Counted from the stretch's first letter, positions 1 to 64,000 are shown. The stretch: DNA of 64,000 nt from Lentimicrobium sp. (GCA_024709105.1 JANJXJ010000122.1:1-64000), one strand, 5' to 3'. A program made the numbers and translations. Notes: generated by a model not told the origin, from the letters alone.

Positions 1-1
1 T

Positions 2-817
2 ATACTTCCTGTAGATCAGGGACTTATATTGCATCAGGGGATTTATAACAGAGTGGTAAGTGATTTTGTTAAGAAACCGCTTTCATTCACTCTAACCACT
101 TATGTTGATGCCCCTCCGGGTTCAGGCCTGGGAACCTCTTCCACTCTTGTGGTTGCCATTCTGGGTGCTTTCGCTGAGTGGCAAAACCTGCCTCTGGGCG
201 AATACGATCTTGCCAAACTTGCTTATGATATTGAACGTTCTGATTTAAAAATGGCAGGTGGCAAACAGGACCAATATGCGGCAACATTTGGCGGTGTCAA
301 CTTTATGGAATTTTCAGGCAACGATAAGGTGATTGTTAATCCATTGAGAATCAAAGATACATATCTCAACGAACTGGCCCACAACCTGATTCTTTTTTAC
401 ACACAAACCAGCCGCTTGTCTTCAACCATTATTGAAGCACAAACCAGAAACGTTATCAATCATAATGAAAAATCAATAGAAGCAATGCATAAACTCAAAA
501 TTCAGAGTATTATGATGAAAGAAGCATTGCTCAAAGGAGACCTCGACAAGGTTGGCGAAATCCTTGACTTTGGATGGAATTATAAAAAACAAATGGCTGA
601 AGAGATAACTAACCCTTTCCTCGATCAGATATATGAAACAGCAAAGGCCAATGGTGCTACTGGCGGCAAAATATCCGGTGCCGGAGGTGGCGGTTTCATG
701 ATTTTTTATTGCCCCGGAAATTCCAGAACCTCAGTAATAAATGCTTTAAAACAGTTCGGCGGCGAAGCAAAACGCTATGAGTTTACTGACAAAGGGCTTA
801 CAAGCTGGTCGGTCTGA
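2..817 (+). CDS. hddA: D-glycero-alpha-D-manno-heptose 7-phosphate kinase, 5' partial
   Basis: GHMP-family kinase expected to phosphorylate D-glycero-D-manno-heptose 7-phosphate at C1 in GDP-heptose synthesis. The frame is open to the left edge of the window, so the gene begins upstream; the TTG at 29 is not a credible start. About 271 residues are visible and roughly 70 N-terminal residues are missing compared with the family. The glycine/serine-rich ATP loop PPGSGLGTSSTL lies at about nt 113-148. The C-terminal GHMP motif GGKISGAGGGGF lies near nt 664-700. It is followed at 865 by gmhA and then hddC and gmhB in the same direction, which is the order expected for the GDP-D-glycero-alpha-D-manno-heptose pathway. 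The neighbours make the substrate assignment fairly secure; another sugar-kinase role is possible in principle. Confidence 0.88.
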   Translation: MLPVDQGLILHQGIYNRVVSDFVKKPLSFTLTTYVDAPPGSGLGTSSTLVVAILGAFAEWQNLPLGEYDLAKLAYDIERSDLKMAGGKQDQYAATFGGVNFMEFSGNDKVIVNPLRIKDTYLNELAHNLILFYTQTSRLSSTIIEAQTRNVINHNEKSIEAMHKLKIQSIMMKEALLKGDLDKVGEILDFGWNYKKQMAEEITNPFLDQIYETAKANGATGGKISGAGGGGFMIFYCPGNSRTSVINALKQFGGEAKRYEFTDKGLTSWSV

Positions 818-840
818 TAAGTTCCTGTTTGCATTATTAC

Positions 841-848
841 TACCTTTG
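841..848 (+). promoter_or_regulatory. Bacteroidota-type -7 promoter element upstream of gmhA
   Basis: TACCTTTG fits the TAnnTTTG -7 consensus of Bacteroidota sigma factor. It lies 16 bases before the gmhA ATG, so a transcript starting here would have a leader of only about 10 bases. No convincing -33 TTG is seen at the usual spacing. It may add an internal promoter to the heptose operon. Confidence 0.5.
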
Positions 849-864
849 CACTTTATTTCTCAAT

Positions 865-1443
865 ATGAACAAACGAATTGTTGAAGTTTTTGAGCAATCT
901 GTTTCGGTTAAGCAGAAAATTCAGAATGATGTTTTGATCCTTGAACAGATTCAATCAGCTTCTGATTTGATTATAAAGGCTTTTTCTGCCGGAAAGAAAA
1001 TCCTCTTCTGCGGGAACGGCGGAAGCGCTGCTGATGCTCAGCATCTGGCCGCTGAATTCTCCGGCCGCTTTTATTATGATCGCCCTCCGCTCGATGCCGA
1101 AGCCCTGCACGTTAATACAAGCTACCTTACTGCAGTTGGCAATGACTATTCATTTGATGAAGTCTATTCACGCATTGTTAAAGCAAAAGGTTCGGATGGC
1201 GATGTGTTGTTTGCATTATCAACATCTGGAAATTCTCCGAATATACTCCGGGCTATTGAATCTGCCAAAATCAAGGGAATGCTCATTATTGGCCTTTCCG
1301 GGGAGAACGGAGGTAAAATGAATGGATTGTGTGATATATTGATCAAAGTACCTTCAACTGATACTCCCAGGATTCAGGAGTCTCACATCACCATAGGGCA
1401 TATTATATGCGAGCTGGTGGAATCTGCCTTATTCCCGAAATAA
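865..1443 (+). CDS. gmhA: Sedoheptulose 7-phosphate isomerase
   Basis: Cytosolic SIS-domain isomerase that converts sedoheptulose 7-phosphate to D-glycero-D-manno-heptose 7-phosphate, the first committed step of LPS/glycan heptose synthesis. The 192-residue product has the family length. The phosphosugar-binding FCGNGGSAADAQHLAAE stretch sits near residues 48-64, and ALSTSGNSPNILRAI, typical of the SIS fold, near 115-129. The C-terminal ESHITIGHIICELVE matches GmhA. I chose the ATG at 865 because the longer reading from TTG 829 adds a hydrophobic stretch that overlaps a promoter-like TACCTTTG and is not part of the family. It lies between hddA and hddC, 2 bases before the hddC ATG. Confidence 0.93.
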   Translation: MNKRIVEVFEQSVSVKQKIQNDVLILEQIQSASDLIIKAFSAGKKILFCGNGGSAADAQHLAAEFSGRFYYDRPPLDAEALHVNTSYLTAVGNDYSFDEVYSRIVKAKGSDGDVLFALSTSGNSPNILRAIESAKIKGMLIIGLSGENGGKMNGLCDILIKVPSTDTPRIQESHITIGHIICELVESALFPK

Positions 1444-1445
1444 TT

Positions 1446-2156
1446 ATGTTTTTGCAACTCCCTGATATTATTATTCTTGCAGGCGGGCTGGGTACCAGGC
1501 TTCGTGATGTAGTTGGCGATGCTCCTAAATCAATGGCTCTGGTAAAAGGAAAGCCTTTTCTGGAGTATCAGTTGAACTTCATCAAAAAGGCTGGATTCAG
1601 AAGGGTTATACTTTCTACTGGCTATAAAGGCGAAATGATTAAGAACCATTTCGGAAGTTCTTATAATGGTCTGGAATTGTTATATTCACACGAGGAAAAT
1701 CCATTAGGAACCGGAGGTGCTGTAAAACAAGCATTTGAATTGGTTGAAACCCCTCATGCACTTATCATGAATGGTGATACTATGTTCCGTATTAATCTGG
1801 ATTACTTTTTTCAATCTGCTGTTGAAAACCTTTCTGAAGTTTCTATAGCTCTCAGGTTTTCAGAAGACGCATCCCGATTCGGTTTGGTTGAAATGAACCA
1901 CGAAAACAGAATAGTTGCATTTCGTGAAAAATCAACTGAAGCTTCCGGTGGGTTAATTAACGGAGGTATTTATATAATATCTGCAAAATCATTTCGCAAA
2001 TGTAGTTTCCCTGAAGTTTTTTCTCTCGAACGGGATTTCTTTGCACATTATCTCAATAATCTGTTGATTAATGGGCAAATATTTGATGACTTCTTTCTGG
2101 ATATTGGCATTCCGGAGGATTATAATAAAGCACAGGATTTATTCAATGACTTTTAA
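1446..2156 (+). CDS. hddC: Heptose 1-phosphate nucleotidyltransferase (HddC-like)
   Basis: Nucleotidyltransferase of the GT-A-like fold, expected to join GTP (or another NTP) to D-glycero-alpha-D-manno-heptose 1-phosphate. The signature LAGGLGTRLRDVVGDAPKSM is at residues 11-30, with the conserved Lys in PKSM. The metal-binding MNGDT is near residue 112. The product is 236 residues, the usual length for HddC. The start is the ATG at 1446, two bases after the gmhA stop; the upstream in-frame extension lies inside gmhA. The context hddA-gmhA-hddC-gmhB favours GDP-heptose over the ADP-heptose route, where HldE is bifunctional. The nucleotide specificity is inferred, not visible. Confidence 0.83.
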   Translation: MFLQLPDIIILAGGLGTRLRDVVGDAPKSMALVKGKPFLEYQLNFIKKAGFRRVILSTGYKGEMIKNHFGSSYNGLELLYSHEENPLGTGGAVKQAFELVETPHALIMNGDTMFRINLDYFFQSAVENLSEVSIALRFSEDASRFGLVEMNHENRIVAFREKSTEASGGLINGGIYIISAKSFRKCSFPEVFSLERDFFAHYLNNLLINGQIFDDFFLDIGIPEDYNKAQDLFNDF

Positions 2157-2709
2157 ATTTGACAAAAGCTGGACATTGTTCCTCGACAGGGATGGTGTTA
2201 TAAATAAGCGCATTCCGGGCGGATATGTGAAAGATCCCGGCCAGTTTGAATTTATTGAAGGCGTTCCCGATGCCATCGCAAAACTTTCGGAAATGTTTGG
2301 TTTGATTGTAGTAGTTACCAATCAGCAGGGAATAGGCAAGGGGCTGATGACATCGCAGGACCTGGAAAACGTTCATAATTATATGATTCAGGGCATAATA
2401 CAAGCAGGTGGAAGGATTGACGGGATCTATTTTTCTCCTTATCTCGAACGTGAGCATCACTGTACCCGTAAGCCCGGAGTTGGAATGGGATTAAGGGCCA
2501 AAAAGGATTTCAGACAGATAAACTTTAAAAAATCTGTGATGGCCGGAGATTCTTTTTCAGATCTTTTGTTTGGTAAACGATTGAAAATGAAGACTGTGTA
2601 CATTAATCAGGAGAATGATCTAAAAATTAATGATAAATTAACCGATTTTGTTTTTCCGGATTTGCGTACCTTTGCACTCGAAATTTTTCAAAACTCAACG
2701 GTAGGTTAG
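2146..2709 (+). CDS. gmhB: D-glycero-D-manno-heptose 1,7-bisphosphate 7-phosphatase-like HAD protein
   Basis: HAD-superfamily phosphatase of the GmhB/HisB-N group that would remove the 7-phosphate from heptose 1,7-bisphosphate. It is 187 residues long. Motif I, FLDRDGVIN, is near residue 12 and carries the nucleophile Asp and acid/base Asp. Motif II VVTNQQGIGKG and the late motif MAGDSFSDLLFG are present. The ATG at 2146 overlaps the end of hddC by 11 bases, and a longer start would overlap it by far more. The zinc-site loop is odd: family members usually have CxH...CxC before RKPxxGM, while here it reads SPYLEREHHCTRKPGVGM, keeping only one of the four expected ligands. The enzyme role is supported mainly by the operon. 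Confidence 0.8.
   Translation: MTFKFDKSWTLFLDRDGVINKRIPGGYVKDPGQFEFIEGVPDAIAKLSEMFGLIVVVTNQQGIGKGLMTSQDLENVHNYMIQGIIQAGGRIDGIYFSPYLEREHHCTRKPGVGMGLRAKKDFRQINFKKSVMAGDSFSDLLFGKRLKMKTVYINQENDLKINDKLTDFVFPDLRTFALEIFQNSTVG
2667..2674 (+). promoter_or_regulatory. -7 element TACCTTTG upstream of the symporter gene
   Basis: TACCTTTG matches the TAnnTTTG consensus and lies inside the 3' end of gmhB, 35 bases before the GTG start at 2709. A TTTG at 2647-2650 could serve as the -33 element, with a spacing slightly short of the usual 19-21 bases. It suggests that the symporter has its own promoter although its start overlaps gmhB. Confidence 0.55.
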
Positions 2710-4172
2710 TGCACCCTTTAACCATATTATCGGTTTTTATCGCTTATTCTCTTACCCTCTTTGTCATCGCTGCCATCACCGGCCGCAAATCCAATAACAA
2801 AACTTATTTTACCGGAAACCGCAATTCTCCTTGGTATGTCGTTGCCTACGGTATGATTGGAGCATCCTTGTCTGGAGTTACTTTTATTTCCATTCCGGGC
2901 GAAGTCGGTTCATCCGGTTTTTCATATATGGTGCTGGTACTTGGGTATCTCCTTGGTTATGCATTTATAGCTGGTGTTTTATTGCCTGTTTATTATGGCC
3001 GCAAACTCACTTCTATATATACCTTTCTGGATGAACGCTTTGGTAGAGTTACCTATAAAACCGGTGCACTTTTTTTTATTCTGTCACGAAGTATTGGGTC
3101 CTCGTTCAGAGTATTTCTGGTTGTTAATGTGTTGCAGGTCTTTGTGTTTGATCAGTGGGGGATACCTTTCTATGTGAATGTTGCTTTGTTTATCGGTCTT
3201 ATATTAACTTATACATTCAAAGGAGGTATTAAAACCATTGTTTGGACAGATACTTTGCAAACCACCTTTATGATTGCAGCGGTTCTGGTTTCAGCAGGCA
3301 TTATCTACACAGAGCTGGGATTTACTCCCGGATCAATGATTGCTGCCATTACTGAAAGCAATTATTCCAGCATGTTTGTTATGGATATAAATGATAAGCA
3401 GTTTTTTCTGAAACAGTTTCTGAGCGGTGCTTTTATAGCTGTAGTAATGACCGGGCTGGATCAGGATATGATGCAAAAGAACCTGACTTGCCGCAGTTTA
3501 AAAGATGCAAAGAAGAATATTTACCTCATGAGCTGGGCTTTGGTTCCTGTTAATCTGTTATTCCTGTCAATGGGTGCATTGCTCTATATATACGCAGCAC
3601 AGAAAGGAATTCAGATACCTGAGCGTACCGACGACTTATTCCCGCAAATAGCATTATTGCATCATGGGGCATTTGCCGGAATTGTATTTTTAATCGGACT
3701 GGTTGCTGCAGCTTATTCAAGTGCTGATGGCTCATTAACTGCATTAACCACTTCGTTTAGTATTGATATTCTGGGATTGGAACGAAACAAAAATATAACG
3801 GAAAAGCAGGCAGGACTTACCCGTAAAGTAGTCCATATTGGTTTTGCTTTTCTTATCTTCTTTATGATTTTGCTATTCAGGGCAATCAATGACCAATCGG
3901 TTATTAATAAACTTTTTACCATTGCCGGATACACTTACGGTCCATTGCTTGGGTTGTTCAGTTTCGGGTTATTTACCCGATATAAACCCAACGACAAATG
4001 GGTACCGGTAGTCGCTCTCCTTTCTCCGGCTTTAAGTTATTTATTGAGTCAGAATTCTGAATCATTGCTAAATGGTTACAAGTTTGGTTTTGAATTACTT
4101 ATCATTAATGGCGGGATTACTTTCCTGGGATTAATGGCTATTTCAATGCCACGCATACAACAACGCAATTAA
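2709..4172 (+). CDS. Sodium:solute symporter (SSS family)
   Basis: Inner-membrane Na+-coupled transporter of the SSS family, 487 residues, with about 13 hydrophobic helices spread along its length. The N-terminal TGRKSNNKTYFTGNRNSPWY followed by GMIGASLSGVTFISIPGEVG is typical of the family core around helices 1-2. AAAYSSADGSLTALTTSFSID near residue 335 matches the conserved Na+-site region of helix 8. The substrate cannot be read from the sequence; sugars, amino sugars or carboxylates are possible. The start is GTG at 2709, sharing one base with the gmhB stop. A TAnnTTTG promoter element lies just upstream. The neighbours give no clue to the substrate. Confidence 0.85.
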   Translation: MHPLTILSVFIAYSLTLFVIAAITGRKSNNKTYFTGNRNSPWYVVAYGMIGASLSGVTFISIPGEVGSSGFSYMVLVLGYLLGYAFIAGVLLPVYYGRKLTSIYTFLDERFGRVTYKTGALFFILSRSIGSSFRVFLVVNVLQVFVFDQWGIPFYVNVALFIGLILTYTFKGGIKTIVWTDTLQTTFMIAAVLVSAGIIYTELGFTPGSMIAAITESNYSSMFVMDINDKQFFLKQFLSGAFIAVVMTGLDQDMMQKNLTCRSLKDAKKNIYLMSWALVPVNLLFLSMGALLYIYAAQKGIQIPERTDDLFPQIALLHHGAFAGIVFLIGLVAAAYSSADGSLTALTTSFSIDILGLERNKNITEKQAGLTRKVVHIGFAFLIFFMILLFRAINDQSVINKLFTIAGYTYGPLLGLFSFGLFTRYKPNDKWVPVVALLSPALSYLLSQNSESLLNGYKFGFELLIINGGITFLGLMAISMPRIQQRN

Positions 4173-4237
4173 CAGATTTTCGACAAAAAGAAACTTTTGG
4201 TAACCAGTTTTGTTTTGTTTCACTTAAATCTAACATC

Positions 4238-6427
4238 ATGAGCAACATCAGGTTCAAGGCCCTTGAAATGGCCATATCACGCCCCCGCAGGCCATTTAAT
4301 GACGTGCCGGGAAAAGTGTCGGATTATTATGGAGAACTCACTTTCAGCCGTCATGTCATGCGTGAGTTCATGTCGCGCGAGGCATTCAACTCGGTTATTA
4401 AAGCCGCCGAAAAAGGTGTACGCATTGATCGCGATATCGCTGATCAGGTGGCATCTGCTATGAAAGCATGGGCTACCAGCAAAGGTGCTACCCATTTCAC
4501 CCATTGGTTTCATCCCCTTACTGGTGCAACTGCCGAAAAACACGATTCTTTTATTCAGCCAACAGGAGATGGAAAGGCTATTGAAGCTTTCAATGCCAAT
4601 GAATTGATACAGCAGGAACCCGATGCTTCAAGTTTTCCCAGCGGAGGTATCAGAAATACATTCGAGGCAAGAGGCTACACAGCCTGGGATCCGACATCCC
4701 CGGCATTTATTATGGACAAAACCCTTTGTATCCCAACCATCTTTGTATCATATACCGGAGAAGCGCTTGATTATAAAACTCCATTGTTAAAGGCTTCATT
4801 ATCAATTGATAAAGAAGCAACTGAAGTGTGCCGGTATTTTGATAAAAATGTAACCCGTGTTTTCCCTACGCTGGGTTGGGAACAGGAATATTTTCTTGTG
4901 GACAGTGCGCTCTATAATGCTCGTCCTGACCTCGTATTAACCGGCCGTACACTTTTTGGCCACTCCAGTGCCAAGGATCAGCAGCTTTCTGATCATTACT
5001 TTGGAATAATTCCTGAAAAAGTAATTGACTTTATGCGTGAGTTCGAATATGAAGCACACCGCCTGGGAATTCCTGTAAGAACCAGACATAATGAAGTGGC
5101 GCCTAATCAGTTCGAATGTGCACCGATTTTTGAAGAAGTGAATGTTGCTGTGGATCATAATCAGTTGTTGATGCACCTGCTCGAAAAGGTTGGCAAACGA
5201 CATGGATATACTGTATTGCTTCACGAAAAACCTTATGCAGGTGTAAACGGCTCGGGCAAGCACAACAACTGGTCATTAAGTACCGATACCGGAGAGAACC
5301 TGTTATCTCCTGGTAAAACTCCTAAAGCGAACCTGCGCTTTCTGGTTTTCCTGGCAAATATTCTTAAAGCTCTTGATTCTCATGCAGATATACTCAGAGC
5401 TTATGTTGCAACTTCAGGTAATGACCTGAGGCTGGGTGCCCACGAGGCCCCTCCAGCAATTATTTCAGCATTTATAGGAAAGCAGCTTACAGAAACGCTC
5501 GATCTTATTGAGATAACTGACAAAAAGGCTGTACATAAAGCAGGGCAGGGAGCTACCAACAACATTAATATTCCAAAGATTCCCGAAATTCTGCTTGATA
5601 ATACCGATCGCAACCGCACCTCTCCGTTTGCTTTTACTGGTAATAAATTCGAATTCAGGGCTGTAGGGTCTTCTTCAAGTTGCGCCAAACCCATGATTGG
5701 TTTGAATTTGATAGTTGCTGACCAACTTCGCAAATTCAGGGCTGAGGTGGATGAATTGATTGCCGGAAAAATGAACAAAGAAGATGCGATTTTTTCAATA
5801 ACAAAAAAATACATCATTGAGTCGAAACGCATCAGGTTTGAAGGCAACAGCTACAGCGAAGAGTGGGTAAACGAAGCTGCTCAAAGAGGGCTGTCAAACA
5901 TTCCTGATACACCGCACGCTCTGAAAAGCCTTCTTAAACCTGAAGCAATCAGACTTTTTACCGAACACAATATCCTCACCGAAAGGGAGGTACGTGCCCG
6001 TTATGAAATAAAACTTGAAAATTATGTCCGCAAAGTTCAGATTGAGTCAAGGGTAATGGGCGACCTGGCTATCAACCATATCATACCAATCGCTATCCGT
6101 TACCAGAACCAGTTGATTGATAACGTTAAAGGCCTGAAGGAGGTTCTCGATAATAAGACTTATATGGCTTTGTCGAAAAATCAACTGGATACCATTCGTG
6201 AAATTTCTGAACACATTGCTGTTATTCGCGAACAGGTTAATAAAATGGTTGATACCCGAAAAGAAGTAAACAGGATTGAAAATATTGAGGATCTGGCTAT
6301 AGCTTACCAAAGCAGAATAATCCCATTCTTCGACGAAATCAGGTATCATGCTGATAAGCTCGAACTTATGGTTGATAATGAGTTGTGGCCTTTGCCTAAG
6401 TACAGGGAATTACTTTTTATAAGGTAA
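4238..6427 (+). CDS. glnN: Glutamine synthetase type III
   Basis: Makes glutamine from glutamate, ammonia and ATP in the cytosol. It is 729 residues, the length of the GSIII class common in Bacteroidota and clearly longer than GSI. The N-terminal RPRRPFNDVPGKVSDYYGE and the FSRHVMREFMS segment are GSIII features. Catalytic-core motifs are GWEQEYFLVD near residue 213 (glutamate and metal site), ARHNEVAPNQFE-type substrate loop (TRHNEVAPNQFECAP, near 284) and VNGSGKHNNWS near 338. FRAVGSSSSCAKPM near 475 matches the nucleotide-site region. The C-terminal 150 residues are helical, as usual in GSIII. It is a single gene ended by a strong hairpin at 6441-6479. No PII gene or NtrC-type operator is seen next to it. 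Confidence 0.96.
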   Translation: MSNIRFKALEMAISRPRRPFNDVPGKVSDYYGELTFSRHVMREFMSREAFNSVIKAAEKGVRIDRDIADQVASAMKAWATSKGATHFTHWFHPLTGATAEKHDSFIQPTGDGKAIEAFNANELIQQEPDASSFPSGGIRNTFEARGYTAWDPTSPAFIMDKTLCIPTIFVSYTGEALDYKTPLLKASLSIDKEATEVCRYFDKNVTRVFPTLGWEQEYFLVDSALYNARPDLVLTGRTLFGHSSAKDQQLSDHYFGIIPEKVIDFMREFEYEAHRLGIPVRTRHNEVAPNQFECAPIFEEVNVAVDHNQLLMHLLEKVGKRHGYTVLLHEKPYAGVNGSGKHNNWSLSTDTGENLLSPGKTPKANLRFLVFLANILKALDSHADILRAYVATSGNDLRLGAHEAPPAIISAFIGKQLTETLDLIEITDKKAVHKAGQGATNNINIPKIPEILLDNTDRNRTSPFAFTGNKFEFRAVGSSSSCAKPMIGLNLIVADQLRKFRAEVDELIAGKMNKEDAIFSITKKYIIESKRIRFEGNSYSEEWVNEAAQRGLSNIPDTPHALKSLLKPEAIRLFTEHNILTEREVRARYEIKLENYVRKVQIESRVMGDLAINHIIPIAIRYQNQLIDNVKGLKEVLDNKTYMALSKNQLDTIREISEHIAVIREQVNKMVDTRKEVNRIENIEDLAIAYQSRIIPFFDEIRYHADKLELMVDNELWPLPKYRELLFIR

Positions 6428-6440
6428 GTTGATCTGACTT

Positions 6441-6479
6441 AAATAGAAAAGCCGGCTGGTTTTGCCGGCTTTTCTATTT
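6441..6479. terminator. Bidirectional intrinsic terminator
   Basis: A 16-base perfect inverted repeat, AAATAGAAAAGCCGGC and its complement, with loop TGGTTTT, sits between two convergent genes. A/T runs flank it on both strands, so it can stop transcription from either side. It covers the stop codon and the last codons of the porin gene on the minus strand. Confidence 0.92.
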
Positions 6480-7748
6480 TTTTACCGATTGAAACAACAT
6501 AGGATTTATGGTAAGCATTACCCATCCATAGTCAGCGTAAAGTGAAGGATCCCCTTTGAAGAAGTGCTTCATACTGTCATTATGCAACATAAAAGAATAA
6601 CCAAACTGAAGATTCATTTCCCTGGAAAAGTTGATTTTACATGCCAGATCTGCTTCTGAACTAAGATATTTTTCAATTTTGCCGTCTGTTGCAACATGAT
6701 TACTTTGAAGCGCAAAATAATGAAAATCAGCTATTAGGCTGACTTTCTTATTAATTGAATAATCAAATTTAAGATAAATATTTGATAAACCTGCACTATC
6801 TGTTTGTGCTAAAACATTGGTAAAATAATCCATATGGCCGTTATGGGCATGTCCGGCTCCATATAAAGTATTGAAGGCTGTTAGTCTGTTGTCTTCCATA
6901 TTATCATCTCCCGACAGAATATCAATTCCGGGAATTACTTTCAGTTTAGAAGAAAGTGGAATACTTGCTTCAGCATTAAAATACCAGGCCGACAAGCTTG
7001 TTCCTTTATTGTTTTTTCCATTTTGACTATACGCTCTTATCGAAAGCTGATAATCACCAGGTGTATATCTGACGGCAGCACCTGTAGTAATCCGTTGATA
7101 TATTCTATTGGAAGTTTTACTAACAGGCAAGCCATCGGCTATGGCCAATGCAGCGGCATTGACTTTGCCCCACTTTTTATCAATCCATAAAAAACTCAGG
7201 GTTTTATAATTTCCTTTAAGTGGTTCTGAGGAATTGTCGTAATAGGTATTAAAAAGCCTTTCTTCGGATTGATTATATGCGCCAAGTAGGTGAAAGTTCC
7301 AGCCTTTATGTTTAAATTTAATCAATAATGCATCGTGGTATTGTCCTGATTGCCGCCAATCGTTTACTGCCAGCAGTCTTTGGTTATCGTAATTCAAGCC
7401 TTGGCGTCCTAATTTAAGAAACAGGCTGTCTGTAATTTTAATCTCCGCCCAGGCTTCATTGAGCCCAAGGGTAGCAGATTCAGATTTTAAATTGAGGCTG
7501 CCCCAGGTTCTGACTTCCTGAAATGAGGCCTTGAAACTTAATTTTTCATTTTTAAATTCGGTTGCCAGTCTTAGTCTGTTTGAAATAAAGAATGCCGGAG
7601 ATGTAATAGAATCGGGCATTTGCTGATACCCATTGCGATATTCTGCTCTTGGCCTTAATGTCCCCAGAACTGAAAATTGCGCTGTAGTGGTATTAATAAA
7701 TGAAAACGAAAAGAGAGATAGTATAAAAAATTTAAGATTATTATTCAT
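6474..7748 (-). CDS. Outer-membrane porin, alginate-export-like beta-barrel
   Basis: A 424-residue exported protein with a signal peptide (hydrophobic stretch to about residue 23, ending TTTAQ). The rest is alternating beta strands rich in aromatic residues, as in an outer-membrane barrel. RPRAEYRNGYQ near the start, LKLGRQGLNYDNQRLL near residue 112 and the DWRQSGQYHDALL segment match the alginate-export (AlgE-like) porin family, which in Bacteroidota is found with many roles. The substrate is unknown and alginate is not implied. The ATG overlaps the end of the DUF2061 gene by 8 bases, so the two are probably co-translated. The stop lies in a shared terminator. Confidence 0.72.
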   Translation of the reverse strand: MNNNLKFFILSLFSFSFINTTTAQFSVLGTLRPRAEYRNGYQQMPDSITSPAFFISNRLRLATEFKNEKLSFKASFQEVRTWGSLNLKSESATLGLNEAWAEIKITDSLFLKLGRQGLNYDNQRLLAVNDWRQSGQYHDALLIKFKHKGWNFHLLGAYNQSEERLFNTYYDNSSEPLKGNYKTLSFLWIDKKWGKVNAAALAIADGLPVSKTSNRIYQRITTGAAVRYTPGDYQLSIRAYSQNGKNNKGTSLSAWYFNAEASIPLSSKLKVIPGIDILSGDDNMEDNRLTAFNTLYGAGHAHNGHMDYFTNVLAQTDSAGLSNIYLKFDYSINKKVSLIADFHYFALQSNHVATDGKIEKYLSSEADLACKINFSREMNLQFGYSFMLHNDSMKHFFKGDPSLYADYGWVMLTINPMLFQSVKK

Positions 7749-8106
7749 GGTTTATTGTTTTGTGTGCTTTACGGTAAGCTCTTCGCCAGGCACGACGGGC
7801 CCAGTAATGCCTTCTCCAGTATTTTCCCCAGTTTATTCCAGACCAGATGCGTTCATGGAAATAGTAAATCACAAGTTTTACAACAAATTCAATTACAGTA
7901 ATAACGCCTGCATTACTAAGACTGTCAGTCATTGATTCCCGCTGATATTGATGCGAGAAAAGAAAAACTCCCAGAAACATTGCTCCTGAAGCAAATAGCC
8001 TGTAAGTTATCGTTTTAATTAAGCTCCTTTGCGGGCTATCACGAAATAGAGTTTCAGCTTCATCCTTGACCTGATTGTTTTTGCTTTTTTTAACCGGAGT
8101 ACTCAT
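7741..8106 (-). CDS. DUF2061 small membrane protein
   Basis: A 121-residue protein with the DUF2061 core: LIKTITYRLFASGAMFLGVF near residue 29, a second helix VITVIEFVVKLVIYYFHERIW near 66, and a very basic, tryptophan-rich tail (NWGKYWRRHYWARRAWRRAY). Two transmembrane helices are visible. The function of DUF2061 is unknown; the domain is sometimes found with sulfate-assimilation genes in Bacteroidota, but no such gene is in this window. It is the first gene of a two-gene operon with the porin, overlapping it by 8 bases. Confidence 0.8.
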   Translation of the reverse strand: MSTPVKKSKNNQVKDEAETLFRDSPQRSLIKTITYRLFASGAMFLGVFLFSHQYQRESMTDSLSNAGVITVIEFVVKLVIYYFHERIWSGINWGKYWRRHYWARRAWRRAYRKAHKTINHE

Positions 8107-8125
8107 AGAATGGAATTTGCAATGC

Positions 8126-8133
8126 CAAAGTTA
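8126..8133 (-). promoter_or_regulatory. -7 element TAACTTTG for the DUF2061-porin operon
   Basis: Read on the minus strand, TAACTTTG fits TAnnTTTG and lies 19 bases before the ATG at 8106. No clear -33 element is seen. Confidence 0.5.
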
Positions 8134-8288
8134 CACTTTTTGTTTATTTATGCATCTTTAGTTAATCAGGTCTGTGGAAAAAGTGATTATTATTTTGGAA
8201 ATCTTTAGGCTTATAGTGTAATTGTATTGCTGAGACTCAACGTATTACTTCAGTTGTTACTTTCTATCGGTCAAAATTTAAAAATTAT

Positions 8289-8296
8289 TACCTTTG
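8289..8296 (+). promoter_or_regulatory. -7 element TACCTTTG very close to the next start
   Basis: TACCTTTG is only 12 bases before the ATG at 8309. A start site about 7 bases after it would give an almost leaderless transcript. This argues against the TTG at 8294, which lies inside the element, as the start codon. Confidence 0.5.
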
Positions 8297-8308
8297 AAGA
8301 AAAAAAGT

Positions 8309-9481
8309 ATGAGCAAATATTTTTCACTTTCTGTTCAATTCTCTTTCCTGGCCTTGTTTCTGCTTTCATTTGCTTCTGTGAGCGCCCAGTTTAACGTAGT
8401 TCCATTCTCTAAAGGACAAATAGCCCCTGAAACCGATGGTGTTTTTTATTTTTTACCCCGCAATACAGTTGTTGTTGAAATAGAGGTAATCAAGACTGAA
8501 ACTTTTAAAGGGCCTTATGCTGATTATGCAGGTAAATATCTGGGTTTAACCAAAGTCAATAACGAAAATTCTACCAAATATAGCCTTGGTCAGGTGAATA
8601 CAAGGCTGCAGGCTGAGCCCGACCCTGCGCAACTGTACTTTATTTCACTTGATCCAAAAGCGGCAAAAGGTAAATCTCTTTCAATCAGCCTGACCAACCA
8701 TGGAATAATCAGTGGGTTTGCTATGAAAAACCTTGCAGGTGACGAAAGTCCGATGTTACACACTGAAAAAGGAAACTATGGCACTTTGCTATTCAAGGAT
8801 TTGTATCAGCCCAGTCTCACAGAAAAAATTGATACAATAATCAGAAAGATTAGTATTGATACCACAACAATTGAAGAAAGGATTGTTAAAAGAAGTATAA
8901 CCGAAAAGTCTGCTGATCAGACTGCAAAGGAAATTGCTGATGCCATCAGGAAGATAGATGAAAATATTTTTAATCTTACAACAGGCTATCAGGAAGTTAA
9001 TTACTCCAAAGAAAGCCTTCAGTTTATGATTTCGGAGCTGAGGAAGACTCAAAATGAATATCTGGCTCTTTTTATCGGTAAACAAAGAGTATCGTCAGTT
9101 GTACATACATTTTATATTACACCGCAGGGCAGTGATGAATTGCTGGAGAGCCTGTGCAAGTTTTCAACTGCTTCGGGCATATTGCCTAAAAATGCAGGAA
9201 CTGGCGAAAATATAAACCTGACTCTCTCCAAAATTGAAGATAATTCTGCCCTTACTGCATTTGTGAAGCAACGTGAACAACCACAGAAGAAAAGCAGAGG
9301 TTTATATTACCGTATTCCTCAGCAGGTTAAGGTTAATGTCTCTGCCGGAGTTAACATTCTGTTGCAGAAAAATGAACTTATTCCCCAGTTTGGTGAAGTA
9401 ACATATTTACCTGCCGGAAACTTCGATCATGTTGTATTTAGCCCAACGACTGGTTCAGTACTCTCCATTTCAATTAAATAG
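8309..9481 (+). CDS. Exported protein, DUF4831-like, Bacteroidota-specific
   Basis: A 390-residue protein with a clear signal peptide (about residues 8-27, ending SVSAQ). The core segment FLPRNTVVVEIEVIKTETFKGPYADYAGKYLGL near residue 46 resembles the DUF4831 family of Bacteroidota. Its role is unknown. A middle region of charged helices (about residues 180-255) separates an N-terminal and a C-terminal beta-rich part; the C-terminal YYRIPQQVKVNVSAG is repeated in style in that family. The ATG at 8309 gives a good signal peptide, while an upstream TTG overlaps the promoter. It is 16 bases ahead of the Yip1-like gene, and the two likely form an operon. Confidence 0.62.
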   Translation: MSKYFSLSVQFSFLALFLLSFASVSAQFNVVPFSKGQIAPETDGVFYFLPRNTVVVEIEVIKTETFKGPYADYAGKYLGLTKVNNENSTKYSLGQVNTRLQAEPDPAQLYFISLDPKAAKGKSLSISLTNHGIISGFAMKNLAGDESPMLHTEKGNYGTLLFKDLYQPSLTEKIDTIIRKISIDTTTIEERIVKRSITEKSADQTAKEIADAIRKIDENIFNLTTGYQEVNYSKESLQFMISELRKTQNEYLALFIGKQRVSSVVHTFYITPQGSDELLESLCKFSTASGILPKNAGTGENINLTLSKIEDNSALTAFVKQREQPQKKSRGLYYRIPQQVKVNVSAGVNILLQKNELIPQFGEVTYLPAGNFDHVVFSPTTGSVLSISIK

Positions 9482-9497
9482 AAACAAATCACCTGAA

Positions 9498-10097
9498 ATG
9501 TCTTCTGCTTCAACTGATTTCGGACAGCGATTAAAAAACCTGTTGCTTTTCCCATCCTATGAGTGGAAAGTTATTTCACTCGAAAAGGCATCTCTGGCAG
9601 AAGATTTTAAAAGGTTTGGCCTTAGATTGATTTTTCCGGGAGCAATTTCCATGTTTATTGGAAGTTTTCTATTCATCAGAAACGAGGTGGATATTGATGC
9701 GTATCGTTTCTCTTATCCATTGGTTCAGGCACTATTTTACCTGGTTTTTCAAACTGTTTTTCTCATTCTTTCCGCTTTTTTTGTTAACAAGCTGGCTAAT
9801 CGTTTTTCATCAGTTTCTGATGCCAGACAGAGCGGACGACTGGTTCTGTTTTCGGTTGCGCCATTGTTGCTGGTTTTTATAATTTTCAACCTGCATAAAA
9901 TGTTTTTTCTTTCTTTGATTCCGGGATTATATAGCTACTTCCTTTTATACAAAGGCTTGCCGCTGTTGCTCAAAACACCTGATAATAAAAGAATTGCATT
10001 TGTATTTTTAATCTTTATTGTTCAGGCTGGTATTTATTGGGCATTGGCTCTTGCTTTTTCCTTGCTTAGTGGATACATGTTTTCAATTGCAAAATAG
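9498..10097 (+). CDS. Yip1-like integral membrane protein
   Basis: A 199-residue protein with about five transmembrane helices. The early motif LLFPSYEWKVISLEKASLA, before the first helix, is typical of bacterial YIP1-domain proteins (the xP..eWxxI pattern). Its role is unknown. The ATG at 9498 is chosen because the upstream extension lies in the end of the preceding gene and does not match the family. It is 16 bases after that gene. No terminator is obvious in the 124 bases that follow, apart from a short hairpin TTAGCA-TT-TGCTAA at 10119-10132. Confidence 0.65.
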   Translation: MSSASTDFGQRLKNLLLFPSYEWKVISLEKASLAEDFKRFGLRLIFPGAISMFIGSFLFIRNEVDIDAYRFSYPLVQALFYLVFQTVFLILSAFFVNKLANRFSSVSDARQSGRLVLFSVAPLLLVFIIFNLHKMFFLSLIPGLYSYFLLYKGLPLLLKTPDNKRIAFVFLIFIVQAGIYWALALAFSLLSGYMFSIAK

Positions 10098-10221
10098 AGT
10101 ATCTCACAGTTTTATACATTAGCATTTGCTAAGCAAAATACTGAGTAAGCTACTGATAGTTCCCTTATGGAAACAGCCAGATTCAGTGCATCTTCATTTC
10201 AAACCTGATATTCTGACACAA

Positions 10222-11046
10222 TTAAGTTGTTTTGAGCCACGCCTGGCGTATGGTAACCAAATTTGTAAGAACTTTTTCGAGCATGTCCAGATGAAGCATA
10301 TTGGCTCCATCTGATTTGGCAGAAGCCGGGTCAGGGTGTGTTTCAAGGAAAATTCCGTCGCAACCCGAAGCTATTCCAGCTTTACCAATGGTTTCAATCA
10401 ACGCCGGCCTCCCTCCGCTAACCCCGCCTGGCTGATTGGGTTGTTGCAATGAATGTGTTATATCAAGAATTACAGGTACCTGAAATTCCTGCATTGCCGG
10501 TATTCCTCTCATATCTACAATTAAATCCTGGTATCCGAACATAGTTCCCCTGTCGGTGAGCATAATTTTTTCGCTTCCGGCTTCCCGCACTTTTTCAACA
10601 GCAAATCTCATAGATTCAGGAGAAAGGAACTGACCTTTTTTAATATTTACCCATTTTCCGGTTCTTGCTGCGGCTTCAAGTAAGTCGGTTTGCCGGCAAA
10701 GAAACGCCGGAATCTGCAATACATCAACATATTCTGCAGCCATTTCAGCCTCAGCAGCAGAGTGTATATCGGTAACTACTGGTATTTTCAGGGTTTCTTT
10801 TACCGCAACAATCGCTTTAAGAGCTTTCTGATCTCCTATTCCGGCAAATGAACTGGCTTTAGAACGATTTGCTTTGCGATAGGAAGCTTTAAAAATATAA
10901 GGAATCCCGAGTTTTCGGGTAATTTCATGAATTTTTGATGCTATTTCCAGCGGCATTTGCTCATTTTCTACAACACATGGTCCGGCCAATAAAAAGAAGT
11001 TATTGGTGCTGAAATTTTCAAGGAGGTGTATTTCAGGGGTTTTCAT
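10222..11046 (-). CDS. kdsA: 3-deoxy-8-phosphooctulonate synthase
   Basis: Condenses phosphoenolpyruvate with arabinose 5-phosphate to KDO 8-phosphate for lipid A-core LPS. It is 274 residues, the family length. AGPCVVENEQM near residue 21, FKASYRKANRSKASSFAG near 52 (PEP and phosphate site), and TDIHSAAEAE near 92 are visible. DRGTMFGYQDLIVDMRG near 164 and FLETHPDPASAKSDGANM near 233 fit KdsA. VLQIPAFLCRQTDLL carries the Cys seen in some members. It follows rarA with a 12-base gap. With the heptose genes it shows an LPS-type envelope. Confidence 0.96.
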   Translation of the reverse strand: MKTPEIHLLENFSTNNFFLLAGPCVVENEQMPLEIASKIHEITRKLGIPYIFKASYRKANRSKASSFAGIGDQKALKAIVAVKETLKIPVVTDIHSAAEAEMAAEYVDVLQIPAFLCRQTDLLEAAARTGKWVNIKKGQFLSPESMRFAVEKVREAGSEKIMLTDRGTMFGYQDLIVDMRGIPAMQEFQVPVILDITHSLQQPNQPGGVSGGRPALIETIGKAGIASGCDGIFLETHPDPASAKSDGANMLHLDMLEKVLTNLVTIRQAWLKTT

Positions 11047-11058
11047 TTCAGGATTCTT

Positions 11059-12333
11059 TTAATATTTATACTTGTTTTTCCAGATGTTTTTCAGGTGATT
11101 TCTGATTTCATTTTCCCTGGTATTCTTTCCGGGATTATAAAATACTGAACCTGAGATATCTGAAGGTAAAAATTCCATTTCAGCAAAGTTGTTTTCAAAG
11201 TCATGGGCGTATTTGTAGCCTTCGCCATAACCAATGTCTTTCATAAGCCCGGTGGGCGCATTTCTTATTGCCAGAGGTACCGGCAGGTTGCCTTTCATTC
11301 TTACCATTTCCAAAGCTTTGTCAATGGCCAGATAAGATGCATTGCTTTTGGGTGAAGTGGCAAGATATACTGCACATTCCGATAAAACTATTCTGCCTTC
11401 AGGATAGCCAATCTTATGAACCGCTTCAAAGCAGGCATTGGCTAACAAAAGAGCATTCGGATTGGCAATTCCAATGTCTTCTGCTGCAAGTATCAGCATT
11501 CTGCGTGCAATAAACAGAGGGTCTTCGCCGGCATCAATCATTCGTGCAAGCCAATATACAGCAGCATTGGGGTCACTGCCGCGCATTGATTTAATAAAGG
11601 CAGAAATTACATCGTAATGCATTTCTCCCTTTTTATCGTAAATACTCAGATTCTGCTGGATAATTCGCCCCGAGATTGCATTGTCAATATTTATAATACC
11701 ATCAACGGGCTTAATTGCCGAAACAATTATTTCAATGGCATTCAATAACTTTCGTGCATCACCGCCCGAAATCCGCAAAAGTGCTTCATCTTCGTGCAGC
11801 TTAATTTTTGCACCGCTGCTAATTTCCATCTTTTCTAATGCTTTTTTGATAAGTTTTCTCAGGTCATCAGCCGAAAGATGCTTAAGAATATAAACCTGAC
11901 AGCGGGATAGGAGTGGTGAAATAACTTCAAATGAAGGGTTTTCGGTGGTGGCTCCTATCAGAGTAATGATTCCTTTCTCAACTGCACCGAGTAGCGAATC
12001 CTGCTGCGATTTGCTGAACCTGTGGATTTCATCTATGAATAAAATGGACTTCCCTTCGGCTGACTTTGCTTTCTCTATAACTTCCCTTATATCCTTTACC
12101 CCTGAATTTATAGCACTTAGGGTAAAAAACGAGGCCGATAGCTTTTGTGAGATTATATGCGCAAGCGTTGTTTTACCTACTCCGGGAGGTCCCCAGAAAA
12201 TCACAGATGGAAGATTTCCGGAATCAATCGCCAGCTTCAGAATACAGCCTTCGCCAACCAGGTGTTCCTGACCAACGTATTCTGCCAGATTGCCGGGCCT
12301 GAGTAATTCTGCCAGGGGTTTGCTGATGTCCAT
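11059..12333 (-). CDS. rarA: Replication-associated recombination protein A (AAA+ ATPase)
   Basis: AAA+ clamp-loader-like ATPase (RarA/MgsA, WRNIP1 family) that acts at stalled replication forks. It is 424 residues. PLAELLRPGNLAEYVGQEHL opens the protein. Walker A GPPGVGKTTLA is near residue 48 and Walker B LFIDEIHRF near 97. Sensor 1 is IGATTENPSFEV near 126. The C-terminal tetramerisation region contains SDPNAAVYWLARMIDAGEDP and IRNAPTGLMKDIGYG, both hallmarks. It is the first gene of an operon with kdsA, which probably reflects convenience more than function. Confidence 0.96.
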   Translation of the reverse strand: MDISKPLAELLRPGNLAEYVGQEHLVGEGCILKLAIDSGNLPSVIFWGPPGVGKTTLAHIISQKLSASFFTLSAINSGVKDIREVIEKAKSAEGKSILFIDEIHRFSKSQQDSLLGAVEKGIITLIGATTENPSFEVISPLLSRCQVYILKHLSADDLRKLIKKALEKMEISSGAKIKLHEDEALLRISGGDARKLLNAIEIIVSAIKPVDGIINIDNAISGRIIQQNLSIYDKKGEMHYDVISAFIKSMRGSDPNAAVYWLARMIDAGEDPLFIARRMLILAAEDIGIANPNALLLANACFEAVHKIGYPEGRIVLSECAVYLATSPKSNASYLAIDKALEMVRMKGNLPVPLAIRNAPTGLMKDIGYGEGYKYAHDFENNFAEMEFLPSDISGSVFYNPGKNTRENEIRNHLKNIWKNKYKY

Positions 12334-12351
12334 TTTTCTTAATTCTGGTTA

Positions 12352-12359
12352 CAAAGGTA
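12352..12359 (-). promoter_or_regulatory. -7 element TACCTTTG upstream of rarA
   Basis: On the minus strand TACCTTTG lies 18 bases before the rarA ATG. The rest of the interval 12334-12629 is very A/T-rich and holds no ORF or hairpin that I can support besides the divergent promoter at 12571-12602. Confidence 0.55.
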
Positions 12360-12570
12360 CAAATCGGATTAAAATCTCATAAATAAACTGCGTATGACTG
12401 TCTTTTTTGATCATGAGATTTGATGATTTCCGGCAAATTTTATAAAAACATGACGTTTTTTTAAGCTAATTTTAAGCCCAATTTTAATAAAAATTTATGT
12501 TGATTTTTTAAGATGCTGATAATGAGATAAATAAATGATTAAAAAAATATTAAAAAAAATCATTTTTCGC

Positions 12571-12602
12571 TTGCTTTTTAATTTCAGTTTTATGTATCTT
12601 TG
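12571..12602 (+). promoter_or_regulatory. Near-consensus promoter of the small lipoprotein gene
   Basis: TTG at 12571-12573 and TATCTTTG at 12595-12602, separated by 21 bases, match the -33/-7 pattern of Bacteroidota. The start codon is 28 bases further on. An A/T tract lies just upstream, as in strong promoters. Confidence 0.7.
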
Positions 12603-12629
12603 CCTCGTTAACATAACACTAAAAAACAC

Positions 12630-12842
12630 ATGAAAACTTTATCAATGATTTTGGTTGTTGCAGGTCTTGCAACTATGGTTTCTTGCGGTCCCAGCGCTGA
12701 ACAACTTGCTGAACAAGCTCGTCTTGATTCAATCCGTATTGCTGACTCTATCGCTCTCGTAGAAGCTGAGCAGGCTCGCATTCAGGATTCAATCAATGCT
12801 GCTATGGCTGCCGATACAACTGCTCCAGTTGTAGCTGAGTAA
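12630..12842 (+). CDS. Small helical lipoprotein
   Basis: A 70-residue lipoprotein. The signal peptide MKTLSMILVVAGLATMVSCG ends in a lipobox (MVSC), with lipidation expected at Cys19. The mature part is about 50 residues, rich in Ala, Glu, Gln and Asp, and reads as one continuous helix with a repeated unit around ARLDSIRIADSI and ARIQDSINAAM. It ends in a flexible TTAPVVAE tail. No Pfam family is recognised by eye. It stands alone between a near-consensus promoter and a strong terminator, which points to an abundant short mRNA. A role as an abundant Lpp-like envelope protein is a guess. No C-terminal Lys-Tyr-Arg of Lpp is present. Confidence 0.82.
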   Translation: MKTLSMILVVAGLATMVSCGPSAEQLAEQARLDSIRIADSIALVEAEQARIQDSINAAMAADTTAPVVAE

Positions 12843-12860
12843 TCCAAGATCGAACAGAAT

Positions 12861-12887
12861 AAAAAGGGGTTTTTAACCCCTTTTTTT
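12861..12887 (+). terminator. Intrinsic terminator of the small lipoprotein gene
   Basis: AAAAAGGGGTT pairs with AACCCCTTTTT across a 2-base loop region and runs into a T7 tract. It lies 18 bases after the stop codon. Confidence 0.9.
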
Positions 12888-13046
12888 GTATTTGTATTTT
12901 TTTGGCTTATACCTTTTATTGGATTGATATTCAATATAGTGCGTTTTTACAAATTAGTAAAGTCAGTGTTTTATCAGAATCTGTGACCACATTTTATTAA
13001 TTCGGTGCAATATAAAAAACCGACCCGCCGGCTAATAATAGTTTCT

Positions 13047-13054
13047 TACCTTTG
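13047..13054 (+). promoter_or_regulatory. -7 element TACCTTTG upstream of the DEAD-box helicase
   Basis: TACCTTTG is 26 bases before the ATG at 13081. No good -33 element is seen. Confidence 0.5.
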
Positions 13055-13080
13055 ATTTTTCAAAACATCAGTAAAACCAA

Positions 13081-14319
13081 ATGCCCAAAATGACCAATAA
13101 CACTCTTGCAGAGGATAAAACTATAAATTCGTTTCATGATTTTGGTTTCGATCCGCAAATTATCGACGGACTCGATTCGATAGGGTTTGAAACTCCAACT
13201 CCTATTCAGCAGCAGATTATTCCTCACATCCTTCAGGGTAAGGAAGTTATTGGCTGTGCTCAAACCGGAACCGGAAAAACTGCAGCTTACTTGCTTCCGG
13301 TTTTGCATCGCATATTGCAAAATCCTGTTGCAGGAGTTAATACCATTATTATTTGTCCTACCCGGGAGCTTGCCATTCAGATTGAGCAACAACTGGTTGG
13401 ATTCAGTTATTTTATGAGTATCAGTTCTATGGCGGTTTATGGTGGTACCGATGGCATTGAATGGGAACAACAAAAACGTGCTTTAGGCAAAGGTGTTGAT
13501 GTTGTGGTCGCTACTCCGGGGAAACTTATTTCCTTTTTGAATATGGATTTAATTCCGGTCCATAATCTTCAGCACTTAATTCTTGATGAAGCCGACCGGA
13601 TGCTGGATATGGGTTTTGTGGATGATATTATGAAAATCATCAGTTACCTTCCCGAATCAAAATTGTCGTTTCTTTTTTCAGCAACCATGCCGCCCCGCAT
13701 CAGAGAACTGAGCAGAAAGATTCTGAAAAATCCGGTTGAAGTTAACATTTCAGTATCAAAACCTGCTGCAGGAATTCTGCAAGTGGCATATCTGACCTAT
13801 GATAACCAAAAACAGGCAGTATTATCTCAATTGATCAAAGGCAGGGATTTGCCGAGTATACTGATTTTTGCCTCCACCAAAAGCAAAGTTAAATCCATAG
13901 CAAGGGAGTTACAGACTGCTGGTTTTCAGGTATCTGACATTCATTCAGATCTTGAACAATCAGAAAGAGAGAAAGTACTGCTTAGATTCAGGAACCGTAC
14001 TCTTCAGATACTTGTTGCAACCGATGTTTTGTCGCGTGGTATTGATATTGAGAATATTAGTCTGGTTGTTAATTATGATGTACCTCATGATGCCGAGGAT
14101 TATGTTCACAGGGTTGGCCGGACTGCCCGGGCCGAGCAAACGGGTATTGCCATCACTTTTATCAATGAAGCTGATCAGATCAAATTTTCACGTATCGAGA
14201 AACTGATTGAAAGTAACTTGCTGAAATTAAGCCCTCCTGCTGAATTTGGACCAGGACCTGAATACAATCCAAAACCTCTGAGAAGAAATAACTTTCACAA
14301 ACGTAAAAAGAAAAATTAA
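13081..14319 (+). CDS. DEAD-box ATP-dependent RNA helicase
   Basis: RNA helicase of the RhlE/CsdA type that remodels RNA using ATP. It is 412 residues. The Q motif TPTPIQQQIIP is near residue 39, motif I AQTGTGKT near 60, DEAD box (LILDEADRMLDMGF) near 165, and motif III SATMPP near 199. The second RecA domain has STKSKV, VATDVLSRGIDIE near 312 and YVHRVGRTARAEQTG near 339. The tail is short and basic (RRNNFHKRKKKN), as in RNA-binding extensions. A second ATG lies at 13090. It is followed 13 bases later by an SDR-like gene in the same direction. Confidence 0.95.
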   Translation: MPKMTNNTLAEDKTINSFHDFGFDPQIIDGLDSIGFETPTPIQQQIIPHILQGKEVIGCAQTGTGKTAAYLLPVLHRILQNPVAGVNTIIICPTRELAIQIEQQLVGFSYFMSISSMAVYGGTDGIEWEQQKRALGKGVDVVVATPGKLISFLNMDLIPVHNLQHLILDEADRMLDMGFVDDIMKIISYLPESKLSFLFSATMPPRIRELSRKILKNPVEVNISVSKPAAGILQVAYLTYDNQKQAVLSQLIKGRDLPSILIFASTKSKVKSIARELQTAGFQVSDIHSDLEQSEREKVLLRFRNRTLQILVATDVLSRGIDIENISLVVNYDVPHDAEDYVHRVGRTARAEQTGIAITFINEADQIKFSRIEKLIESNLLKLSPPAEFGPGPEYNPKPLRRNNFHKRKKKN

Positions 14320-14332
14320 GGGAGTAAATAAG

Positions 14333-15109
14333 ATGAATCTTAACATCAAGGACAATTTGTTTATTGTGCTGGGAGCATCTTCTGGTTTCGGGAAATCTGT
14401 TTCGGTTGCTTTACTGGGCGACGGCGCAAAAGTAATAGCTGTTGCCAGAAGGCAGGAACTCCTGACACAACTGAGCAATGATTACCCCGGAAAAATTGAA
14501 ACCATTCAGGCTGATGTAACTTTATCAGGATTTGATGATGTGCTTCTGAATGTTGTTGCCGGCCGCCATATTTCAGGAATTTTAATCAATGCAGGTGGGC
14601 CACCGGCATCTGGTTTCTTTGAAACATCGGAGCAGATGTGGCTGGATGCTTATCAGAACGTTTTCCTATGGAAAGTCCGCCTGCTAAACAGACTTCTGCC
14701 TCTTTTCATGAATCAAAAATACGGCAGAATCCTGTTTATTGAAAGTGTTTCTGTAAAGCAACCGGTTGAAAATCTGATTCTTAGTAATTCAATCAGAGCT
14801 GCAGTGGCCGGAATGGTCAAAACATTGGCAGCTGAAATTGCAAATACAGGCGCAACTGTTAATGTACTGGCACCGGGATACCATCAGACAGCAGCTATGG
14901 AACGTCTGTTTGCGAAACGGGCTCAGAAAGAAAATATTTCTATTGAGGCTGCAAAAGATCTGTTCAGTGCTGAAACCGGGATGGGTTTTATGGGAAACCC
15001 CGATGATTTGGCTCAACTGGCTACCTGGTTGCTTTCTCCTTCTTCGGCATTTGTAACCGGACAGGTTATCTCCATTGCAGGCAATGCAGTAAAAGGAATT
15101 ATGGGTTAA
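14333..15109 (+). CDS. Atypical short-chain dehydrogenase/reductase-like protein
   Basis: A Rossmann-fold SDR protein of 258 residues. The cofactor motif is LGASSGFGKS near residue 14. ILINAGGPP near 82 takes the place of the classical NAG. IESVSVKQP near 143 supplies the catalytic-serine region. The usual YxxxK is absent: the matching segment reads SNSIRAAVAGMVKTLAAE near 155. This looks like the BKR-like SDR subgroup that lacks a complete catalytic tetrad. Its substrate, and whether it is an active oxidoreductase, are unknown. It probably shares a transcript with the helicase gene. Confidence 0.75.
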   Translation: MNLNIKDNLFIVLGASSGFGKSVSVALLGDGAKVIAVARRQELLTQLSNDYPGKIETIQADVTLSGFDDVLLNVVAGRHISGILINAGGPPASGFFETSEQMWLDAYQNVFLWKVRLLNRLLPLFMNQKYGRILFIESVSVKQPVENLILSNSIRAAVAGMVKTLAAEIANTGATVNVLAPGYHQTAAMERLFAKRAQKENISIEAAKDLFSAETGMGFMGNPDDLAQLATWLLSPSSAFVTGQVISIAGNAVKGIMG

Positions 15110-15250
15110 TCGGAGTAGGAAATACTAAAGTAAAACTATTATTGAGTTGACTTTTTGAGAATTTGAACTGCTGATTTATAGGTTCAGTCTGGATTTCAGC
15201 TTTCTGTTTAACATCAATTATACTCAATTGGCTGATTTACATAGGGATTA

Positions 15251-15739
15251 TCAACCAAAGTTCTTTTTTATTCCATTCTGAATTCTCAGATAAACTGGTT
15301 TAAGCATAAAATATGCCATGTAAGAAACCGGAGCCATAGTAAGAATCCATAACACAATAGCAATCAGAACGTAACTTAAAGCTTCGGTTCCGGCGTGTTG
15401 CCAGTTACTGCTGAAAATTTGCGTCATAATTTCCGGAATTTCTTTCATTATCGGTTTGCCTGAAATTTTCCCAGCCAGGCTGTAATAAGGTAAAAACAGA
15501 AAGATCTGAACAGGAAACATTATATAATTTACAAACTGCAGCACTGCAAGATTTACCTTAAGTCTCGATGAAACTATAAAACAGAGTATTGTTGAGACTC
15601 CCGGAACAGGAATTGTACCCAGAAAAATTCCGACCGCTGTAGCTTGAGCTAAAAGACTGGCAGTGAGCCCTTGTTTAAGAAACGAAATTACTGCACTATG
15701 TATTTTCTTACCGCTGAATAGCTGAAAAACCTGTTTCAT
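15251..15739 (-). CDS. DUF2062-like membrane protein
   Basis: A 162-residue membrane protein with three or four hydrophobic helices. The motif ATAVGIFLGTIPVPGVSTIL near residue 33 followed by LKVNLAVLQFVNYIMFPVQI near 60 fits DUF2062, a family of unknown function. The start overlaps the rhodanese stop by 4 bases, so it is the last gene of a four-gene operon with the MFS exporter, TIP30-like and rhodanese genes. The 141 bases after the previous plus-strand gene show no clear hairpin. Confidence 0.68.
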   Translation of the reverse strand: MKQVFQLFSGKKIHSAVISFLKQGLTASLLAQATAVGIFLGTIPVPGVSTILCFIVSSRLKVNLAVLQFVNYIMFPVQIFLFLPYYSLAGKISGKPIMKEIPEIMTQIFSSNWQHAGTEALSYVLIAIVLWILTMAPVSYMAYFMLKPVYLRIQNGIKKNFG

Positions 15740-16053
15740 ACATCCATAGAAGGATCTATCTCAGTTGCATATTGATAAATGCCGCCTTCGAGTATGAACA
15801 ACTGTTTTATTTTCAGCTTATCTTTCAGGTAAATATAAACCTGTTCGCTTTTCATTCCATAAATACAATATATCACCACTTTCATATCCTTGTTTATCAG
15901 ATCAAGCTTGTAAGGCAGATCAAGCTGAGGGATTGAAACCGCACCCGGAATATGGCAAGTTTCGAATTTTTCAGCATCGCGGGTGTCAATCAATTGAAAA
16001 TCAGCACCTGAATCAATCAGGGCTTTTAATTCTGCAGGATTTATAAATTTCAT
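15736..16053 (-). CDS. Single-domain rhodanese-like protein
   Basis: A 105-residue rhodanese fold. INPAELKALIDSG starts the domain, LIDTRDAEKFETCHIPGAVSIP follows the family pattern, and the active-site loop IYCIYGMKS carries the catalytic Cys near residue 67. It may act as a sulfurtransferase or sulfide carrier; no partner is evident. It has no signal peptide, so it is cytosolic. It overlaps the next gene by 4 bases. Confidence 0.88.
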   Translation of the reverse strand: MKFINPAELKALIDSGADFQLIDTRDAEKFETCHIPGAVSIPQLDLPYKLDLINKDMKVVIYCIYGMKSEQVYIYLKDKLKIKQLFILEGGIYQYATEIDPSMDV

Positions 16054-16077
16054 TTGAGAATGCTTTAAAGTTAAGAG

Positions 16078-16755
16078 TTAATTAGTGTTTTGAGATAATT
16101 TCTCAATTTCATCAGACTCAAGCACAAACTCGCCTTTTCCTTTGAATGCGCATGATACCATTGCTTTGGCCACTGCAGCTGCATGAATAGGGCGGTATTT
16201 TCTGATTTTTCCAACCAAAACAGGAGTAAGAATAATGGCCAGCTTTTTTCCAATCTCTTCTCCAAATCTCGACTCATGTCTAATACCCAAAAGAACAGAA
16301 GGTCTCAGTATACTCAAGTTGCTGAAATTGAAAGTTCTGATGGAATTTTCCATTTGACCTTTGGTTTTCAGGTAAAAATTCCCCGATTCGGCTGACGCTC
16401 CGATAGAGGAAACAACAATAAAAGCACTCGCTTTATTGATTGAGGCTGCCTGAGCAATTCTTTCGACAAGGTCATGATCGGTTTTGTAGAATTTTTCGTT
16501 GCTGCCTGCCTTTTTTCGGGTAGTTCCGATGCAACAATAGACATGATCAGCAATAATTTTATCAGTAACCTCCTGTATACTTTCAGGGTTAAAAGTTACC
16601 TGCCTTACATTTTTTGGAAAGGTACTGATTTCTTTCCTTACAAAAACAGTTACTGAACTATAGCGGGCATCATGGGCTAATTCCTCAGTAAGGAACCTGC
16701 CAACTAACCCACTAGCGCCAAAAACTATGGCGGTTTTAGATAAAGTTTCATTCAT
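16078..16755 (-). CDS. TIP30/HTATIP2-like NAD(P)-binding protein
   Basis: An atypical SDR with a Rossmann fold, 225 residues. The cofactor motif VFGASGLVGRFL is at residues 12-23. YCCIGTTRKKAGS near 74 and FIVVSSIGASAESGNFYLKTKGQME near 113 (SS...YxxxK) match the TIP30/HTATIP2 group, which includes many bacterial proteins of unknown substrate. LRPSVLLGIR near 150 is the usual later motif. The start overlaps the MFS gene end by 8 bases. Twenty-four bases separate it from the rhodanese gene. Confidence 0.77.
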   Translation of the reverse strand: MNETLSKTAIVFGASGLVGRFLTEELAHDARYSSVTVFVRKEISTFPKNVRQVTFNPESIQEVTDKIIADHVYCCIGTTRKKAGSNEKFYKTDHDLVERIAQAASINKASAFIVVSSIGASAESGNFYLKTKGQMENSIRTFNFSNLSILRPSVLLGIRHESRFGEEIGKKLAIILTPVLVGKIRKYRPIHAAAVAKAMVSCAFKGKGEFVLESDEIEKLSQNTN

Positions 16756-18133
16756 TATTTGAAATATTTTTGTTTCTGAGGTTTCCCCTTTTCAGGGAAA
16801 AAAATACACCGGCAACTGATAATAAAGCGTACACAATGAAAGAGATGCTTATTGCCGACAGAAGTCCGGAGGTATTGGATAAACTTTTACCATTTTCATT
16901 CATTATCAGAGCAAAAATCAACATACTGGAACCCATGCTGAAAGTTTGTCCGGTAAGCCGCATGGTGCCTAAAACCGATGAAGCTGCCCCATAATTTACC
17001 GGAGCAACAGAACTCATAACTGCATTGGTATTGGGAGATGAAAAAAGTGCAAATCCAAGCCCCATAAGTATTAGCATTGAAATGATAAACCAGGGTTGAG
17101 TATCGGCATCTATCAGCGAAAGTGCAATTAATCCAACTACTGTCACCGCCATACCGAGCGAAGCAACAATGGAAGGTTCGATTTTGTCGCTAAGTTTTCC
17201 TGCAACAGGAGAGAGTAATGTCATAGTAACTGGTTGAGCCATAAGGATTAAGCCCGCCTTGTGCGCAGGTAATCCCATAACCTTCTGAAGGTAAAGGCTT
17301 AACAAAAACACCAATGCATAAGTTGCAAAATAATTGATAAATGCAGCAATATTGGAAAAAACAAAAACCTGATTCCCTTTAAAAATCTCTGGTTTAAGGA
17401 GCGGATTTAAGCTTTTTTTCTCAATGAAAAAGAACCCCAGGAATCCAGCTACACCAGCAGTAAAAAAGATTAAGCCATTAACTTTAGTGATGGAAGGAAA
17501 TCCAATAACAATAAATGCCAGGCTTAACGTATAAATCAGGCTTCCGGTAATATCGAATTTCTCCGGTTTGGAATTGAGAACTTCTTTTTCAATATTCCTT
17601 AATGCGAAAGGAAGAATTATGATGCTCAGAATAGCAGTAAGCAGAAAAATACTGCGCCAGCCGCCTGCCAGAATCATAAACCCTCCTATGGTAGGTCCGA
17701 GACTTAGCCCAAGATATACTGCTGCAACATTGATGCCCAGTACTTTACCTCTTTCATTTTTCGGGAAAGCTGAGGTAAGCAGTGCCAGCGCTGTTGCATA
17801 TAACATAGCTCCTCCTGCACCGTTAATTGCCCGGGCAATTATTAAAATTACCGAGTTGGTTGCAAATGCTGAAAATAATGATGCTAATGTAAAAATTATC
17901 ACACCAGCTATAAAAAACTTCTTTCGCCCGTAAATGTCAGACAACCGGCCCAGCGGGAGCAACAATACAGCGGCCGACAACAAATAGGCAGTCATTACCC
18001 AGCCCAGGCCAATGGCATCCATTCCCATTTCGCTGCCTATTGCAGGAAGAGCAATGTTTATGGCCGAACCCATAAAAGGCGTAAGAAATGAACTGAGAGC
18101 TGTAACAAATAAAATCGCATTCTTACTCTTCAT
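16748..18133 (-). CDS. MFS multidrug-type exporter (DHA2, 14-helix)
   Basis: Inner-membrane proton-coupled exporter of 461 residues with about 14 helices. FLTPFMGSAINIALPAIGSEMGM near residue 16 is the helix-1 signature of EmrB/QacA-type DHA2 pumps. GRLSDIYGRKKFF near 62 is the MFS motif A. GAGGAMLYATALALLTSAFPKNERGKVLGI is the motif C-like helix-5 region. The substrate is unknown. It is the first gene of an operon with the TIP30-like, rhodanese and DUF2062 genes. A TACATTTG element lies at 18147-18154. Confidence 0.88.
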   Translation of the reverse strand: MKSKNAILFVTALSSFLTPFMGSAINIALPAIGSEMGMDAIGLGWVMTAYLLSAAVLLLPLGRLSDIYGRKKFFIAGVIIFTLASLFSAFATNSVILIIARAINGAGGAMLYATALALLTSAFPKNERGKVLGINVAAVYLGLSLGPTIGGFMILAGGWRSIFLLTAILSIIILPFALRNIEKEVLNSKPEKFDITGSLIYTLSLAFIVIGFPSITKVNGLIFFTAGVAGFLGFFFIEKKSLNPLLKPEIFKGNQVFVFSNIAAFINYFATYALVFLLSLYLQKVMGLPAHKAGLILMAQPVTMTLLSPVAGKLSDKIEPSIVASLGMAVTVVGLIALSLIDADTQPWFIISMLILMGLGFALFSSPNTNAVMSSVAPVNYGAASSVLGTMRLTGQTFSMGSSMLIFALIMNENGKSLSNTSGLLSAISISFIVYALLSVAGVFFSLKRGNLRNKNISNNE

Positions 18134-18146
18134 CCGGCATTTTTTG

Positions 18147-18154
18147 CAAATGTA
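18147..18154 (-). promoter_or_regulatory. -7 element TACATTTG for the MFS operon
   Basis: TACATTTG on the minus strand, 13 bases before the MFS start codon. The divergent DUF302 gene begins about 100 bases away. Confidence 0.45.
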
Positions 18155-18252
18155 TTGTAATTCTCTTTCACTTTGAGCACACGAATTTTAAGAAATTACC
18201 AACTTTTAGTCCGTTGAACCGTTATATCTGTGATTTTTAAAAATTCCTGAAA

Positions 18253-18639
18253 ATGAACTATTATTTTGTTAAAGAAACCACTCTTGATTTTGATGCGGCA
18301 GTTGAAAAGGTTACCGGACTCCTTAAAGAGCAAGGTTTTGGGATAATTACCCAGATTGATGTTAAAGAAACCTTTAAGCAAAAAATTAACGAAGATTTCA
18401 GAAAATACAAAATTCTGGGTGCATGTAATCCGTCTTTTGCTTTTAAAGCCATAAATAGTGAACCATTAATAGGGCTGCTACTGCCTTGTAATGTGGTAGT
18501 TCAGGAAAAGACCGGAGGAATGGTCGAAGTGAGTGCAATAAATCCGAAGGTTAATCTTGAGCTGGTTAAAAATGAAGCTGTTAATGATCTGGCTTGCACT
18601 GTAACTGAAATTCTGGAAAAAGTAATCAGGCAGATCTAA
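18253..18639 (+). CDS. DUF302 protein
   Basis: A 128-residue protein with the DUF302 fold: an opening strand with YYFVKETTLDFDAAVEKV, then LLKEQGFGIITQIDVKETFKQK near residue 24, and YKILGACNPSFAFKAI near 58, with the conserved LGACNP motif. LLLPCNVVVQE near 77 is also typical. The family's role is unknown; some members accompany metal or redox genes. It has no signal peptide. It converges on the unknown 473-residue protein gene with only 5 bases between the stops. Confidence 0.88.
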   Translation: MNYYFVKETTLDFDAAVEKVTGLLKEQGFGIITQIDVKETFKQKINEDFRKYKILGACNPSFAFKAINSEPLIGLLLPCNVVVQEKTGGMVEVSAINPKVNLELVKNEAVNDLACTVTEILEKVIRQI

Positions 18640-18644
18640 GCTTT

Positions 18645-20066
18645 TTATCTGTAACCAAACAGATTTTTCTTTTTGATGGTTTCTGCTACATAAACCGGTA
18701 CTAATTTCTCCCAGGAGTCATCACCTGCCTTAATTCTCTGTAAAACCATCGGAGAGAATATATTGATGTACTTTTTATTGATTTCGGTTACTTCCAGAAT
18801 TCTGCGGCCAGCAATCAGGTAGTTGTATAAATGCTTTGTTTCTTCAGTAAATCTGATGTCACCGGATTTGATAAGTTCGCTGGTTTCGGGCTTTAAACCC
18901 GGATATACATACATTTTCATGTTGGCAGGAAATAACTTGCCAAAGGCTTCAAGTATACCTCCTCTTAAATCCTGGTAAAAGCGGGGATCGAATATTTTTT
19001 CAAAAGTTTCGGCACCTACCACCAGCCTTAATTTATGGATTTTAAAACCCGAAAAATAATGAACTAATTTGTAAAACTCTCTGAATCCTGAAACCATTAC
19101 ATTCTGTCCCATTCCATTCAGCAGGTCAACTCTGTCAAGGAAATCCCGTTCATCAATGTTCTGATCTTCAGGATTCAACAGGTTATCTAAAGTGATTTCA
19201 CAAAAAGAGAGCGTATTGCTTTTATCGTAATCTTCGTCGCGTTTAAACAAGGCGTAGCTTGATTTAAGAATATCAAAACCTGCATAGGTAATGGGTCTGA
19301 AGCTTCCGCGGAAAGCAAGCACATTCTTTTTGTACAACATGTCGTCAGGCTCCTGCACATTGCCATATCTGTCAAACATAATGGCTTTTGCCATGCCATT
19401 TTTCACAAGCTGAACAGCAAGCAAACGGTTATCAACATAATTCAGCTGCGGACCTTTCATTCTGATCATGGTGATCTCCATCCGGTCGGTTGAAAGGTTG
19501 TCGAGCAAAGACTGTATAAAAGAATTGGGCCGGTCATGATGAAAGAAACATGCATAAATCAGATTCACACCTGCTATACCTAATGTATTTTGCTGCAGTA
19601 CATTATCCTTCTCATGCAGACCAATGTGAACAATAATTTCATTGGGCTCCGCATCAGGTTCCAGCTGAAAACGGCAACCCATCCAGCCATGACTTACATT
19701 ATCTTTCTTGTAGTTGATTGTTGAAACTGTATTTGCATACACAAAATAGCGGGTAGGGGATTCGCGTTTGTCGCTCAGGCTGCCAATCAGCTGATTGTAT
19801 TCACAATCAAGCATTTCCTCTAGTCTTTGGCAGGAAACATATCGTTTGGTTGCCTGATTATTACTGTAGAGAAGATCGCTGTATTGTTTGTCATATGCCG
19901 AAATGGTCTTGGCAATGGTACCGGAAGCGCCACCAGCCTGGAAAAAATTACGTGAGACTTCCTGCCCGCCTCCAATCTCTGCGAAAACACCATAAGTGGT
20001 TCTGTCTAGATTGATTGTGAGCGCTTTAAGGCTGGTTGAAATTACTTCTCTCTCCATGAGCAGCAT
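18645..20066 (-). CDS. Conserved protein of unknown function, partner of the flavin-regulated receptor
   Basis: A 473-residue soluble protein that I recognise as a widespread bacterial family with inconsistent labels (some entries call it a TonB receptor or a nucleotide adenylyltransferase). No HxGH motif of adenylyltransferases is present. The conserved N-terminal block is LTINLDRTTYGVFAEIGGGQ, then VSRNFFQAGGASGTIAKTIS near residue 37, KRYVSCQRLEEMLDCEYNQL near 73 and SHGWMGCRFQ near 124. A further block GMGQNVMVSGFREFYKLVHY is near 314. It has no signal peptide or helix crossing the membrane. The ATG at 20066 is 9 bases after the receptor stop, so it belongs to the FMN-riboswitch transcript. 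That context suggests a link to flavin use, which is inference only. Confidence 0.72.
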   Translation of the reverse strand: MLLMEREVISTSLKALTINLDRTTYGVFAEIGGGQEVSRNFFQAGGASGTIAKTISAYDKQYSDLLYSNNQATKRYVSCQRLEEMLDCEYNQLIGSLSDKRESPTRYFVYANTVSTINYKKDNVSHGWMGCRFQLEPDAEPNEIIVHIGLHEKDNVLQQNTLGIAGVNLIYACFFHHDRPNSFIQSLLDNLSTDRMEITMIRMKGPQLNYVDNRLLAVQLVKNGMAKAIMFDRYGNVQEPDDMLYKKNVLAFRGSFRPITYAGFDILKSSYALFKRDEDYDKSNTLSFCEITLDNLLNPEDQNIDERDFLDRVDLLNGMGQNVMVSGFREFYKLVHYFSGFKIHKLRLVVGAETFEKIFDPRFYQDLRGGILEAFGKLFPANMKMYVYPGLKPETSELIKSGDIRFTEETKHLYNYLIAGRRILEVTEINKKYINIFSPMVLQRIKAGDDSWEKLVPVYVAETIKKKNLFGYR

Positions 20067-20075
20067 TGAATTGTG

Positions 20076-22649
20076 TTAGAATTTTATAGCCATTGTGAAG
20101 CTAAATGTTCGGCCATGTGTCCAAAAACCTCTGAATGAGTTCAAATCATGAGTTTTTCCGTCTTCACCACGGGTAATGGATTCCTTGCCTGACAGGTTAT
20201 AACAACTTATACCTGCAATGGTTTTTAATTGCCCGATCTTAAATTCATATTCAAGAAACAGGTCAATATTGGAATAATCTGGTATCCTGTAAGGCTGCTT
20301 GCGGTCATCAGGGTTATTTCTTCCGGCCGGGTCAAAGTTAGCATATAAGCTTCCAAAATACAACCAGTTTACTTTTAAATTCCAGTCTTTGAGAATGGTG
20401 GCATCAGCAAACAAGCCCATTTGAAACTGCGGTGCATCCCCGACTTTCAGATCTTTCACATAAACTTCTGTCAAATCAATTAGTTCCTGATTATCATTAT
20501 ACAACTCAGCAATAACATCGTTTCTCCAGCGCCAGTCGCCAACTGATAGAATACCACCTAGCGAAAGTGACCGGTTTATTTTCCCCGTCATTTCAAGCTC
20601 TATACCTTTATGCAAAGCATCAAGTCCCCTGATCAAAGCCCGGGTTTGCGAATTGTCTTCCAGTTGAATATTCTCCCGGCTGAGTATCGATTTATCTTCC
20701 CACAAGGTGTAATAAGCATTCAGGTTAACATTAAGCTTTGACGATGAAAATGTATAGCCAAGCTCAGCTGATTTAATGGATTCGTTCTTAATGTCCTGAA
20801 CGACCGCATTGGAGAAATTGGCAAAAACAAATTTGTAATAAGGTGCTTTTGAGTAATAACCTGCATTCAGATAGAGGTTATGCTGCTCATTCAACTGGTA
20901 GCTGATTCCTGATTTTACATCAAAGCCGGCTTTGCTTACTTTCTCGCTAGCTGTGTTGTTAATGTAATTGATCCGGTCAAACCTCTGGTATCTGGTGCCT
21001 GATACAGTTCCTGCAAGAAAAAGATTCATCTTCCCGAAACTATATTCGGCCTGTCCGAACATACTGATTACATCAACACGTGCATCATTGTCAACATTAA
21101 TGATGTCGCCTTTGGTTTTTATCTGCTGTCTGCCTGCAATACCTGCCAGCGACCAGGCATATTCGTCAATCCAGTATTTCCCGCCAAGTAAGTCGCTGAT
21201 TTCTTCACGCAGATTGGATTTGAAGTATCTGGCATGTAAACCTGCTGTTATTTTTATTCCGTTTTCAAGTTCATGAGTCAGGTTGGTAAGCCCGCCATAC
21301 CAGATGTGGCTTGCCAGATAATTTGTCTGGATAATTTTTGAAAATCCTCCCACTACAGAACCATCAGCCAGCCTGGAAGAATCATTATGAGTTTTGTTAA
21401 GGTTGTAAATTGCATCCCAGTCAATTTGATTACTTTTTCTGAAAGTGTTGGCTGACGGGCTTTTATAGGATTCTGAGAATTTTCCGCCTCCGTAGCCAAA
21501 CGATAAATAAGCACTGCTGGCCAGATGTGTTTTATCGCTGATGTTCCAGTAATGGTTCAGCGATAACTGAGGTTTATGATAGAAATTCTCTGAAAGGCTG
21601 TTGATTTTACCTTTATACATACCCCAGTTGGGATTGTATTTGATGCCAAAGTCACTATATTCTTGTTTTGTAAGCCCATATGTTCTTTGCCCGTGCCTTT
21701 CAGGTGACCCCATCCCGGTAAAAACAAGCAAATGTTTATTATTAATCTGTTTGCTTGCCGAAATAAACCATGCCCAGGCATCTACATGAGTTGCATCAAC
21801 ATAGCCTGGTCCGCGGGTGCGCGAACCAAGGAAAGTTACAGCAAAACCTTTCTCTGAGAGCCCGCTTGAAATACTGAATATGGTTTTTTGATTCCCGTAA
21901 CTGGTAAACATATGCCTGAGGGTACCTCCTTTGGCTGCTTCGGTGGTTTTGGTGATGATATTTATTGTGCCTCCCACTGAGTTAAGCGCAACTTTTGATG
22001 CTCCTAATCCTTTTTGTACCTGAATGGCTTGTGTTGCATCACCAAGTCCGGCCCAGTTTGACCAGTAAACAAGTCCGTTTTCGACAGAACTAACAGGAAC
22101 CCCGTTGAGCAACAGTCCCAGATTTTCCTGCTGAAAACCTCTTATGCTTATCCGGGCATCGCCGGTTCCTCCTCCAAGTTTGGTTGCATATACTCCAGGT
22201 ACCATCTTCATGATTTCGGGATATTCCTGACTTCCCATTTCACGTTCAATGGTTCTTTGACTTATGTTACTTATGGCTACAGGAGTTGTCCGCTCACTAA
22301 TGTATGATGCTATAATATTTATTTCATCCAAACCTACCTGCCTGGCAGTTAGATAGATATGCTCAATTCCTGATTTTAGTGGCTTCTTAATTTCAAGGGT
22401 TAAAGCCTGGTAAGAAACATGTTTAATAAGGATTGCAGCAGATTCCCCGGGAATGGCAATTTCAAATAGTCCTTCTTCATCTGAGGTAGTTGCCCGGTTA
22501 CTGCCATCAATCTGTACTGTAGCGCCTGATATGGTTTTTCCGGATGTGAGATCAATGAGTTTGCCCTTAAAATTGTTCTGGGCAGAGAGATTCAGCAGCG
22601 AGAACAGAGAAAGAATGCAGGGAAGAGACTTGAGTGCAAAATTCTTCAT
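20076..22649 (-). CDS. TonB-dependent outer-membrane receptor under FMN riboswitch control
   Basis: An 857-residue outer-membrane importer. The signal peptide ends LNLSAQ near residue 24. Residues 27-110 are a carboxypeptidase-regulatory-like domain (FKGKLIDLTSGKTISGATVQ). The plug follows, with MKMVPGVYATKLGGG near 147, ISIRGFQQENLGLLLNGVPV near 166 and GGTINIITKT near 226. The remainder is a barrel that ends in aromatic FSFTMAIKF. No SusD-like gene follows, so it is not a classical glycan system. An FMN aptamer lies upstream in the same direction, and therefore a flavin (riboflavin or FMN) is the likely cargo. The start ATG overlaps the stop of a 23-codon ORF by the ATGA pattern. Confidence 0.9.
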   Translation of the reverse strand: MKNFALKSLPCILSLFSLLNLSAQNNFKGKLIDLTSGKTISGATVQIDGSNRATTSDEEGLFEIAIPGESAAILIKHVSYQALTLEIKKPLKSGIEHIYLTARQVGLDEINIIASYISERTTPVAISNISQRTIEREMGSQEYPEIMKMVPGVYATKLGGGTGDARISIRGFQQENLGLLLNGVPVSSVENGLVYWSNWAGLGDATQAIQVQKGLGASKVALNSVGGTINIITKTTEAAKGGTLRHMFTSYGNQKTIFSISSGLSEKGFAVTFLGSRTRGPGYVDATHVDAWAWFISASKQINNKHLLVFTGMGSPERHGQRTYGLTKQEYSDFGIKYNPNWGMYKGKINSLSENFYHKPQLSLNHYWNISDKTHLASSAYLSFGYGGGKFSESYKSPSANTFRKSNQIDWDAIYNLNKTHNDSSRLADGSVVGGFSKIIQTNYLASHIWYGGLTNLTHELENGIKITAGLHARYFKSNLREEISDLLGGKYWIDEYAWSLAGIAGRQQIKTKGDIINVDNDARVDVISMFGQAEYSFGKMNLFLAGTVSGTRYQRFDRINYINNTASEKVSKAGFDVKSGISYQLNEQHNLYLNAGYYSKAPYYKFVFANFSNAVVQDIKNESIKSAELGYTFSSSKLNVNLNAYYTLWEDKSILSRENIQLEDNSQTRALIRGLDALHKGIELEMTGKINRSLSLGGILSVGDWRWRNDVIAELYNDNQELIDLTEVYVKDLKVGDAPQFQMGLFADATILKDWNLKVNWLYFGSLYANFDPAGRNNPDDRKQPYRIPDYSNIDLFLEYEFKIGQLKTIAGISCYNLSGKESITRGEDGKTHDLNSFRGFWTHGRTFSFTMAIKF

Positions 22650-22717
22650 GGTATGCCAGTTTTATAATTGTTTTCAGAGAATGTAAAAAATACATTCTCC
22701 AGGGCAGAATATACCAT
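22646..22717 (-). CDS. Putative 23-residue leader ORF coupled to the receptor start
   Basis: The frame begins with ATG at 22717 and encodes MVYSALENVFFTFSENNYKT plus GIP before a TGA at 22648-22646. The TGA overlaps the receptor ATG as ATGA, the classic layout for translational coupling. An AAGGAG SD lies 8 bases before its ATG, unusual in this lineage. The SD sits in a hairpin directly after the FMN aptamer. No homology is visible. It could be only an RBS delivery device, and it could also be a chance frame; the combination of SD, spacing and stop overlap favours a real translated ORF. Confidence 0.5.
   Translation of the reverse strand: MVYSALENVFFTFSENNYKTGIP
22677..22699 (-). repeat. Perfect 9-bp hairpin within the leader ORF
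   Basis: GAGAATGTA and TACATTCTC face each other across a 5-base A/T loop. On the transcript strand the T tract is in the loop and not after the stem, so it does not look like an intrinsic terminator. It lies inside the leader ORF and could slow or be opened by ribosomes. Confidence 0.55.
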
Positions 22718-22720
22718 GGA

Positions 22721-22744
22721 TTCATCTCCTTAAAAGGGGATGAA
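22721..22744 (-). promoter_or_regulatory. Hairpin that sequesters the SD after the FMN aptamer
   Basis: On the transcript strand TTCATCCCCTT and AAGGAGATGAA form a stem of 10 pairs with one C-A mismatch and a 2-base loop. The AAGGAG at 22731-22726 is held in the stem. CATCC on the left arm could alternatively pair with GGATG at the 3' end of the aptamer. That would free the SD when the aptamer is unfolded, a plausible translational switch. Confidence 0.55.
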
Positions 22745-22757
22745 GTGCAATAAGGCA

Positions 22758-22880
22758 ATTCTTCTTCCATCCTGACTTTACAGTCGGTACCGGAGTTTCA
22801 CCGGTTCAGTCTTGCAACATAACGTTGCTTGAGTCGCGGACTATACCGCCGATCGGGAATTTCACCCTGCCCTGAAGAAT
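22758..22880 (-). ncRNA. FMN riboswitch (RFN element)
   Basis: On the minus strand the conserved RFN blocks appear in order: the P1 strand ATTCTTC (22880-22873 side), AGGGCAGGGTGAAATTCCCG, then ATCGGCGGTATAGTCCGCGA. A variable arm follows, then CCGGTGAAACTCCGG, TACCGACTGTAAAGTC and GGATGGAAG, with the closing P1 strand GAAGAAT (22764-22758). These match the class of FMN aptamers that normally control riboflavin synthesis or transport genes. Here it precedes a TonB-dependent receptor by about 108 bases. FMN binding would be expected to lower expression. Confidence 0.95.
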
Positions 22881-22895
22881 CTATTTAAACTGCTG

Positions 22896-22903
22896 CAAAA
22901 ATA
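22896..22903 (-). promoter_or_regulatory. -7 element TATTTTTG upstream of the FMN riboswitch
   Basis: TATTTTTG on the minus strand fits TAnnTTTG and is placed so that transcription would begin just before the aptamer. It lies in the interval 22650-23068, the longest gap between annotated large genes; besides the leader, riboswitch and this element, 22904-23068 is A/T-rich with nothing I can support. Confidence 0.45.
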
Positions 22904-23068
22904 TCAATTACTTTTTAAAAGCAAAATATTTAATCACTCTGGCCTGTGTTTTTTCAATCTCTGCTCACTTGCGACAATAAGAAACTATTTTATCAATAGC
23001 TGCTGAAAATTAAAATGTTACTTGGCTTCAATCAAAACACCTGTTTTTTTTGTTAGTGTAAAGTTTTA

Positions 23069-26000
23069 ATGCAGTATTCATACAAAATCAAATGTTTCAT
23101 GGCCCCCGGAAAATCAAAAAAGATTAAGCAAAATACTGTTCAAACTGCAGATAAACTGTCGTCGGTAAAAGAAACTGTTTCGGAACAAACAGAAGTTACA
23201 GTGGTAGCCGACAACGATTTGATATGTGTGGGCATTGGTGCATCAGCCGGCGGGCTCGAAGCACTTGAAGTTTTCTTCCGGAATATGCCGGTTGACACAG
23301 GAATGGCTTTTGTGGTTGTTCAGCATCTCTCACCTGATTATAAAAGTCTGATGGGCGAGTTGCTTTCCCGTTATACCACCATGAAAATTTACCGGGCCGA
23401 GGATGGAATTAAGGTGTTGCCCAATTCAGTTTACCTTATTCCGCCCAAAATGAATATGACTATTTTTCATGGCAAATTATTTCTAACAGCACAGGATTTC
23501 AACAGAGGATTAAACCTGCCCATAGATATTTTTCTCAGGTCGCTTGCTCAGGATAAAGGCAAAAACGCTGTTGCCATAATTCTTTCTGGCACAGGTAGCG
23601 ACGGAACATTAGGAATAAGGTCAGTTAAGGAAGAGGGAGGAATGGTGATGGTTCAGGATGATCAAAGTGCAAAGTTTGATGGAATGCCCCGTAGTTCTAT
23701 TGCCACAGGACTGGTAGATTATATATTACCCCCCGAAAAAATGCCCGAGGAACTGGTAAAATACATTAAGCATCCCTACATAAAAAGGGCCGGAAAAATT
23801 GAAAATATTATTTCAAAAGATGAAGATATTCTTACCAAAATACTCAAAATTCTACGCGATAAAGTTGGAGTTGACTTTACCTACTACAAGCCTGCCACCA
23901 TACTCAGAAGGCTTGAGAAACGAATCAGCATCAATCAGATAAATAAAATAGAAAATTACATTTCCTTTCTGGAACAGTCGTCATCAGAAGCCAGAATTCT
24001 TTACAAGGAACTACTGATAGGTGTAACTCAGTTTTTTCGCGATCAGGAGGCATTCAGGATACTTGAAGAAAAAGTTATTCCTGGTATTTTCGAAGGCAAG
24101 AAACCCGGAGACACGGTTAGAATCTGGAGTGTGGGATGCTCTACCGGAGAAGAGGCTTATTCACTCGCAATATTACTCAGAGAATACATGGACGCCAAAC
24201 AACTTAACAATGATGTTAAGGTTTTTGCTACCGATATTGACAGTGAATCCATTGAATATGCCAGTTCAGGAGTTTATCCCGAAAGTATAGTTTCAGATGT
24301 TACACCCGACCGGCTGAGAAATGGTTTCACCAAACGGGAGAATAGTTATGTGGTTAGCGAAAGGATACGCAGAATGGTAATTTTTGCATCACATAGTGTT
24401 ATCAAAGACCCGCCTTTTACCAAAATTGACCTGATTGTCTGCCGTAACGTGCTCATATATCTTAACGCTGAAATGCAAAAAAGAATTATGGCCATGTTTT
24501 ATTATGCCTTACAAAACTCGGGGTTTTTATTTCTGGGAAGCAGCGAAACCATTGGCGAGCTTGCCGAAGGATACCAGCCGGTTAATTCAAAATGGAAACT
24601 CTACAGGCTCAAGGAAGGTTTCAGACTGCCGGCTCAGTATAACCTTCACAACACCATAGGATCGCTGCGTGAATCAAAAAGCAGGGTTAAAATGTCGGAG
24701 CCGGGGGTAGTGTCAGAGAGCCTTTTCAGACTTGACGGATTGCTTGATGAACTGGTTTCAGGATTTATTCCACCCAGTGTTTTGGTGGACAGCAAGTTTG
24801 AACTTTTGCATGTTTTCAACGATGTAAATAAATTCCTGATAATCCCTGCAGGTAAAGCCAATCTTAATATTCTTAAGATGGTCCAGCCAGAGGTTTCTGT
24901 GGTGCTTAGCAGTTTATTACACAAAGTTGCAAAAGATGGAAAACCAATTACTTACCGCGATGTGAAATTTACAGATTCGGGCAGGATTAATTCTGTGGAT
25001 TTGGGCTGTAAAATATTGAATGACCCGAGGACAAAAAGTCTGGTGTTTCTGGTATCGTTCATTCTGGATGAGAAAAAAGAAGCTCCTGCTGCTATGGTTA
25101 TTGATGATCAGCTTACATCACATTTCAATGACAGGTTTCATGAACTTGAGAGGGAACTCAAATATACCAAAGAGAACCTTCAGGCTACTATCGAAGAGCT
25201 GGAAACCTCAAATGAAGAACTACAATCAACCAATGAAGAGCTTATAGCTTCCAACGAAGAACTTCAGTCAACAAACGAAGAGCTTCAATCGGTGAATGAA
25301 GAATTATATACAGTAAATTCTGAATATCAGAATAAGATTGAAGAGCTAACCCAACTTACCAATGACATTAATAACCTTCTGAAAAATACCAACATTGGTA
25401 CCATGTTTCTCGATAAATATCTGAGAATAAGGAGGTACACACCTGCAATTGTTAATTCCATAAATCTGATTGATCTGGATTTAGGGCGTCCATTTTACCA
25501 TATCTCACACAATCTTATTATAGATAACCTGCGCGAAGAACTTGAAAACGTGCTCGATACACTTTCTCCTAAAGAAATTGAGGTTCAGGATCGCAGTGGA
25601 AAATGGTACATTCTGCGACTGCTGCCCTACCGAACGCTTGATAATGCCGTGGATGGGATAGTTCTGACCTTAATTGACATAACCGAAAGGCGGCGTTTTG
25701 AATCAAGTTTAAAGACTGAACGTGAATTGCTGATAAGATCCCTGGAAATAAATCCAACCGGACATTTGATATTAGGAAGTGATGGATTGATAACTTATGC
25801 AAACAAAGCGCTGTGCATGTTGCTTGATCTGGATATTTCTGATTTGATTGGCAAACACTTTGACACAGTGAACTGGATGACTTTTGAACAGAATAAGGGT
25901 GCAAAAGTGTTAAATAAAATGCCCCTTAACAAGTTACTTGCTGATCATCAGAACGGATATAAAGGATCTCTTGCTTATGCAAACAACGAAGGAAAGGAGA

Positions 26001-26116
26001 TAATTCTTGCACTGAAAGGAGTGCCTATCTATGACTCAAACTCTGAACTTACAGGCTTGATATTCACTTTTAGTGACATTACCTCCGATTGCAGAAAAAA
26101 CAAAAATAAATCCTGA
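23069..26116 (+). CDS. CheB-CheR-PAS fusion protein
   Basis: A 1015-residue signalling fusion. A CheB methylesterase-like domain comes first (GIGASAGGLEAL near residue 55, VVQHLSPDYKSL near 84, ILSGTGSDGT near 170, the Ser-His-Asp elements). A CheR methyltransferase domain follows (IWSVGCSTGEEAYSLA near 351, CRNVLIYL near 457). A coiled coil of NEELQSTNEEL heptads spans about 700-770, then two PAS domains. There is no receiver domain before CheB and no methyl-accepting protein, CheA or CheW gene nearby, so chemotaxis is doubtful. Such fusions often sit with hybrid kinases. The ATG at 23069 is used; ATG 23099 (MAPGKSKK) is a good alternative. The next gene starts 4 bases after its stop. Confidence 0.93.
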   Translation: MQYSYKIKCFMAPGKSKKIKQNTVQTADKLSSVKETVSEQTEVTVVADNDLICVGIGASAGGLEALEVFFRNMPVDTGMAFVVVQHLSPDYKSLMGELLSRYTTMKIYRAEDGIKVLPNSVYLIPPKMNMTIFHGKLFLTAQDFNRGLNLPIDIFLRSLAQDKGKNAVAIILSGTGSDGTLGIRSVKEEGGMVMVQDDQSAKFDGMPRSSIATGLVDYILPPEKMPEELVKYIKHPYIKRAGKIENIISKDEDILTKILKILRDKVGVDFTYYKPATILRRLEKRISINQINKIENYISFLEQSSSEARILYKELLIGVTQFFRDQEAFRILEEKVIPGIFEGKKPGDTVRIWSVGCSTGEEAYSLAILLREYMDAKQLNNDVKVFATDIDSESIEYASSGVYPESIVSDVTPDRLRNGFTKRENSYVVSERIRRMVIFASHSVIKDPPFTKIDLIVCRNVLIYLNAEMQKRIMAMFYYALQNSGFLFLGSSETIGELAEGYQPVNSKWKLYRLKEGFRLPAQYNLHNTIGSLRESKSRVKMSEPGVVSESLFRLDGLLDELVSGFIPPSVLVDSKFELLHVFNDVNKFLIIPAGKANLNILKMVQPEVSVVLSSLLHKVAKDGKPITYRDVKFTDSGRINSVDLGCKILNDPRTKSLVFLVSFILDEKKEAPAAMVIDDQLTSHFNDRFHELERELKYTKENLQATIEELETSNEELQSTNEELIASNEELQSTNEELQSVNEELYTVNSEYQNKIEELTQLTNDINNLLKNTNIGTMFLDKYLRIRRYTPAIVNSINLIDLDLGRPFYHISHNLIIDNLREELENVLDTLSPKEIEVQDRSGKWYILRLLPYRTLDNAVDGIVLTLIDITERRRFESSLKTERELLIRSLEINPTGHLILGSDGLITYANKALCMLLDLDISDLIGKHFDTVNWMTFEQNKGAKVLNKMPLNKLLADHQNGYKGSLAYANNEGKEIILALKGVPIYDSNSELTGLIFTFSDITSDCRKNKNKS

Positions 26117-26120
26117 AACT

Positions 26121-28616
26121 ATGCATAACCACGATAAAAGCCGTCAATTGCGCGAACGAGCGGAAAGTATCCTGAAATCCCGCAATTCAGCCAATAAAGA
26201 TATTTATAGTGCCGAAAATCTGGGCAAATTAATCGAAGAGCTTCAGATTTATCAGATTGAACTTGAAACACAAAACGAAGAGATGCAAAGGCTCTACTCT
26301 GCGCTTGAAACATCATCTGCAAGATATACTTCGCTCTTTGATTTTGCCCCCATTGGCTATCTCACTACAGATGAAAACGATCTTATTCAGGAAATTAACC
26401 TTACAGGTTGTGAGATTCTGGGAATGGAAAGACAGCTGATTGTCGGACTCGCTATTACACGGTTTTTTTCTCCCGATTCGCAGGATAACTATTATTTTCA
26501 TGTACGCAAAGTAAGGGAAACAGCAACCAAGCAAATTACTGAACTGGCTTTACAAAAACGGCCGGGTTCAGAAGTTAAGGTTCCTGCATTTGTTCAACTC
26601 ATCAGCTTGCCCGACGAAAATGGAAGTGGTATAAAATCTGCATTTATTGATATTACGCAACGAAAGCTGGCTGCTGAAAATTTAAAGGAGAATGAGGCAA
26701 GACTCAACAGCATCTTCAGGGCTACACCAGCCGGAATTGGTATGGTGATTAATCGTGAGTTAACTCTGGTAAATGACAGGTTATGCGATATGCTTGGTTA
26801 TGATAATCAGGAACTTATCGGAAAAAGTACCAGGATTCTTTTTCCATCAGATGAGGAATTCCTTAGAGTAGGATCTGAGAACTATGCCAGACTGGAGCGC
26901 GAAAGTATAAGTCTGATGACCAGCAAATTTCAGCATAAAAACGGCAAAATAATAGATGTTTTACTCAGCACTTCAGCCCTGGAAAATGGAAATTCGCGCA
27001 AAGGGGTTACTTTCACAGCACTTGATATTTCCAGGCAACTTGATACTGAAAAAAGTCTGGTTGAAGTTCAATTGAAATTCGAAATGATTGCAAGCAATGC
27101 ACGCGATGGCATATTGTTGCTGAACCGTGATGGTTCAATCAATTATTTCAATCCATCGGTGGCTAAATTATTTGGCTATGAATCAAAAACACTTGAGAAA
27201 TTAAGACTTCTTGATATAATTGAGCCCGACCAGAATAGCGAAGTTATCACAAACCTATTTGCCAAATATTCAAAAGCAAAAGTCAGGTCTAGAATTACCA
27301 GAAACTTTGAGTTGTCGGGAAAGAAGAGTGATGGCACCGTTTTCCCTCTGGAGCTTTCTCTTTCTTCTTTTGTATTTGGAGCCGAAGTAATGCTTGTTGC
27401 AATCATCAGAGATTTTACTGAGCACAAAATCACGCAGTACAATCTGATGAAAGCCAAGGAAAAAGCAGAAGAGTCTGAAAGGTTAAAAACTGCATTTTTA
27501 GCTAATGTGTCGCACGAAATCAGAACTCCCATGAATGCCATTCTGGGCTTTGTTAGCTTAATGCAGGAATTTGATTCATCATTTGAAGAAAGAGAGGAAT
27601 ATTTTTATCAGATAAAAACCAACGGGGAAATTCTGATGAATCTTATCAATGATATTATTGACTTATCAAAACTTGAGAGTGATGCCATGTCGTTATATCC
27701 CGAACAACTGGAAATCAGATCTTTTGTGGAGGAGATTTATTCTTTTCTGGTTAATGAACTCAGGTTAAAACATAAGAATAATGAAATAGTCCCAAGGCTG
27801 ATTTTTCCAGAGGAGCTTGCTTTTGCAGTTGTATTGGTTGACAGGCTCAGACTCAGGCAGGTACTTACAAATTTAATACAGAATGCAGTAAAGTTTACTC
27901 AGAAAGGCAGTATATCTCTTATTGTAAGTACAGATAATTTTGATGACAATTCACGGTTTAATCTGATATTCAATATCAGCGACACCGGAATAGGAATTGA
28001 AAGAGATAAAACCACATATATCTTCGACTCTTTCAGGCAGGTTGAGGACCCCTTCTCGAGAAAATATGGCGGAGCCGGACTGGGTTTATCAATTGTTAAA
28101 AAGATTGTAGAATCTATGGGTGGAAGGGTGGAGGTTAACTCTGTATACGGAAAAGGATCTGATTTTGTAGTTAAGTTGCCTGTTGAATTTGAGACCGGGA
28201 GTAAAGATGAAAACAGTTCAGGTAAAAACCCTGAATTTGAAGATTATCAAGGTTGCAAAGCTCTGGTTGTAGAGGATAAATATGCAAATTCAAAATATTT
28301 GCAATCCCTGCTCACAAAAAGTGGCATACATGTCTTGCTTGCTGAAAGTGGCGAAGAGGCTGTTGCAGTTTTTGGTGGTAATCCTGACATAGACATTGTT
28401 TTGATGGATATTCAATTACCGGGAATGGATGGGTTTGATGCTGCTAGCAGAATAAGAATGCTTAACAGGAATGTGCCTGTTATTGCCCAAACAGCCTTTG
28501 CAACGTCTGAAAATCAAATCAGATTCAAAGCAGCAGGTTTTAATGATTACGTTTCAAAACCAATAAATGCCAGGGAGTTGCTCAAAAAAATAGCCATGCA
28601 CCTGAAAAAAAGATAA
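26121..28616 (+). CDS. PAS hybrid sensor histidine kinase with receiver domain
   Basis: An 831-residue cytosolic hybrid kinase. Coiled-coil and three PAS domains occupy about residues 20-440 (LFDFAPIGYLTTDENDLI, FRATPAGIGMVINREL, IASNARDGILLLNRDG). The HisKA box NVSHEIRTPMNA has its His near residue 465. The HATPase part shows NLIQNAVKFT, SDTGIGI and GGAGLGLSIVK. A C-terminal receiver (VLMDIQLPGMDG) has its phospho-acceptor Asp near 763 and a KP pair near the end. No transmembrane helix or signal peptide is seen. I use ATG 26121, since the upstream ATG 26073 would overlap the CheB-CheR end by 44 bases. It is the second gene of a signalling operon. Confidence 0.92.
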   Translation: MHNHDKSRQLRERAESILKSRNSANKDIYSAENLGKLIEELQIYQIELETQNEEMQRLYSALETSSARYTSLFDFAPIGYLTTDENDLIQEINLTGCEILGMERQLIVGLAITRFFSPDSQDNYYFHVRKVRETATKQITELALQKRPGSEVKVPAFVQLISLPDENGSGIKSAFIDITQRKLAAENLKENEARLNSIFRATPAGIGMVINRELTLVNDRLCDMLGYDNQELIGKSTRILFPSDEEFLRVGSENYARLERESISLMTSKFQHKNGKIIDVLLSTSALENGNSRKGVTFTALDISRQLDTEKSLVEVQLKFEMIASNARDGILLLNRDGSINYFNPSVAKLFGYESKTLEKLRLLDIIEPDQNSEVITNLFAKYSKAKVRSRITRNFELSGKKSDGTVFPLELSLSSFVFGAEVMLVAIIRDFTEHKITQYNLMKAKEKAEESERLKTAFLANVSHEIRTPMNAILGFVSLMQEFDSSFEEREEYFYQIKTNGEILMNLINDIIDLSKLESDAMSLYPEQLEIRSFVEEIYSFLVNELRLKHKNNEIVPRLIFPEELAFAVVLVDRLRLRQVLTNLIQNAVKFTQKGSISLIVSTDNFDDNSRFNLIFNISDTGIGIERDKTTYIFDSFRQVEDPFSRKYGGAGLGLSIVKKIVESMGGRVEVNSVYGKGSDFVVKLPVEFETGSKDENSSGKNPEFEDYQGCKALVVEDKYANSKYLQSLLTKSGIHVLLAESGEEAVAVFGGNPDIDIVLMDIQLPGMDGFDAASRIRMLNRNVPVIAQTAFATSENQIRFKAAGFNDYVSKPINARELLKKIAMHLKKR

Positions 28617-28722
28617 TGCCCGTGATTAGCTCTGTAATTGAGCATTTTCTGAACTTTATATTTTAATAAATGTTTAACTAATCAATCTGTTTCTCAAAGC
28701 AGATTAATTACAAAACAATCTT

Positions 28723-31653
28723 ATGGATATCAAAAAAGAGCAACCGGATTCACTACCGAAAAAAAATAATGATGATGGAACAGGACTAAACCCTGTTTCT
28801 GATTTTTCCGGTGCTTCAGCTCTCGATTGGCTGTCATCTCTCCCTTATCCTGCCTGGGTATTTCTCCCTGAATCTGAATCTCTTTGGGAAAACAATGCCG
28901 CATCGTTACTGTTTCAAAAGGAAAATAATTCAGCAGAAAAAACACTTGATATTCTTTTTGGTATTTCAGGTTTGAATAAGGGTATATTGAAACAAAAATC
29001 ACAGTCTTTAAGGCATTTCTCCAAAATTGTAAGGCTAAATACAAATGGTGAGGATTGCACTTTTGTGTTTTTCGTTTCATTTATTGATTACGCGGGATTC
29101 AAAACATATTTACTGCAACTTCAGCCTCTGGAGCCGGAAGCAGAAAATATAGAAGACAAAAATCATAAGATAAAAGAACCGAATGACTTTGATAAAGAGC
29201 ATTTCAGTGGTTTCCTCACACACAGTGCTTCGGAACGACATGATACTGAGTTGCTTGAAATTATATCAGATTCCATTTTTCATCCGTTTTATGTAATTGA
29301 TCCTGAGACTCATAAAGCCCTTGTAAAGAATGTTGCAGCCAAAGAAATGGAATCAAATCTTGTTTCGTCTCATTGTTTTATGCTGCATAAGCCAGGTGGC
29401 TGTACAAGGAATGCAGAAAGTTGTGTGCTCGACATGGTAATAAACTCCAAAGCACCTGTGAGAGTTGAACACGATTATTTTATGACAGATGGAAGCAAGC
29501 ATACACATGAAGTCTTTGGGTATCCTGTTTTTAAGGACAATGGACAGCTGGGGCTGGTCATTTATCAGTCCATTGATATTTCCAGCCGCAAACAAGTGGA
29601 AACAGACTTGCTGAATTACAGAAACATTCTTGATGAGTTGATGAAAAATCTTCCGGGTATGGTTTATCGTTGCCTCAATGAGTCAAACTGGACAATGGAA
29701 TATGTAAGCCCGGGTTGCAAAAAAATTACCGGATATGGAGTAAACGATCTTATAAATAATAAAAGCATTCATTTTGGCGATTTGATTTTTCCTGATGACC
29801 GGGACAGAGTATGGGAAGAAATTCAAAAGTCGGTCAGCCGAAACCGCAGATACCGTGTGGAATACCGTATATTAGGACGAAACGGATTGGTAAAGTGGGT
29901 TTCTGATCAGGGCCGGGGCATGCTTGATATGAATGGTAATGTTTATTTACTTGAAGGCTTTATTGCAGATATTACTGCAGGCAAACAAGCCGACCTTAAG
30001 TTGCAGCATGAACTGAGCATCAATCAGTCGTTGGCCGAGATTGGAGTTGAACTTCTTAGCGAATCCATGAAGCCCGGCAGCCTTGCCCGTATGGTCCAGC
30101 AATTCGCTATGGAATATACAGGAAGCCGCTTCTCTCTGCTTATTGTTCCATCTCTGGATGATACAGGACTGTCTTTTTACATGCTCGACAATACAGGAGA
30201 AAAGAATTTTCATTTTAATGAAGAAGCTGTTGCTGCCGGGAACATACCTTTATCGAATTATATACAGAGCAGTAAGTCCTTCTTTAATAATTCATTTGAG
30301 GAACCCATTGCCCTCAGTTATCTGGGATTAAATAATACTTCTTTCGATAAAGTATTGGGAGTTCCGGCCTTTATCAATAATGAATCGGCCGGTTATCTTT
30401 TTCTGGCAGATTCCTTTGCTGACTATACTGCTGAGCAAATGTCAGTAGCACAGCGTTTTATCAGTATGTTTGCACTTGGTGTCTATCGAATCAAAGCTGA
30501 AAAAACCCTTAAACAGGCAAAAATCAGGGCAGAAGAGTCTGATAAGCTCAAATCCCTGTTTCTTTCAAACATGTCGCACGAAATACGGACTCCCATGAAT
30601 GCCATTGTGGGATTTGCTGAAATGTTGCATGAATCGGGCCTGCAGGTCGAAGAAAAGGATAAATTCCTGGATGCAATCGTACGAAGCGGTGATAGTCTTC
30701 TGCACCTGATCAATGACATCATTGACATCTCTAAAATAGAAGCCGGACAACTGAAGTTATCCAATACAATCTGCAATATCAACGAATTGCTGACTGATCT
30801 TGAACTTACTTTTCTTCAGGAATTGGCCAGGCAAAAGAAGAGTCACATTTCACTTCATATCCAGAAAGGAATTCATGATGTTGATTTTAAAATAAATACA
30901 GATTGTGTAAGGCTCAGGCAAATAATTACAAATCTGGCTGGTAATGCCATTAAATTTACTGATGAAGGGTTTATTGAAATCGGATACAGAATAGAAACCG
31001 GGCGTTTACTTTTCTATGTCAGAGACTCAGGTGTTGGTATTTCACCGGCCGATCAAAAAATAATTTTCGAACGTTTTGGTCAGGTAAAGTCTGAAGATGC
31101 GCGAAACATCTCCGGTACAGGGCTGGGGTTAACCATTTCAAAGAACCTTGTTGAATTGCTTGGCGGAACCATATGGGTTGACTCTTACCCAAACGAAGGC
31201 TCAACATTCTGGTTCACTCACCCATTAACCAAGGTAACCGCCAAAGCAGGGAGAAAGCCTTCTGAAATACAAAAGTCAGCTCAAGCTGATTTCAGTGGTA
31301 TTACAATTCTTGTTGTTGAAGATGTTGATACCAATTATTTCTACATCAGTGCACTGCTTGAAAAAATGAAGGCAAAGGTAATAAGGGCTGCCAATGGCCA
31401 GAAAGCAGTTGATCTTTGTTCTTCCAATCCTTCAATCAATCTGGTACTTATGGATATTGAACTACCGGTAATGAATGGATACGATGCAACCCGGGCTATC
31501 AAAAAGCTGAGACCCGGGCTGCCAGTTGTAGCACAAACAGCATTTGCCATGTCGGGCGAACGCGAACGTTGCCTCGAAGCCGGCTGCAACGATTATTTAG
31601 CCAAACCCATTCGCAAGGATGATATCATCAGGGTAATTTCCTCATTGATATAG
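28723..31653 (+). CDS. PAS/GAF hybrid sensor histidine kinase with receiver domain
   Basis: A 976-residue cytosolic hybrid kinase. The N-terminal 180 residues are poorly defined. A PAS domain near residues 185-290 carries the spaced cysteines CFMLHKPGGCTRNAESC, then YPVF, typical of a Cys-rich PAS subgroup. Another PAS with PAC follows to about 420, then a GAF-like region. HisKA SNMSHEIRTPMNAI has His near 619. The HATPase shows NLAGNAIKFT and GTGLGLTISKNL. The receiver VLMDIELPVMNG has Asp near 911 and a KP pair near 965. It is 106 bases after the first kinase, with no terminator visible, so it may share its transcript. Its convergent neighbour ends 6 bases away. Confidence 0.92.
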   Translation: MDIKKEQPDSLPKKNNDDGTGLNPVSDFSGASALDWLSSLPYPAWVFLPESESLWENNAASLLFQKENNSAEKTLDILFGISGLNKGILKQKSQSLRHFSKIVRLNTNGEDCTFVFFVSFIDYAGFKTYLLQLQPLEPEAENIEDKNHKIKEPNDFDKEHFSGFLTHSASERHDTELLEIISDSIFHPFYVIDPETHKALVKNVAAKEMESNLVSSHCFMLHKPGGCTRNAESCVLDMVINSKAPVRVEHDYFMTDGSKHTHEVFGYPVFKDNGQLGLVIYQSIDISSRKQVETDLLNYRNILDELMKNLPGMVYRCLNESNWTMEYVSPGCKKITGYGVNDLINNKSIHFGDLIFPDDRDRVWEEIQKSVSRNRRYRVEYRILGRNGLVKWVSDQGRGMLDMNGNVYLLEGFIADITAGKQADLKLQHELSINQSLAEIGVELLSESMKPGSLARMVQQFAMEYTGSRFSLLIVPSLDDTGLSFYMLDNTGEKNFHFNEEAVAAGNIPLSNYIQSSKSFFNNSFEEPIALSYLGLNNTSFDKVLGVPAFINNESAGYLFLADSFADYTAEQMSVAQRFISMFALGVYRIKAEKTLKQAKIRAEESDKLKSLFLSNMSHEIRTPMNAIVGFAEMLHESGLQVEEKDKFLDAIVRSGDSLLHLINDIIDISKIEAGQLKLSNTICNINELLTDLELTFLQELARQKKSHISLHIQKGIHDVDFKINTDCVRLRQIITNLAGNAIKFTDEGFIEIGYRIETGRLLFYVRDSGVGISPADQKIIFERFGQVKSEDARNISGTGLGLTISKNLVELLGGTIWVDSYPNEGSTFWFTHPLTKVTAKAGRKPSEIQKSAQADFSGITILVVEDVDTNYFYISALLEKMKAKVIRAANGQKAVDLCSSNPSINLVLMDIELPVMNGYDATRAIKKLRPGLPVVAQTAFAMSGERERCLEAGCNDYLAKPIRKDDIIRVISSLI

Positions 31654-31659
31654 AGATGC

Positions 31660-34599
31660 TCAGGAGTATCTGGGGTCGCTTTGCAGAGGTAGTTTAGCCA
31701 TTTTTATAGTTTCGAGCGAAGGAAACCCGAATTCTTCAACTACTTTACCCAGAATAAGATACACACCACGCCCCCTGAACGGGAATGCACGTGCTATATC
31801 AGGGAAATGGACAGTATCAAAAAACTCACCCTGACTGTCGAGAAAGGTGCCAAAGTACATGATTTCGTTTTTTATGGTTCTTACATACTTAATCGTAACA
31901 AGCACCCCAACCATCTTTAATACCTGACCTAAAGCTGCAGACAGTTGATGGGCTTGTATGTCGCCACGGTAATGTGTCTTGAGCATGTCAAAATAAGTCA
32001 TACTTACCGGAAAATCAATGAGTTCTATTTCGTCGTAAGCATCTTCCAGTTGGTCGTGCACCAGAGCCGGAAGGTTAAATTGTTTTACAGGTTGCCTGAA
32101 GAGAACGGCTTCGGCAGGTGCAGGTTTTTTTGATGAAAGCATGTGCGATTCCCATAGTAATTGTTGTTTACTCATCCCCGAAAATCTTAAAGCCCCTGTT
32201 CTGATGAGCAAAATCAATTGTTCCATTCCAGGTTGCAGCCGCTCAATAAAGTCATGCAGACCTGTATATTCCCCGTTTAAGTCTCTTTCTTTTAGTATGT
32301 TATTGGCAAAATTGCTTTCGAGTCCCGAAATGTGCACAAAACCAATAAAAATTGTGTTACCCGAAAGAGTATTTAAGTATGCACTCCGGTTTACACAAGG
32401 CAATTCAATGCGTGCACCGCATCTGCGGGCTTCGTTAAAGTATACCCAGCTTTGATAAAACCCTCCAAAATTGTTGATTACTGCAACCATAAACTCTATG
32501 GGGAAGTAAGATTTTAGATAGAGGCTTTGGTAACTTTCCACAGCGAACGACGCCGAATGTGCTTTTGAGAAGGAGTAACCGGCAAACGATTCTATCTGCC
32601 TCCAGACCTCGTTGGTTATAGAGTCGGGGTAGCCTTTGCCGCGGCAGTTGTCGAAAAACTTATCAATAATTTTCTGAAATTCAACCCTTGATCTGTATTT
32701 TCCACTCATGGCCCTGCGCAGCACATCGGCATCGGCAAGGTCGAGGCCGGCAAAGTGGTGGCAAATTTTCAGAACATCTTCCTGATAAACCATAACTCCA
32801 TATGTCTCTGATAATTGCTCTTCCATTACCGGATGTATGTAATCAAATCCTTTGGGATTGTGAAACCGCCTGATGTATTCACGCATCATACCCGAACGGG
32901 CTACTCCGGGCCTGATTATAGAACTTGCAGCCACCAGACTTAGGTAATTGTCGCAGCGCAGTTTTTTCAGCAACCCGCGCATGGCAGGGCTTTCTATGTA
33001 AAAGCACCCGTTGGTTTCGGCATTTCTGAGTTGTTGTTTTACTTTTTCATCGTGTTTGAATTTTTCAACCTGATGTATGTCAATACTTATTCCGTGGTTT
33101 CTTTTTATTATTTCCACACTGTCGCGAATATGCCCAATGCCCCGCTGGCTCAGAATGTCGAGTTTTTCAAATCTCAGGTCTTCAGCCACATACATATCCC
33201 ATTGAGTAACAGGCATTGACTTGGGCGGTAGGTCAAGTGCTGTGTAACAGGTGATGGGCTCTTCCGAAATAAGCACACCTCCTGCATGTATGCTTCTTAT
33301 GTTGGGGAAATCGGTCATGCGCGTACCAAGCTCAATAATTTTTGCAGATACGTCATCTTTTAAGGCCGGATTCCCGGGATCGTCGATGAGCCGGTCAAGT
33401 TCGGCCTTGGGCAGGCCTACTACCTTGCCCAGCTCCCTGAGTATTGATTTACCTTTAAATGTAGATGTGGCCCCGAGTAATGCAGTGTGTTCTCGCCCGT
33501 AGCGCTTGAAGATGTAATCCAGCACGTCGTCGCGCTCTTTCCATGAATAATCTATGTCGAAATCAGGAGGGCTGCTGCGCTTAGGATTTAAAAAACGTTC
33601 AAAGTAGAGATTGAGCTCAATGGGATCAACATCGGTAATTCTCAGGCAATACGCCACAATACTATTGGCTCCGCTTCCCCGGCCCACATGATAAAATCCC
33701 CGCGACATGGAGTATCTGATGATGTCCCAGGTAATGAGGAAATAGGCGCCAAATCCAAGATGATCAATAATATCCAACTCGTGTCTTACACGGGCTGCGG
33801 CTTCGCGGTTGTTTTGTCCGTAGCGGTACTCAAGCCCGTCAAAAGCCAGTTTTTCAAGCAAAAGTCTGTCGTCGTATGTGCTGCCCGTGAATGTCTTTTT
33901 GTTTTTAATTGTTTGATAATCAAAGTCTATGCTGCATCTTCCGGCTATTCTCCGTGTGTTTGCAATCAAAGCCGGGTGCTGAGAGAATATTTCAAGCAAG
34001 CGTTTGGTACTCATGAGCATACGTTCGCCGCCAGCCACCATTCCTGCCGATAGCCTGCTCAATAAAATATTGTTATCTATGGCTCTGAGGTAGCGGTGCA
34101 GTTCATATCCCTTTTCATCGGTAAAGGCAACCGGAGCATGAATGATGTATTTTTCGGGATATCTGCCAAATTCCGACATCAGCAATTTTCCGGCTTCAGC
34201 CGGACCAACACCAATAAACTCGTTGTGCGCCATTTCATGCACTTTCCGGCTTCCGAAAGGATAAACCACAAATACATCATTAAACAAAGGAGCCGGCCAG
34301 GGCAGGGGAGTGCTTTCAAGATTACAGCGGCTGAGCAGATCGTTTAATTCTTTAAAACCCTTGTTGCTCTGCGCTATTCCGGTGTATAGCAGTTGATTGC
34401 CCTGCCTGAATTCAACTCCGGCTATGGGGCGCAAGCCATGTTTACGACAAGCTTTTACAAAATCAATGGTACCGGTGGTATTGTTTATGTCGGCAAGCAA
34501 TACCGAGTCGGTGCCGGCATCGGCAGCTATGCCGGCAATCTGTTCAACCGGCAAAGTGCCGAACCTCAGACTGTAATACGAGTTAAAACTTAGGTGCAT
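31660..34599 (-). CDS. DnaE-like DNA polymerase III alpha subunit of the error-prone cassette
   Basis: A second-copy-type C-family polymerase of 979 residues, shorter than replicative DnaE (about 1200). The palm shows GRGSGANSIVAY near residue 305 and the catalytic PPDFDIDYSWKERDDV near 342. The fingers region has IRSIHAGGVLIS and SIIRPGVARSGM, and the DGGL-like middle contains GVMVYQEDV. HhH and OB-fold parts follow. The N-terminal PHP-like start reads MHLSFNSYYSLRFGT, where replicative DnaE has HxHxxYSLxDG, so the metal-binding histidines are partly lost. I chose the ATG at 34599; the TTG 10 codons earlier is weaker. It lies 53 bases after the Y-family polymerase gene, an arrangement like ImuB-DnaE2 mutagenesis operons. 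Confidence 0.88.
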   Translation of the reverse strand: MHLSFNSYYSLRFGTLPVEQIAGIAADAGTDSVLLADINNTTGTIDFVKACRKHGLRPIAGVEFRQGNQLLYTGIAQSNKGFKELNDLLSRCNLESTPLPWPAPLFNDVFVVYPFGSRKVHEMAHNEFIGVGPAEAGKLLMSEFGRYPEKYIIHAPVAFTDEKGYELHRYLRAIDNNILLSRLSAGMVAGGERMLMSTKRLLEIFSQHPALIANTRRIAGRCSIDFDYQTIKNKKTFTGSTYDDRLLLEKLAFDGLEYRYGQNNREAAARVRHELDIIDHLGFGAYFLITWDIIRYSMSRGFYHVGRGSGANSIVAYCLRITDVDPIELNLYFERFLNPKRSSPPDFDIDYSWKERDDVLDYIFKRYGREHTALLGATSTFKGKSILRELGKVVGLPKAELDRLIDDPGNPALKDDVSAKIIELGTRMTDFPNIRSIHAGGVLISEEPITCYTALDLPPKSMPVTQWDMYVAEDLRFEKLDILSQRGIGHIRDSVEIIKRNHGISIDIHQVEKFKHDEKVKQQLRNAETNGCFYIESPAMRGLLKKLRCDNYLSLVAASSIIRPGVARSGMMREYIRRFHNPKGFDYIHPVMEEQLSETYGVMVYQEDVLKICHHFAGLDLADADVLRRAMSGKYRSRVEFQKIIDKFFDNCRGKGYPDSITNEVWRQIESFAGYSFSKAHSASFAVESYQSLYLKSYFPIEFMVAVINNFGGFYQSWVYFNEARRCGARIELPCVNRSAYLNTLSGNTIFIGFVHISGLESNFANNILKERDLNGEYTGLHDFIERLQPGMEQLILLIRTGALRFSGMSKQQLLWESHMLSSKKPAPAEAVLFRQPVKQFNLPALVHDQLEDAYDEIELIDFPVSMTYFDMLKTHYRGDIQAHQLSAALGQVLKMVGVLVTIKYVRTIKNEIMYFGTFLDSQGEFFDTVHFPDIARAFPFRGRGVYLILGKVVEEFGFPSLETIKMAKLPLQSDPRYS

Positions 34600-34652
34600 C
34601 GGGTTTATAATTGAGTTGTAAGCCGGCAATTTTTTTAAGTTGTCAAATTCAG

Positions 34653-35837
34653 CTATTCTTCGTCGGCCCAGTTCAGTGCCGGGCTGAGGGTAGCTGCCCG
34701 GGTTACAGCCCGTTGCCCAAACCTCACCCGAATGCGGTCCATAGCCTGGTAAAGACTTATGGTTTCGGGAGAATCATCAAACATGCTGATTTGCTGAACT
34801 CCGTTTACCAAATGACTGAACTTAACCCCAATAAGTCTGATGAGCATGCGCCTCTGATACAAGCGGTCGAACAAACTGCGTACCACCGGCAGAAGCATAT
34901 GGTCAAAGGCAGTGTAGGGTATGCGGTGCTGAAGTGTGTGTGTGTCGAAGTTGGCATACCTTACTTTTACAGTTACACACGAAGTAAGTTTCTGTTTCCG
35001 GCGAAGTTCCCACGCCAGCTTCTCTACTTTCTTGAGCAGCAGATCGTTAATCATGGGAATATCTATGGTGTCCTGCTCAAAAGTGGTTTCCGAGCCGATT
35101 GACTTTCGCTCAGAATACGACTCAACAGGAGTTAAATCTATGCCATTGGCTTTTTTCCAGATGATCATCCCGTTTTTGCCCAGCAAACGTTCTACCATTT
35201 CGGGAGGCATATGCCTCAGTGTTTCTATGGTAGCTATGCCCATAGAGCGAAGCAGGCGGAATGTTTTGTCGCCTATGCCAGGTATTTTGCTGATAGATAA
35301 CGGATTTAGAAATGGGATTACTTTCTCGCGCGGAACTTCAAGCTCTCCGTTGGGTTTTGCCAGGCCGGTGGCGATTTTTGAAACAGTTTTATTCACCGAC
35401 AGCCCCAGCGAGATCGGAAGTCCGGTTTCCCTGATGATGCGCTGCCTGAGCTCGTGCGACCATTTTACCGATCCAAAAAAACGGTCCATTCCTGTAATGT
35501 CAAGATAATGCTCATCTATAGATGCCTTTTCATAAACAGGAGCCTGTTCGGCAATAATACCGGTAACCATATTCGAATAACGCGAATATTGCTCCATGTC
35601 GCCTCTTATAACTATGGCATCGGGGCAAAGCGCTCTTGCCATTTTCATGGGCATGGCCGAATGTACTCCGAAAGTACGGGCTTCGTAGCTGCATCCGGCA
35701 ACCACCCCGCGCCCCGAAAGCCCTCCTATAATCACAGGAAGGCCGTTCAGGCTGCTGTTCGACAAACGTTCCACCGAAACGAAAAATGTGTCGAGGTCCA
35801 TATGAACTATCGTCCGGTTCTCGCCTGCAATAAGCAT
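34653..35837 (-). CDS. Y-family translesion DNA polymerase (DinB-like)
   Basis: A 394-residue polymerase. The catalytic first Asp is in VHMDLDTFF near residue 13 and the acidic pair in ASIDEHYLDITG near 110, so the active site is intact, in contrast with ImuB. SYEARTFGVHSAMPMKMA near 49 is the usual dNTP-binding region. NKTVSKIATGLAKPNG near 148 and the HhH segment ISKIPGIGDKTFRLL near 183 follow. Near the end QISMFDD (about residue 349) resembles a beta-clamp-binding motif. It is the first gene of an operon with the DnaE-like gene, divergent from the S24 repressor. It could be a pol IV or pol V catalytic subunit analogue. Confidence 0.93.
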   Translation of the reverse strand: MLIAGENRTIVHMDLDTFFVSVERLSNSSLNGLPVIIGGLSGRGVVAGCSYEARTFGVHSAMPMKMARALCPDAIVIRGDMEQYSRYSNMVTGIIAEQAPVYEKASIDEHYLDITGMDRFFGSVKWSHELRQRIIRETGLPISLGLSVNKTVSKIATGLAKPNGELEVPREKVIPFLNPLSISKIPGIGDKTFRLLRSMGIATIETLRHMPPEMVERLLGKNGMIIWKKANGIDLTPVESYSERKSIGSETTFEQDTIDIPMINDLLLKKVEKLAWELRRKQKLTSCVTVKVRYANFDTHTLQHRIPYTAFDHMLLPVVRSLFDRLYQRRMLIRLIGVKFSHLVNGVQQISMFDDSPETISLYQAMDRIRVRFGQRAVTRAATLSPALNWADEE

Positions 35838-35878
35838 AATTTTTTTTTTAAACTATTTGTTTTTCCGATTGTTTTTTG

Positions 35879-35919
35879 TTGTAATTTTGATCAAATTCTA
35901 ATCAAAATTTCGATTACAA
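35879..35919. promoter_or_regulatory. Candidate repressor operator between the S24 and DinB genes
   Basis: A/T-rich nested inverted repeats. AATTTTGAT (35883-35891) faces ATCAAAATT (35901-35909), and TTGTAAT (35879-35885) faces ATTACAA (35913-35919). The left half also contains the perfect palindrome TTTGATCAAA (35886-35895). They fill the 115-base space between two divergent genes, one encoding a LexA-like repressor. An operator for that repressor is the likely reading. Confidence 0.5.
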
Positions 35920-35952
35920 TATAATCATTTTTTTTAAAACACCAACATCGCC

Positions 35953-36789
35953 ATGAATATTTTTGCTTCAAACATCAAATTGCTTCGCAAACGCAGAGGG
36001 CGTACGCAAGACGAAGTAGCTTTTGTGCTCGGCATGAAACGGCCAACCCTTAGTGGCTACGAAAATGAGGTTGCTCAGCCTGGAATTGATGCCTTGCTCG
36101 CTTTCTCCAGGTATTTTGGTATTTCCATTGATACTTTGCTTAAGGTTGATTTGTCGAAACTTTCGCAAAGCGAACTTTCGCAGCTCGAAAAAGGCTACGA
36201 TGTATTTATTACCGGAAGTAAGATCAGGGTACTTGCTACAACGGTTGATTCGCAAAACAACGAAAATATAGAAGTGGTAAACCAAAAGGCCTCGGCTGGT
36301 TACAGGCTCGGATTTTCTGATCCCGATTATATTAAAATACTTCCAACCTTCCATATGCCTTTTCTTTCGAAAGAAAAAAAGTACCGCACCTTTCAGATAA
36401 CAGGAGATTCCATGCTGCCTATACCTGACGGGTCGTGGGTAACCGGAGAATTTATTCAGAACTGGAACCTGATACGCGATGGGCAACCCTGCATTGTACT
36501 CACTCTCGACGATGGCATTATGTTTAAAATTGTGGAAAACCGGATTAAATCAGACGGAAAACTCCTGCTGAGTTCACTTAATCCGCTTTACGATTCTTAT
36601 AGTATAGATATAAAAGATGTCAGAGAGGTATGGAAGTTTGTTCACTACATCAGCAGCGCCATGCCCGAGCCCAATCTGCCGCGCGAAGAGCTTTCTGCTA
36701 CCGTGGTTGCACTTAAAAAAGATCTGGAAAAGCTTAAGAAACAGGTAAATGAGGCTGTGGTTCTTAAACTGCCGTTTGATGAAGCATAA
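35953..36789 (+). CDS. XRE-S24 (LexA-like) self-cleaving repressor
   Basis: A 278-residue transcription regulator. Residues 5-62 form an XRE helix-turn-helix (NIKLLRKRRGRTQDEVAFVL, RPTLSGYENEVAQPG). Residues 110-230 form an S24 peptidase-type domain. The AG pair in QKASAGYRLGF (A115-G116) is the expected cleavage site. The nucleophile is Ser153 in GDSMLPIPDG and the general base Lys192 in GIMFKIVEN, with spacing close to LexA. A C-terminal helix follows (about 245-270). It is divergent from the DinB-DnaE operon and likely represses it until DNA damage. It may also bind its own promoter. Its SD is not obvious. Confidence 0.9.
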   Translation: MNIFASNIKLLRKRRGRTQDEVAFVLGMKRPTLSGYENEVAQPGIDALLAFSRYFGISIDTLLKVDLSKLSQSELSQLEKGYDVFITGSKIRVLATTVDSQNNENIEVVNQKASAGYRLGFSDPDYIKILPTFHMPFLSKEKKYRTFQITGDSMLPIPDGSWVTGEFIQNWNLIRDGQPCIVLTLDDGIMFKIVENRIKSDGKLLLSSLNPLYDSYSIDIKDVREVWKFVHYISSAMPEPNLPREELSATVVALKKDLEKLKKQVNEAVVLKLPFDEA

Positions 36790-36802
36790 TTTTTGAAGTT
36801 CA

Positions 36803-36835
36803 CTAAAACAATATTGAGCATTGTTTTCAGTTTTT
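36803..36835 (+). terminator. Probable terminator of the S24 repressor gene
   Basis: AAAACAAT pairs with ATTGTTTT across a 7-base loop and is followed shortly by TTTTT. It starts 14 bases after the stop codon. Confidence 0.55.
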
Positions 36836-36853
36836 AAAGTCATGCCAATTTGG

Positions 36854-36861
36854 TACATTTG
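36854..36861 (+). promoter_or_regulatory. -7 element TACATTTG upstream of the PAS-only gene
   Basis: TACATTTG, then GCAAAC, fits the lineage -7 pattern and lies 75 bases before the ATG at 36937. No -33 element at the normal distance is seen. Confidence 0.45.
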
Positions 36862-36936
36862 CAAACTTTTGTTTTTGTTGTACCCTCTGGTGGTAAGCTT
36901 CTGCAAATAAGTTATTAACTGATACTCCATAAATTA

Positions 36937-38517
36937 ATGACAGACTCTGATAATACAAGTTTGCAGGATTCTGTTCGCCAGAACCTGCCTGCAGAAGTGA
37001 TTGAAAAGCTCGGGCTCTACGAACTCATGGTGCATGAGTCGTCGGATGTTATTTGGATTATGGATCTCAACCTGAGGACTACATACATGAGTCCTTCGGT
37101 TGAAAAACACCTGGGATATACGGTTGAAGAATACATGAGCCTGTCGCTTCCGGAAAGACTCCCGTCAGAATCAGTAGAACTTAGTCAGAGAATTTTTCAA
37201 ACAGAGATATTACCTGTTTTAAATGGAAATAAAGAGCCTGATAGCCAGCCAATTATATATGAGATGCTTCACAGGCACAAAAGCGGGCAGACTGCCTGGG
37301 GAGAGATAAGTTTTAGTTTTATTCGCGATAAATCCGGTAAGATCGTTTCAATTATGGGCATTACCCGCAATATTGATGCCCGTAAACGTGCACAGGAAGA
37401 ACTGGCTAAAAGCAGAGAAAGGTTCAGAATGTTGGTTGAAAATACCAACGATTGGGTGTGGGAGATTGATAGTAATTATAACTTCATATATACCAATCCT
37501 TTGGTGGAAAGTATAACCGGGTTTTCTGCAGACAAAATTATCGGAAAGTCGTTTTTTGACTTTTGTGAGCCAGCCAACCGTAATTCTGAATTTCTGCGTT
37601 TCGAAAACTTTCGAAAATCTGCAATCCCTTTTTCCGGATTCCGGATTTCTATGCTGGATGCAAACAAAAGAGCCATTCATCTTGAAGTAAACGCATCTCC
37701 AATTACCGATACTCTGGGCAACTTTTTTGGCTTCAGAGGAATTAGCCGTGATGTCTCCCAGAGCCAGTTGATTTTAAAAAAACTTAATCGACTCGAATCA
37801 AGGCACATAGCTTTGCTTACACAGTCAGACTTTGCCATTATTGAGCTGGATCAGGAATTTGAGGTACTCGAGTGGAGCAAAGGTGCTACACGAATATTTG
37901 GCTACAGTAAGGGCGAAGCCATGGTGGGTAAGATTTTTACAAAGCTATGGAATGCAGATTCTTTCAAAGTCTTTCTTGAAAAGGTCACAATTGCTGAAAA
38001 TGGCCCTCCATCTCCATTCCTTCATGAAGAAAAAAAGAATCAAAATAAAAACGGACTTCAGCTGCACTGCAAGTGGTATGTAAACCCCATATTTGAGGAT
38101 GAAAAGTTAAGAGCTGTACAATTATATGTTAAAGACCTGACCGGTAATTCAGAAACCGAAATGTTGCTGAACCAATATGAATGGTTCATGGCTTCATATT
38201 GCCGTGCTGCTGTTTTTGTTGATACCAGATTGAAAATCAACGGATTTTCAACTTCAGCCCCAGCTTTCCTCTCCAAGCCTGAGGATGAACTGAATAAAGT
38301 GTTTATTCGGAATCTTTTTGAAAAAACATCGGCAAAAACAATTATTGATCAGGGAATAAATTATGCAACCAGAAATGGAAAATGGTCTGCTCTTGTTATG
38401 TTACATGCGGGTGCGGCAAAAAAGCAGGTTTCGCTCGAAATAGTTAAATTGCTGAATTCCGGGAGCAAAGCAAAGGGATTTGCTTTTATTTTCGACAAAA
38501 AGTGCGACACACCATAA
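36937..38517 (+). CDS. Multi-PAS protein without an output domain
   Basis: A 526-residue soluble protein made of PAS domains with PAC parts: about residues 25-150 (LMVHESSDVIWIMDLNLRTT, ITRNIDARKRAQ), 155-285 (LVENTNDWVWEIDSNYNFIY, GISRDVSQSQ), 290-410 (LLTQSDFAIIELDQEFEVLE) and a weaker 415-526 (YCRAAVFVDTRLKINGFSTS). No HisKA, HATPase, GGDEF, EAL, HTH or receiver domain follows. The stop is followed by a hairpin region, so it is not simply cut short by the window. It may act as a sensor partner to a kinase elsewhere, or it may be a decayed kinase that lost its 3' part. It is single between the S24 gene and thrS. Confidence 0.82.
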   Translation: MTDSDNTSLQDSVRQNLPAEVIEKLGLYELMVHESSDVIWIMDLNLRTTYMSPSVEKHLGYTVEEYMSLSLPERLPSESVELSQRIFQTEILPVLNGNKEPDSQPIIYEMLHRHKSGQTAWGEISFSFIRDKSGKIVSIMGITRNIDARKRAQEELAKSRERFRMLVENTNDWVWEIDSNYNFIYTNPLVESITGFSADKIIGKSFFDFCEPANRNSEFLRFENFRKSAIPFSGFRISMLDANKRAIHLEVNASPITDTLGNFFGFRGISRDVSQSQLILKKLNRLESRHIALLTQSDFAIIELDQEFEVLEWSKGATRIFGYSKGEAMVGKIFTKLWNADSFKVFLEKVTIAENGPPSPFLHEEKKNQNKNGLQLHCKWYVNPIFEDEKLRAVQLYVKDLTGNSETEMLLNQYEWFMASYCRAAVFVDTRLKINGFSTSAPAFLSKPEDELNKVFIRNLFEKTSAKTIIDQGINYATRNGKWSALVMLHAGAAKKQVSLEIVKLLNSGSKAKGFAFIFDKKCDTP

Positions 38518-38597
38518 TATTCTGTTTATAGCCTGATGGTTATAAACAAACGGCCATTTAAGCACTTATCCATAAAACTACCATGCAATAGAATTTT

Positions 38598-38628
38598 TGT
38601 CCACTTTCAGCCCGGTTTGGACATTTTT
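38598..38628 (+). terminator. Weak hairpin with T tract before thrS
   Basis: TGTCCA pairs with TGGACA across a 14-base loop and runs into TTTTT. It lies 80 bases after the PAS gene. A second hairpin, TGTTTATA with TATAAACA (38523-38548), lies closer to the stop but lacks a T tract. Confidence 0.4.
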
Positions 38629-38682
38629 CAACATTAAATCTTACATAAATCAATATAAGGTTTCTTGCATCTGAATATTTTG

Positions 38683-38690
38683 TACCTTTG
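38683..38690 (+). promoter_or_regulatory. -7 element TACCTTTG upstream of thrS
   Basis: TACCTTTG, then CACAC, lies 29 bases before the thrS ATG. The TTG at 38665-38667 gives a spacing a little short of consensus. The leader is too short for a T-box. Confidence 0.6.
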
Positions 38691-38719
38691 CACACAATTT
38701 TCAATTTCTGCCCTGTTTT

Positions 38720-40654
38720 ATGATAAACATAACGTTACCCGACAACTCGGTAAGACAATATCCTGAAGGGATTACTTCACTCGAGATTGCCAGAAGCATA
38801 AGCGAAGGCCTTGCCCGTAATATTTTAAGTGCCGAAGTAAATGGAGAAGTTTGGGATGCAACCCGTCCTATTACTTCCGATGCACGATTAAAGCTTCTTA
38901 CCTGGGACAATACCGAAGGCAAAGCTACCATGTGGCATTCTTCTGCTCACCTTATGGCTGAAGCAATTGAGCAATTGTATCCGGGAGTAAAATTTGGTAT
39001 AGGTCCCGATATTGAGAATGGTTTTTATTACGACATGGATTTTGGCGATCATGTTATTTCAGCCGAAGACCTCGAAAAGATTGAAAACCGTATGCTCGAA
39101 CTTGCCCGCGAGAAACAGTCCTTTACCCGCAAGGAGGTATCAAAATCAAAGGCAATTGAATATTTTACCGAAAAAAACGACGAGTATAAACTTGAGCTGA
39201 TCCGTGACCTGGAGGATGGACAGATCACTTTTTATGAAAGCGGAACTTTTACCGATCTTTGCCGCGGGCCGCATATCCCCGATACCGGATTTATCAAAGC
39301 AGTTAAATTGCTGAACATTGCCGGAGCTTACTGGCGTGGCGATGAAAAACGCAAACAACTTACCCGCATTTACGGTATTACTTTCCCAAAACAGAAAGAT
39401 CTGGCCGACTATCTTGTGTTGCTGGAAGAAGCCAAAAAGCGCGATCATCGCAAATTGGGGAAAGAACTTGAATTGTTTACTTTTTCGCAAAAAGTTGGTC
39501 AGGGGCTTCCTTTGTGGCTTCCTAAAGGTGCGCTGCTTCGCGACCGCCTGGAGCGTTTCCTCAGAAATGTACAGCAAAAAGCTGGTTACCAGCCGGTTAT
39601 TACTCCTCATATCGGGAATGTTGATTTGTACAAAACTTCAGGACATTTCCAGAAGTATGGCAAAGACAGTTTCCAGCCCATTTCAACACCGGTTGAGGGT
39701 GAGCAGTTTATGCTGAAACCCATGAATTGCCCTCACCATTGTGAGATTTATTCCTCAAAACCGCGCTCTTACAAAGATCTGCCAATTCGTTTTGCTGAAT
39801 TCGGAACAGTATACAGATATGAGCAGAGCGGAGAGCTTCACGGTTTGACCAGGGTTAGGGGATTCACTCAGGACGATGCACATATTTTCTGTACTCCTGA
39901 TCAGTTGAAGTCTGAATTTATTGCTGTGATCGACATTGTTTTGCATATCTTCAAGACTTTGAATTTTAAGGAATACACTGCTCAGATATCCCTTCGTGAT
40001 CCTGATAATACCGAAAAGTATATAGGCTCGGAAGAAAACTGGAACAAAGCAGAAAATGCAATCATGGAGTCAGTTAAATCTGCTGGTATTGAGGCAGTTG
40101 TGGAATACGGCGAAGCTGCTTTTTATGGCCCGAAGCTCGACTTTATGGTTAAGGATGCTCTGGGAAGAAAGTGGCAGCTGGGTACCATTCAGGTTGATTA
40201 TAATCTGCCGGAAAGATTTGAACTTGAATACATAGGCAGCGACAATCAGAAACACAGGCCTATAATGATTCACAGGGCTCCGTTTGGTTCAATGGAAAGA
40301 TTTGTTGCGGTATTGATTGAACATTCTGCCGGTAATTTTCCTTTATGGTTAACTCCCGAGCAGTTTATTATACTGCCAATCAGTGAAAAATATCTTGATT
40401 ATTCAAAAAAACTTTTAAATATCCTGAATAATTACGAAATTCGCGGCCTGATTGACGAACGGAGTGAGAAAGCCGGACGAAAAATCAGAGATGCTGAAGT
40501 GAAGAAGATTCCTTTTATGCTTGTTGTTGGCGAGAAGGAAGAAGCCGAAAATACTGTGTCTGTAAGAAGACACGGTCAGGGCGACCTCGGAACTTTCAGC
40601 ATTGAAGCTTTTGCTGAAATGGTAAACAACGAGGTGAAAACCTTCATGCAATAA
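38720..40654 (+). CDS. thrS: Threonyl-tRNA synthetase
   Basis: Class II synthetase that charges tRNA-Thr. It is 644 residues. A TGS domain lies at 1-62 ([20 protein letters not shown]). The editing domain has the metal-site [16 protein letters not shown] near residue 74 and the later [13 protein letters not shown] near 174. The catalytic core shows motif 2 [30 protein letters not shown] near 362 and motif 3 [18 protein letters not shown] near 515. The anticodon-binding domain closes the protein. It heads the operon thrS-infC-rpmI-rplT, the conserved order in many bacteria. No T-box or attenuator is seen in the 202 bases before it. Confidence 0.98.
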
Positions 40655-40677
40655 ACCTTAATTATTCACAAACTGTC

Positions 40678-40683
40678 GGAGGA
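40678..40683 (+). promoter_or_regulatory. Strong Shine-Dalgarno that fixes the infC start
   Basis: GGAGGA lies 6 bases before an ATA codon at 40690. Most genes here have no SD, so its strength and spacing are the main evidence for the unusual start. Confidence 0.75.
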
Positions 40684-40689
40684 CTTTTT

Positions 40690-41244
40690 ATAGCAACACC
40701 ATTTAGAAATCAGAGGGATGCCCGCTTCACACGTAAGAAAGAGGATCCGCACCTGATTAACGAGAGAATCAAGGCCCCGGTTGTTCGGGTGGTCGGAGAA
40801 AATGTTGAACAGGGAATTTACAACCTGAAGGATGCGCTGGCAATAGCGCAGCGGCTTGAGTTGGATCTTGTTGAGATTTCACCTACAGCCAATCCCCCGG
40901 TTTGTAAAGTAACTGATTACAAGAAGTTTCTCTACGAACAAAAAAAGAAGCAAAAAGAAATCAAAGCCAAATCGGCCAAGATTGTGGTTAAGGAAATCCG
41001 CCTGGGACCCAATACCGATGAGCATGATTTTAACTTCAAGCTGAAACATGCTATGAAGTTTCTTGAAGAAGGTTCTAAAGTTAAAGTAGAGGTTTTCTTC
41101 AGGGGACGCAGCATCGTTTACAAAGATCAGGGTGAGATTAAGTTGCTGCAGTTTGCATCGTTGCTCGAAGAACACGGAAAAGTTGAAAAACTGCCTTTGC
41201 TCGAGGGTAAACGCATGATTATGATTATTGCACCCAAAAAGTAG
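40690..41244 (+). CDS. infC: Translation initiation factor IF-3 with a probable ATA start
   Basis: Binds the 30S subunit and checks start codons. Read from ATA 40690 the product is 184 residues, the family length. It begins [18 protein letters not shown] after the initiator, then [17 protein letters not shown] near residue 25, the IF3-N hallmark. The linker [20 protein letters not shown] is near 75 and the C-domain [16 protein letters not shown] near 130. A start at GTG 40789 would remove about 33 conserved residues. No ATG, GTG or TTG occurs in the correct frame before the conserved N-terminus. A GGAGGA SD is 6 bases upstream of ATA. Rare starts on infC permit IF3 autoregulation in E. coli (AUU). 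It is 35 bases after thrS. Confidence 0.9.
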
Positions 41245-41293
41245 AAAGTTTTTGTTTTAAAGCTGAATATAAACCCAATTAACAATTTGTCTA

Positions 41294-41485
41294 ATGCCAA
41301 AAATGAAGTCGAAATCCAGTGCCAAAAAAAGGTTCGATGTAACCGGCACCGGTAAACTGAAAAGGAAGCATGCTTACAAGAGCCACATCCTTACCAAAAA
41401 ATCGACCAAGCGCAAACGTAATTTGACTTACAGCGCCATAGTTGATTCGGCCGATGTGAAGAATGTAAAAATGATGCTTCAGTAA
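41294..41485 (+). CDS. rpmI: Ribosomal protein bL35
   Basis: Large-subunit protein of 63 residues, the family length. [20 protein letters not shown] and [20 protein letters not shown] match bL35. It is very basic. It lies 49 bases after infC and 87 bases before rplT in the standard infC-rpmI-rplT order. The short leader before it shows no clear SD. Confidence 0.97.
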
Positions 41486-41572
41486 ACTTGTGTTAATTAA
41501 TTTTTAACCCTTGCTTTCTGCTCCTAAGTTTCGCTCTTAAAAAGTGAACGCGAAAGCGAAAACCAAAACAAA

Positions 41573-41920
41573 ATGCCAAGATCAGTAAACGCAGTAGCCT
41601 CAAGGGCTCGCAGAAAAAAAATCCTGAATGCCGTTAAAGGACAATTCGGCCGCAGGAAAAATGTTTGGACGGTTGCCAAAAATGCATACGAAAAAGGCAT
41701 GGTGTATGCATACCGTGACAGACGCCAGAAAAAGCGCAATTTCCGTAGTTTGTGGATTACCCGCATCAATGCCGGTGTAAGGGAATACAATATGTCGTAT
41801 TCCGTATTTATGGGTAAACTCAAGCAAAAGAATATCAATCTTGACCGTAAAGTTCTTGCCGATCTGGCAATGAATCATCCTACGACTTTTAAAGCCATAG
41901 TTGACGCAGTCAGGAATTAA
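41573..41920 (+). CDS. rplT: Ribosomal protein bL20
   Basis: Large-subunit assembly protein of 115 residues. [20 protein letters not shown] is the usual basic N-terminal extension. [25 protein letters not shown] and [20 protein letters not shown] are the conserved core. bL20 represses this operon in some bacteria by binding the leader; no matching pseudoknot was identified here. It is followed by a strong hairpin at 41942-41976. Confidence 0.98.
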
Positions 41921-41941
41921 TAGCTAAAAAGCAAAAACAGA

Positions 41942-41976
41942 AAAGAGGCTGTTTCCTTTACGGGAACAGCCTCTTT
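41942..41976. terminator. Intrinsic terminator after rplT
   Basis: AAAGAGGCTGTTTCC pairs with GGGAACAGCCTCTTT (one G-T pair) across a 5-base loop. A/T ends on both sides suit both the ribosomal operon and the convergent MFS gene. Confidence 0.9.
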
Positions 41977-42017
41977 AAGTTAAACTGGTTTAGCTTTAAT
42001 GCACCGTTAGATTATTT

Positions 42018-43511
42018 TTAATGACCTCCGGCAGCAGGTGTTACCTCGCTTTTTTCCGCCGGCTCTTTTACCAGATACCATGCAGCAGCCGAAAATGCAA
42101 CAGTTAATGAACAAATTAAAAATGTAATTCCTTTGTCCTGCGCATTGCTTATCAGCTCGCCAACACCCAGACTGGCAACCAGCTGAGGCAATACCACCGA
42201 CAAGTTGAACAAGCCCATATATAAACCCATTCTGGTTTGAGGAACTTTTTGCGACATAATCGCAAATGGCAGGCTTATGGTAGCAGCCCAGCCAATTCCA
42301 ACAATCGCCATCAGTCCGTAAATAATGGCAGGTGTATTTCCAAACAGGAAGATACCAAGGTATCCAATTGCCATAATTGCAATGCTGCTGGCATGAACTT
42401 TTACCCTTCCATATTTTGCAGCAAGTGGCAGAAGAATGATAATAGGAATAATGGCAGCAATCAGATTGATGGTAAAAAAGCTCCAGTTTACAATGTTGCC
42501 CATTTCATTGTCACCGAGGTCAGGAATTCTGTCCTTGACATATGCATACAGATAAATGAACATGGTTTGCACCCCTATCCATGTAAATGAGTGTGCAGCA
42601 AGTACTTTTTTAAATTCCAGATGGCCATTATCGTCTTCTGGTTTATTACCTGCTTTAGTGATAAGCGTTTTGCCAATCAGGAAAACTGTTAAAATAAAGG
42701 CCGTTATTTCAACAATATGGTATGGTATGGGCGAAATGCCGGCAAGTTTGACTATCATAGCATATAATGCGTAAATCAGAAATCCCCAAAGCGGTTCAAT
42801 AGTTAAGAGAATATTGAGAAAAGAGCCATCATTCTTATCGTCCTGTATAAGAACCGGTCCCGAAGCTTTATCCTTTCCCTCATTTTCATTTTCACCGAGA
42901 ATGAGGGGTTCCTTGATAAAAAACGGGGGTATAACAGAAAACAGCAAAACAAGAACAGCTCCCATATAGATCAGGATGTAATTGTTTAAGGTTGCTCCTA
43001 TGAAGTAAGCCAGCACTCCGAAAGTGCCTGAAACTGTTTGCATCCAGGTATAACCCTTGGTACGGCTTTTTCCTTCAGGGGTAACATCGGCGATGATAGA
43101 CCTGGTCGGATTAAAACTGATATTTATTGCTAAATCAAGTGTAAGGGCAACGGCAATGGCAATGCCAAGTATGCCTTCAACTCCCATGCTTTCTTTGATT
43201 ACTCCAATGTTTGGCAGCGCCAGCAACATAAGCGATGCCAGGATACCTCCTATAATTATAAACGGCCTGCGCCTCCCATTCCAGAACCACACCTTATCGC
43301 TTATTACTCCGATAATTACTTGCCCGATAATTCCGGCAAGCGGACCAGCTGCCCAAACTAGTCCAACATCGTGAATATCAAGATTGTACTTTGTACTTAA
43401 TATCCAGCTTAAGGCGGCTATCTGTACCGAAAGTGCAAATCCCATGGCTGTAGCCGGAAGACTAAGCAGGGCATAAAATGGTGTGGTTAGGTTTCGCTGA
43501 ATCTTTAGCAT
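42018..43511 (-). CDS. MFS transporter of the SLC45-like (sugar) type
   Basis: Inner-membrane transporter of 497 residues with about 12 helices. GPLAGIIGQVIIGVISDKVW near residue 55 and the cytoplasmic WNGRRRPFIIIG near 77 are typical of the SLC45/sucrose-type GPH-like group, as in bacterial maltose or sucrose carriers. SFNPTRSIIADVTPEGKSRTKGY near 130 supports it. A soluble linker with acidic residues is near 205-225. The C-terminus is hydrophilic (PAEKSEVTPAAGGH). The sugar is not known, and no glycoside hydrolase gene is adjacent. It is monocistronic and convergent with rplT. Confidence 0.78.
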   Translation of the reverse strand: MLKIQRNLTTPFYALLSLPATAMGFALSVQIAALSWILSTKYNLDIHDVGLVWAAGPLAGIIGQVIIGVISDKVWFWNGRRRPFIIIGGILASLMLLALPNIGVIKESMGVEGILGIAIAVALTLDLAINISFNPTRSIIADVTPEGKSRTKGYTWMQTVSGTFGVLAYFIGATLNNYILIYMGAVLVLLFSVIPPFFIKEPLILGENENEGKDKASGPVLIQDDKNDGSFLNILLTIEPLWGFLIYALYAMIVKLAGISPIPYHIVEITAFILTVFLIGKTLITKAGNKPEDDNGHLEFKKVLAAHSFTWIGVQTMFIYLYAYVKDRIPDLGDNEMGNIVNWSFFTINLIAAIIPIIILLPLAAKYGRVKVHASSIAIMAIGYLGIFLFGNTPAIIYGLMAIVGIGWAATISLPFAIMSQKVPQTRMGLYMGLFNLSVVLPQLVASLGVGELISNAQDKGITFLICSLTVAFSAAAWYLVKEPAEKSEVTPAAGGH

Positions 43512-43585
43512 ACAAAGATTTTTAAACTGTTTCAGAATAGGAATTCATTGCAAAAAGAGTGATTTATTACCTGCATAAAAATAGT

Positions 43586-43628
43586 AAAACTATTGCATCA
43601 TTAAAAATGATACAATAGTTTTTTTTGG
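43586..43628. terminator. Intrinsic terminator between two minus-strand genes
   Basis: AAAACTATTG-C-ATCATT and AATGAT-A-CAATAGTTTT form a long stem with a single mismatch and a 3-base loop. A T8 tract follows on the plus strand and A/T flanks on the minus. It most likely stops the thioredoxin-like gene that ends at 43665. Confidence 0.8.
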
Positions 43629-43664
43629 TGGGAATAACCAGTTTATAAGATACTGCAAATGCAG

Positions 43665-45086
43665 TTATTGATTTGCCTTATTTTGTTTTATGAAGGACTC
43701 CATTTGTGCAGAAAGCAGGCGTTTGGCAATAATCTTTTTATTTCTGTCGAGCAAAAACATAACAGGTGAGCTATGAACATCATACAACTCCCTGAAATCA
43801 GGTGTCATACTGTAAAAGCCATTTACATTTATCCAGGGTAATTCATTTTTGCGGATGTATTGCTTCATGTCTTTCCACGAGGTATCCATACATACAGCAT
43901 AAACCTCGAGATTGTGTAAACCTTTCTCTTTCAGATAGAAATCACGCAGTAACGGCGTTTCCTTTTTACAATGGCTGCAGTCGGGATCCCAAAAGTAAAT
44001 GAGTGTGTAGTCTGATTTGATGCTGTGCAATGAAACAGGATTTTGTAATGTGTCCAGTAAAATCATTTCCGGGGCAATCTTGCCGATGAGCACATTTCTT
44101 ATGGCATTCGCCTTTTTAATGAGATTTTCTTTTACAGTAGTATTCATCCAGCCCATCTTTTTGTCCTGATAATATTTATCTACCAGATGTACAAATATGG
44201 CGTCGTATCCCATGATCTCTGATGTTTCATACTTGATGGTAAAATACCACATCAGATATTTAAAAGTCTCTTCATTATCTCCTGCCATGGAAAACAGGTG
44301 GTCAATTGCTTTTATGAGCGAATCGGGAGCCGGAACCGTGAGTTTGCTGATATATTGCTCAACTTTACTGTGAAGAAATGGTGTCCTGATCACCCTGTCG
44401 TCAGAAAGATCAATGTTGTCCCAGAAATGTTTGCGATAATATCTGAAAGGAAAGGTGGAATCCGGCCGGCCATTGCTAAGGATAGGCATTTCAGGGATTT
44501 CAGGTTCCTGCATGGCTTTCAGAAAAACTGCCATAAAAGATCCCGGATTACTGTTGATGATACCATTAATGTACCTCTTTACTTCATCATTTAGTAATTC
44601 CAGCTGGTTTTGAATCACTTGAAGCGAGTCACTGCCTTTGCTGTATTTTTTTCCAAGATCATTTAGAGCTGTTCTTTGTTTTTGCTTTTCGGTAAGGAAG
44701 TTCATGTAATCCAGGAAAAGGGTATTTTCTTTGCTTCCTTTTATTTTAAGGCTTTGCGGAAATTTATCTTTCTGACCTGTAATTGATATATTTTTACTGT
44801 CTGATATAATAAAATCAAACAACTTATTTTTGTTTTCCCCTGCAAGAAAGTACATTCCAGGCAATAGTTCTTTCCTTTTCGAAAAAACATATTCTGAATT
44901 CTTACTTCTGTAAGCCGTATCTGTAACAAACTGTTTATCACCAGAATAGTGTGCCAGCAGCATCAGGCTATCACTTAATCCATCTATTTTTACAGAAATC
45001 TGGTAAGCGTTTTGTGAAAAAGCAGGAATTATGTCAGCAGCAAGGAAAAGCAGTGCCAGTGAAATTTTTACGAATAAACTTTTCAT
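43665..45086 (-). CDS. Exported thioredoxin-fold protein (TlpA/DUF5106-like)
   Basis: A 473-residue exported protein. The signal peptide spans about residues 1-24 (LALLFLAADIIPAFS). The N-terminal part has a DUF4369-like beta domain (YQISVKIDGLSDSLMLLAHY). A helical middle follows (about 130-310, DUF5106-like). The C-terminal 150 residues are a thioredoxin fold with active site YFWDPDCSHCKKETPLL near 370 and a cis-Pro-like VHSSPVMFLLDRNKKII near 435. It is likely a periplasmic thiol oxidoreductase, but the partner is unknown. The CxxC is CSHC. It is monocistronic, divergent from the 292-residue coiled-coil gene. Confidence 0.82.
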   Translation of the reverse strand: MKSLFVKISLALLFLAADIIPAFSQNAYQISVKIDGLSDSLMLLAHYSGDKQFVTDTAYRSKNSEYVFSKRKELLPGMYFLAGENKNKLFDFIISDSKNISITGQKDKFPQSLKIKGSKENTLFLDYMNFLTEKQKQRTALNDLGKKYSKGSDSLQVIQNQLELLNDEVKRYINGIINSNPGSFMAVFLKAMQEPEIPEMPILSNGRPDSTFPFRYYRKHFWDNIDLSDDRVIRTPFLHSKVEQYISKLTVPAPDSLIKAIDHLFSMAGDNEETFKYLMWYFTIKYETSEIMGYDAIFVHLVDKYYQDKKMGWMNTTVKENLIKKANAIRNVLIGKIAPEMILLDTLQNPVSLHSIKSDYTLIYFWDPDCSHCKKETPLLRDFYLKEKGLHNLEVYAVCMDTSWKDMKQYIRKNELPWINVNGFYSMTPDFRELYDVHSSPVMFLLDRNKKIIAKRLLSAQMESFIKQNKANQ

Positions 45087-45114
45087 TTTTTAAGCAAAAC
45101 AATTATTAACATTG

Positions 45115-45122
45115 CAAACTTA
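45115..45122 (-). promoter_or_regulatory. -7 element TAAGTTTG for the thioredoxin-fold gene
   Basis: TAAGTTTG on the minus strand lies 28 bases before the ATG. A TTTG at 45148-45151 is slightly too distant for a perfect -33 element. Confidence 0.5.
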
Positions 45123-45216
45123 CAATTTTTTGGGTTAAAACCCGAAGCAAACAGTTTCTCACTTTGTTTAACAATTACATGGAGTTGTTTGTTATATAAA
45201 CCAAAGCATTTTTCCT

Positions 45217-46095
45217 ATGATACTAAGAATTTTAACCGGGCTGTTGTTTTTTCTGATAGCTGCAGTTCCTGTTCAAGCACAAATTGCTGATTCAGTGTTG
45301 CTGTCTGAAAGGCTTTATTACTATAAAAAATATACATCCATTGCCGATACAATGACCATCAATTCATGGATTAACCTGAAACGGCTCAAAGATAATCTTG
45401 AAGAAATAGTTAAAATTGACAATGAGCTCATTCAATATTATCAGGTTATTGGAGGCAGGGATATTCCCAATGAGAGTGATTCCATTAATAAATTGAATTC
45501 TAAATTATCGGAAGTTTCCAACCAGCTGGAACTAAAAACTTCGCGTGCCGACAACGATTTATGGATGATATGGATATTAAAAACAGCTGCAGTGTTCATG
45601 ATTTTTATTATTCTTATACTTATTTATTTAGCAATAAACTTTAGCAACAAGTTCAAAAATGCCCGAATTCAGGTAAAAAGCAGTGAAGATGAGAACAATT
45701 CACTTAAAGAGGAGTATTTACAACTTGTTGAAGAATGTAAAAGGCTTAAATCCCGGGAGGATGATTTCAGGGAAGAATTGCAAAGAGGACTGATTTCCAA
45801 CCAGGAAAAGTTGAATTTGTTACAGGAAAAAATCAAAAGCCTTGAATTTGAAAATGAGAAACTCAGAGCAATTTCTGACGCAAATAGTCTTGCTCAGGTA
45901 TTATATCTTGAAAAAGCCGAATTGGCTTCGGATGAAAAAAATAAACCGGAACTTACTGTGGAAGAAATAAATAATCTGATTTCCGAAAGAGACAGTCTGA
46001 TACGGTTGGCTGGTAAGCTGCAGGAGCAATTATTGATGGAAAAGGAAGATCATGAGGTACTAAAGCGAAAACTATTGGGATTATTGGAAAAGTAA
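45217..46095 (+). CDS. Membrane-anchored coiled-coil protein of unknown function
   Basis: A 292-residue protein that I do not recognise. It begins with a signal peptide or anchor (residues 3-22, ending PVQAQ). Residues 23-115 are a helical, presumably periplasmic part. One strong transmembrane helix lies at about 122-144 (TAAVFMIFIILILIYLAINF). The rest, about 150-292, is a long cytoplasmic coiled coil rich in Glu, Lys and Leu. Topology suggests a link between periplasm and cytoplasm. The gene is single, convergent with the next, and divergent from the thioredoxin-fold gene. Confidence 0.68.
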   Translation: MILRILTGLLFFLIAAVPVQAQIADSVLLSERLYYYKKYTSIADTMTINSWINLKRLKDNLEEIVKIDNELIQYYQVIGGRDIPNESDSINKLNSKLSEVSNQLELKTSRADNDLWMIWILKTAAVFMIFIILILIYLAINFSNKFKNARIQVKSSEDENNSLKEEYLQLVEECKRLKSREDDFREELQRGLISNQEKLNLLQEKIKSLEFENEKLRAISDANSLAQVLYLEKAELASDEKNKPELTVEEINNLISERDSLIRLAGKLQEQLLMEKEDHEVLKRKLLGLLEK

Positions 46096-46117
46096 TTGAA
46101 AAGTGTATGCTTTTCAA
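46096..46117. terminator. Possible bidirectional hairpin between convergent genes
   Basis: TTGAAAAG pairs with CTTTTCAA across a 6-base loop, immediately after the stop at 46095. The following tract is A-rich on the plus strand and T-rich in part on the minus strand, so it more readily serves the minus gene. Confidence 0.45.
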
Positions 46118-46128
46118 AAAAGTAGTTT

Positions 46129-46902
46129 TTATCTTCTTCTGAACTTGTTCCATTCACCGAATGAAGGGCATGTATCCCGGTTTCTGTCAAAATTTGAAGG
46201 TGTAATTCTGTAGGCAATACCAAATTTTAAAAACATGATCCTGTCATTTATCCCGGTGGTTCCTGTCATTGCATCAAAACTGTCAGTATTGAGTAAAATG
46301 AAGTTGGTGTTCTGATTAAGTATAATTTTATCTGTCAAACCATAGGCTATGTAATATCCTGACGAAAAACCTGCACCTATGTTTGCTTTTCCCTGTTTTT
46401 TCCTATCCTGATCCAAACCATTGTATTTAATAACATTCATGTTGTCAGGATTATAGCTTATGGATCTGTATAAAAATATTCCGTAACCAGCCTGAATCCC
46501 GAAATCAATTCTGGTTGAAGAATAAGGAATGATTAGCTCTTTGAGACTGAATGAAAGATTAATATTCACTTGACTAAAACGGTTGAAAAAACTGGTGTTT
46601 ATTGAAGGTCTATTACTCTTGGTATTTCCTGAGCCAAAATTTGCCTTTAGAATCAAATATTGATTTATTTGCTTCGAAATAAATAAATCAGCAGTAATGC
46701 CGCTCTCAAACCGAAGTTTGTTTAGCGGTTCGAAATCGTAAATGCTCAGGTCTCCAAAATAAGAAACTGCACCAACATTTAATCCAACAACCAGATCATC
46801 TTTGGAAAAGATGTGCTGTGCAGAAATCTCCCTTAATGGAAAGATTGCAAACAATCCTATAAAAAGGAGCTGAAATCTGGTATGATGCAAGGTTTTTTGC
46901 AT
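46129..46902 (-). CDS. Outer-membrane beta-barrel-like protein
   Basis: A 257-residue exported protein with a signal peptide to about residue 29 (LREISAQ). The rest shows regular alternating strands with Gly and aromatic residues (VGLNVGAVSYFGDLSIYDF, FGIQAGYGIFLYRSISY, IMFLKFGIAYRI), fitting a small outer-membrane barrel of the DUF6089/PorT-like style. The C-terminal tail is hydrophilic and holds one Cys. The role is unknown. It is separated from the DUF1684 gene upstream by 93 bases. Confidence 0.62.
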   Translation of the reverse strand: MQKTLHHTRFQLLFIGLFAIFPLREISAQHIFSKDDLVVGLNVGAVSYFGDLSIYDFEPLNKLRFESGITADLFISKQINQYLILKANFGSGNTKSNRPSINTSFFNRFSQVNINLSFSLKELIIPYSSTRIDFGIQAGYGIFLYRSISYNPDNMNVIKYNGLDQDRKKQGKANIGAGFSSGYYIAYGLTDKIILNQNTNFILLNTDSFDAMTGTTGINDRIMFLKFGIAYRITPSNFDRNRDTCPSFGEWNKFRRR

Positions 46903-46995
46903 TGGTAGTCAATTAAAGCAGAAATAGTAAGATTGAGTCGTTGTTAAGTAGTTAACGCAAAAAAGGGTAAACTTGTTTTAAAGCTGTAATCTACA

Positions 46996-47625
46996 TTAAT
47001 GCTTTACAAAGCTTTTTTCACCAGCTTTAACTTTTAAAGGTAGATAGTTTCCCGAAGGAGGCACCGGACAACTGTATTTTTTGCTATAAACGCAGTAAGG
47101 GTTATAGCATTTGTTAAAATCTATAGTAACATATTCATTATCAGTTATATAAACATCAACATACCTTCCGCCTCCATAGGTTTCCCTGCCATTGGTTTCA
47201 TCGGTAAAAGGCAGGAATAAATAATTCTCAAAGCCAGGTTTATTCATAAGACCTACATTTTGAAAAAGGGTTAGCTCATGCGTAATTCCCCGGATTTCAA
47301 AAATAACTTTACCAAAAACTATATAAAGAGGTAACCTTTCTGTTGTAGTTTTCATTTTGATGGTATCAGTGCCATTAAAACGTTCTAAACGTGCGTTGAT
47401 AACCCAGTTACAGGAAGGCTTATAATACTTTAACGATTTGAAATGTACTTTGGCGGTAGAATCAAGAGGAGAATCTGCTTCAGATTTGAATTCCTGATTT
47501 TTGCTGTTACGCTCTGCTATAAGTTCACTTTTATATTTCTTTTGTTCGCAACTTACCTGTGCAAAAACATGCATGTTTACTGCAGGAATCAGAATTATAA
47601 TTATCAGAAAAAATGTGGTCTTCAT
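46996..47625 (-). CDS. Exported DUF1684 protein
   Basis: A 209-residue protein with a signal peptide (about 1-22, ending HVFAQ). The domain starts with ELIAERNSKNQEFKSEADSPLD. LFLPFTDETNGRETYGGGRYVDV near residue 134 and DFNKCYNPYCVYSKKYSCPVPP near 170 are the DUF1684 hallmarks. The function is unknown. The promoter lies at 47642-47649. The space 47626-47912 also serves pdxH on the other strand. Confidence 0.86.
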   Translation of the reverse strand: MKTTFFLIIIILIPAVNMHVFAQVSCEQKKYKSELIAERNSKNQEFKSEADSPLDSTAKVHFKSLKYYKPSCNWVINARLERFNGTDTIKMKTTTERLPLYIVFGKVIFEIRGITHELTLFQNVGLMNKPGFENYLFLPFTDETNGRETYGGGRYVDVYITDNEYVTIDFNKCYNPYCVYSKKYSCPVPPSGNYLPLKVKAGEKSFVKH

Positions 47626-47641
47626 GGTCAGGAAATTGCAG

Positions 47642-47649
47642 CAAAGGTA
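47642..47649 (-). promoter_or_regulatory. -7 element TACCTTTG upstream of the DUF1684 gene
   Basis: TACCTTTG on the minus strand lies 16 bases before the start codon. The rest of the gap to 47912 holds no ORF or hairpin that I can support. Confidence 0.55.
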
Positions 47650-47912
47650 TCATTTTTTCGGATAGGCAGGATTCTTGTTTTCTGTCTTCTTTAGTAGATG
47701 CATAAAGGTAAATCGCATAAGAAACAATCTACCGGTTGTTGGAATTCGTGAACAGATTAATTTTTTAATTGTTCTAAGAGAGCCACAAAATAGGTTTCCT
47801 TTTATTATGGCCGGGCATGACTTCTCCATATTTATAATTTGAGTCATCTCCCGGCTGGAAGTGAAGTTGATCTTTAATCAATGGTAATCAAACAGAACAA
47901 AAACAGCCTGAA

Positions 47913-48548
47913 ATGAATGTAAGTAATATCAGATTAACTTATAAGAAAGGTGCTTTGAATGAAGAAGATGCTGGTTCCGATCCATTCGCTTTATTGGAGA
48001 AATGGTTGCAAAATGCGATTGAGTCTGAAGTAAATGAGCCAACAGCAATGGTGTTGTCAACTATAAATGCAGAAGGAGTTCCGGATTCACGGGTAGTACT
48101 CTTAAAAGGATTAGAGAGCAATAAATTACTTTTCTTTACCAATTACCTTAGCGACAAAGGTTTACATATTTTACACAATCCAGGTGTTTCTGTGCTGTTT
48201 TTCTGGCCTGAATTGGAGCGCCAAATCAGAATACAAGGCATTGCATCAAAGATTTCTCAGGAAGAATCGGAGCAATATTTCAACTCAAGGCCTTTGGAAA
48301 GCAGGGTAGGAGCCATTATTTCGCCACAAAGCCAGGTGATTGAGAACAGAGAATTTCTTGAGAAATCGTTTAGCAGCTTGTTAGATAAATCTATTTCGCA
48401 AAACCTTGAAAAACCTGCTCACTGGGGAGGATATTCCATAGTTATGAACAAGATTGAATTCTGGCAAGGCAGACCTGGCCGTTTGCATGACCGGATCAGA
48501 TTTCGGCAGGAAAATAATAATTGGATCAGAGAAAGACTGGCTCCGTAG
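47913..48548 (+). CDS. pdxH: Pyridoxamine 5'-phosphate oxidase
   Basis: FMN-dependent oxidase that makes pyridoxal 5'-phosphate, 211 residues. Conserved points: IRLTYKKGALNEEDAGSDPF at the start, VPDSRVVLLKG near residue 55 (FMN phosphate), FFTNYLSDKG near 74, FFWPELERQIRIQG near 95, SRPLESRVGAIISPQS near 125 and EFWQGRPGRLHDRIRF near 187, which is the C-terminal hallmark with the Arg-His substrate site. Its stop abuts the stop of the convergent DUF1858 gene. The enzyme needs FMN, but no regulation by the FMN riboswitch is implied. Confidence 0.97.
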   Translation: MNVSNIRLTYKKGALNEEDAGSDPFALLEKWLQNAIESEVNEPTAMVLSTINAEGVPDSRVVLLKGLESNKLLFFTNYLSDKGLHILHNPGVSVLFFWPELERQIRIQGIASKISQEESEQYFNSRPLESRVGAIISPQSQVIENREFLEKSFSSLLDKSISQNLEKPAHWGGYSIVMNKIEFWQGRPGRLHDRIRFRQENNNWIRERLAP

Positions 48549-48761
48549 TTAACTTAATTCCTCTTTAAGCAAGTTTACCAACTCCGTAATCTGATCTTCA
48601 CTGTAATGTTTGTCCATTGCCAGCTCCCGCAATGTTCCCCAAACAGGTTCACCACAAATGATGCAGGGTAATCCCCTGTTGATAAGTAATGTAGAAACTC
48701 CTGGATAGTGATTCACCAGGTCTTCAATGGTGATTTCAGGGTTAATTTCAGGTTTTTCCAT
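48549..48761 (-). CDS. DUF1858-like small protein
   Basis: A 70-residue protein of the DUF1858 type: ITIEDLVNHYPGVSTLLINRG near residue 9, the LPCIICGEPVWGTLRELA segment with two cysteines (CIIC) near 31, and a closing helix. Members often accompany redox or nitrite-type proteins, but none is adjacent. It lies 3 bases downstream of the DUF4301 gene, so it is the second gene of that operon. Confidence 0.78.
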   Translation of the reverse strand: MEKPEINPEITIEDLVNHYPGVSTLLINRGLPCIICGEPVWGTLRELAMDKHYSEDQITELVNLLKEELS

Positions 48762-48764
48762 AAT

Positions 48765-50315
48765 TCAGGCCTGATGTTCTTTTCTTAACAGGTCATTAAC
48801 GGTTTTAACAGGATTGAAAGTAAGGATAGGTACTTCAACAAAAACTGTGGTCCAGTCTGCCATTGCTCCGTTCCATAATCCCGGTAATTCCTGTGCTTTA
48901 AGTTCTCTGCCATCCTTCGATTTTACTGATATGAAACCTGTAGAAGGGTCAACAAAGTCTCTGAGGTCAAATTGCTCACCATTAAAGTCTCTGACATAGC
49001 AAACCAAATCAACAGGATTAAAATGTGTCGATTTTGAGAAAATTTCTTTTTGGTCTGAATTTGCAAGATCAATTTGCGAGGATTCTACGATCTGAAGTGA
49101 AATTTCGCCTTCGGTGTTCCTGATCCAGAATGGACCTCCGCCGGGTTCACCTTCGTTTTTAACCATACCGCAAATCCTTATAGGACGATGCAGTTTGTTA
49201 AAGAGATAGTCAATTTTTTCGATTTTGCTTAATTCCTCAAAATCAGCAGGAATTACAATGCAAAGTTTATCCTTGGTGAAAGCTATTATTTTTTTTAATT
49301 CATTGTCTGTAATATTGCCATCTTCAAGTTTTTCGAGATAATCAAAGATTTTGTCTCTCAGTTCAATAAGGTAACCGCCCAGCACTCTTTTGTATTTGTA
49401 AGTAGTTTCTTTGAGTGCATCGGGAACTATATTGTCAATATTTTTGATAAAAATGATCTCACCTTCACGGTCATTGAGGTTTTCTATCAGCGCACCGTGA
49501 CCCCCCGGCCTGAAAACGATATTGTCATTTTCATCTCTGAAAGGTTTATTTTTTGAGTCAACAGCAATGGTATCAGTTGATGACTTTTGAATTGAGAAAG
49601 TCAGTTCATAGGTTACATCAAACAATTCCTCATATTTATCTTTAACTCTGTTTATTTCTTCAATAAATCTGTCGGAATGTTCTGGCGATACTGTAAAATG
49701 AATGGCCACCCGACCCTCGCTGTTCTGGCAGTATTCAGCTCCTTCAACCAAATGTTCTTCCATAGCCATGCGGCCACCTTCGGCATAATTATGGAATTTG
49801 AGTAATGCTTTGGGCAGGTTGGCATAACCCAGGCCTTTGTCTTCCAGCAGGTACTCGATTATCACAGAATAGTCGGCGTCTTTGAGGCAGTTTTCAAGAT
49901 CCAGGTCGTTTTGCTTCATTATTGCCACGAGATCTCTGTAAAAAGCAAATTTTGGAAGGTTTTTTATAAAGTTATAAACAGAATTAAACCCTTTGTCAGA
50001 ATCAAGTGCAGATTTTCCATCCGAATCTTTTGAATATTTTTCGTTAAATTCAAATAGATGTTTAAACATCCTGCTGGCGGCTCCGGATGCCGGAACAAAT
50101 TTTAGAATTTCGTAATCTTCGGCATTTTTATCATAAAAAGCCTGCAATTTATCTAATTCCTGATCGGTGAAAATTTTTATCCCATTTTCAGGAGTTGCCG
50201 GCGCTATGAGTTCAATAAACGGAAAACCGCTTTTGAAATTATCTATCTGTTGTTCAATGGTTTCAGGGTCAATTCCTTTAGCCTGAAATAATTTGAGGTC
50301 GCTTGGAGTAAACAT
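48765..50315 (-). CDS. DUF4301 protein, nucleotidyltransferase-like
   Basis: A 516-residue soluble protein of the DUF4301 family, typical of Bacteroidota. FVPASGAASRMFKHLFEFNE near residue 73 resembles the phosphate-loop of sugar nucleotidyltransferases. GGRMAMEEHLVEGAEYCQ near 176 and RPGGHGALIENLNDREGEI near 270 have the flavour of UDP-sugar pyrophosphorylases, and IRICGMVKNEGEPGGGPFWI near 378 is the family hallmark. The reaction is unknown. It has one of the best promoters in the window (50375-50405) and is followed by the DUF1858 gene. Confidence 0.82.
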   Translation of the reverse strand: MFTPSDLKLFQAKGIDPETIEQQIDNFKSGFPFIELIAPATPENGIKIFTDQELDKLQAFYDKNAEDYEILKFVPASGAASRMFKHLFEFNEKYSKDSDGKSALDSDKGFNSVYNFIKNLPKFAFYRDLVAIMKQNDLDLENCLKDADYSVIIEYLLEDKGLGYANLPKALLKFHNYAEGGRMAMEEHLVEGAEYCQNSEGRVAIHFTVSPEHSDRFIEEINRVKDKYEELFDVTYELTFSIQKSSTDTIAVDSKNKPFRDENDNIVFRPGGHGALIENLNDREGEIIFIKNIDNIVPDALKETTYKYKRVLGGYLIELRDKIFDYLEKLEDGNITDNELKKIIAFTKDKLCIVIPADFEELSKIEKIDYLFNKLHRPIRICGMVKNEGEPGGGPFWIRNTEGEISLQIVESSQIDLANSDQKEIFSKSTHFNPVDLVCYVRDFNGEQFDLRDFVDPSTGFISVKSKDGRELKAQELPGLWNGAMADWTTVFVEVPILTFNPVKTVNDLLRKEHQA

Positions 50316-50374
50316 AAATCTTCGTTTGATTTCAGCTTAGCATTAAAAAAAAGCAAACTGAATGCATGTTGCCA

Positions 50375-50405
50375 CAAAGATAAGCAAAAACCTGCTTGTT
50401 GCAAA
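50375..50405 (-). promoter_or_regulatory. Consensus promoter of the DUF4301 operon
   Basis: Read on the minus strand, TTTG (50405-50402) and TATCTTTG (50382-50375) are 19 bases apart, the exact Bacteroidota -33/-7 arrangement. The ATG at 50315 is about 60 bases downstream. Confidence 0.75.
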
Positions 50406-50459
50406 TAGGGCATTTAGTTTAGGAACGATTCGTGACAAAAATGTCACTGCCTGGTAAAA

Positions 50460-51425
50460 TCAGTTTGTAAATACAAGCAAATAGGTAGTATAGGCAACAA
50501 ACATAAGGAAAAGGAAAATTCCCTGATTTCTGTTGATTTGCTTCTGTTTGCCAATGAATAGAAAAGCAAACATGACCAGGCTTGCAACGAGTAAGAACAA
50601 AAGATCAAAGTTTGATTTAATATTGAAAGGAATAGGCCTTATGGTGGCACTGACACCAAGTACAAAGAAGATGTTAAAAATGTTTGACCCAACCACATTG
50701 CCGATAGCAATATCTGATTTTTTTCGGGTAGCAGCTACTATTGATGTAGCAAGTTCGGGCAGTGATGTTCCTGCTGCCACAACGGTTAAACCAATAACTG
50801 CTTCACTCATCCCCAGCATTTTGGCAATATCAACTGCTCCTTCAACTAAAAACTTACCACCAAAAAATAAACCAGTTAATCCGCCAATTACAAAGATTAT
50901 TGATTTTAGAACTCCCATTTTTTTCGAAGCTTCAACTTCCTCATGCAATGGTCCTGAAGATTTTGCAAGAGCAAAAGTATAGGCTAGAAAAATGGAGAAG
51001 AAGCTCAGCAGCACCAGCCCGTCAATTCTTGATATTTCAGCACGTGAGTAGCCATCCAGAATTATATCATTGGCCATTAATCCCATCACAATCACAGCTA
51101 GTATGCTAAAAGGTATTTCTTTCCATACAGTAGTGCTTTTAACAACGATTGGGCTGATTGCGGCTGTTAAACCAAGAATAACCAGCAAGTTGAATATATT
51201 GCTGCCAACCACATTCCCTATTGCAATATCTGTATTACCATTGATTGAAGCAAAAAGATTCACGATCAGCTCAGGAGATGAGGTGCCAAATGCTACCACG
51301 GTGAGTCCTATCACAAGGTCAGATACATTTAACCGCTGTGCAAGGCTTGAAGATCCATCAATTAACCAGTTTGAAGCATAAACCAATAGAACAAGACCAA
51401 CAATGAAAAGGAAAAGGCTGAGCAT
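50460..51425 (-). CDS. Na+/Ca2+ antiporter-like (CaCA family)
   Basis: Inner-membrane cation exchanger of 321 residues with about ten helices. The two alpha repeats are visible: VVAFGTSSPELIVNLFASIN near residue 42 with AIGNVVGSNIFNLLVILG, and VVAAGTSLPELATSIVAATR near 214 with AIGNVVGSNIFNIFFVLG. The Glu/Ser-Asn residues of the ion sites are intact. This is the YrbG-like bacterial type. I use the ATG at 51425; the TTG eight codons upstream adds a hydrophilic stretch not found in the family. The NRK-like gene lies upstream on the same strand, 73 bases away. Confidence 0.93.
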   Translation of the reverse strand: MLSLFLFIVGLVLLVYASNWLIDGSSSLAQRLNVSDLVIGLTVVAFGTSSPELIVNLFASINGNTDIAIGNVVGSNIFNLLVILGLTAAISPIVVKSTTVWKEIPFSILAVIVMGLMANDIILDGYSRAEISRIDGLVLLSFFSIFLAYTFALAKSSGPLHEEVEASKKMGVLKSIIFVIGGLTGLFFGGKFLVEGAVDIAKMLGMSEAVIGLTVVAAGTSLPELATSIVAATRKKSDIAIGNVVGSNIFNIFFVLGVSATIRPIPFNIKSNFDLLFLLVASLVMFAFLFIGKQKQINRNQGIFLFLMFVAYTTYLLVFTN

Positions 51426-51498
51426 ATTTTTATTTATTAGTTGATGCAAAATTAGTGCAGATTTTGCTTTTATTTGAAATTTTCTGCTTAAACAGGGC

Positions 51499-52047
51499 TT
51501 AAATCAGAATGTAGTTCAGAATTTCTTCAATTTCGAAATCTTCTTCTCCATTAATTATGAGGGTATTTTTCAACTCCTGAGGCAACTGACCATACTTTTG
51601 ATAGCTTTGCCAGATATGATCAATATACCATTCGGGTTCTTTACCCCACCTATGGTCTTTTCTTTTCCTCTTTCTGAATTCAGCTTCAGATAAGGTAATA
51701 AAAATGGTTTTGTCAAAATACTCATAAATACTTTTCTTGTTGAATACCAATAGTCCTTCCACAATTACAGTAGACATGGTATTTCCTGCTCTGTTCATTT
51801 CAGATTTAAGTGACTGCCAATCAATAGCCTCTGGCCTTTCCCAGTCTGTATGCCCCTTTATTTCAGGAATATCACTTTCGACAGGCACATACAAATCCTG
51901 ACTGATAAGTACTGAATTCGAAATATTCTGAGCTAAAATCTGACCTAGAAAAGTTTTTCCGGAACGACTAACACCTCCAATTCCAATAAATCTGGCAAGA
52001 GGTTTTGAAAATTCAAATTCATTTTGTGCAGTAAGAAAATTGTCCAT
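51499..52047 (-). CDS. Nicotinamide-riboside-kinase-like P-loop kinase
   Basis: A 182-residue kinase of the uridine kinase/NRK fold. Walker A is GIGGVSRSGKTFLGQ near residue 22. SVLISQDLYVPVESDIPE near 43 and DWERPEAIDWQSLK near 67 match the NRK1 substrate region. VIVEGLLVFNKKSIY near 92 is the Walker-B area. The lid has RKRKRKDHRW, and PEWYIDHIWQSYQKYGQ near 138 closely follows eukaryotic NRK1. Phosphorylation of nicotinamide riboside to NMN is the most likely role, yet uridine or another nucleoside cannot be excluded. ATG 52047 is chosen over the TTG at 52071, which lies in the promoter. Confidence 0.75.
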   Translation of the reverse strand: MDNFLTAQNEFEFSKPLARFIGIGGVSRSGKTFLGQILAQNISNSVLISQDLYVPVESDIPEIKGHTDWERPEAIDWQSLKSEMNRAGNTMSTVIVEGLLVFNKKSIYEYFDKTIFITLSEAEFRKRKRKDHRWGKEPEWYIDHIWQSYQKYGQLPQELKNTLIINGEEDFEIEEILNYILI

Positions 52048-52068
52048 TTTTAGTTCATTAACCGGGAG

Positions 52069-52076
52069 CAAACCTA
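52069..52076 (-). promoter_or_regulatory. -7 element TAGGTTTG upstream of the NRK-like gene
   Basis: TAGGTTTG on the minus strand is 21 bases before the chosen ATG and overlaps the rejected TTG start. Confidence 0.45.
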
Positions 52077-52210
52077 ATACTTTATCGCAAAATCTATATC
52101 ATAACAAATAATTTTGCCAATAGTTTCTCAACTCGAAATACAAGAATGGCTGATAATCAGTAAATAAAATGAGAGTCGCAGAATAATTTTAAAAAAAGTG
52201 CTTTCGAGTG

Positions 52211-52240
52211 TTGCTTGAATAAAAAATAGTTATACATTTG
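52211..52240 (+). promoter_or_regulatory. Promoter of the tRNA-Leu pair
   Basis: TTG motifs at 52211-52217 and TACATTTG at 52233-52240 are 15-19 bases apart, matching the -33/-7 pattern. The first tRNA starts 11 bases after the -7 element. Confidence 0.7.
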
Positions 52241-52251
52241 CACACTCATTT

Positions 52252-52335
52252 GCCCAGGTGGTGGAATTGGTAGACACGCCAGCTTGAGGGGCTGGTGTCC
52301 TTAAGGACGTGCAAGTTCGAGTCTTGTCCTGGGCA
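52252..52335 (+). tRNA. tRNA-Leu (GAG)
   Basis: An 84-base class II tRNA. The acceptor stem GCCCAGG pairs with CCTGGGC. The anticodon stem CCAGC/GCTGG encloses loop TTGAGGG, so the anticodon is GAG. The long variable arm GTCC-TTAA-GGAC is perfect. The T arm holds TTCGAGT. CCA is not encoded. It is transcribed with a second tRNA-Leu 58 bases downstream. Confidence 0.96.
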
Positions 52336-52393
52336 CAAATCCGAGTCAGTTCGGTAGCAGTCGGCAGACTGCATTTTTTTATCAGTTAATTGC

Positions 52394-52477
52394 GCCCGGA
52401 TGGCGGAATTGGTAGACGCGCTAGTTTCAGGGACTAGTGTACGTACGTACGTGCAGGTTCGAGTCCTGTTCCGGGCA
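52394..52477 (+). tRNA. tRNA-Leu (CAG)
   Basis: An 84-base class II tRNA. The acceptor stem GCCCGGA pairs with TCCGGGC. The stem CTAGT/ACTAG encloses TTCAGGG, giving anticodon CAG. The variable arm is GTAC-GTAC-GTAC, so the stem, loop and stem are the same four bases repeated. The T arm holds TTCGAGT. CCA is not encoded. A terminator follows at once. Confidence 0.96.
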
Positions 52478-52483
52478 CAATCG

Positions 52484-52510
52484 GCCTCCTTTCAGGAGGC
52501 TTTTTTTTTT
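52484..52510 (+). terminator. Intrinsic terminator after the tRNA-Leu pair
   Basis: GCCTCCT pairs with AGGAGGC across a 3-base loop and is followed by ten T residues. Confidence 0.94.
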
Positions 52511-52562
52511 ATCCGGATTAATCCTCATCATATTTTTTTACTTCTTCAGGTATTGCAATATC

Positions 52563-53675
52563 ATGACTGTTAGTAACTTGCCTATTGGCTGCGTTGAAGA
52601 ATGCAGGGGTTGTGGCCATCGCCATATGACAATGGACGAAAGCATTAGTCAAAAGAAATGCTTCCTGTCGAAGAAACTGACAAAATGGAGTGAACTCATA
52701 GAAGAGGTCAGAACGGTAGCTTCTGCCAGCAGATCAGGATATCGTGATAAAGTAAATCTTGCCATGCGATGGAATGGATTTGCATGGGAAACAGGAACGC
52801 TAAGGCGTGATGAACTGATACCAATTCCCAATTGTCCGGTGCATAAACCTTATGTTAATGAATTAATCGGCCTTTTTAATTCAGCGCTTCCTCAATACTC
52901 CGAAATACAGGCAGTCAGGTACGTTCAAACTGGTAAACAACTGACTCTGGTAGTAAAAAACCGTCAGTTACCTGATTTTTATACATGGTTGAGCCCTGAA
53001 TTCACCGAAAGACTTACATCTCTTGGTGTTGAAGGCTTATGGCTGCATATGTTCCCCTCAAGCGGAAAAAAGGTTTTTGGAAAAGGTGGATGGCATTTAA
53101 TTTGGGGAAAGGAAGCTTCGCAGGACGAATCAGGGCTTTGGTATGGGCCGGCTGCTTTTCAGCAATTGTTGCCTTCGTTAGCTTCAGATGCCCTGGAAAC
53201 CGCATTTGAATTTTTAAGACCAGATGTAAATTCGGCTCTCATTGAAATGTATTGTGGAACAGGAATGGGATTAAAAAAATGGACAGGGGCCGGAGCTAAA
53301 GTCCTGGGAATTGAGATTTCGGCAGAAGCCCTTCGTTTGGCGGTATTGAATGCACCTGAAGCAATCACCCTTACTGGTAGCTGCAGGCATCGTCTGCCTC
53401 AGATGGAAGAGTGGCTTCTTGATGATAAAGCTGAATATGACAGGCTTTTATATGTAAATCCACCCCGCACAGGCCTCGAAGATGGGATTGCTGACTGGAT
53501 TACTTCTTTTATGAAACCATCGCGTATGGCATACCTTTCATGCAGTGCCGGAACCCTGAACAGGGATCTTTCAATTCTTTGCAGTACTGGATATTTGGTT
53601 GAAAGGATAATTCCGTTTGATTTTTTCCCTCAAACCATTCATATTGAAAGTCTGGTTTTATTAAGCCGTATTTAA
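52563..53675 (+). CDS. RlmD/TrmA-family RNA (uracil-5-)-methyltransferase-like
   Basis: A 370-residue SAM-dependent RNA methyltransferase-like protein. Near the N-terminus, residues 9-32, cysteines in GCVEECRGCGHR and KKCFLSK resemble the Fe-S cluster ligands of RlmD. The SAM site IEMYCGTGMGLKKW is near 235, NPPRTGLEDGI near 308, the catalytic-Cys loop LSCSAGTLNRDL near 333, and the C-terminal FFPQTIHIESLVLLSR with the general-base Glu near 360. The N-terminal TRAM domain is absent. The target (23S U747/U1939 or tRNA U54) is not certain. The ATG at 52563 is used because longer starts lie inside the tRNA and its terminator. Confidence 0.85.
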   Translation: MTVSNLPIGCVEECRGCGHRHMTMDESISQKKCFLSKKLTKWSELIEEVRTVASASRSGYRDKVNLAMRWNGFAWETGTLRRDELIPIPNCPVHKPYVNELIGLFNSALPQYSEIQAVRYVQTGKQLTLVVKNRQLPDFYTWLSPEFTERLTSLGVEGLWLHMFPSSGKKVFGKGGWHLIWGKEASQDESGLWYGPAAFQQLLPSLASDALETAFEFLRPDVNSALIEMYCGTGMGLKKWTGAGAKVLGIEISAEALRLAVLNAPEAITLTGSCRHRLPQMEEWLLDDKAEYDRLLYVNPPRTGLEDGIADWITSFMKPSRMAYLSCSAGTLNRDLSILCSTGYLVERIIPFDFFPQTIHIESLVLLSRI

Positions 53676-54787
53676 TCCTGAAGCTTTTCGAGTAAATACA
53701 GATAAGGCGTGGTCATGTGATGGATAAAAATGTTCTCTCCCTTATCCGGAAATACCTGATAATAAACATCATCGGCATAAAGTACTATGGTTCGGCCAGT
53801 CCTTGCATAATTGCTGGTATTTGAGAAGTCGGGTATTTGAAGTTCGGGATGAACTTTAGCCGCCATTTTTCCTGTGAAATTTCCAAGGTATTTCCTGTAA
53901 TTTTTTACCGCCTTCCGGGGATGTCTGTCGAGTTTTCTGTAAGCAATCTTCATAGCTGTTCTCACCGGAAACTTTTGTTTTTTAATTGTTTCTGAGGCAT
54001 TTCTGAAAGGATTCAGGGGATTAAAATCATCTGTGGTTTGAACCGAGAGCGGAGTTTCAGGCACCCAATCTGCTGAATTTACAACATTGAATGCATAACC
54101 ATTTTGTGTAAGGCTCTCATAATCATATGCATAATACAAATTCCCGGGCTTAGGGGCAGCACTTGAATACGTTTTAAATACAATGTCCTGAGGGATTTTA
54201 CCATCTTTTTGCAAATGCCGCACCCATGAAGTTATTAAAAATGAGATAGCACCTCCCTGACTGTGGCCGGTTATTATGAAATCGCGGTACCCGGCTTTGT
54301 AGCAGGAGTCTATTTTGGGAAGAATGGTTTGCATCAGAAAAGCCGAAGCAATTGTCCAGCCGGAATGAACTGCTGCCCGGGGATTATCGGAAAGTAAATA
54401 GTCAACCTCAATATCATTGTTAAGTTTAATGGTGCCCTGTGCCGGAATCATGGCTGCATAGAAGTTCTCAAGCCAGCTGATCTGATTGGGAGTTGTGCCT
54501 CTGATGCTGATGGCTGCCACTTTTTTATCGCTCACCCATAAATCCCAGCGATTATCAAGCCCGGTAACCTGCGAACGATAGGCCAGTTTAAACTCTTTTG
54601 GAACCATTCTTTTACTTACAAACGGAGTATCAGATACCGAATGAGCCATTTTAAGCACCTCAATATATTCAGATTTCTCAAATCCGGGTTTTAATACCTG
54701 CGCCGATGCTTCATTTGTAAAAAATAAAAAAGCCAATGAGCCCCAAAACAGATTGATCAGCGATTTTTTAAATGTTACTTTGTCCAT
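53672..54787 (-). CDS. Exported lipase (class 3)
   Basis: A 371-residue secreted or periplasmic lipase-type hydrolase. The signal peptide spans about residues 9-29 (NLFWGSLAFLFFTNEASAQ). The catalytic serine lies in IITGHSQGGAISFL near residue 172 (GHSQG, alpha/beta-hydrolase elbow). VVNSADWVPETPLS near 236 provides the Asp of the triad, typical of class 3 lipases. The substrate is unknown. Its stop overlaps the convergent RNA methyltransferase stop by 4 bases. The promoter is at 54821-54828. Confidence 0.85.
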   Translation of the reverse strand: MDKVTFKKSLINLFWGSLAFLFFTNEASAQVLKPGFEKSEYIEVLKMAHSVSDTPFVSKRMVPKEFKLAYRSQVTGLDNRWDLWVSDKKVAAISIRGTTPNQISWLENFYAAMIPAQGTIKLNNDIEVDYLLSDNPRAAVHSGWTIASAFLMQTILPKIDSCYKAGYRDFIITGHSQGGAISFLITSWVRHLQKDGKIPQDIVFKTYSSAAPKPGNLYYAYDYESLTQNGYAFNVVNSADWVPETPLSVQTTDDFNPLNPFRNASETIKKQKFPVRTAMKIAYRKLDRHPRKAVKNYRKYLGNFTGKMAAKVHPELQIPDFSNTSNYARTGRTIVLYADDVYYQVFPDKGENIFIHHMTTPYLYLLEKLQD

Positions 54788-54820
54788 GTTAATATTTTTA
54801 ATCAGTTTTATTTAAGAAAA

Positions 54821-54828
54821 CAAAGGTA
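54821..54828 (-). promoter_or_regulatory. -7 element TACCTTTG upstream of the lipase gene
   Basis: TACCTTTG on the minus strand lies 33 bases before the ATG. No -33 TTG is found at the right distance. Confidence 0.5.
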
Positions 54829-54899
54829 ATTCGTTTTTTTGATTGAAATAAGTAACATATTTCAGGTAATTTTGTTACACCTGATCAATTACTAATGAC

Positions 54900-56021
54900 A
54901 TGAAAAAATATCTTTTTATTCTCCTTGCTGCTTTCCAGACTACAGCCACATTCAGCCAATTGATAAACGGAAGCTTTCAATTTGATGGTTTGATGCGTAC
55001 CTATAATGTTTACTTGCCTGCTGATTATCAGCCTGGTAATTCTTTACCTCTGATTCTGGCCTTGCATGGTTACACACAAACTGGTCAATCAATGATGACC
55101 TTCAGTGGTTTCAACCAGGTTGCTGATACTGCAGGGTTTGTTGTTGTTTATCCGGATGGCATTGGGAATGCCTGGAATGTTGGATTTTCAGGAGGCTCAA
55201 CTGCTGACGACGTTGGGTTTCTGCTGGCACTTACTGATACTTTACATCAAAGGTATAATATTGACTATTCGAGAGTTTATGCAACAGGTTTCTCAAATGG
55301 CGGATTTATGAGCTATCGCCTGGCTTGCGAAACGCCTGACAGAATAGCAGCAATTGCACCGGTGGCGGGTACTATGACAGTAGAGTCTGCTGCTTCTTGT
55401 GCACCGGGGCTGAGTGTGCCGGTTTTACATATCCATGGCACCTCTGATTTTGTTGTATCATACAATGGTGGCTTTGGTAATCTTTCTGTTGATCAGGTGA
55501 TTAATCTCTGGAATGGCTTTAATCAATGTCCGGTGCAGCCAACAATAGAGAATCTTCCCGATATTGTTGCCGAAGGCTCAACCGTGCAGCGCTACACATG
55601 GTCTCCCTGCAGCGATGACTCCAGGGTGGTATTGCTTAAAGTCATCAATGGAGGGCATACCTGGCCCGGATCGGTGGGTGTGACAGGGATTGGTATTACA
55701 AACAGAGATATCAATGCCAGTTCTGAAATATGGAATTTTGTGAAAGACTTTTCCAGACCATTGATAACTTCAGCTTATGCAGTATTACCCAGTCAAACCC
55801 TGGTATATCCAAATCCTCTGACAGGAAATCTGCTTCGAATCAATTCAGCCGATAACTGGCAAACCGCAGAATTTTTCGATGTTTCAGGAAGAGAAATATT
55901 TGAACAGGATATTTCAGAGAACTCACTAATACAGGTTCCTTATCTCGAGGCTGGAATTTATTTTCTGATTCTGAAAAATGAAAAAAAACGGGAAATCATT
56001 AAGCTGATTTCCCGAAATTAA
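54900..56021 (+). CDS. Secreted esterase/PHB-depolymerase-like with T9SS sorting domain
   Basis: A 373-residue secreted hydrolase. The signal peptide ends TTATFSQ (about residue 20). The esterase domain (PF10503-like) has LILALHGYTQTGQSMM near 50 as the oxyanion region, VVYPDGIGNAWN near 82, and VYATGFSNGGFMSYRLAC near 127 with Ser in GFSNG. HIHGTSDFVVSYNGG near 176 holds an acid residue and NGGHTWPG near 250 the His. The last 75 residues are a T9SS type A sorting domain (VYPNPLTGNLLRIN, then EAGIYFLILKNEKKREIIKL). It is therefore sent across the outer membrane by T9SS. The natural ester is unknown; feruloyl or polyester substrates are possible. Confidence 0.86.
   Translation: MKKYLFILLAAFQTTATFSQLINGSFQFDGLMRTYNVYLPADYQPGNSLPLILALHGYTQTGQSMMTFSGFNQVADTAGFVVVYPDGIGNAWNVGFSGGSTADDVGFLLALTDTLHQRYNIDYSRVYATGFSNGGFMSYRLACETPDRIAAIAPVAGTMTVESAASCAPGLSVPVLHIHGTSDFVVSYNGGFGNLSVDQVINLWNGFNQCPVQPTIENLPDIVAEGSTVQRYTWSPCSDDSRVVLLKVINGGHTWPGSVGVTGIGITNRDINASSEIWNFVKDFSRPLITSAYAVLPSQTLVYPNPLTGNLLRINSADNWQTAEFFDVSGREIFEQDISENSLIQVPYLEAGIYFLILKNEKKREIIKLISRN
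55981..56014 (-). terminator. Intrinsic terminator of the hexosaminidase operon, inside the esterase gene
   Basis: On the minus strand CGGGAAATCA pairs with TGATTTCCCG across a 6-base loop and runs into TTTTTTTT. It lies 25 bases past the hexosaminidase stop and inside the last codons of the plus-strand esterase. Confidence 0.85.
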
Positions 56022-56038
56022 GTTGGATTTGTGCTGTA

Positions 56039-58384
56039 TTACAACTCAGTGTTTACCAATGCTTCATCAACAAATAGCCAGGCTTTGTTGCCTTCTCCCG
56101 GATGGCCTTTGGGGCAATCTCCGATATTTTTGGCAATGATGTGAATGTACCTTGCCTTCTTTTGGATATTCACCACTGAATACAGTATTGCCCGGGGCTC
56201 TGACGGAGTAATTATATCAGGTGCAATTCCTTCAGAATCAAAAAAGTTGAGTCCATCTTCCGAAAGTTTTATATCCACTGCCGAAGGCATAAAGATCCAG
56301 TTTCCGGGATTGTGAAGTAGCCCGATACTTACATTCTGAATATCCTTCAGACTTCCCAAATCAATAATCAGGTCAACATTTTCGCCCAAAAATCCCAGCC
56401 AGTCGTTTATAAGAGAATTGGCATCACCTCTCAGGCCATCGGTTAGGCTTACTGCTCCGTTTGCCTGATAGCGATGATCATACAAGGTATTAATCAGAGG
56501 TTGGATGCCAAATGCTTCATTGAACCATATTTTTCGTTCAGTAGTTTTTAGAGGGCCTCCGCTTTTGTTGTCAAGCCAGGCTTTTATGGTAGTAACTGAA
56601 TTAATTTCAACGGGAGAATTGTAAATTTTTGGGCTGCTGGCTCCTTTGTTATCGCTGTATGAATATTGAATTGCAGCGCCAGGAAGGTCAGACTTAAGTT
56701 CAGCTTTCAATTTGCCGGTGGTTTCATCTTTTATCATGCCAATTTCCACACCAAAGGCACTTTTACTGTAGTTTACATTCTTGATATCTAGTCGTTTCAG
56801 GTTAATTACCAGTCTGCTTACAAAGTTTTCCCAGTTTCGTGACTCGCGCGGCGACCAGTTAACTTCAGCCAGGGCAATAGCGCGTGGATAAGCCATGTAT
56901 TCAACATGAGTTGAAGTTTTCATGTACTCAGTCCACACATTTCCCTGCGAGCCCAATATATGTTTGCTTTCCTTCTCTGTAAGAACGTCTGGAACAGGCT
57001 CGTAACTGTAGGTCTTCTTTAATGTGGTGAACCCTCCGATTGCAAAAGGTTCGCCAGCAGGATTTGCCTGATAATGGTCAAAATAACAGTGACTTCCCGG
57101 AGTCATAACCACATCGTGTCCCATTTTTGCTGCCGCAATTCCACCTTCGGTGCCCCTCCACGACATTACTGTTGCTCCCGGTGCAAGTCCGCCTTCAAGA
57201 ATTTCATCCCAGCCAATAATTTGCCTGCCGTGTTTGTTCAGAAATTTTTCCATGCGGGTGATAAAATAGCTCTGAAGTTCATGAGAATCCTTAAGGTTTT
57301 CATCTTTAATGCGTTGCTGGCATTTCTGGCAAACATCCCATCTGGTTTTGGGTGCTTCATCGCCACCAATGTGAATATATTTTGAAGGAAAAATATCCAA
57401 TACCTCAGTAAGAACATCTTCAAGAAAATGGAAAACTTCATCATTGCCAGCACAAAATATATCATCATGAACACCCCACATGGTCCACACTTCAAACGGA
57501 CCACCCGTACAACTAAGATGTGGATATGCTGACAGCGCTGCCAGTGCATGGCCGGGCATTTCTATTTCGGGAATCACATTTACATACTTGCTGGCAGCAT
57601 ATTCAACTACCTCTCTGGCTTCTTCTTGTGTATAGAATCCTCCATAAAAAATATTGTCGTCTCCGGCATTTTTGCCAATGGGCGTACTTTTGCGGAAAGC
57701 ACCTATTTCGGTAAGCAGGGGATATTTTTTTATTTCCAGCCTCCATCCCTGATCTTCAGTAAGATGCCAGTGGAAATTGTTTACTTTATACATTGACATC
57801 AGGTCAATGTATTTTTTAATAAACTCTACAGGAAACATATGCCGGCCCACATCAAGATGCATTCCACGATATGAAAACCGGGGGTAATCAATAATTTTAC
57901 ATGCCGGAACTTTAACTACTGACAATTCTTTTTTGTCATTGCCAGGGACAGGCATCAGCTGAATAAGGCTTTGAATTCCATAAAATATACCTTTTCCTGA
58001 GGTTGCTTTCAGCAATATCCCTTTTTTTGATACTTCCAGGATATATCCCTCGTTGTTGTTAATTTCGCTGTAATTGTCAATGCTTAGCAAAATACTTCCT
58101 GCCGGCTGGCTAGTTTCTGACAGTGTGGCAATTGCAAGCGGGGCAATGCCTAAATTACTGATAGCTTCGTTAAGGGTTGAGGCCAGTCTGGATAATTCTT
58201 TCGACGATGAGTTGGTCAGAATCAGAGTGCCGGGTTTAATGCTGAAAGAACCTTTAGCACTATGGAAGCTAACCGGGGCAGGGATTATACTGTGCATTGT
58301 TTTGCTGTCTTTAGCATGTGTATGAATTTGAATTACAGTCAAAATCAGCAAGACTGATGTTAAAATTCTCAAGTTTTTTTTCAT
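56039..58384 (-). CDS. Beta-N-acetylhexosaminidase, GH20
   Basis: Exported glycosidase of 781 residues that removes terminal GlcNAc or GalNAc. The signal peptide spans about 1-24 (LILTVIQIHTHA). A GH20b-like N-terminal domain (SIIPAPVSFHSAKGSFSIK) precedes the catalytic barrel from about 170. YRGMHLDVGRHMFPVEFIK and NNFHWHLTEDQGWRLEIKKY (about 206) are present. The catalytic Asp-Glu pair lies in HIGGDEAPKTRW near 340. IIGWDEILEGG near 391 is also typical. C-terminal parts look like a chitobiase-C/Ig-type domain and a carbohydrate-binding F5/8-like domain. It is the last gene of the amino-sugar operon. Confidence 0.95.
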   Translation of the reverse strand: MKKNLRILTSVLLILTVIQIHTHAKDSKTMHSIIPAPVSFHSAKGSFSIKPGTLILTNSSSKELSRLASTLNEAISNLGIAPLAIATLSETSQPAGSILLSIDNYSEINNNEGYILEVSKKGILLKATSGKGIFYGIQSLIQLMPVPGNDKKELSVVKVPACKIIDYPRFSYRGMHLDVGRHMFPVEFIKKYIDLMSMYKVNNFHWHLTEDQGWRLEIKKYPLLTEIGAFRKSTPIGKNAGDDNIFYGGFYTQEEAREVVEYAASKYVNVIPEIEMPGHALAALSAYPHLSCTGGPFEVWTMWGVHDDIFCAGNDEVFHFLEDVLTEVLDIFPSKYIHIGGDEAPKTRWDVCQKCQQRIKDENLKDSHELQSYFITRMEKFLNKHGRQIIGWDEILEGGLAPGATVMSWRGTEGGIAAAKMGHDVVMTPGSHCYFDHYQANPAGEPFAIGGFTTLKKTYSYEPVPDVLTEKESKHILGSQGNVWTEYMKTSTHVEYMAYPRAIALAEVNWSPRESRNWENFVSRLVINLKRLDIKNVNYSKSAFGVEIGMIKDETTGKLKAELKSDLPGAAIQYSYSDNKGASSPKIYNSPVEINSVTTIKAWLDNKSGGPLKTTERKIWFNEAFGIQPLINTLYDHRYQANGAVSLTDGLRGDANSLINDWLGFLGENVDLIIDLGSLKDIQNVSIGLLHNPGNWIFMPSAVDIKLSEDGLNFFDSEGIAPDIITPSEPRAILYSVVNIQKKARYIHIIAKNIGDCPKGHPGEGNKAWLFVDEALVNTEL

Positions 58385-58395
58385 TTGAAGATGTA

Positions 58396-59499
58396 TTAAG
58401 ATTTTACTGCGTTGAGCCGGGCTGTTACCCTGGCTATTGTCCGGTGCATGGCCTGCAGCTGTTCCTCCATTCTGCCGAGCAGAGCAAACTGTGCCCTGCA
58501 GCGGATCAAATTGTGATTTGGATACCTGGTTTGATAATAAACATCACCGTTGATGAAATCGGTGAGAAACCTGACACCCATTATGTAAGTCATGTATTGA
58601 GCTGCAAAAGGGAAAAGTTTAATTTCGTTTTCGGTTAAAAGAGATTCAGCACTCTCGATATAACCTGCAGAAAATGATTCAAAAACTGAAATGTCAAATT
58701 TAATTTTCCTAACATCCGATTCATCTTCCCGGCCTGTATTCGCTGCTGTCCTGATAGCGTCGCCAAAATCAAAAAGTGAAGTGCCTGGCATTACAGTGTC
58801 CAGGTCGGTCACAGCAATGGCTCTTCCGTCAGCTGAAAAAATAAGGTTGTTAAACTTGGTGTCGTTATGAACGATTCTCAAAGGCAGTTCGCCTGATTTA
58901 ATTTTTGAGGGAATGAGCATCATTCTGTCAATTAAATCTTTGGCAAAGGCAATTTCTGCAGCAGCTTCATGTTTTCTATTGCCCAGATTCAGTTCCAATG
59001 CATTTTCAAAAGCTTTATATCTGACTTCCAGAGAATGAAAATCAGGAATTACCGTTACCAGTTCTTCAGCGGGAATGGACGAAACGCCCTCAAGGAACAT
59101 ACCGTAAGCTTTGCCACCCTCGTAGGCATCGCTGTATTTTCTCACCGTTTCAATAGTTCTGGCTCCGCTTATAAATGAAAACATTCTCCAGTACCCACCG
59201 TCCTTGTCTATGTGATACAAATGTCCATCAATAGTTGGAATTAGACGCTGAACCTGAAGCTGTCCGGGTTTCCTTAAAACATATGATTCAAGTGTATCCA
59301 GCACAAGACTGGTATTTTGCATCAGCCCGTCAACATTTTTAAAAACTTTAGCGTTGATTTGTTGAAGTATATATAATGGTATCCCATCAGCCAGAACTTT
59401 GTAAGTCTTATTGATGTGACCAATGCTTAAAGGCACAACCTCCAGTTCTTCATAAACTTCAAGAAAGGAGCCCAGAATGTATTTTACATCTGTCTTCAT
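58396..59499 (-). CDS. nahK: NahK-like N-acetylhexosamine 1-kinase
   Basis: A 367-residue kinase of the aminoglycoside-phosphotransferase fold. Its order of motifs matches NahK of bifidobacteria throughout: GHINKTYKV near residue 23, YILQQINAKVF near 42, WRMFSFISGARTIETV near 103, catalytic RIVHNDTKFNNLIF near 206, DLDTVMPGTSLFDFGDAIRT near 229, and the late MGVRFLTDFINGDVYYQTRY near 317. It likely phosphorylates GlcNAc or GalNAc at C1. It lies 11 bases before the GH20 gene and 72 after a nucleotidyltransferase gene, which suits a salvage route to UDP-HexNAc. Catalytic details were not tested. Confidence 0.87.
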   Translation of the reverse strand: MKTDVKYILGSFLEVYEELEVVPLSIGHINKTYKVLADGIPLYILQQINAKVFKNVDGLMQNTSLVLDTLESYVLRKPGQLQVQRLIPTIDGHLYHIDKDGGYWRMFSFISGARTIETVRKYSDAYEGGKAYGMFLEGVSSIPAEELVTVIPDFHSLEVRYKAFENALELNLGNRKHEAAAEIAFAKDLIDRMMLIPSKIKSGELPLRIVHNDTKFNNLIFSADGRAIAVTDLDTVMPGTSLFDFGDAIRTAANTGREDESDVRKIKFDISVFESFSAGYIESAESLLTENEIKLFPFAAQYMTYIMGVRFLTDFINGDVYYQTRYPNHNLIRCRAQFALLGRMEEQLQAMHRTIARVTARLNAVKS

Positions 59500-59571
59500 T
59501 CAAAAAATAGAGTTAATTTAAGCTTATCCTTTAAAAGAGGATGCATTTCGGGCAGGAAGTGTTCCGAAATT

Positions 59572-60480
59572 CTAATCCCAGAGTTTTGTAGGATAATCTC
59601 CTTTATTAATCAAGTCCTTCACCTTCTCAATAACTATTGGTTTGTCTTCCTGATAGGTGATTCCAAACCATTGACCCGGATTTCTCAACACTTTAACTTT
59701 CTCCTGCCCTGATTTTATAAGTGTGTCTACCACCGACGGGATATAAAACTCCGACTTGGAGTGATCTCTGTCCGAATCAAGAAACATTTTAAACTCTTTT
59801 TCAAGATGGTTGAATAACGAAGGAGTAAATCCCCAGAAGTTCATGGAAACGGGGTCGTTTTCTTTCAGGACAGTGGTTTTTCCATCTGGTTGAATATCGG
59901 CGATATTATTCTCAGTTTTGGCAATCTTTGTCAGTTCTGTTACACTGTTGAGCCACCCCTGGTCGTCGGTAACACAAATCCCTCTTGACACTGTTCCGAA
60001 ATCAGAAAGCGTGTTATTCAGTTCGTAAGCAACCATGGCATAATCGTTCTGATGTAGCTTTTCCTGCTCAGCAAAAAAGCCGGCTATGGTTTCAAAAGCT
60101 TGTCTGCCATAAAAATCATCAGCATTTATTACAGCAAAAGGCTCCTTAACCACATCAGCAACCATCATAAGTGCATGTCCGGTGCCCCAGGGTTTTATTC
60201 TTCCTTCAGGAACATTGTAGCCTTCGGGCAGCTTGCCGAGTTCCTGAAAAACCCAGTCTATTTCAATGTTTTTGCTGAGTCTGCTTACAAAAACCTCTTT
60301 GAAATCGTTTTCTATGTCTTTTCTGATGATGAACACCACTTTACCGAAACCTGCTCTGATTGCATCAAAAACAGAATAATCAAGTATGGTTTCACCTGAT
60401 GGTCCGACCGGGTCAATTTGTTTAAGACCTCCGTAGCGGCTTCCCATGCCTGCCGCCAATATTACAAGAGTAGGTTTCAT
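59572..60480 (-). CDS. Sugar-phosphate nucleotidyltransferase, probably HexNAc-1-phosphate uridylyltransferase
   Basis: A 302-residue nucleotidyltransferase. LVILAAGMGSRYGGLKQIDP at residues 5-24 is the NTP-binding signature with the catalytic Lys. WGTGHALMMVADVVKEPFAVINADDFYG near 98 contains the metal-binding Asp. NFWGFTPSLFNHLEKEF near 211 belongs to the sugar-binding half. It sits between the symporter and the NahK-like kinase, so the natural substrate is probably a hexosamine 1-phosphate with UTP. Glucose 1-phosphate is possible. It lacks the left-handed helix of GlmU, so it has no acetyltransferase part. Confidence 0.82.
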   Translation of the reverse strand: MKPTLVILAAGMGSRYGGLKQIDPVGPSGETILDYSVFDAIRAGFGKVVFIIRKDIENDFKEVFVSRLSKNIEIDWVFQELGKLPEGYNVPEGRIKPWGTGHALMMVADVVKEPFAVINADDFYGRQAFETIAGFFAEQEKLHQNDYAMVAYELNNTLSDFGTVSRGICVTDDQGWLNSVTELTKIAKTENNIADIQPDGKTTVLKENDPVSMNFWGFTPSLFNHLEKEFKMFLDSDRDHSKSEFYIPSVVDTLIKSGQEKVKVLRNPGQWFGITYQEDKPIVIEKVKDLINKGDYPTKLWD

Positions 60481-60491
60481 TTTTCTGTGAA

Positions 60492-62333
60492 TTAAGATGT
60501 TCTGAGCTTGCCCCAGGTTTTGAAAAGTAAAAATGATGCAATGATTCCGGTTGCCAGGAAGAGCAATGCAGTATTGGTTTCACCGTAAAGGAAGAACCCG
60601 GTTGAGAATAATATGCTGTAAACTGCAACACAGCCCAGAATCATGCAGATAATTCCGGTAGGGACATCCCATTTCAGGTCCTCGGCTTTTTTGAGGGTGA
60701 TGCCCTCTGCTGCAGCTTTGTCAACAACAGCTTTCCAACCTGGTCCGCCCGGTCGAATGCGTGAATAGAAGCTGCGCAAAGTTTCATCTGATGCTGGTTT
60801 TGTGAGAAAAGTAGTTACAAGCCATACAATGGATGTGAGCACAACCACACCAACAAATTTGATAATATTCCAGTAAACCATAGAGAATTCTAACCCCCAG
60901 AGGTTTACAATACCTGAGCCATCATGCGAAAGTCCGAAATTTTCAATAGCAATAAATGCAAGAGAGAATAATCCGGCAGCCAGCATTGCTGATAGTTCTG
61001 TAAAAGCATTGATTCTCCACCAGAACCACCTGAGGATATATATGAGTCCGGTACCTGCGCCAAGCATCAGCATATATTGAAAAGCCTGCAATGCACTTTG
61101 TAAAATGAGAGCCAGGATTACCGAGAAGAACATTAAAGCCACTGTTGAAATTCTTCCAACCAGAACTTTTTGCTTTTCGGTGGCAGATTTGTTAATAAAG
61201 CGACCGTAAAAGTCGTTGACAATATAGGATGAGCCCCAGTTCACCTGAGATGCTACAGTCGACATAAAAGCTGCAATTAATGATGCCACTACCAAGCCCA
61301 GGAAACCTGCAGGCAGATACCGGGATAACATGGCCGGGTAGGCAAAGTCATTTTGAATGTATTGCTGCGGGACGTTGGGGAAAGCTTGTCTGAGGGATTC
61401 AATATCCGGAAAAATAATGATGGATGCCAGTCCAACAATTATCCATGGCCACGGCCTCAGTGCATAGTGAAAGAAGTTGAATAAAAGCGTAGCGCCCATG
61501 GCATGTTTTTCTGATTTTGCCGATAGCATCCTTTGTGCAACATACCCTCCGCCTCCCGGTTCGGCGCCGGGATACCAGGCCGCCCACCACTGTACAGCAA
61601 GGGGTATAATGAGTATGCTGAGAAATACATCTGTTTGTTTAAGACTGGGCACAAGACTTAATTTATCGCTTACAGCAGGATGAGCAAGGAGTGATGACAG
61701 CCCTCCGATATCAGAAGAGTTGGTTACATACCAGGCAGCACCTATGGCTCCAATCATCGCCATGGAAAATTGAAACAGGTCAGTATATAGAATTGACTTG
61801 AGCCCTCCCAAACCACTGTAGAAGACTACCACCACAGCTGCAATAATAAGCGCTATTGCAGGAGATAACCCTAACATAACGGCAGCAATCTTTATAAAAG
61901 CGAGAGACACACTGGCAATTACCATTACATTAAAGAAAAAGCCCAGATATATTGCACGTAATCCGCGCAGAAAGGCTGCAGTCTTGCCACTATACCTGAT
62001 CTCGTAAAACTCCAGGTCGGTCATAACCTTGGAGCGGTTCCACAGTTTGGCATAAATAAAAACCGTAAGCATGCCTGTAAGCAGGAAAGCCCACCAAAGC
62101 CAGTTGGCGGCAACTCCGTTCTGTCGAACCATGTCTGTTACCAGGTTGGGTGTATCACACGAGAAGGTAGTAGCTACCATCGAAACACCCAATAGCCACC
62201 AGGGCATACTTCTGCCTGAAACAAAGAAGTCAGCAGCACTTCTGCCGGCATTTTTTGAAGCAATAAAGCCAATGGTTAACAGAATAACAAAAAATATTGC
62301 AATGATAATCCAGTCAATTGATTGAAGAAGCAT
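60492..62333 (-). CDS. Sodium:solute symporter (SglT-like) of the amino-sugar operon
   Basis: Inner-membrane Na+-coupled transporter of 613 residues with about 14 helices. Family marks are GRSAADFFVSGRSMPWWLLG near residue 30 and SMVATTFSCDTPNLV, and SLIAAFMSTVASQVNWGSSY near 356 (Na+ site region of helix 8). VQWWAAWYPGAEPGGGGYVAQRML near 240 is typical of the sugar (SglT) type. The C-terminus carries long soluble parts before the last helices. The operon suggests import of hexosamines or a hexosamine glycan. It lies 53 bases after the ROK gene and 11 before the nucleotidyltransferase gene. Confidence 0.88.
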   Translation of the reverse strand: MLLQSIDWIIIAIFFVILLTIGFIASKNAGRSAADFFVSGRSMPWWLLGVSMVATTFSCDTPNLVTDMVRQNGVAANWLWWAFLLTGMLTVFIYAKLWNRSKVMTDLEFYEIRYSGKTAAFLRGLRAIYLGFFFNVMVIASVSLAFIKIAAVMLGLSPAIALIIAAVVVVFYSGLGGLKSILYTDLFQFSMAMIGAIGAAWYVTNSSDIGGLSSLLAHPAVSDKLSLVPSLKQTDVFLSILIIPLAVQWWAAWYPGAEPGGGGYVAQRMLSAKSEKHAMGATLLFNFFHYALRPWPWIIVGLASIIIFPDIESLRQAFPNVPQQYIQNDFAYPAMLSRYLPAGFLGLVVASLIAAFMSTVASQVNWGSSYIVNDFYGRFINKSATEKQKVLVGRISTVALMFFSVILALILQSALQAFQYMLMLGAGTGLIYILRWFWWRINAFTELSAMLAAGLFSLAFIAIENFGLSHDGSGIVNLWGLEFSMVYWNIIKFVGVVVLTSIVWLVTTFLTKPASDETLRSFYSRIRPGGPGWKAVVDKAAAEGITLKKAEDLKWDVPTGIICMILGCVAVYSILFSTGFFLYGETNTALLFLATGIIASFLLFKTWGKLRTS

Positions 62334-62386
62334 GAGTTGAGTTTTTACAGGTGGGCAATAATTACAGACAGGATTTTTAATCAGTT

Positions 62387-63616
62387 TCAGCCGAAAATTT
62401 TGTTCATAACCAGAGCAACCGTTCCCATAAGTCTGGCATTATCACCAAGTTCAGAAGATACAATCATGGCATCTTTTCTGATTCTGGCAATAGTATAGAT
62501 ATTAAGGTTGCTTTCGATAGGAGAAATAAGAAAGTCAGCTGCCTTTGACATTTCGCCTCCTATTATGATGAGTTCAGGATTGAACAAATGTATTAGTGTT
62601 GACAAGCCTTTACCAAGTGCCTCTCCGATGCGCCCGAGTAAGTCAATGGCATACTGATCGCCGGCGCGGGCAGCATCAAGTATTACTTTAATATTTAATT
62701 TATTCAGATCGCCATCAATCATACCGGAAATTTGGGTGATTGATCCTTCGGCAATATCTTTTTTTGCTTTGCTGATAAGCACCTTACCTGAGGCAACTGT
62801 TTCAATGCAACCTATTTTGCCACAATGGCACAACTGCCCGTTGGGCTCAATTTGAATATGCCCGAATTCTCCCGAATAACCTGAGTGTCCGGTGTAAATT
62901 TTTCCATTAAGTATCATGCTCAAACCAATTCCTGAACCGATATTGAGACAAAGCACATTCTGATGTCCGTGGGCAAGTCCGAATGCCTGCTCACCCCAGG
63001 CCATACTGCGGGTGTCCTGTTCCAGAAATACCGGGAGTCCGAGTCTGTCCATCAATTCTTTGGCAGTGGGCCTGCCTGTATTCAGATATGTGTAGGATAT
63101 TCCACTGCGAAGATCTATAAGTCCGGGAAGTGAAATGCCAATACCGAGCAGTTTGTTTCGGTCAATATTGTAAGCTTCTATAAGTTCGTAAACTTTTTCA
63201 GCAAGAAAACCTGGGATATCTGTATGTGTTTCGAGTCCTTGGTTCAATTCGTGAATTTCTGATACAGGCTTGTTGTCGAAATCAAAAATACCCATTCTTA
63301 TGAAATATCGCTCCAGGTCAATGCCAATTACGTATCTCGACGAAGCCTTCAATCCATATATGCTTGGCCTGCGGCCACCGGTTGATTCTCCAATTCCAAT
63401 TTCTCTGACCATTTCCTCCTCAATCAACTCATCAATGGCACGGGTAATGGTAGGGGTGCTCATTTTTATTGTTTTACTCAGGTAGTGAATGGATAGTTGT
63501 TTGTATTGATACAATTCACGAATAATGGACTGCTTGAGATTCAGTTTCCTTAACTGATTGTTTTTTAAAGGTTCATCACCAAATGATGTCTTGAAGAGGT
63601 AATTGATGCCTGACAT
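62387..63616 (-). CDS. ROK-family transcriptional regulator (NagC-like)
   Basis: A 409-residue regulator. A winged helix-turn-helix lies at about residues 25-90 (SIHYLSKTIKMSTPTITRAI, then GGRRPSIYGL). The sugar-binding ROK domain follows: GIDLERYFIRMGIFDFDN near 98, NIGSGIGLSMILNGKIYTGH near 232, EFGHIQIEPNGQLCHCGKIG near 255 and CIETVASGK, with the zinc-binding CxCGxxGCxE. NPELIIIGGEMSKAADFL near 340 is the late motif. It probably represses the operon until an amino sugar or its phosphate binds. It is the first gene on the minus strand of the group. Confidence 0.9.
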   Translation of the reverse strand: MSGINYLFKTSFGDEPLKNNQLRKLNLKQSIIRELYQYKQLSIHYLSKTIKMSTPTITRAIDELIEEEMVREIGIGESTGGRRPSIYGLKASSRYVIGIDLERYFIRMGIFDFDNKPVSEIHELNQGLETHTDIPGFLAEKVYELIEAYNIDRNKLLGIGISLPGLIDLRSGISYTYLNTGRPTAKELMDRLGLPVFLEQDTRSMAWGEQAFGLAHGHQNVLCLNIGSGIGLSMILNGKIYTGHSGYSGEFGHIQIEPNGQLCHCGKIGCIETVASGKVLISKAKKDIAEGSITQISGMIDGDLNKLNIKVILDAARAGDQYAIDLLGRIGEALGKGLSTLIHLFNPELIIIGGEMSKAADFLISPIESNLNIYTIARIRKDAMIVSSELGDNARLMGTVALVMNKIFG

Positions 63617-63888
63617 AGTTTTCTTTTGATTTAAAGCCGTAAAATTATCAAATTTTTCTAATTCCCCAAAGATTTCAAAAATAATTATAAAGATGAAGCC
63701 ATATTTTAACGACTATTTTAAGCGAAATAAAATTTAAAAACTTATTTCTTGTAAATATCAGATAATCAATTATATACAAGTTCTTGATTTCGAGTGATAA
63801 TAAGTAAGATGTTGATTAGAATCATTCTAATCTATTGGTGGAGTCAGAAATGATATCATTATGTGTGTGGGGTTGGATAGATGTAAAT
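63617..63888. other. Intergenic region before the ROK gene with possible promoter and operator sequences
   Basis: A/T-rich interval. A TATTTTTG element on the minus strand (63683-63676) lies 60 bases before the ROK start. Short inverted arms CTTGTA (63748-63753), TACAAG (63775-63780) and the palindrome CAAGTTCTTG (63777-63786) may mark an operator. No ORF of note is seen. Confidence 0.3.
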
Positions 63889-64000
63889 CTATAATTTTAT
63901 TACAGAAAGCTGATTTACAGTGTTTTTACCAATAATTCTGATGAAGTAAATTCCTTTACCCAAAATTTCTCCATTGTATGATTCTCCTTTCCATTGATAG
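63889..64000 (-). CDS. T9SS type A sorting domain, C-terminal end of a secreted protein, 5' part cut
   Basis: A minus-strand reading frame enters the window from the right edge and ends with TAG at 63891-63889. The 37 visible residues read ...WKGESYNGEILGKGIYFIR and then IIGKNTVNQLSVIKL. The pattern WxG..YNG..LGxGIYFIR...KL is the end of a T9SS sorting domain with FlgD-like style. The cargo domain lies outside the window. It is upstream of the ROK gene on the same strand, with 272 bases between. Confidence 0.8.
   Translation of the reverse strand, partial: YQWKGESYNGEILGKGIYFIRIIGKNTVNQLSVIKL

Follow-up and report, generated by a model that had tools for sequence, protein, structure and literature searches.

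An FMN riboswitch precedes a candidate outer-membrane flavin receptor in a predicted riboflavin auxotroph of the Bacteroidales

TBDR1, a TonB-dependent receptor encoded directly behind an FMN riboswitch in a Lentimicrobium genome, is very probably an outer-membrane flavin importer controlled by that riboswitch in an organism that cannot, by its predicted gene content, make riboflavin. The DNA analysed here (the window) is a stretch of 64,000 nucleotides from this genome. A preliminary description of the window had proposed that the receptor imports a flavin when FMN is low, and this proposal now has strong genomic support: predicted riboflavin auxotrophy with retention of the flavokinase RibF, a split of riboswitch targets among related genomes, an in-place exchange of rib genes for receptors, and a switch-like leader with predicted alternative pairings. 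These features, like the aptamer and the receptor gene themselves, are read from sequence, and from them we infer the ligand of the receptor, its direction of transport and its regulation in vivo. Powered by TonB, the receptor would carry either riboflavin or FMN/FAD through the outer membrane, and RibF would convert the imported riboflavin to FMN and FAD.

Table 1. Features of the riboswitch-receptor locus, numbered from the first nucleotide of the window
Feature	Coordinates	Strand	Basis or remark
Putative Bacteroidota-type promoter	22896..22925	-	Consensus match only
FMN riboswitch aptamer (RFN element, RF00050)	22755..22883	-	cmscan, full length
Antisequestor segment UCUGCCCUGGAGAAUGUAU	22690..22708	-	Complementary to aptamer 5' strand 22883-22866
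Start-codon sequestor	22647..22719	-	Predicted 11-bp pairing including the AUG
TBDR1, candidate flavin importer (TonB-dependent receptor of 857 aa)	20076..22649	-	Pfam, AF2, homologs
473-aa cytosolic-type protein, predicted two-domain fold	18645..20066	-	AF2, Foldseek

The aptamer aligns with positions 1–138 of the RF00050 model at 115.7 bits (E 2.9e-26), above the gathering score of 66.2, and the 4.47 Mb genome holds no other RF00050 match. It is the same element that had been recognized from the sequence alone at 22758–22880 on the minus strand, and the covariance-model search suggested at that time accepts it. Its putative promoter comprises a −7 box, TATTTTTG, at 22903–22896 and a TTTG at 22925–22922, 18 nt upstream of the box, both on the minus strand. 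The window and the other leaders compared all have TANNTTTG ahead of the aptamer.

TBDR1 is the first gene downstream, with its start codon 105 nt past the aptamer. It contains CarbopepD_reg_2 (PF13715), Plug (PF07715) and TonB_dep_Rec_b-barrel (PF00593) domains, and hence both the plug and the β-barrel of a TonB-dependent receptor. The AF2 model (pLDDT 83.7) forms a barrel that matches known TonB-dependent receptors in Foldseek searches with E 1e-32, the PDB matches including Fiu, PqqU and FecA. By domain content and fold, TBDR1 is an outer-membrane TonB-dependent receptor and so lies outside the inner-membrane or ABC-type class of the known riboflavin transporter families (RibU, RibM/PnuX, RibN, ImpX, RibXY, RfnT, RibZ and RfuABCD). 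Pfam and the coordinates agree with the earlier reading of a full receptor right after the aptamer, and the set likewise holds no rib gene and no SusD gene. About 35 other genomes have a TBDR1 homolog immediately 3' of an FMN riboswitch. A scan of IMG/VR returned 80 loci with TBDR1 relatives of up to 41% identity, and a pattern search found the FMN riboswitch motif in none of them.

The leader between the aptamer and TBDR1 has the predicted properties of an expression platform. Pairing between linker 22708–22690 and the 18 nt at the 5' end of the aptamer is predicted at −27.2 kcal/mol (RNAduplex), compared with −12.2±2.4 kcal/mol for 200 dinucleotide-shuffled linkers, none of which paired as strongly (0/200; z −6.2), and complementarity between the aptamer 5' strand and the linker recurs in nearly all related leaders. 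The same linker segment is also used in a predicted start-codon hairpin, in which CAUGGUA and UGCC (within 22719–22702) pair with GGCA and UACCAUG (within 22658–22647) over 11 bp (−12.9 kcal/mol). The two predicted pairings are mutually exclusive, coupling the platform to P1 by alternative pairing, and they therefore fit a receptor that low FMN turns on and high FMN turns off. At low FMN the aptamer 5' strand would pair with the downstream segment CUGCCCUGGAGAAU, and the start-codon hairpin would be blocked and the receptor made. At high FMN the P1 helix of the aptamer would close and free the downstream segment, and in the clade of the window the start codon would then be sequestered and the receptor shut off. 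Start-region pairings comparable to that of the window occur at L003–L005, L008, G436 and G541. At L003–L005 and L008, GGTATTCTG-type sequences pair with CAGAATACC-type sequences adjoining the ATG, and the pairing at L008 is kept despite base changes on both sides, while G436 and G541 share the architecture of the leader with a different sequence. In several other lineages a terminator-like element would replace start-codon sequestration, the leaders of G614, G499 and G008 having a GC hairpin and then a T-run in this place.

The window genome, which is 96.8% complete, gave no match to lumazine synthase (ribH, PF00885), GTP cyclohydrolase II (ribA, PF00925), riboflavin synthase (ribE, PF00677) or DHBP synthase (ribB, PF00926), and it does encode RibF (PF01687). 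With these four synthesis genes absent and the flavokinase kept, the organism is therefore a predicted riboflavin auxotroph. All seven of the closest relatives (L002–L008) lack PF00885, PF00925 and PF00677, and all seven carry RibF and the same arrangement of riboswitch, TBDR1 and 473-residue protein gene. Most of the genomes are metagenome-assembled, so that a single absent gene might be a gap; as to this concern, four rib families are missing together in the window genome, yet RibF was found.

The targets of the riboswitch were surveyed in 197 genomes drawn evenly from the order, of which 42 have RF00050 above the cut-off and 160 have PF00885. The riboswitch is followed directly by a TonB-type receptor in 17 of the 17 riboswitch genomes without PF00885 and PF00926, and by ribD or ribB (the latter confirmed at the locus by PF00926) in 25 of the 25 that have both. 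Counted by genome this split between auxotrophs and prototrophs has a Fisher p of 3.9e-12, an optimistic value since related genomes are treated as independent; the two groups span 12 and 18 families, respectively, with two families on both sides. The neighbourhood survey that had been recommended for the riboswitch-receptor pair thus places it in 17 auxotrophs. Leaving the window aside, 15 of 16 have a receptor homologous to TBDR1, with 34–60% identity over most of the available length; the other receptor, in G564, is available as 168 residues that resemble a second receptor type (TBDR2). In a tree, riboswitch-linked receptors cluster apart from prototroph homologs (branch 90/99), with G475 as the exception. 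Receptors away from any such control, which count against the flavin reading, include one of 37–38% identity in G445, which lacks ribH and has no riboswitch at the receptor, and those of the prototrophs G030 and G601, which are 35–37% identical and lie away from their riboswitch. G034, with a riboswitch and no PF00677 match, was considered as an exception and rejected, as tblastn revealed a ribD-E-BA-H operon split into frames behind the riboswitch. G471 and G022 have identical contig coordinates and were counted as one genome. A class-wide RF00050 scan of 396 genomes, positive only for the window genome, was not used for distribution because it scored only eight candidates per genome.

The riboswitch thus governs rib genes in relatives that have them and a receptor in relatives that do not, and the receptor is therefore very probably a flavin importer. 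It might instead import a non-flavin substrate such as a ferric chelate, with FMN control serving as a tie to flavin-dependent redox or iron metabolism. TonB-dependent receptors are mostly siderophore receptors, Fiu and FecA are among the nearest solved folds, and cross-talk between iron and riboflavin has reportedly been a topic of published discussion. However, this explanation, which we regard as very unlikely, does not account for the consistent finding of a rib target in riboswitch genomes with rib genes and of a TonB-type receptor in all those without, nor for the exchange of rib genes and receptors in place within one genus.

That exchange is seen in genus g267. In G593 (locus L242) the order is riboswitch-ribD-ribE-ribBA-ribH-TBDR2, and in G499 (locus L194), which is without ribH and ribB, it is riboswitch-TBDR1-TBDR2-NPP, where NPP is a type I phosphodiesterase/nucleotide pyrophosphatase (PF01663, ENPP-like). 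The TBDR2 proteins of the two genomes are close sisters in the tree. From these loci it follows that rib genes and receptor share one regulatory slot. Many auxotrophs have the longer arrangement of TBDR1, a second receptor and NPP, and seven of them add a PhoD-like phosphatase (PF09423) to the operon. NPP enzymes could plausibly split FAD into FMN and AMP, and a phosphatase could then release riboflavin; judged by their gene content, riboswitch-TBDR1-TBDR2-NPP-PhoD operons look like systems for FAD/FMN salvage. These enzymes, trailing the receptors in many auxotrophs, also favour a variant in which the receptor takes up FAD, FMN or protein-bound flavin rather than free riboflavin, with the phosphodiesterase and phosphatase acting before or after import. 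The operon of the window has neither enzyme, and G543 carries a nucleoside-family permease instead, so we consider this variant somewhat unlikely. It refines the flavin-importer explanation, and the probabilities of the two overlap. The G543 locus consists of riboswitch, receptor and a NupG-like permease (PF03825), a candidate pair for the outer and inner membranes; the window operon has no permease either. An MFS gene at 16748–18133 was considered as an inner-membrane flavin carrier because its synteny is conserved; it has no regulatory link and so stays a lead. A broader proposal, to which we give as much credence as doubt, is that in auxotrophic Bacteroidales an FMN-riboswitch flavin-scavenging operon (two receptors, an ENPP-type pyrophosphatase splitting FAD and a PhoD-type phosphatase dephosphorylating FMN) took the place of the rib operon under a shared riboswitch; the window would then contain a reduced form with one receptor and an unrelated companion gene.

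That companion gene starts 9 bases past TBDR1, as the preliminary description had said, and is apparently co-transcribed with it in this clade only. Its 473-residue product has no Pfam match and no sequence-profile match. The AF2 model (pLDDT 88.2) has a nucleotidyltransferase-type fold, matching NadD with E 1.8e-6 and TMt 0.63 in Foldseek, and it matches CinA more weakly (E about 1e-3; 1.6e-3). On this model, the NadD-like part would be C-terminal and the CinA-like part N-terminal, the latter placed by reading the sequence, and the predicted fold would be that of a degenerate CinA plus NadD. The likeness to NadD (NaMN adenylyltransferase) ends at the catalytic HxGH/TxGH motif, which is not conserved (RPITYAGFD in the window, variable among relatives), and that to CinA/PncC is one of predicted fold, with no profile match. 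Of two further candidate relatives, P450-BM3 was rejected, its PDB matches being weak and partial (E 0.03–0.3), and CoaD gave a weak match of 13 bits that the fold comparison echoes and the motif does not. The protein occurs in 45 of the 197 genomes, in single copy each. The 9-bp gap, the adjacency kept in the window and L002–L008 and the modelled nucleotidyltransferase-like fold could mark it as a true functional partner of the receptor, either a flavin nucleotide adenylyltransferase or a regulator. We find this scarcely credible: the protein is missing from G436 and G541, which are of the same genus and have both riboswitch and TBDR1; its gene lies apart from any TBDR1 or riboswitch at L009–L037; it does not track auxotrophy (8 of 17 riboswitch auxotrophs versus 9 of 25 riboswitch prototrophs, p=0.53); HxGH is not conserved; and RibF already supplies FAD synthesis. 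The absences, the unlinked copies, the even distribution and the missing motif also leave the previous suggestion of a helper or flavin-processing factor unsupported. We read the 473-residue protein as a putative nucleotide-binding protein that moved beside TBDR1 in this clade, probably a clade-specific operon companion outside the transport mechanism.

Outer-membrane receptors of Bacteroidota are known for B12 and thiamine, and none described for flavins was found in the open literature. Nor did that open literature yield a TonB receptor controlled by an FMN riboswitch, and on this coverage the novelty of a flavin receptor is provisional. If the broader proposal of a scavenging operon is correct, that operon would rank as the first system for importing and salvaging flavins at the outer membrane. 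The data also indicate a riboswitch whose target has shifted from the synthesis of a vitamin to its import. They supply a named gene family, a regulatory logic and, in prototrophs and auxotrophs that share one riboswitch, a natural experiment, and flavin cross-feeding in anaerobic communities therefore becomes directly testable.

Among known systems, BtuB is an outer-membrane TonB-dependent receptor under a cobalamin riboswitch; it resembles TBDR1 in this arrangement and differs in the cofactor. PqqU (YncD), which imports the redox cofactor PQQ, is among the closest solved folds (TMt 0.82–0.83), although with about 14% identity, another ligand and another organism. RibU, RibM, RibN, ImpX, RibXY, RibZ and RibV are, to our knowledge, all inner-membrane or ABC-type; they share with TBDR1 the RNA class and the reasoning from riboswitch to transporter, but TBDR1 is an outer-membrane receptor. 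These seven are reported as riboflavin transporters under FMN-riboswitch control (PMC4418817; PMC3766115), and the two large surveys that describe them mention neither TonB nor the outer membrane, one reporting no FMN riboswitch in Bacteroidaceae (PMC3766115). Among papers naming both an FMN riboswitch and TonB, those consulted have the riboswitch before ribD. The precedent that comes closest is a TonB-dependent receptor of Bacteroides thetaiotaomicron under a TPP riboswitch, OMthi (BT2390), for which an effect on growth with thiamine was shown once other routes are removed (PMC5613172). Like TBDR1, it places a vitamin riboswitch before a TonB-dependent receptor of the Bacteroidota, but its riboswitch belongs to the TPP rather than the FMN class, and B. 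thetaiotaomicron keeps thiamine synthesis whereas the TBDR1 lineage has lost riboflavin synthesis. Comparative genomic evidence thus gives good support to the view that the FMN riboswitch and TBDR1 extend the known pairing of vitamin riboswitch and TonB-dependent receptor to flavins.

Behind the riboswitch-controlled TBDR1, the candidate flavin importer, six genes follow in the order given in the table. Locus comparison showed that this order, from DUF302 to the DEAD-box helicase, is mostly kept in loci L002-L007 of the closest relatives, and likewise in G436 and G541, two genomes of the same genus in which the 473-residue protein gene is missing. An assignment of the DHA2-type MFS protein as the inner-membrane partner of TBDR1 is possible but unsupported. 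The leaders of two close relatives (L006 and L008) combine start-region pairing with a terminator-like GC hairpin and T-run, which may provide two-level control.

In many auxotrophs (L087, L088, L091-L095, L097 and L102) the riboswitch-TBDR1 unit is preceded by a gene for an NlpC/P60-SH3 protein (a PF00877 match in L087) and, as judged by eye, by bacilliredoxin-like and thioredoxin-reductase-like genes. In L104 (genome G034), ribD, ribE, ribBA and ribH homology 3' of the riboswitch is broken across several frames with short ORFs, reflecting either decay or assembly errors. The second flavokinase-domain match of locus L196, weaker than and additional to the main RibF, has counterparts in most closest relatives and some prototrophs.

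Coordinates of features (window positions unless a contig is named)
Position	Feature	Remark
13081-18639	DUF302, DHA2-type MFS, SDR, rhodanese, DUF2062, DEAD-box helicase	In that order after TBDR1
23069-31653	CheB/CheR-type fused protein, two large PAS/hybrid histidine kinases	By eye; divergent from riboswitch
31660-36789	DnaE-type polymerase, DinB-type polymerase, LexA-like regulator	By eye; consecutive
52252-52335	tRNA, long variable arm	Tandem, first
52394-52477	tRNA, long variable arm	Tandem, second
G000:C190:23557-23931	Second flavokinase-domain match	L196

Elsewhere in the window, the row of two polymerase genes and a LexA-like regulator resembles a translesion-synthesis cassette.
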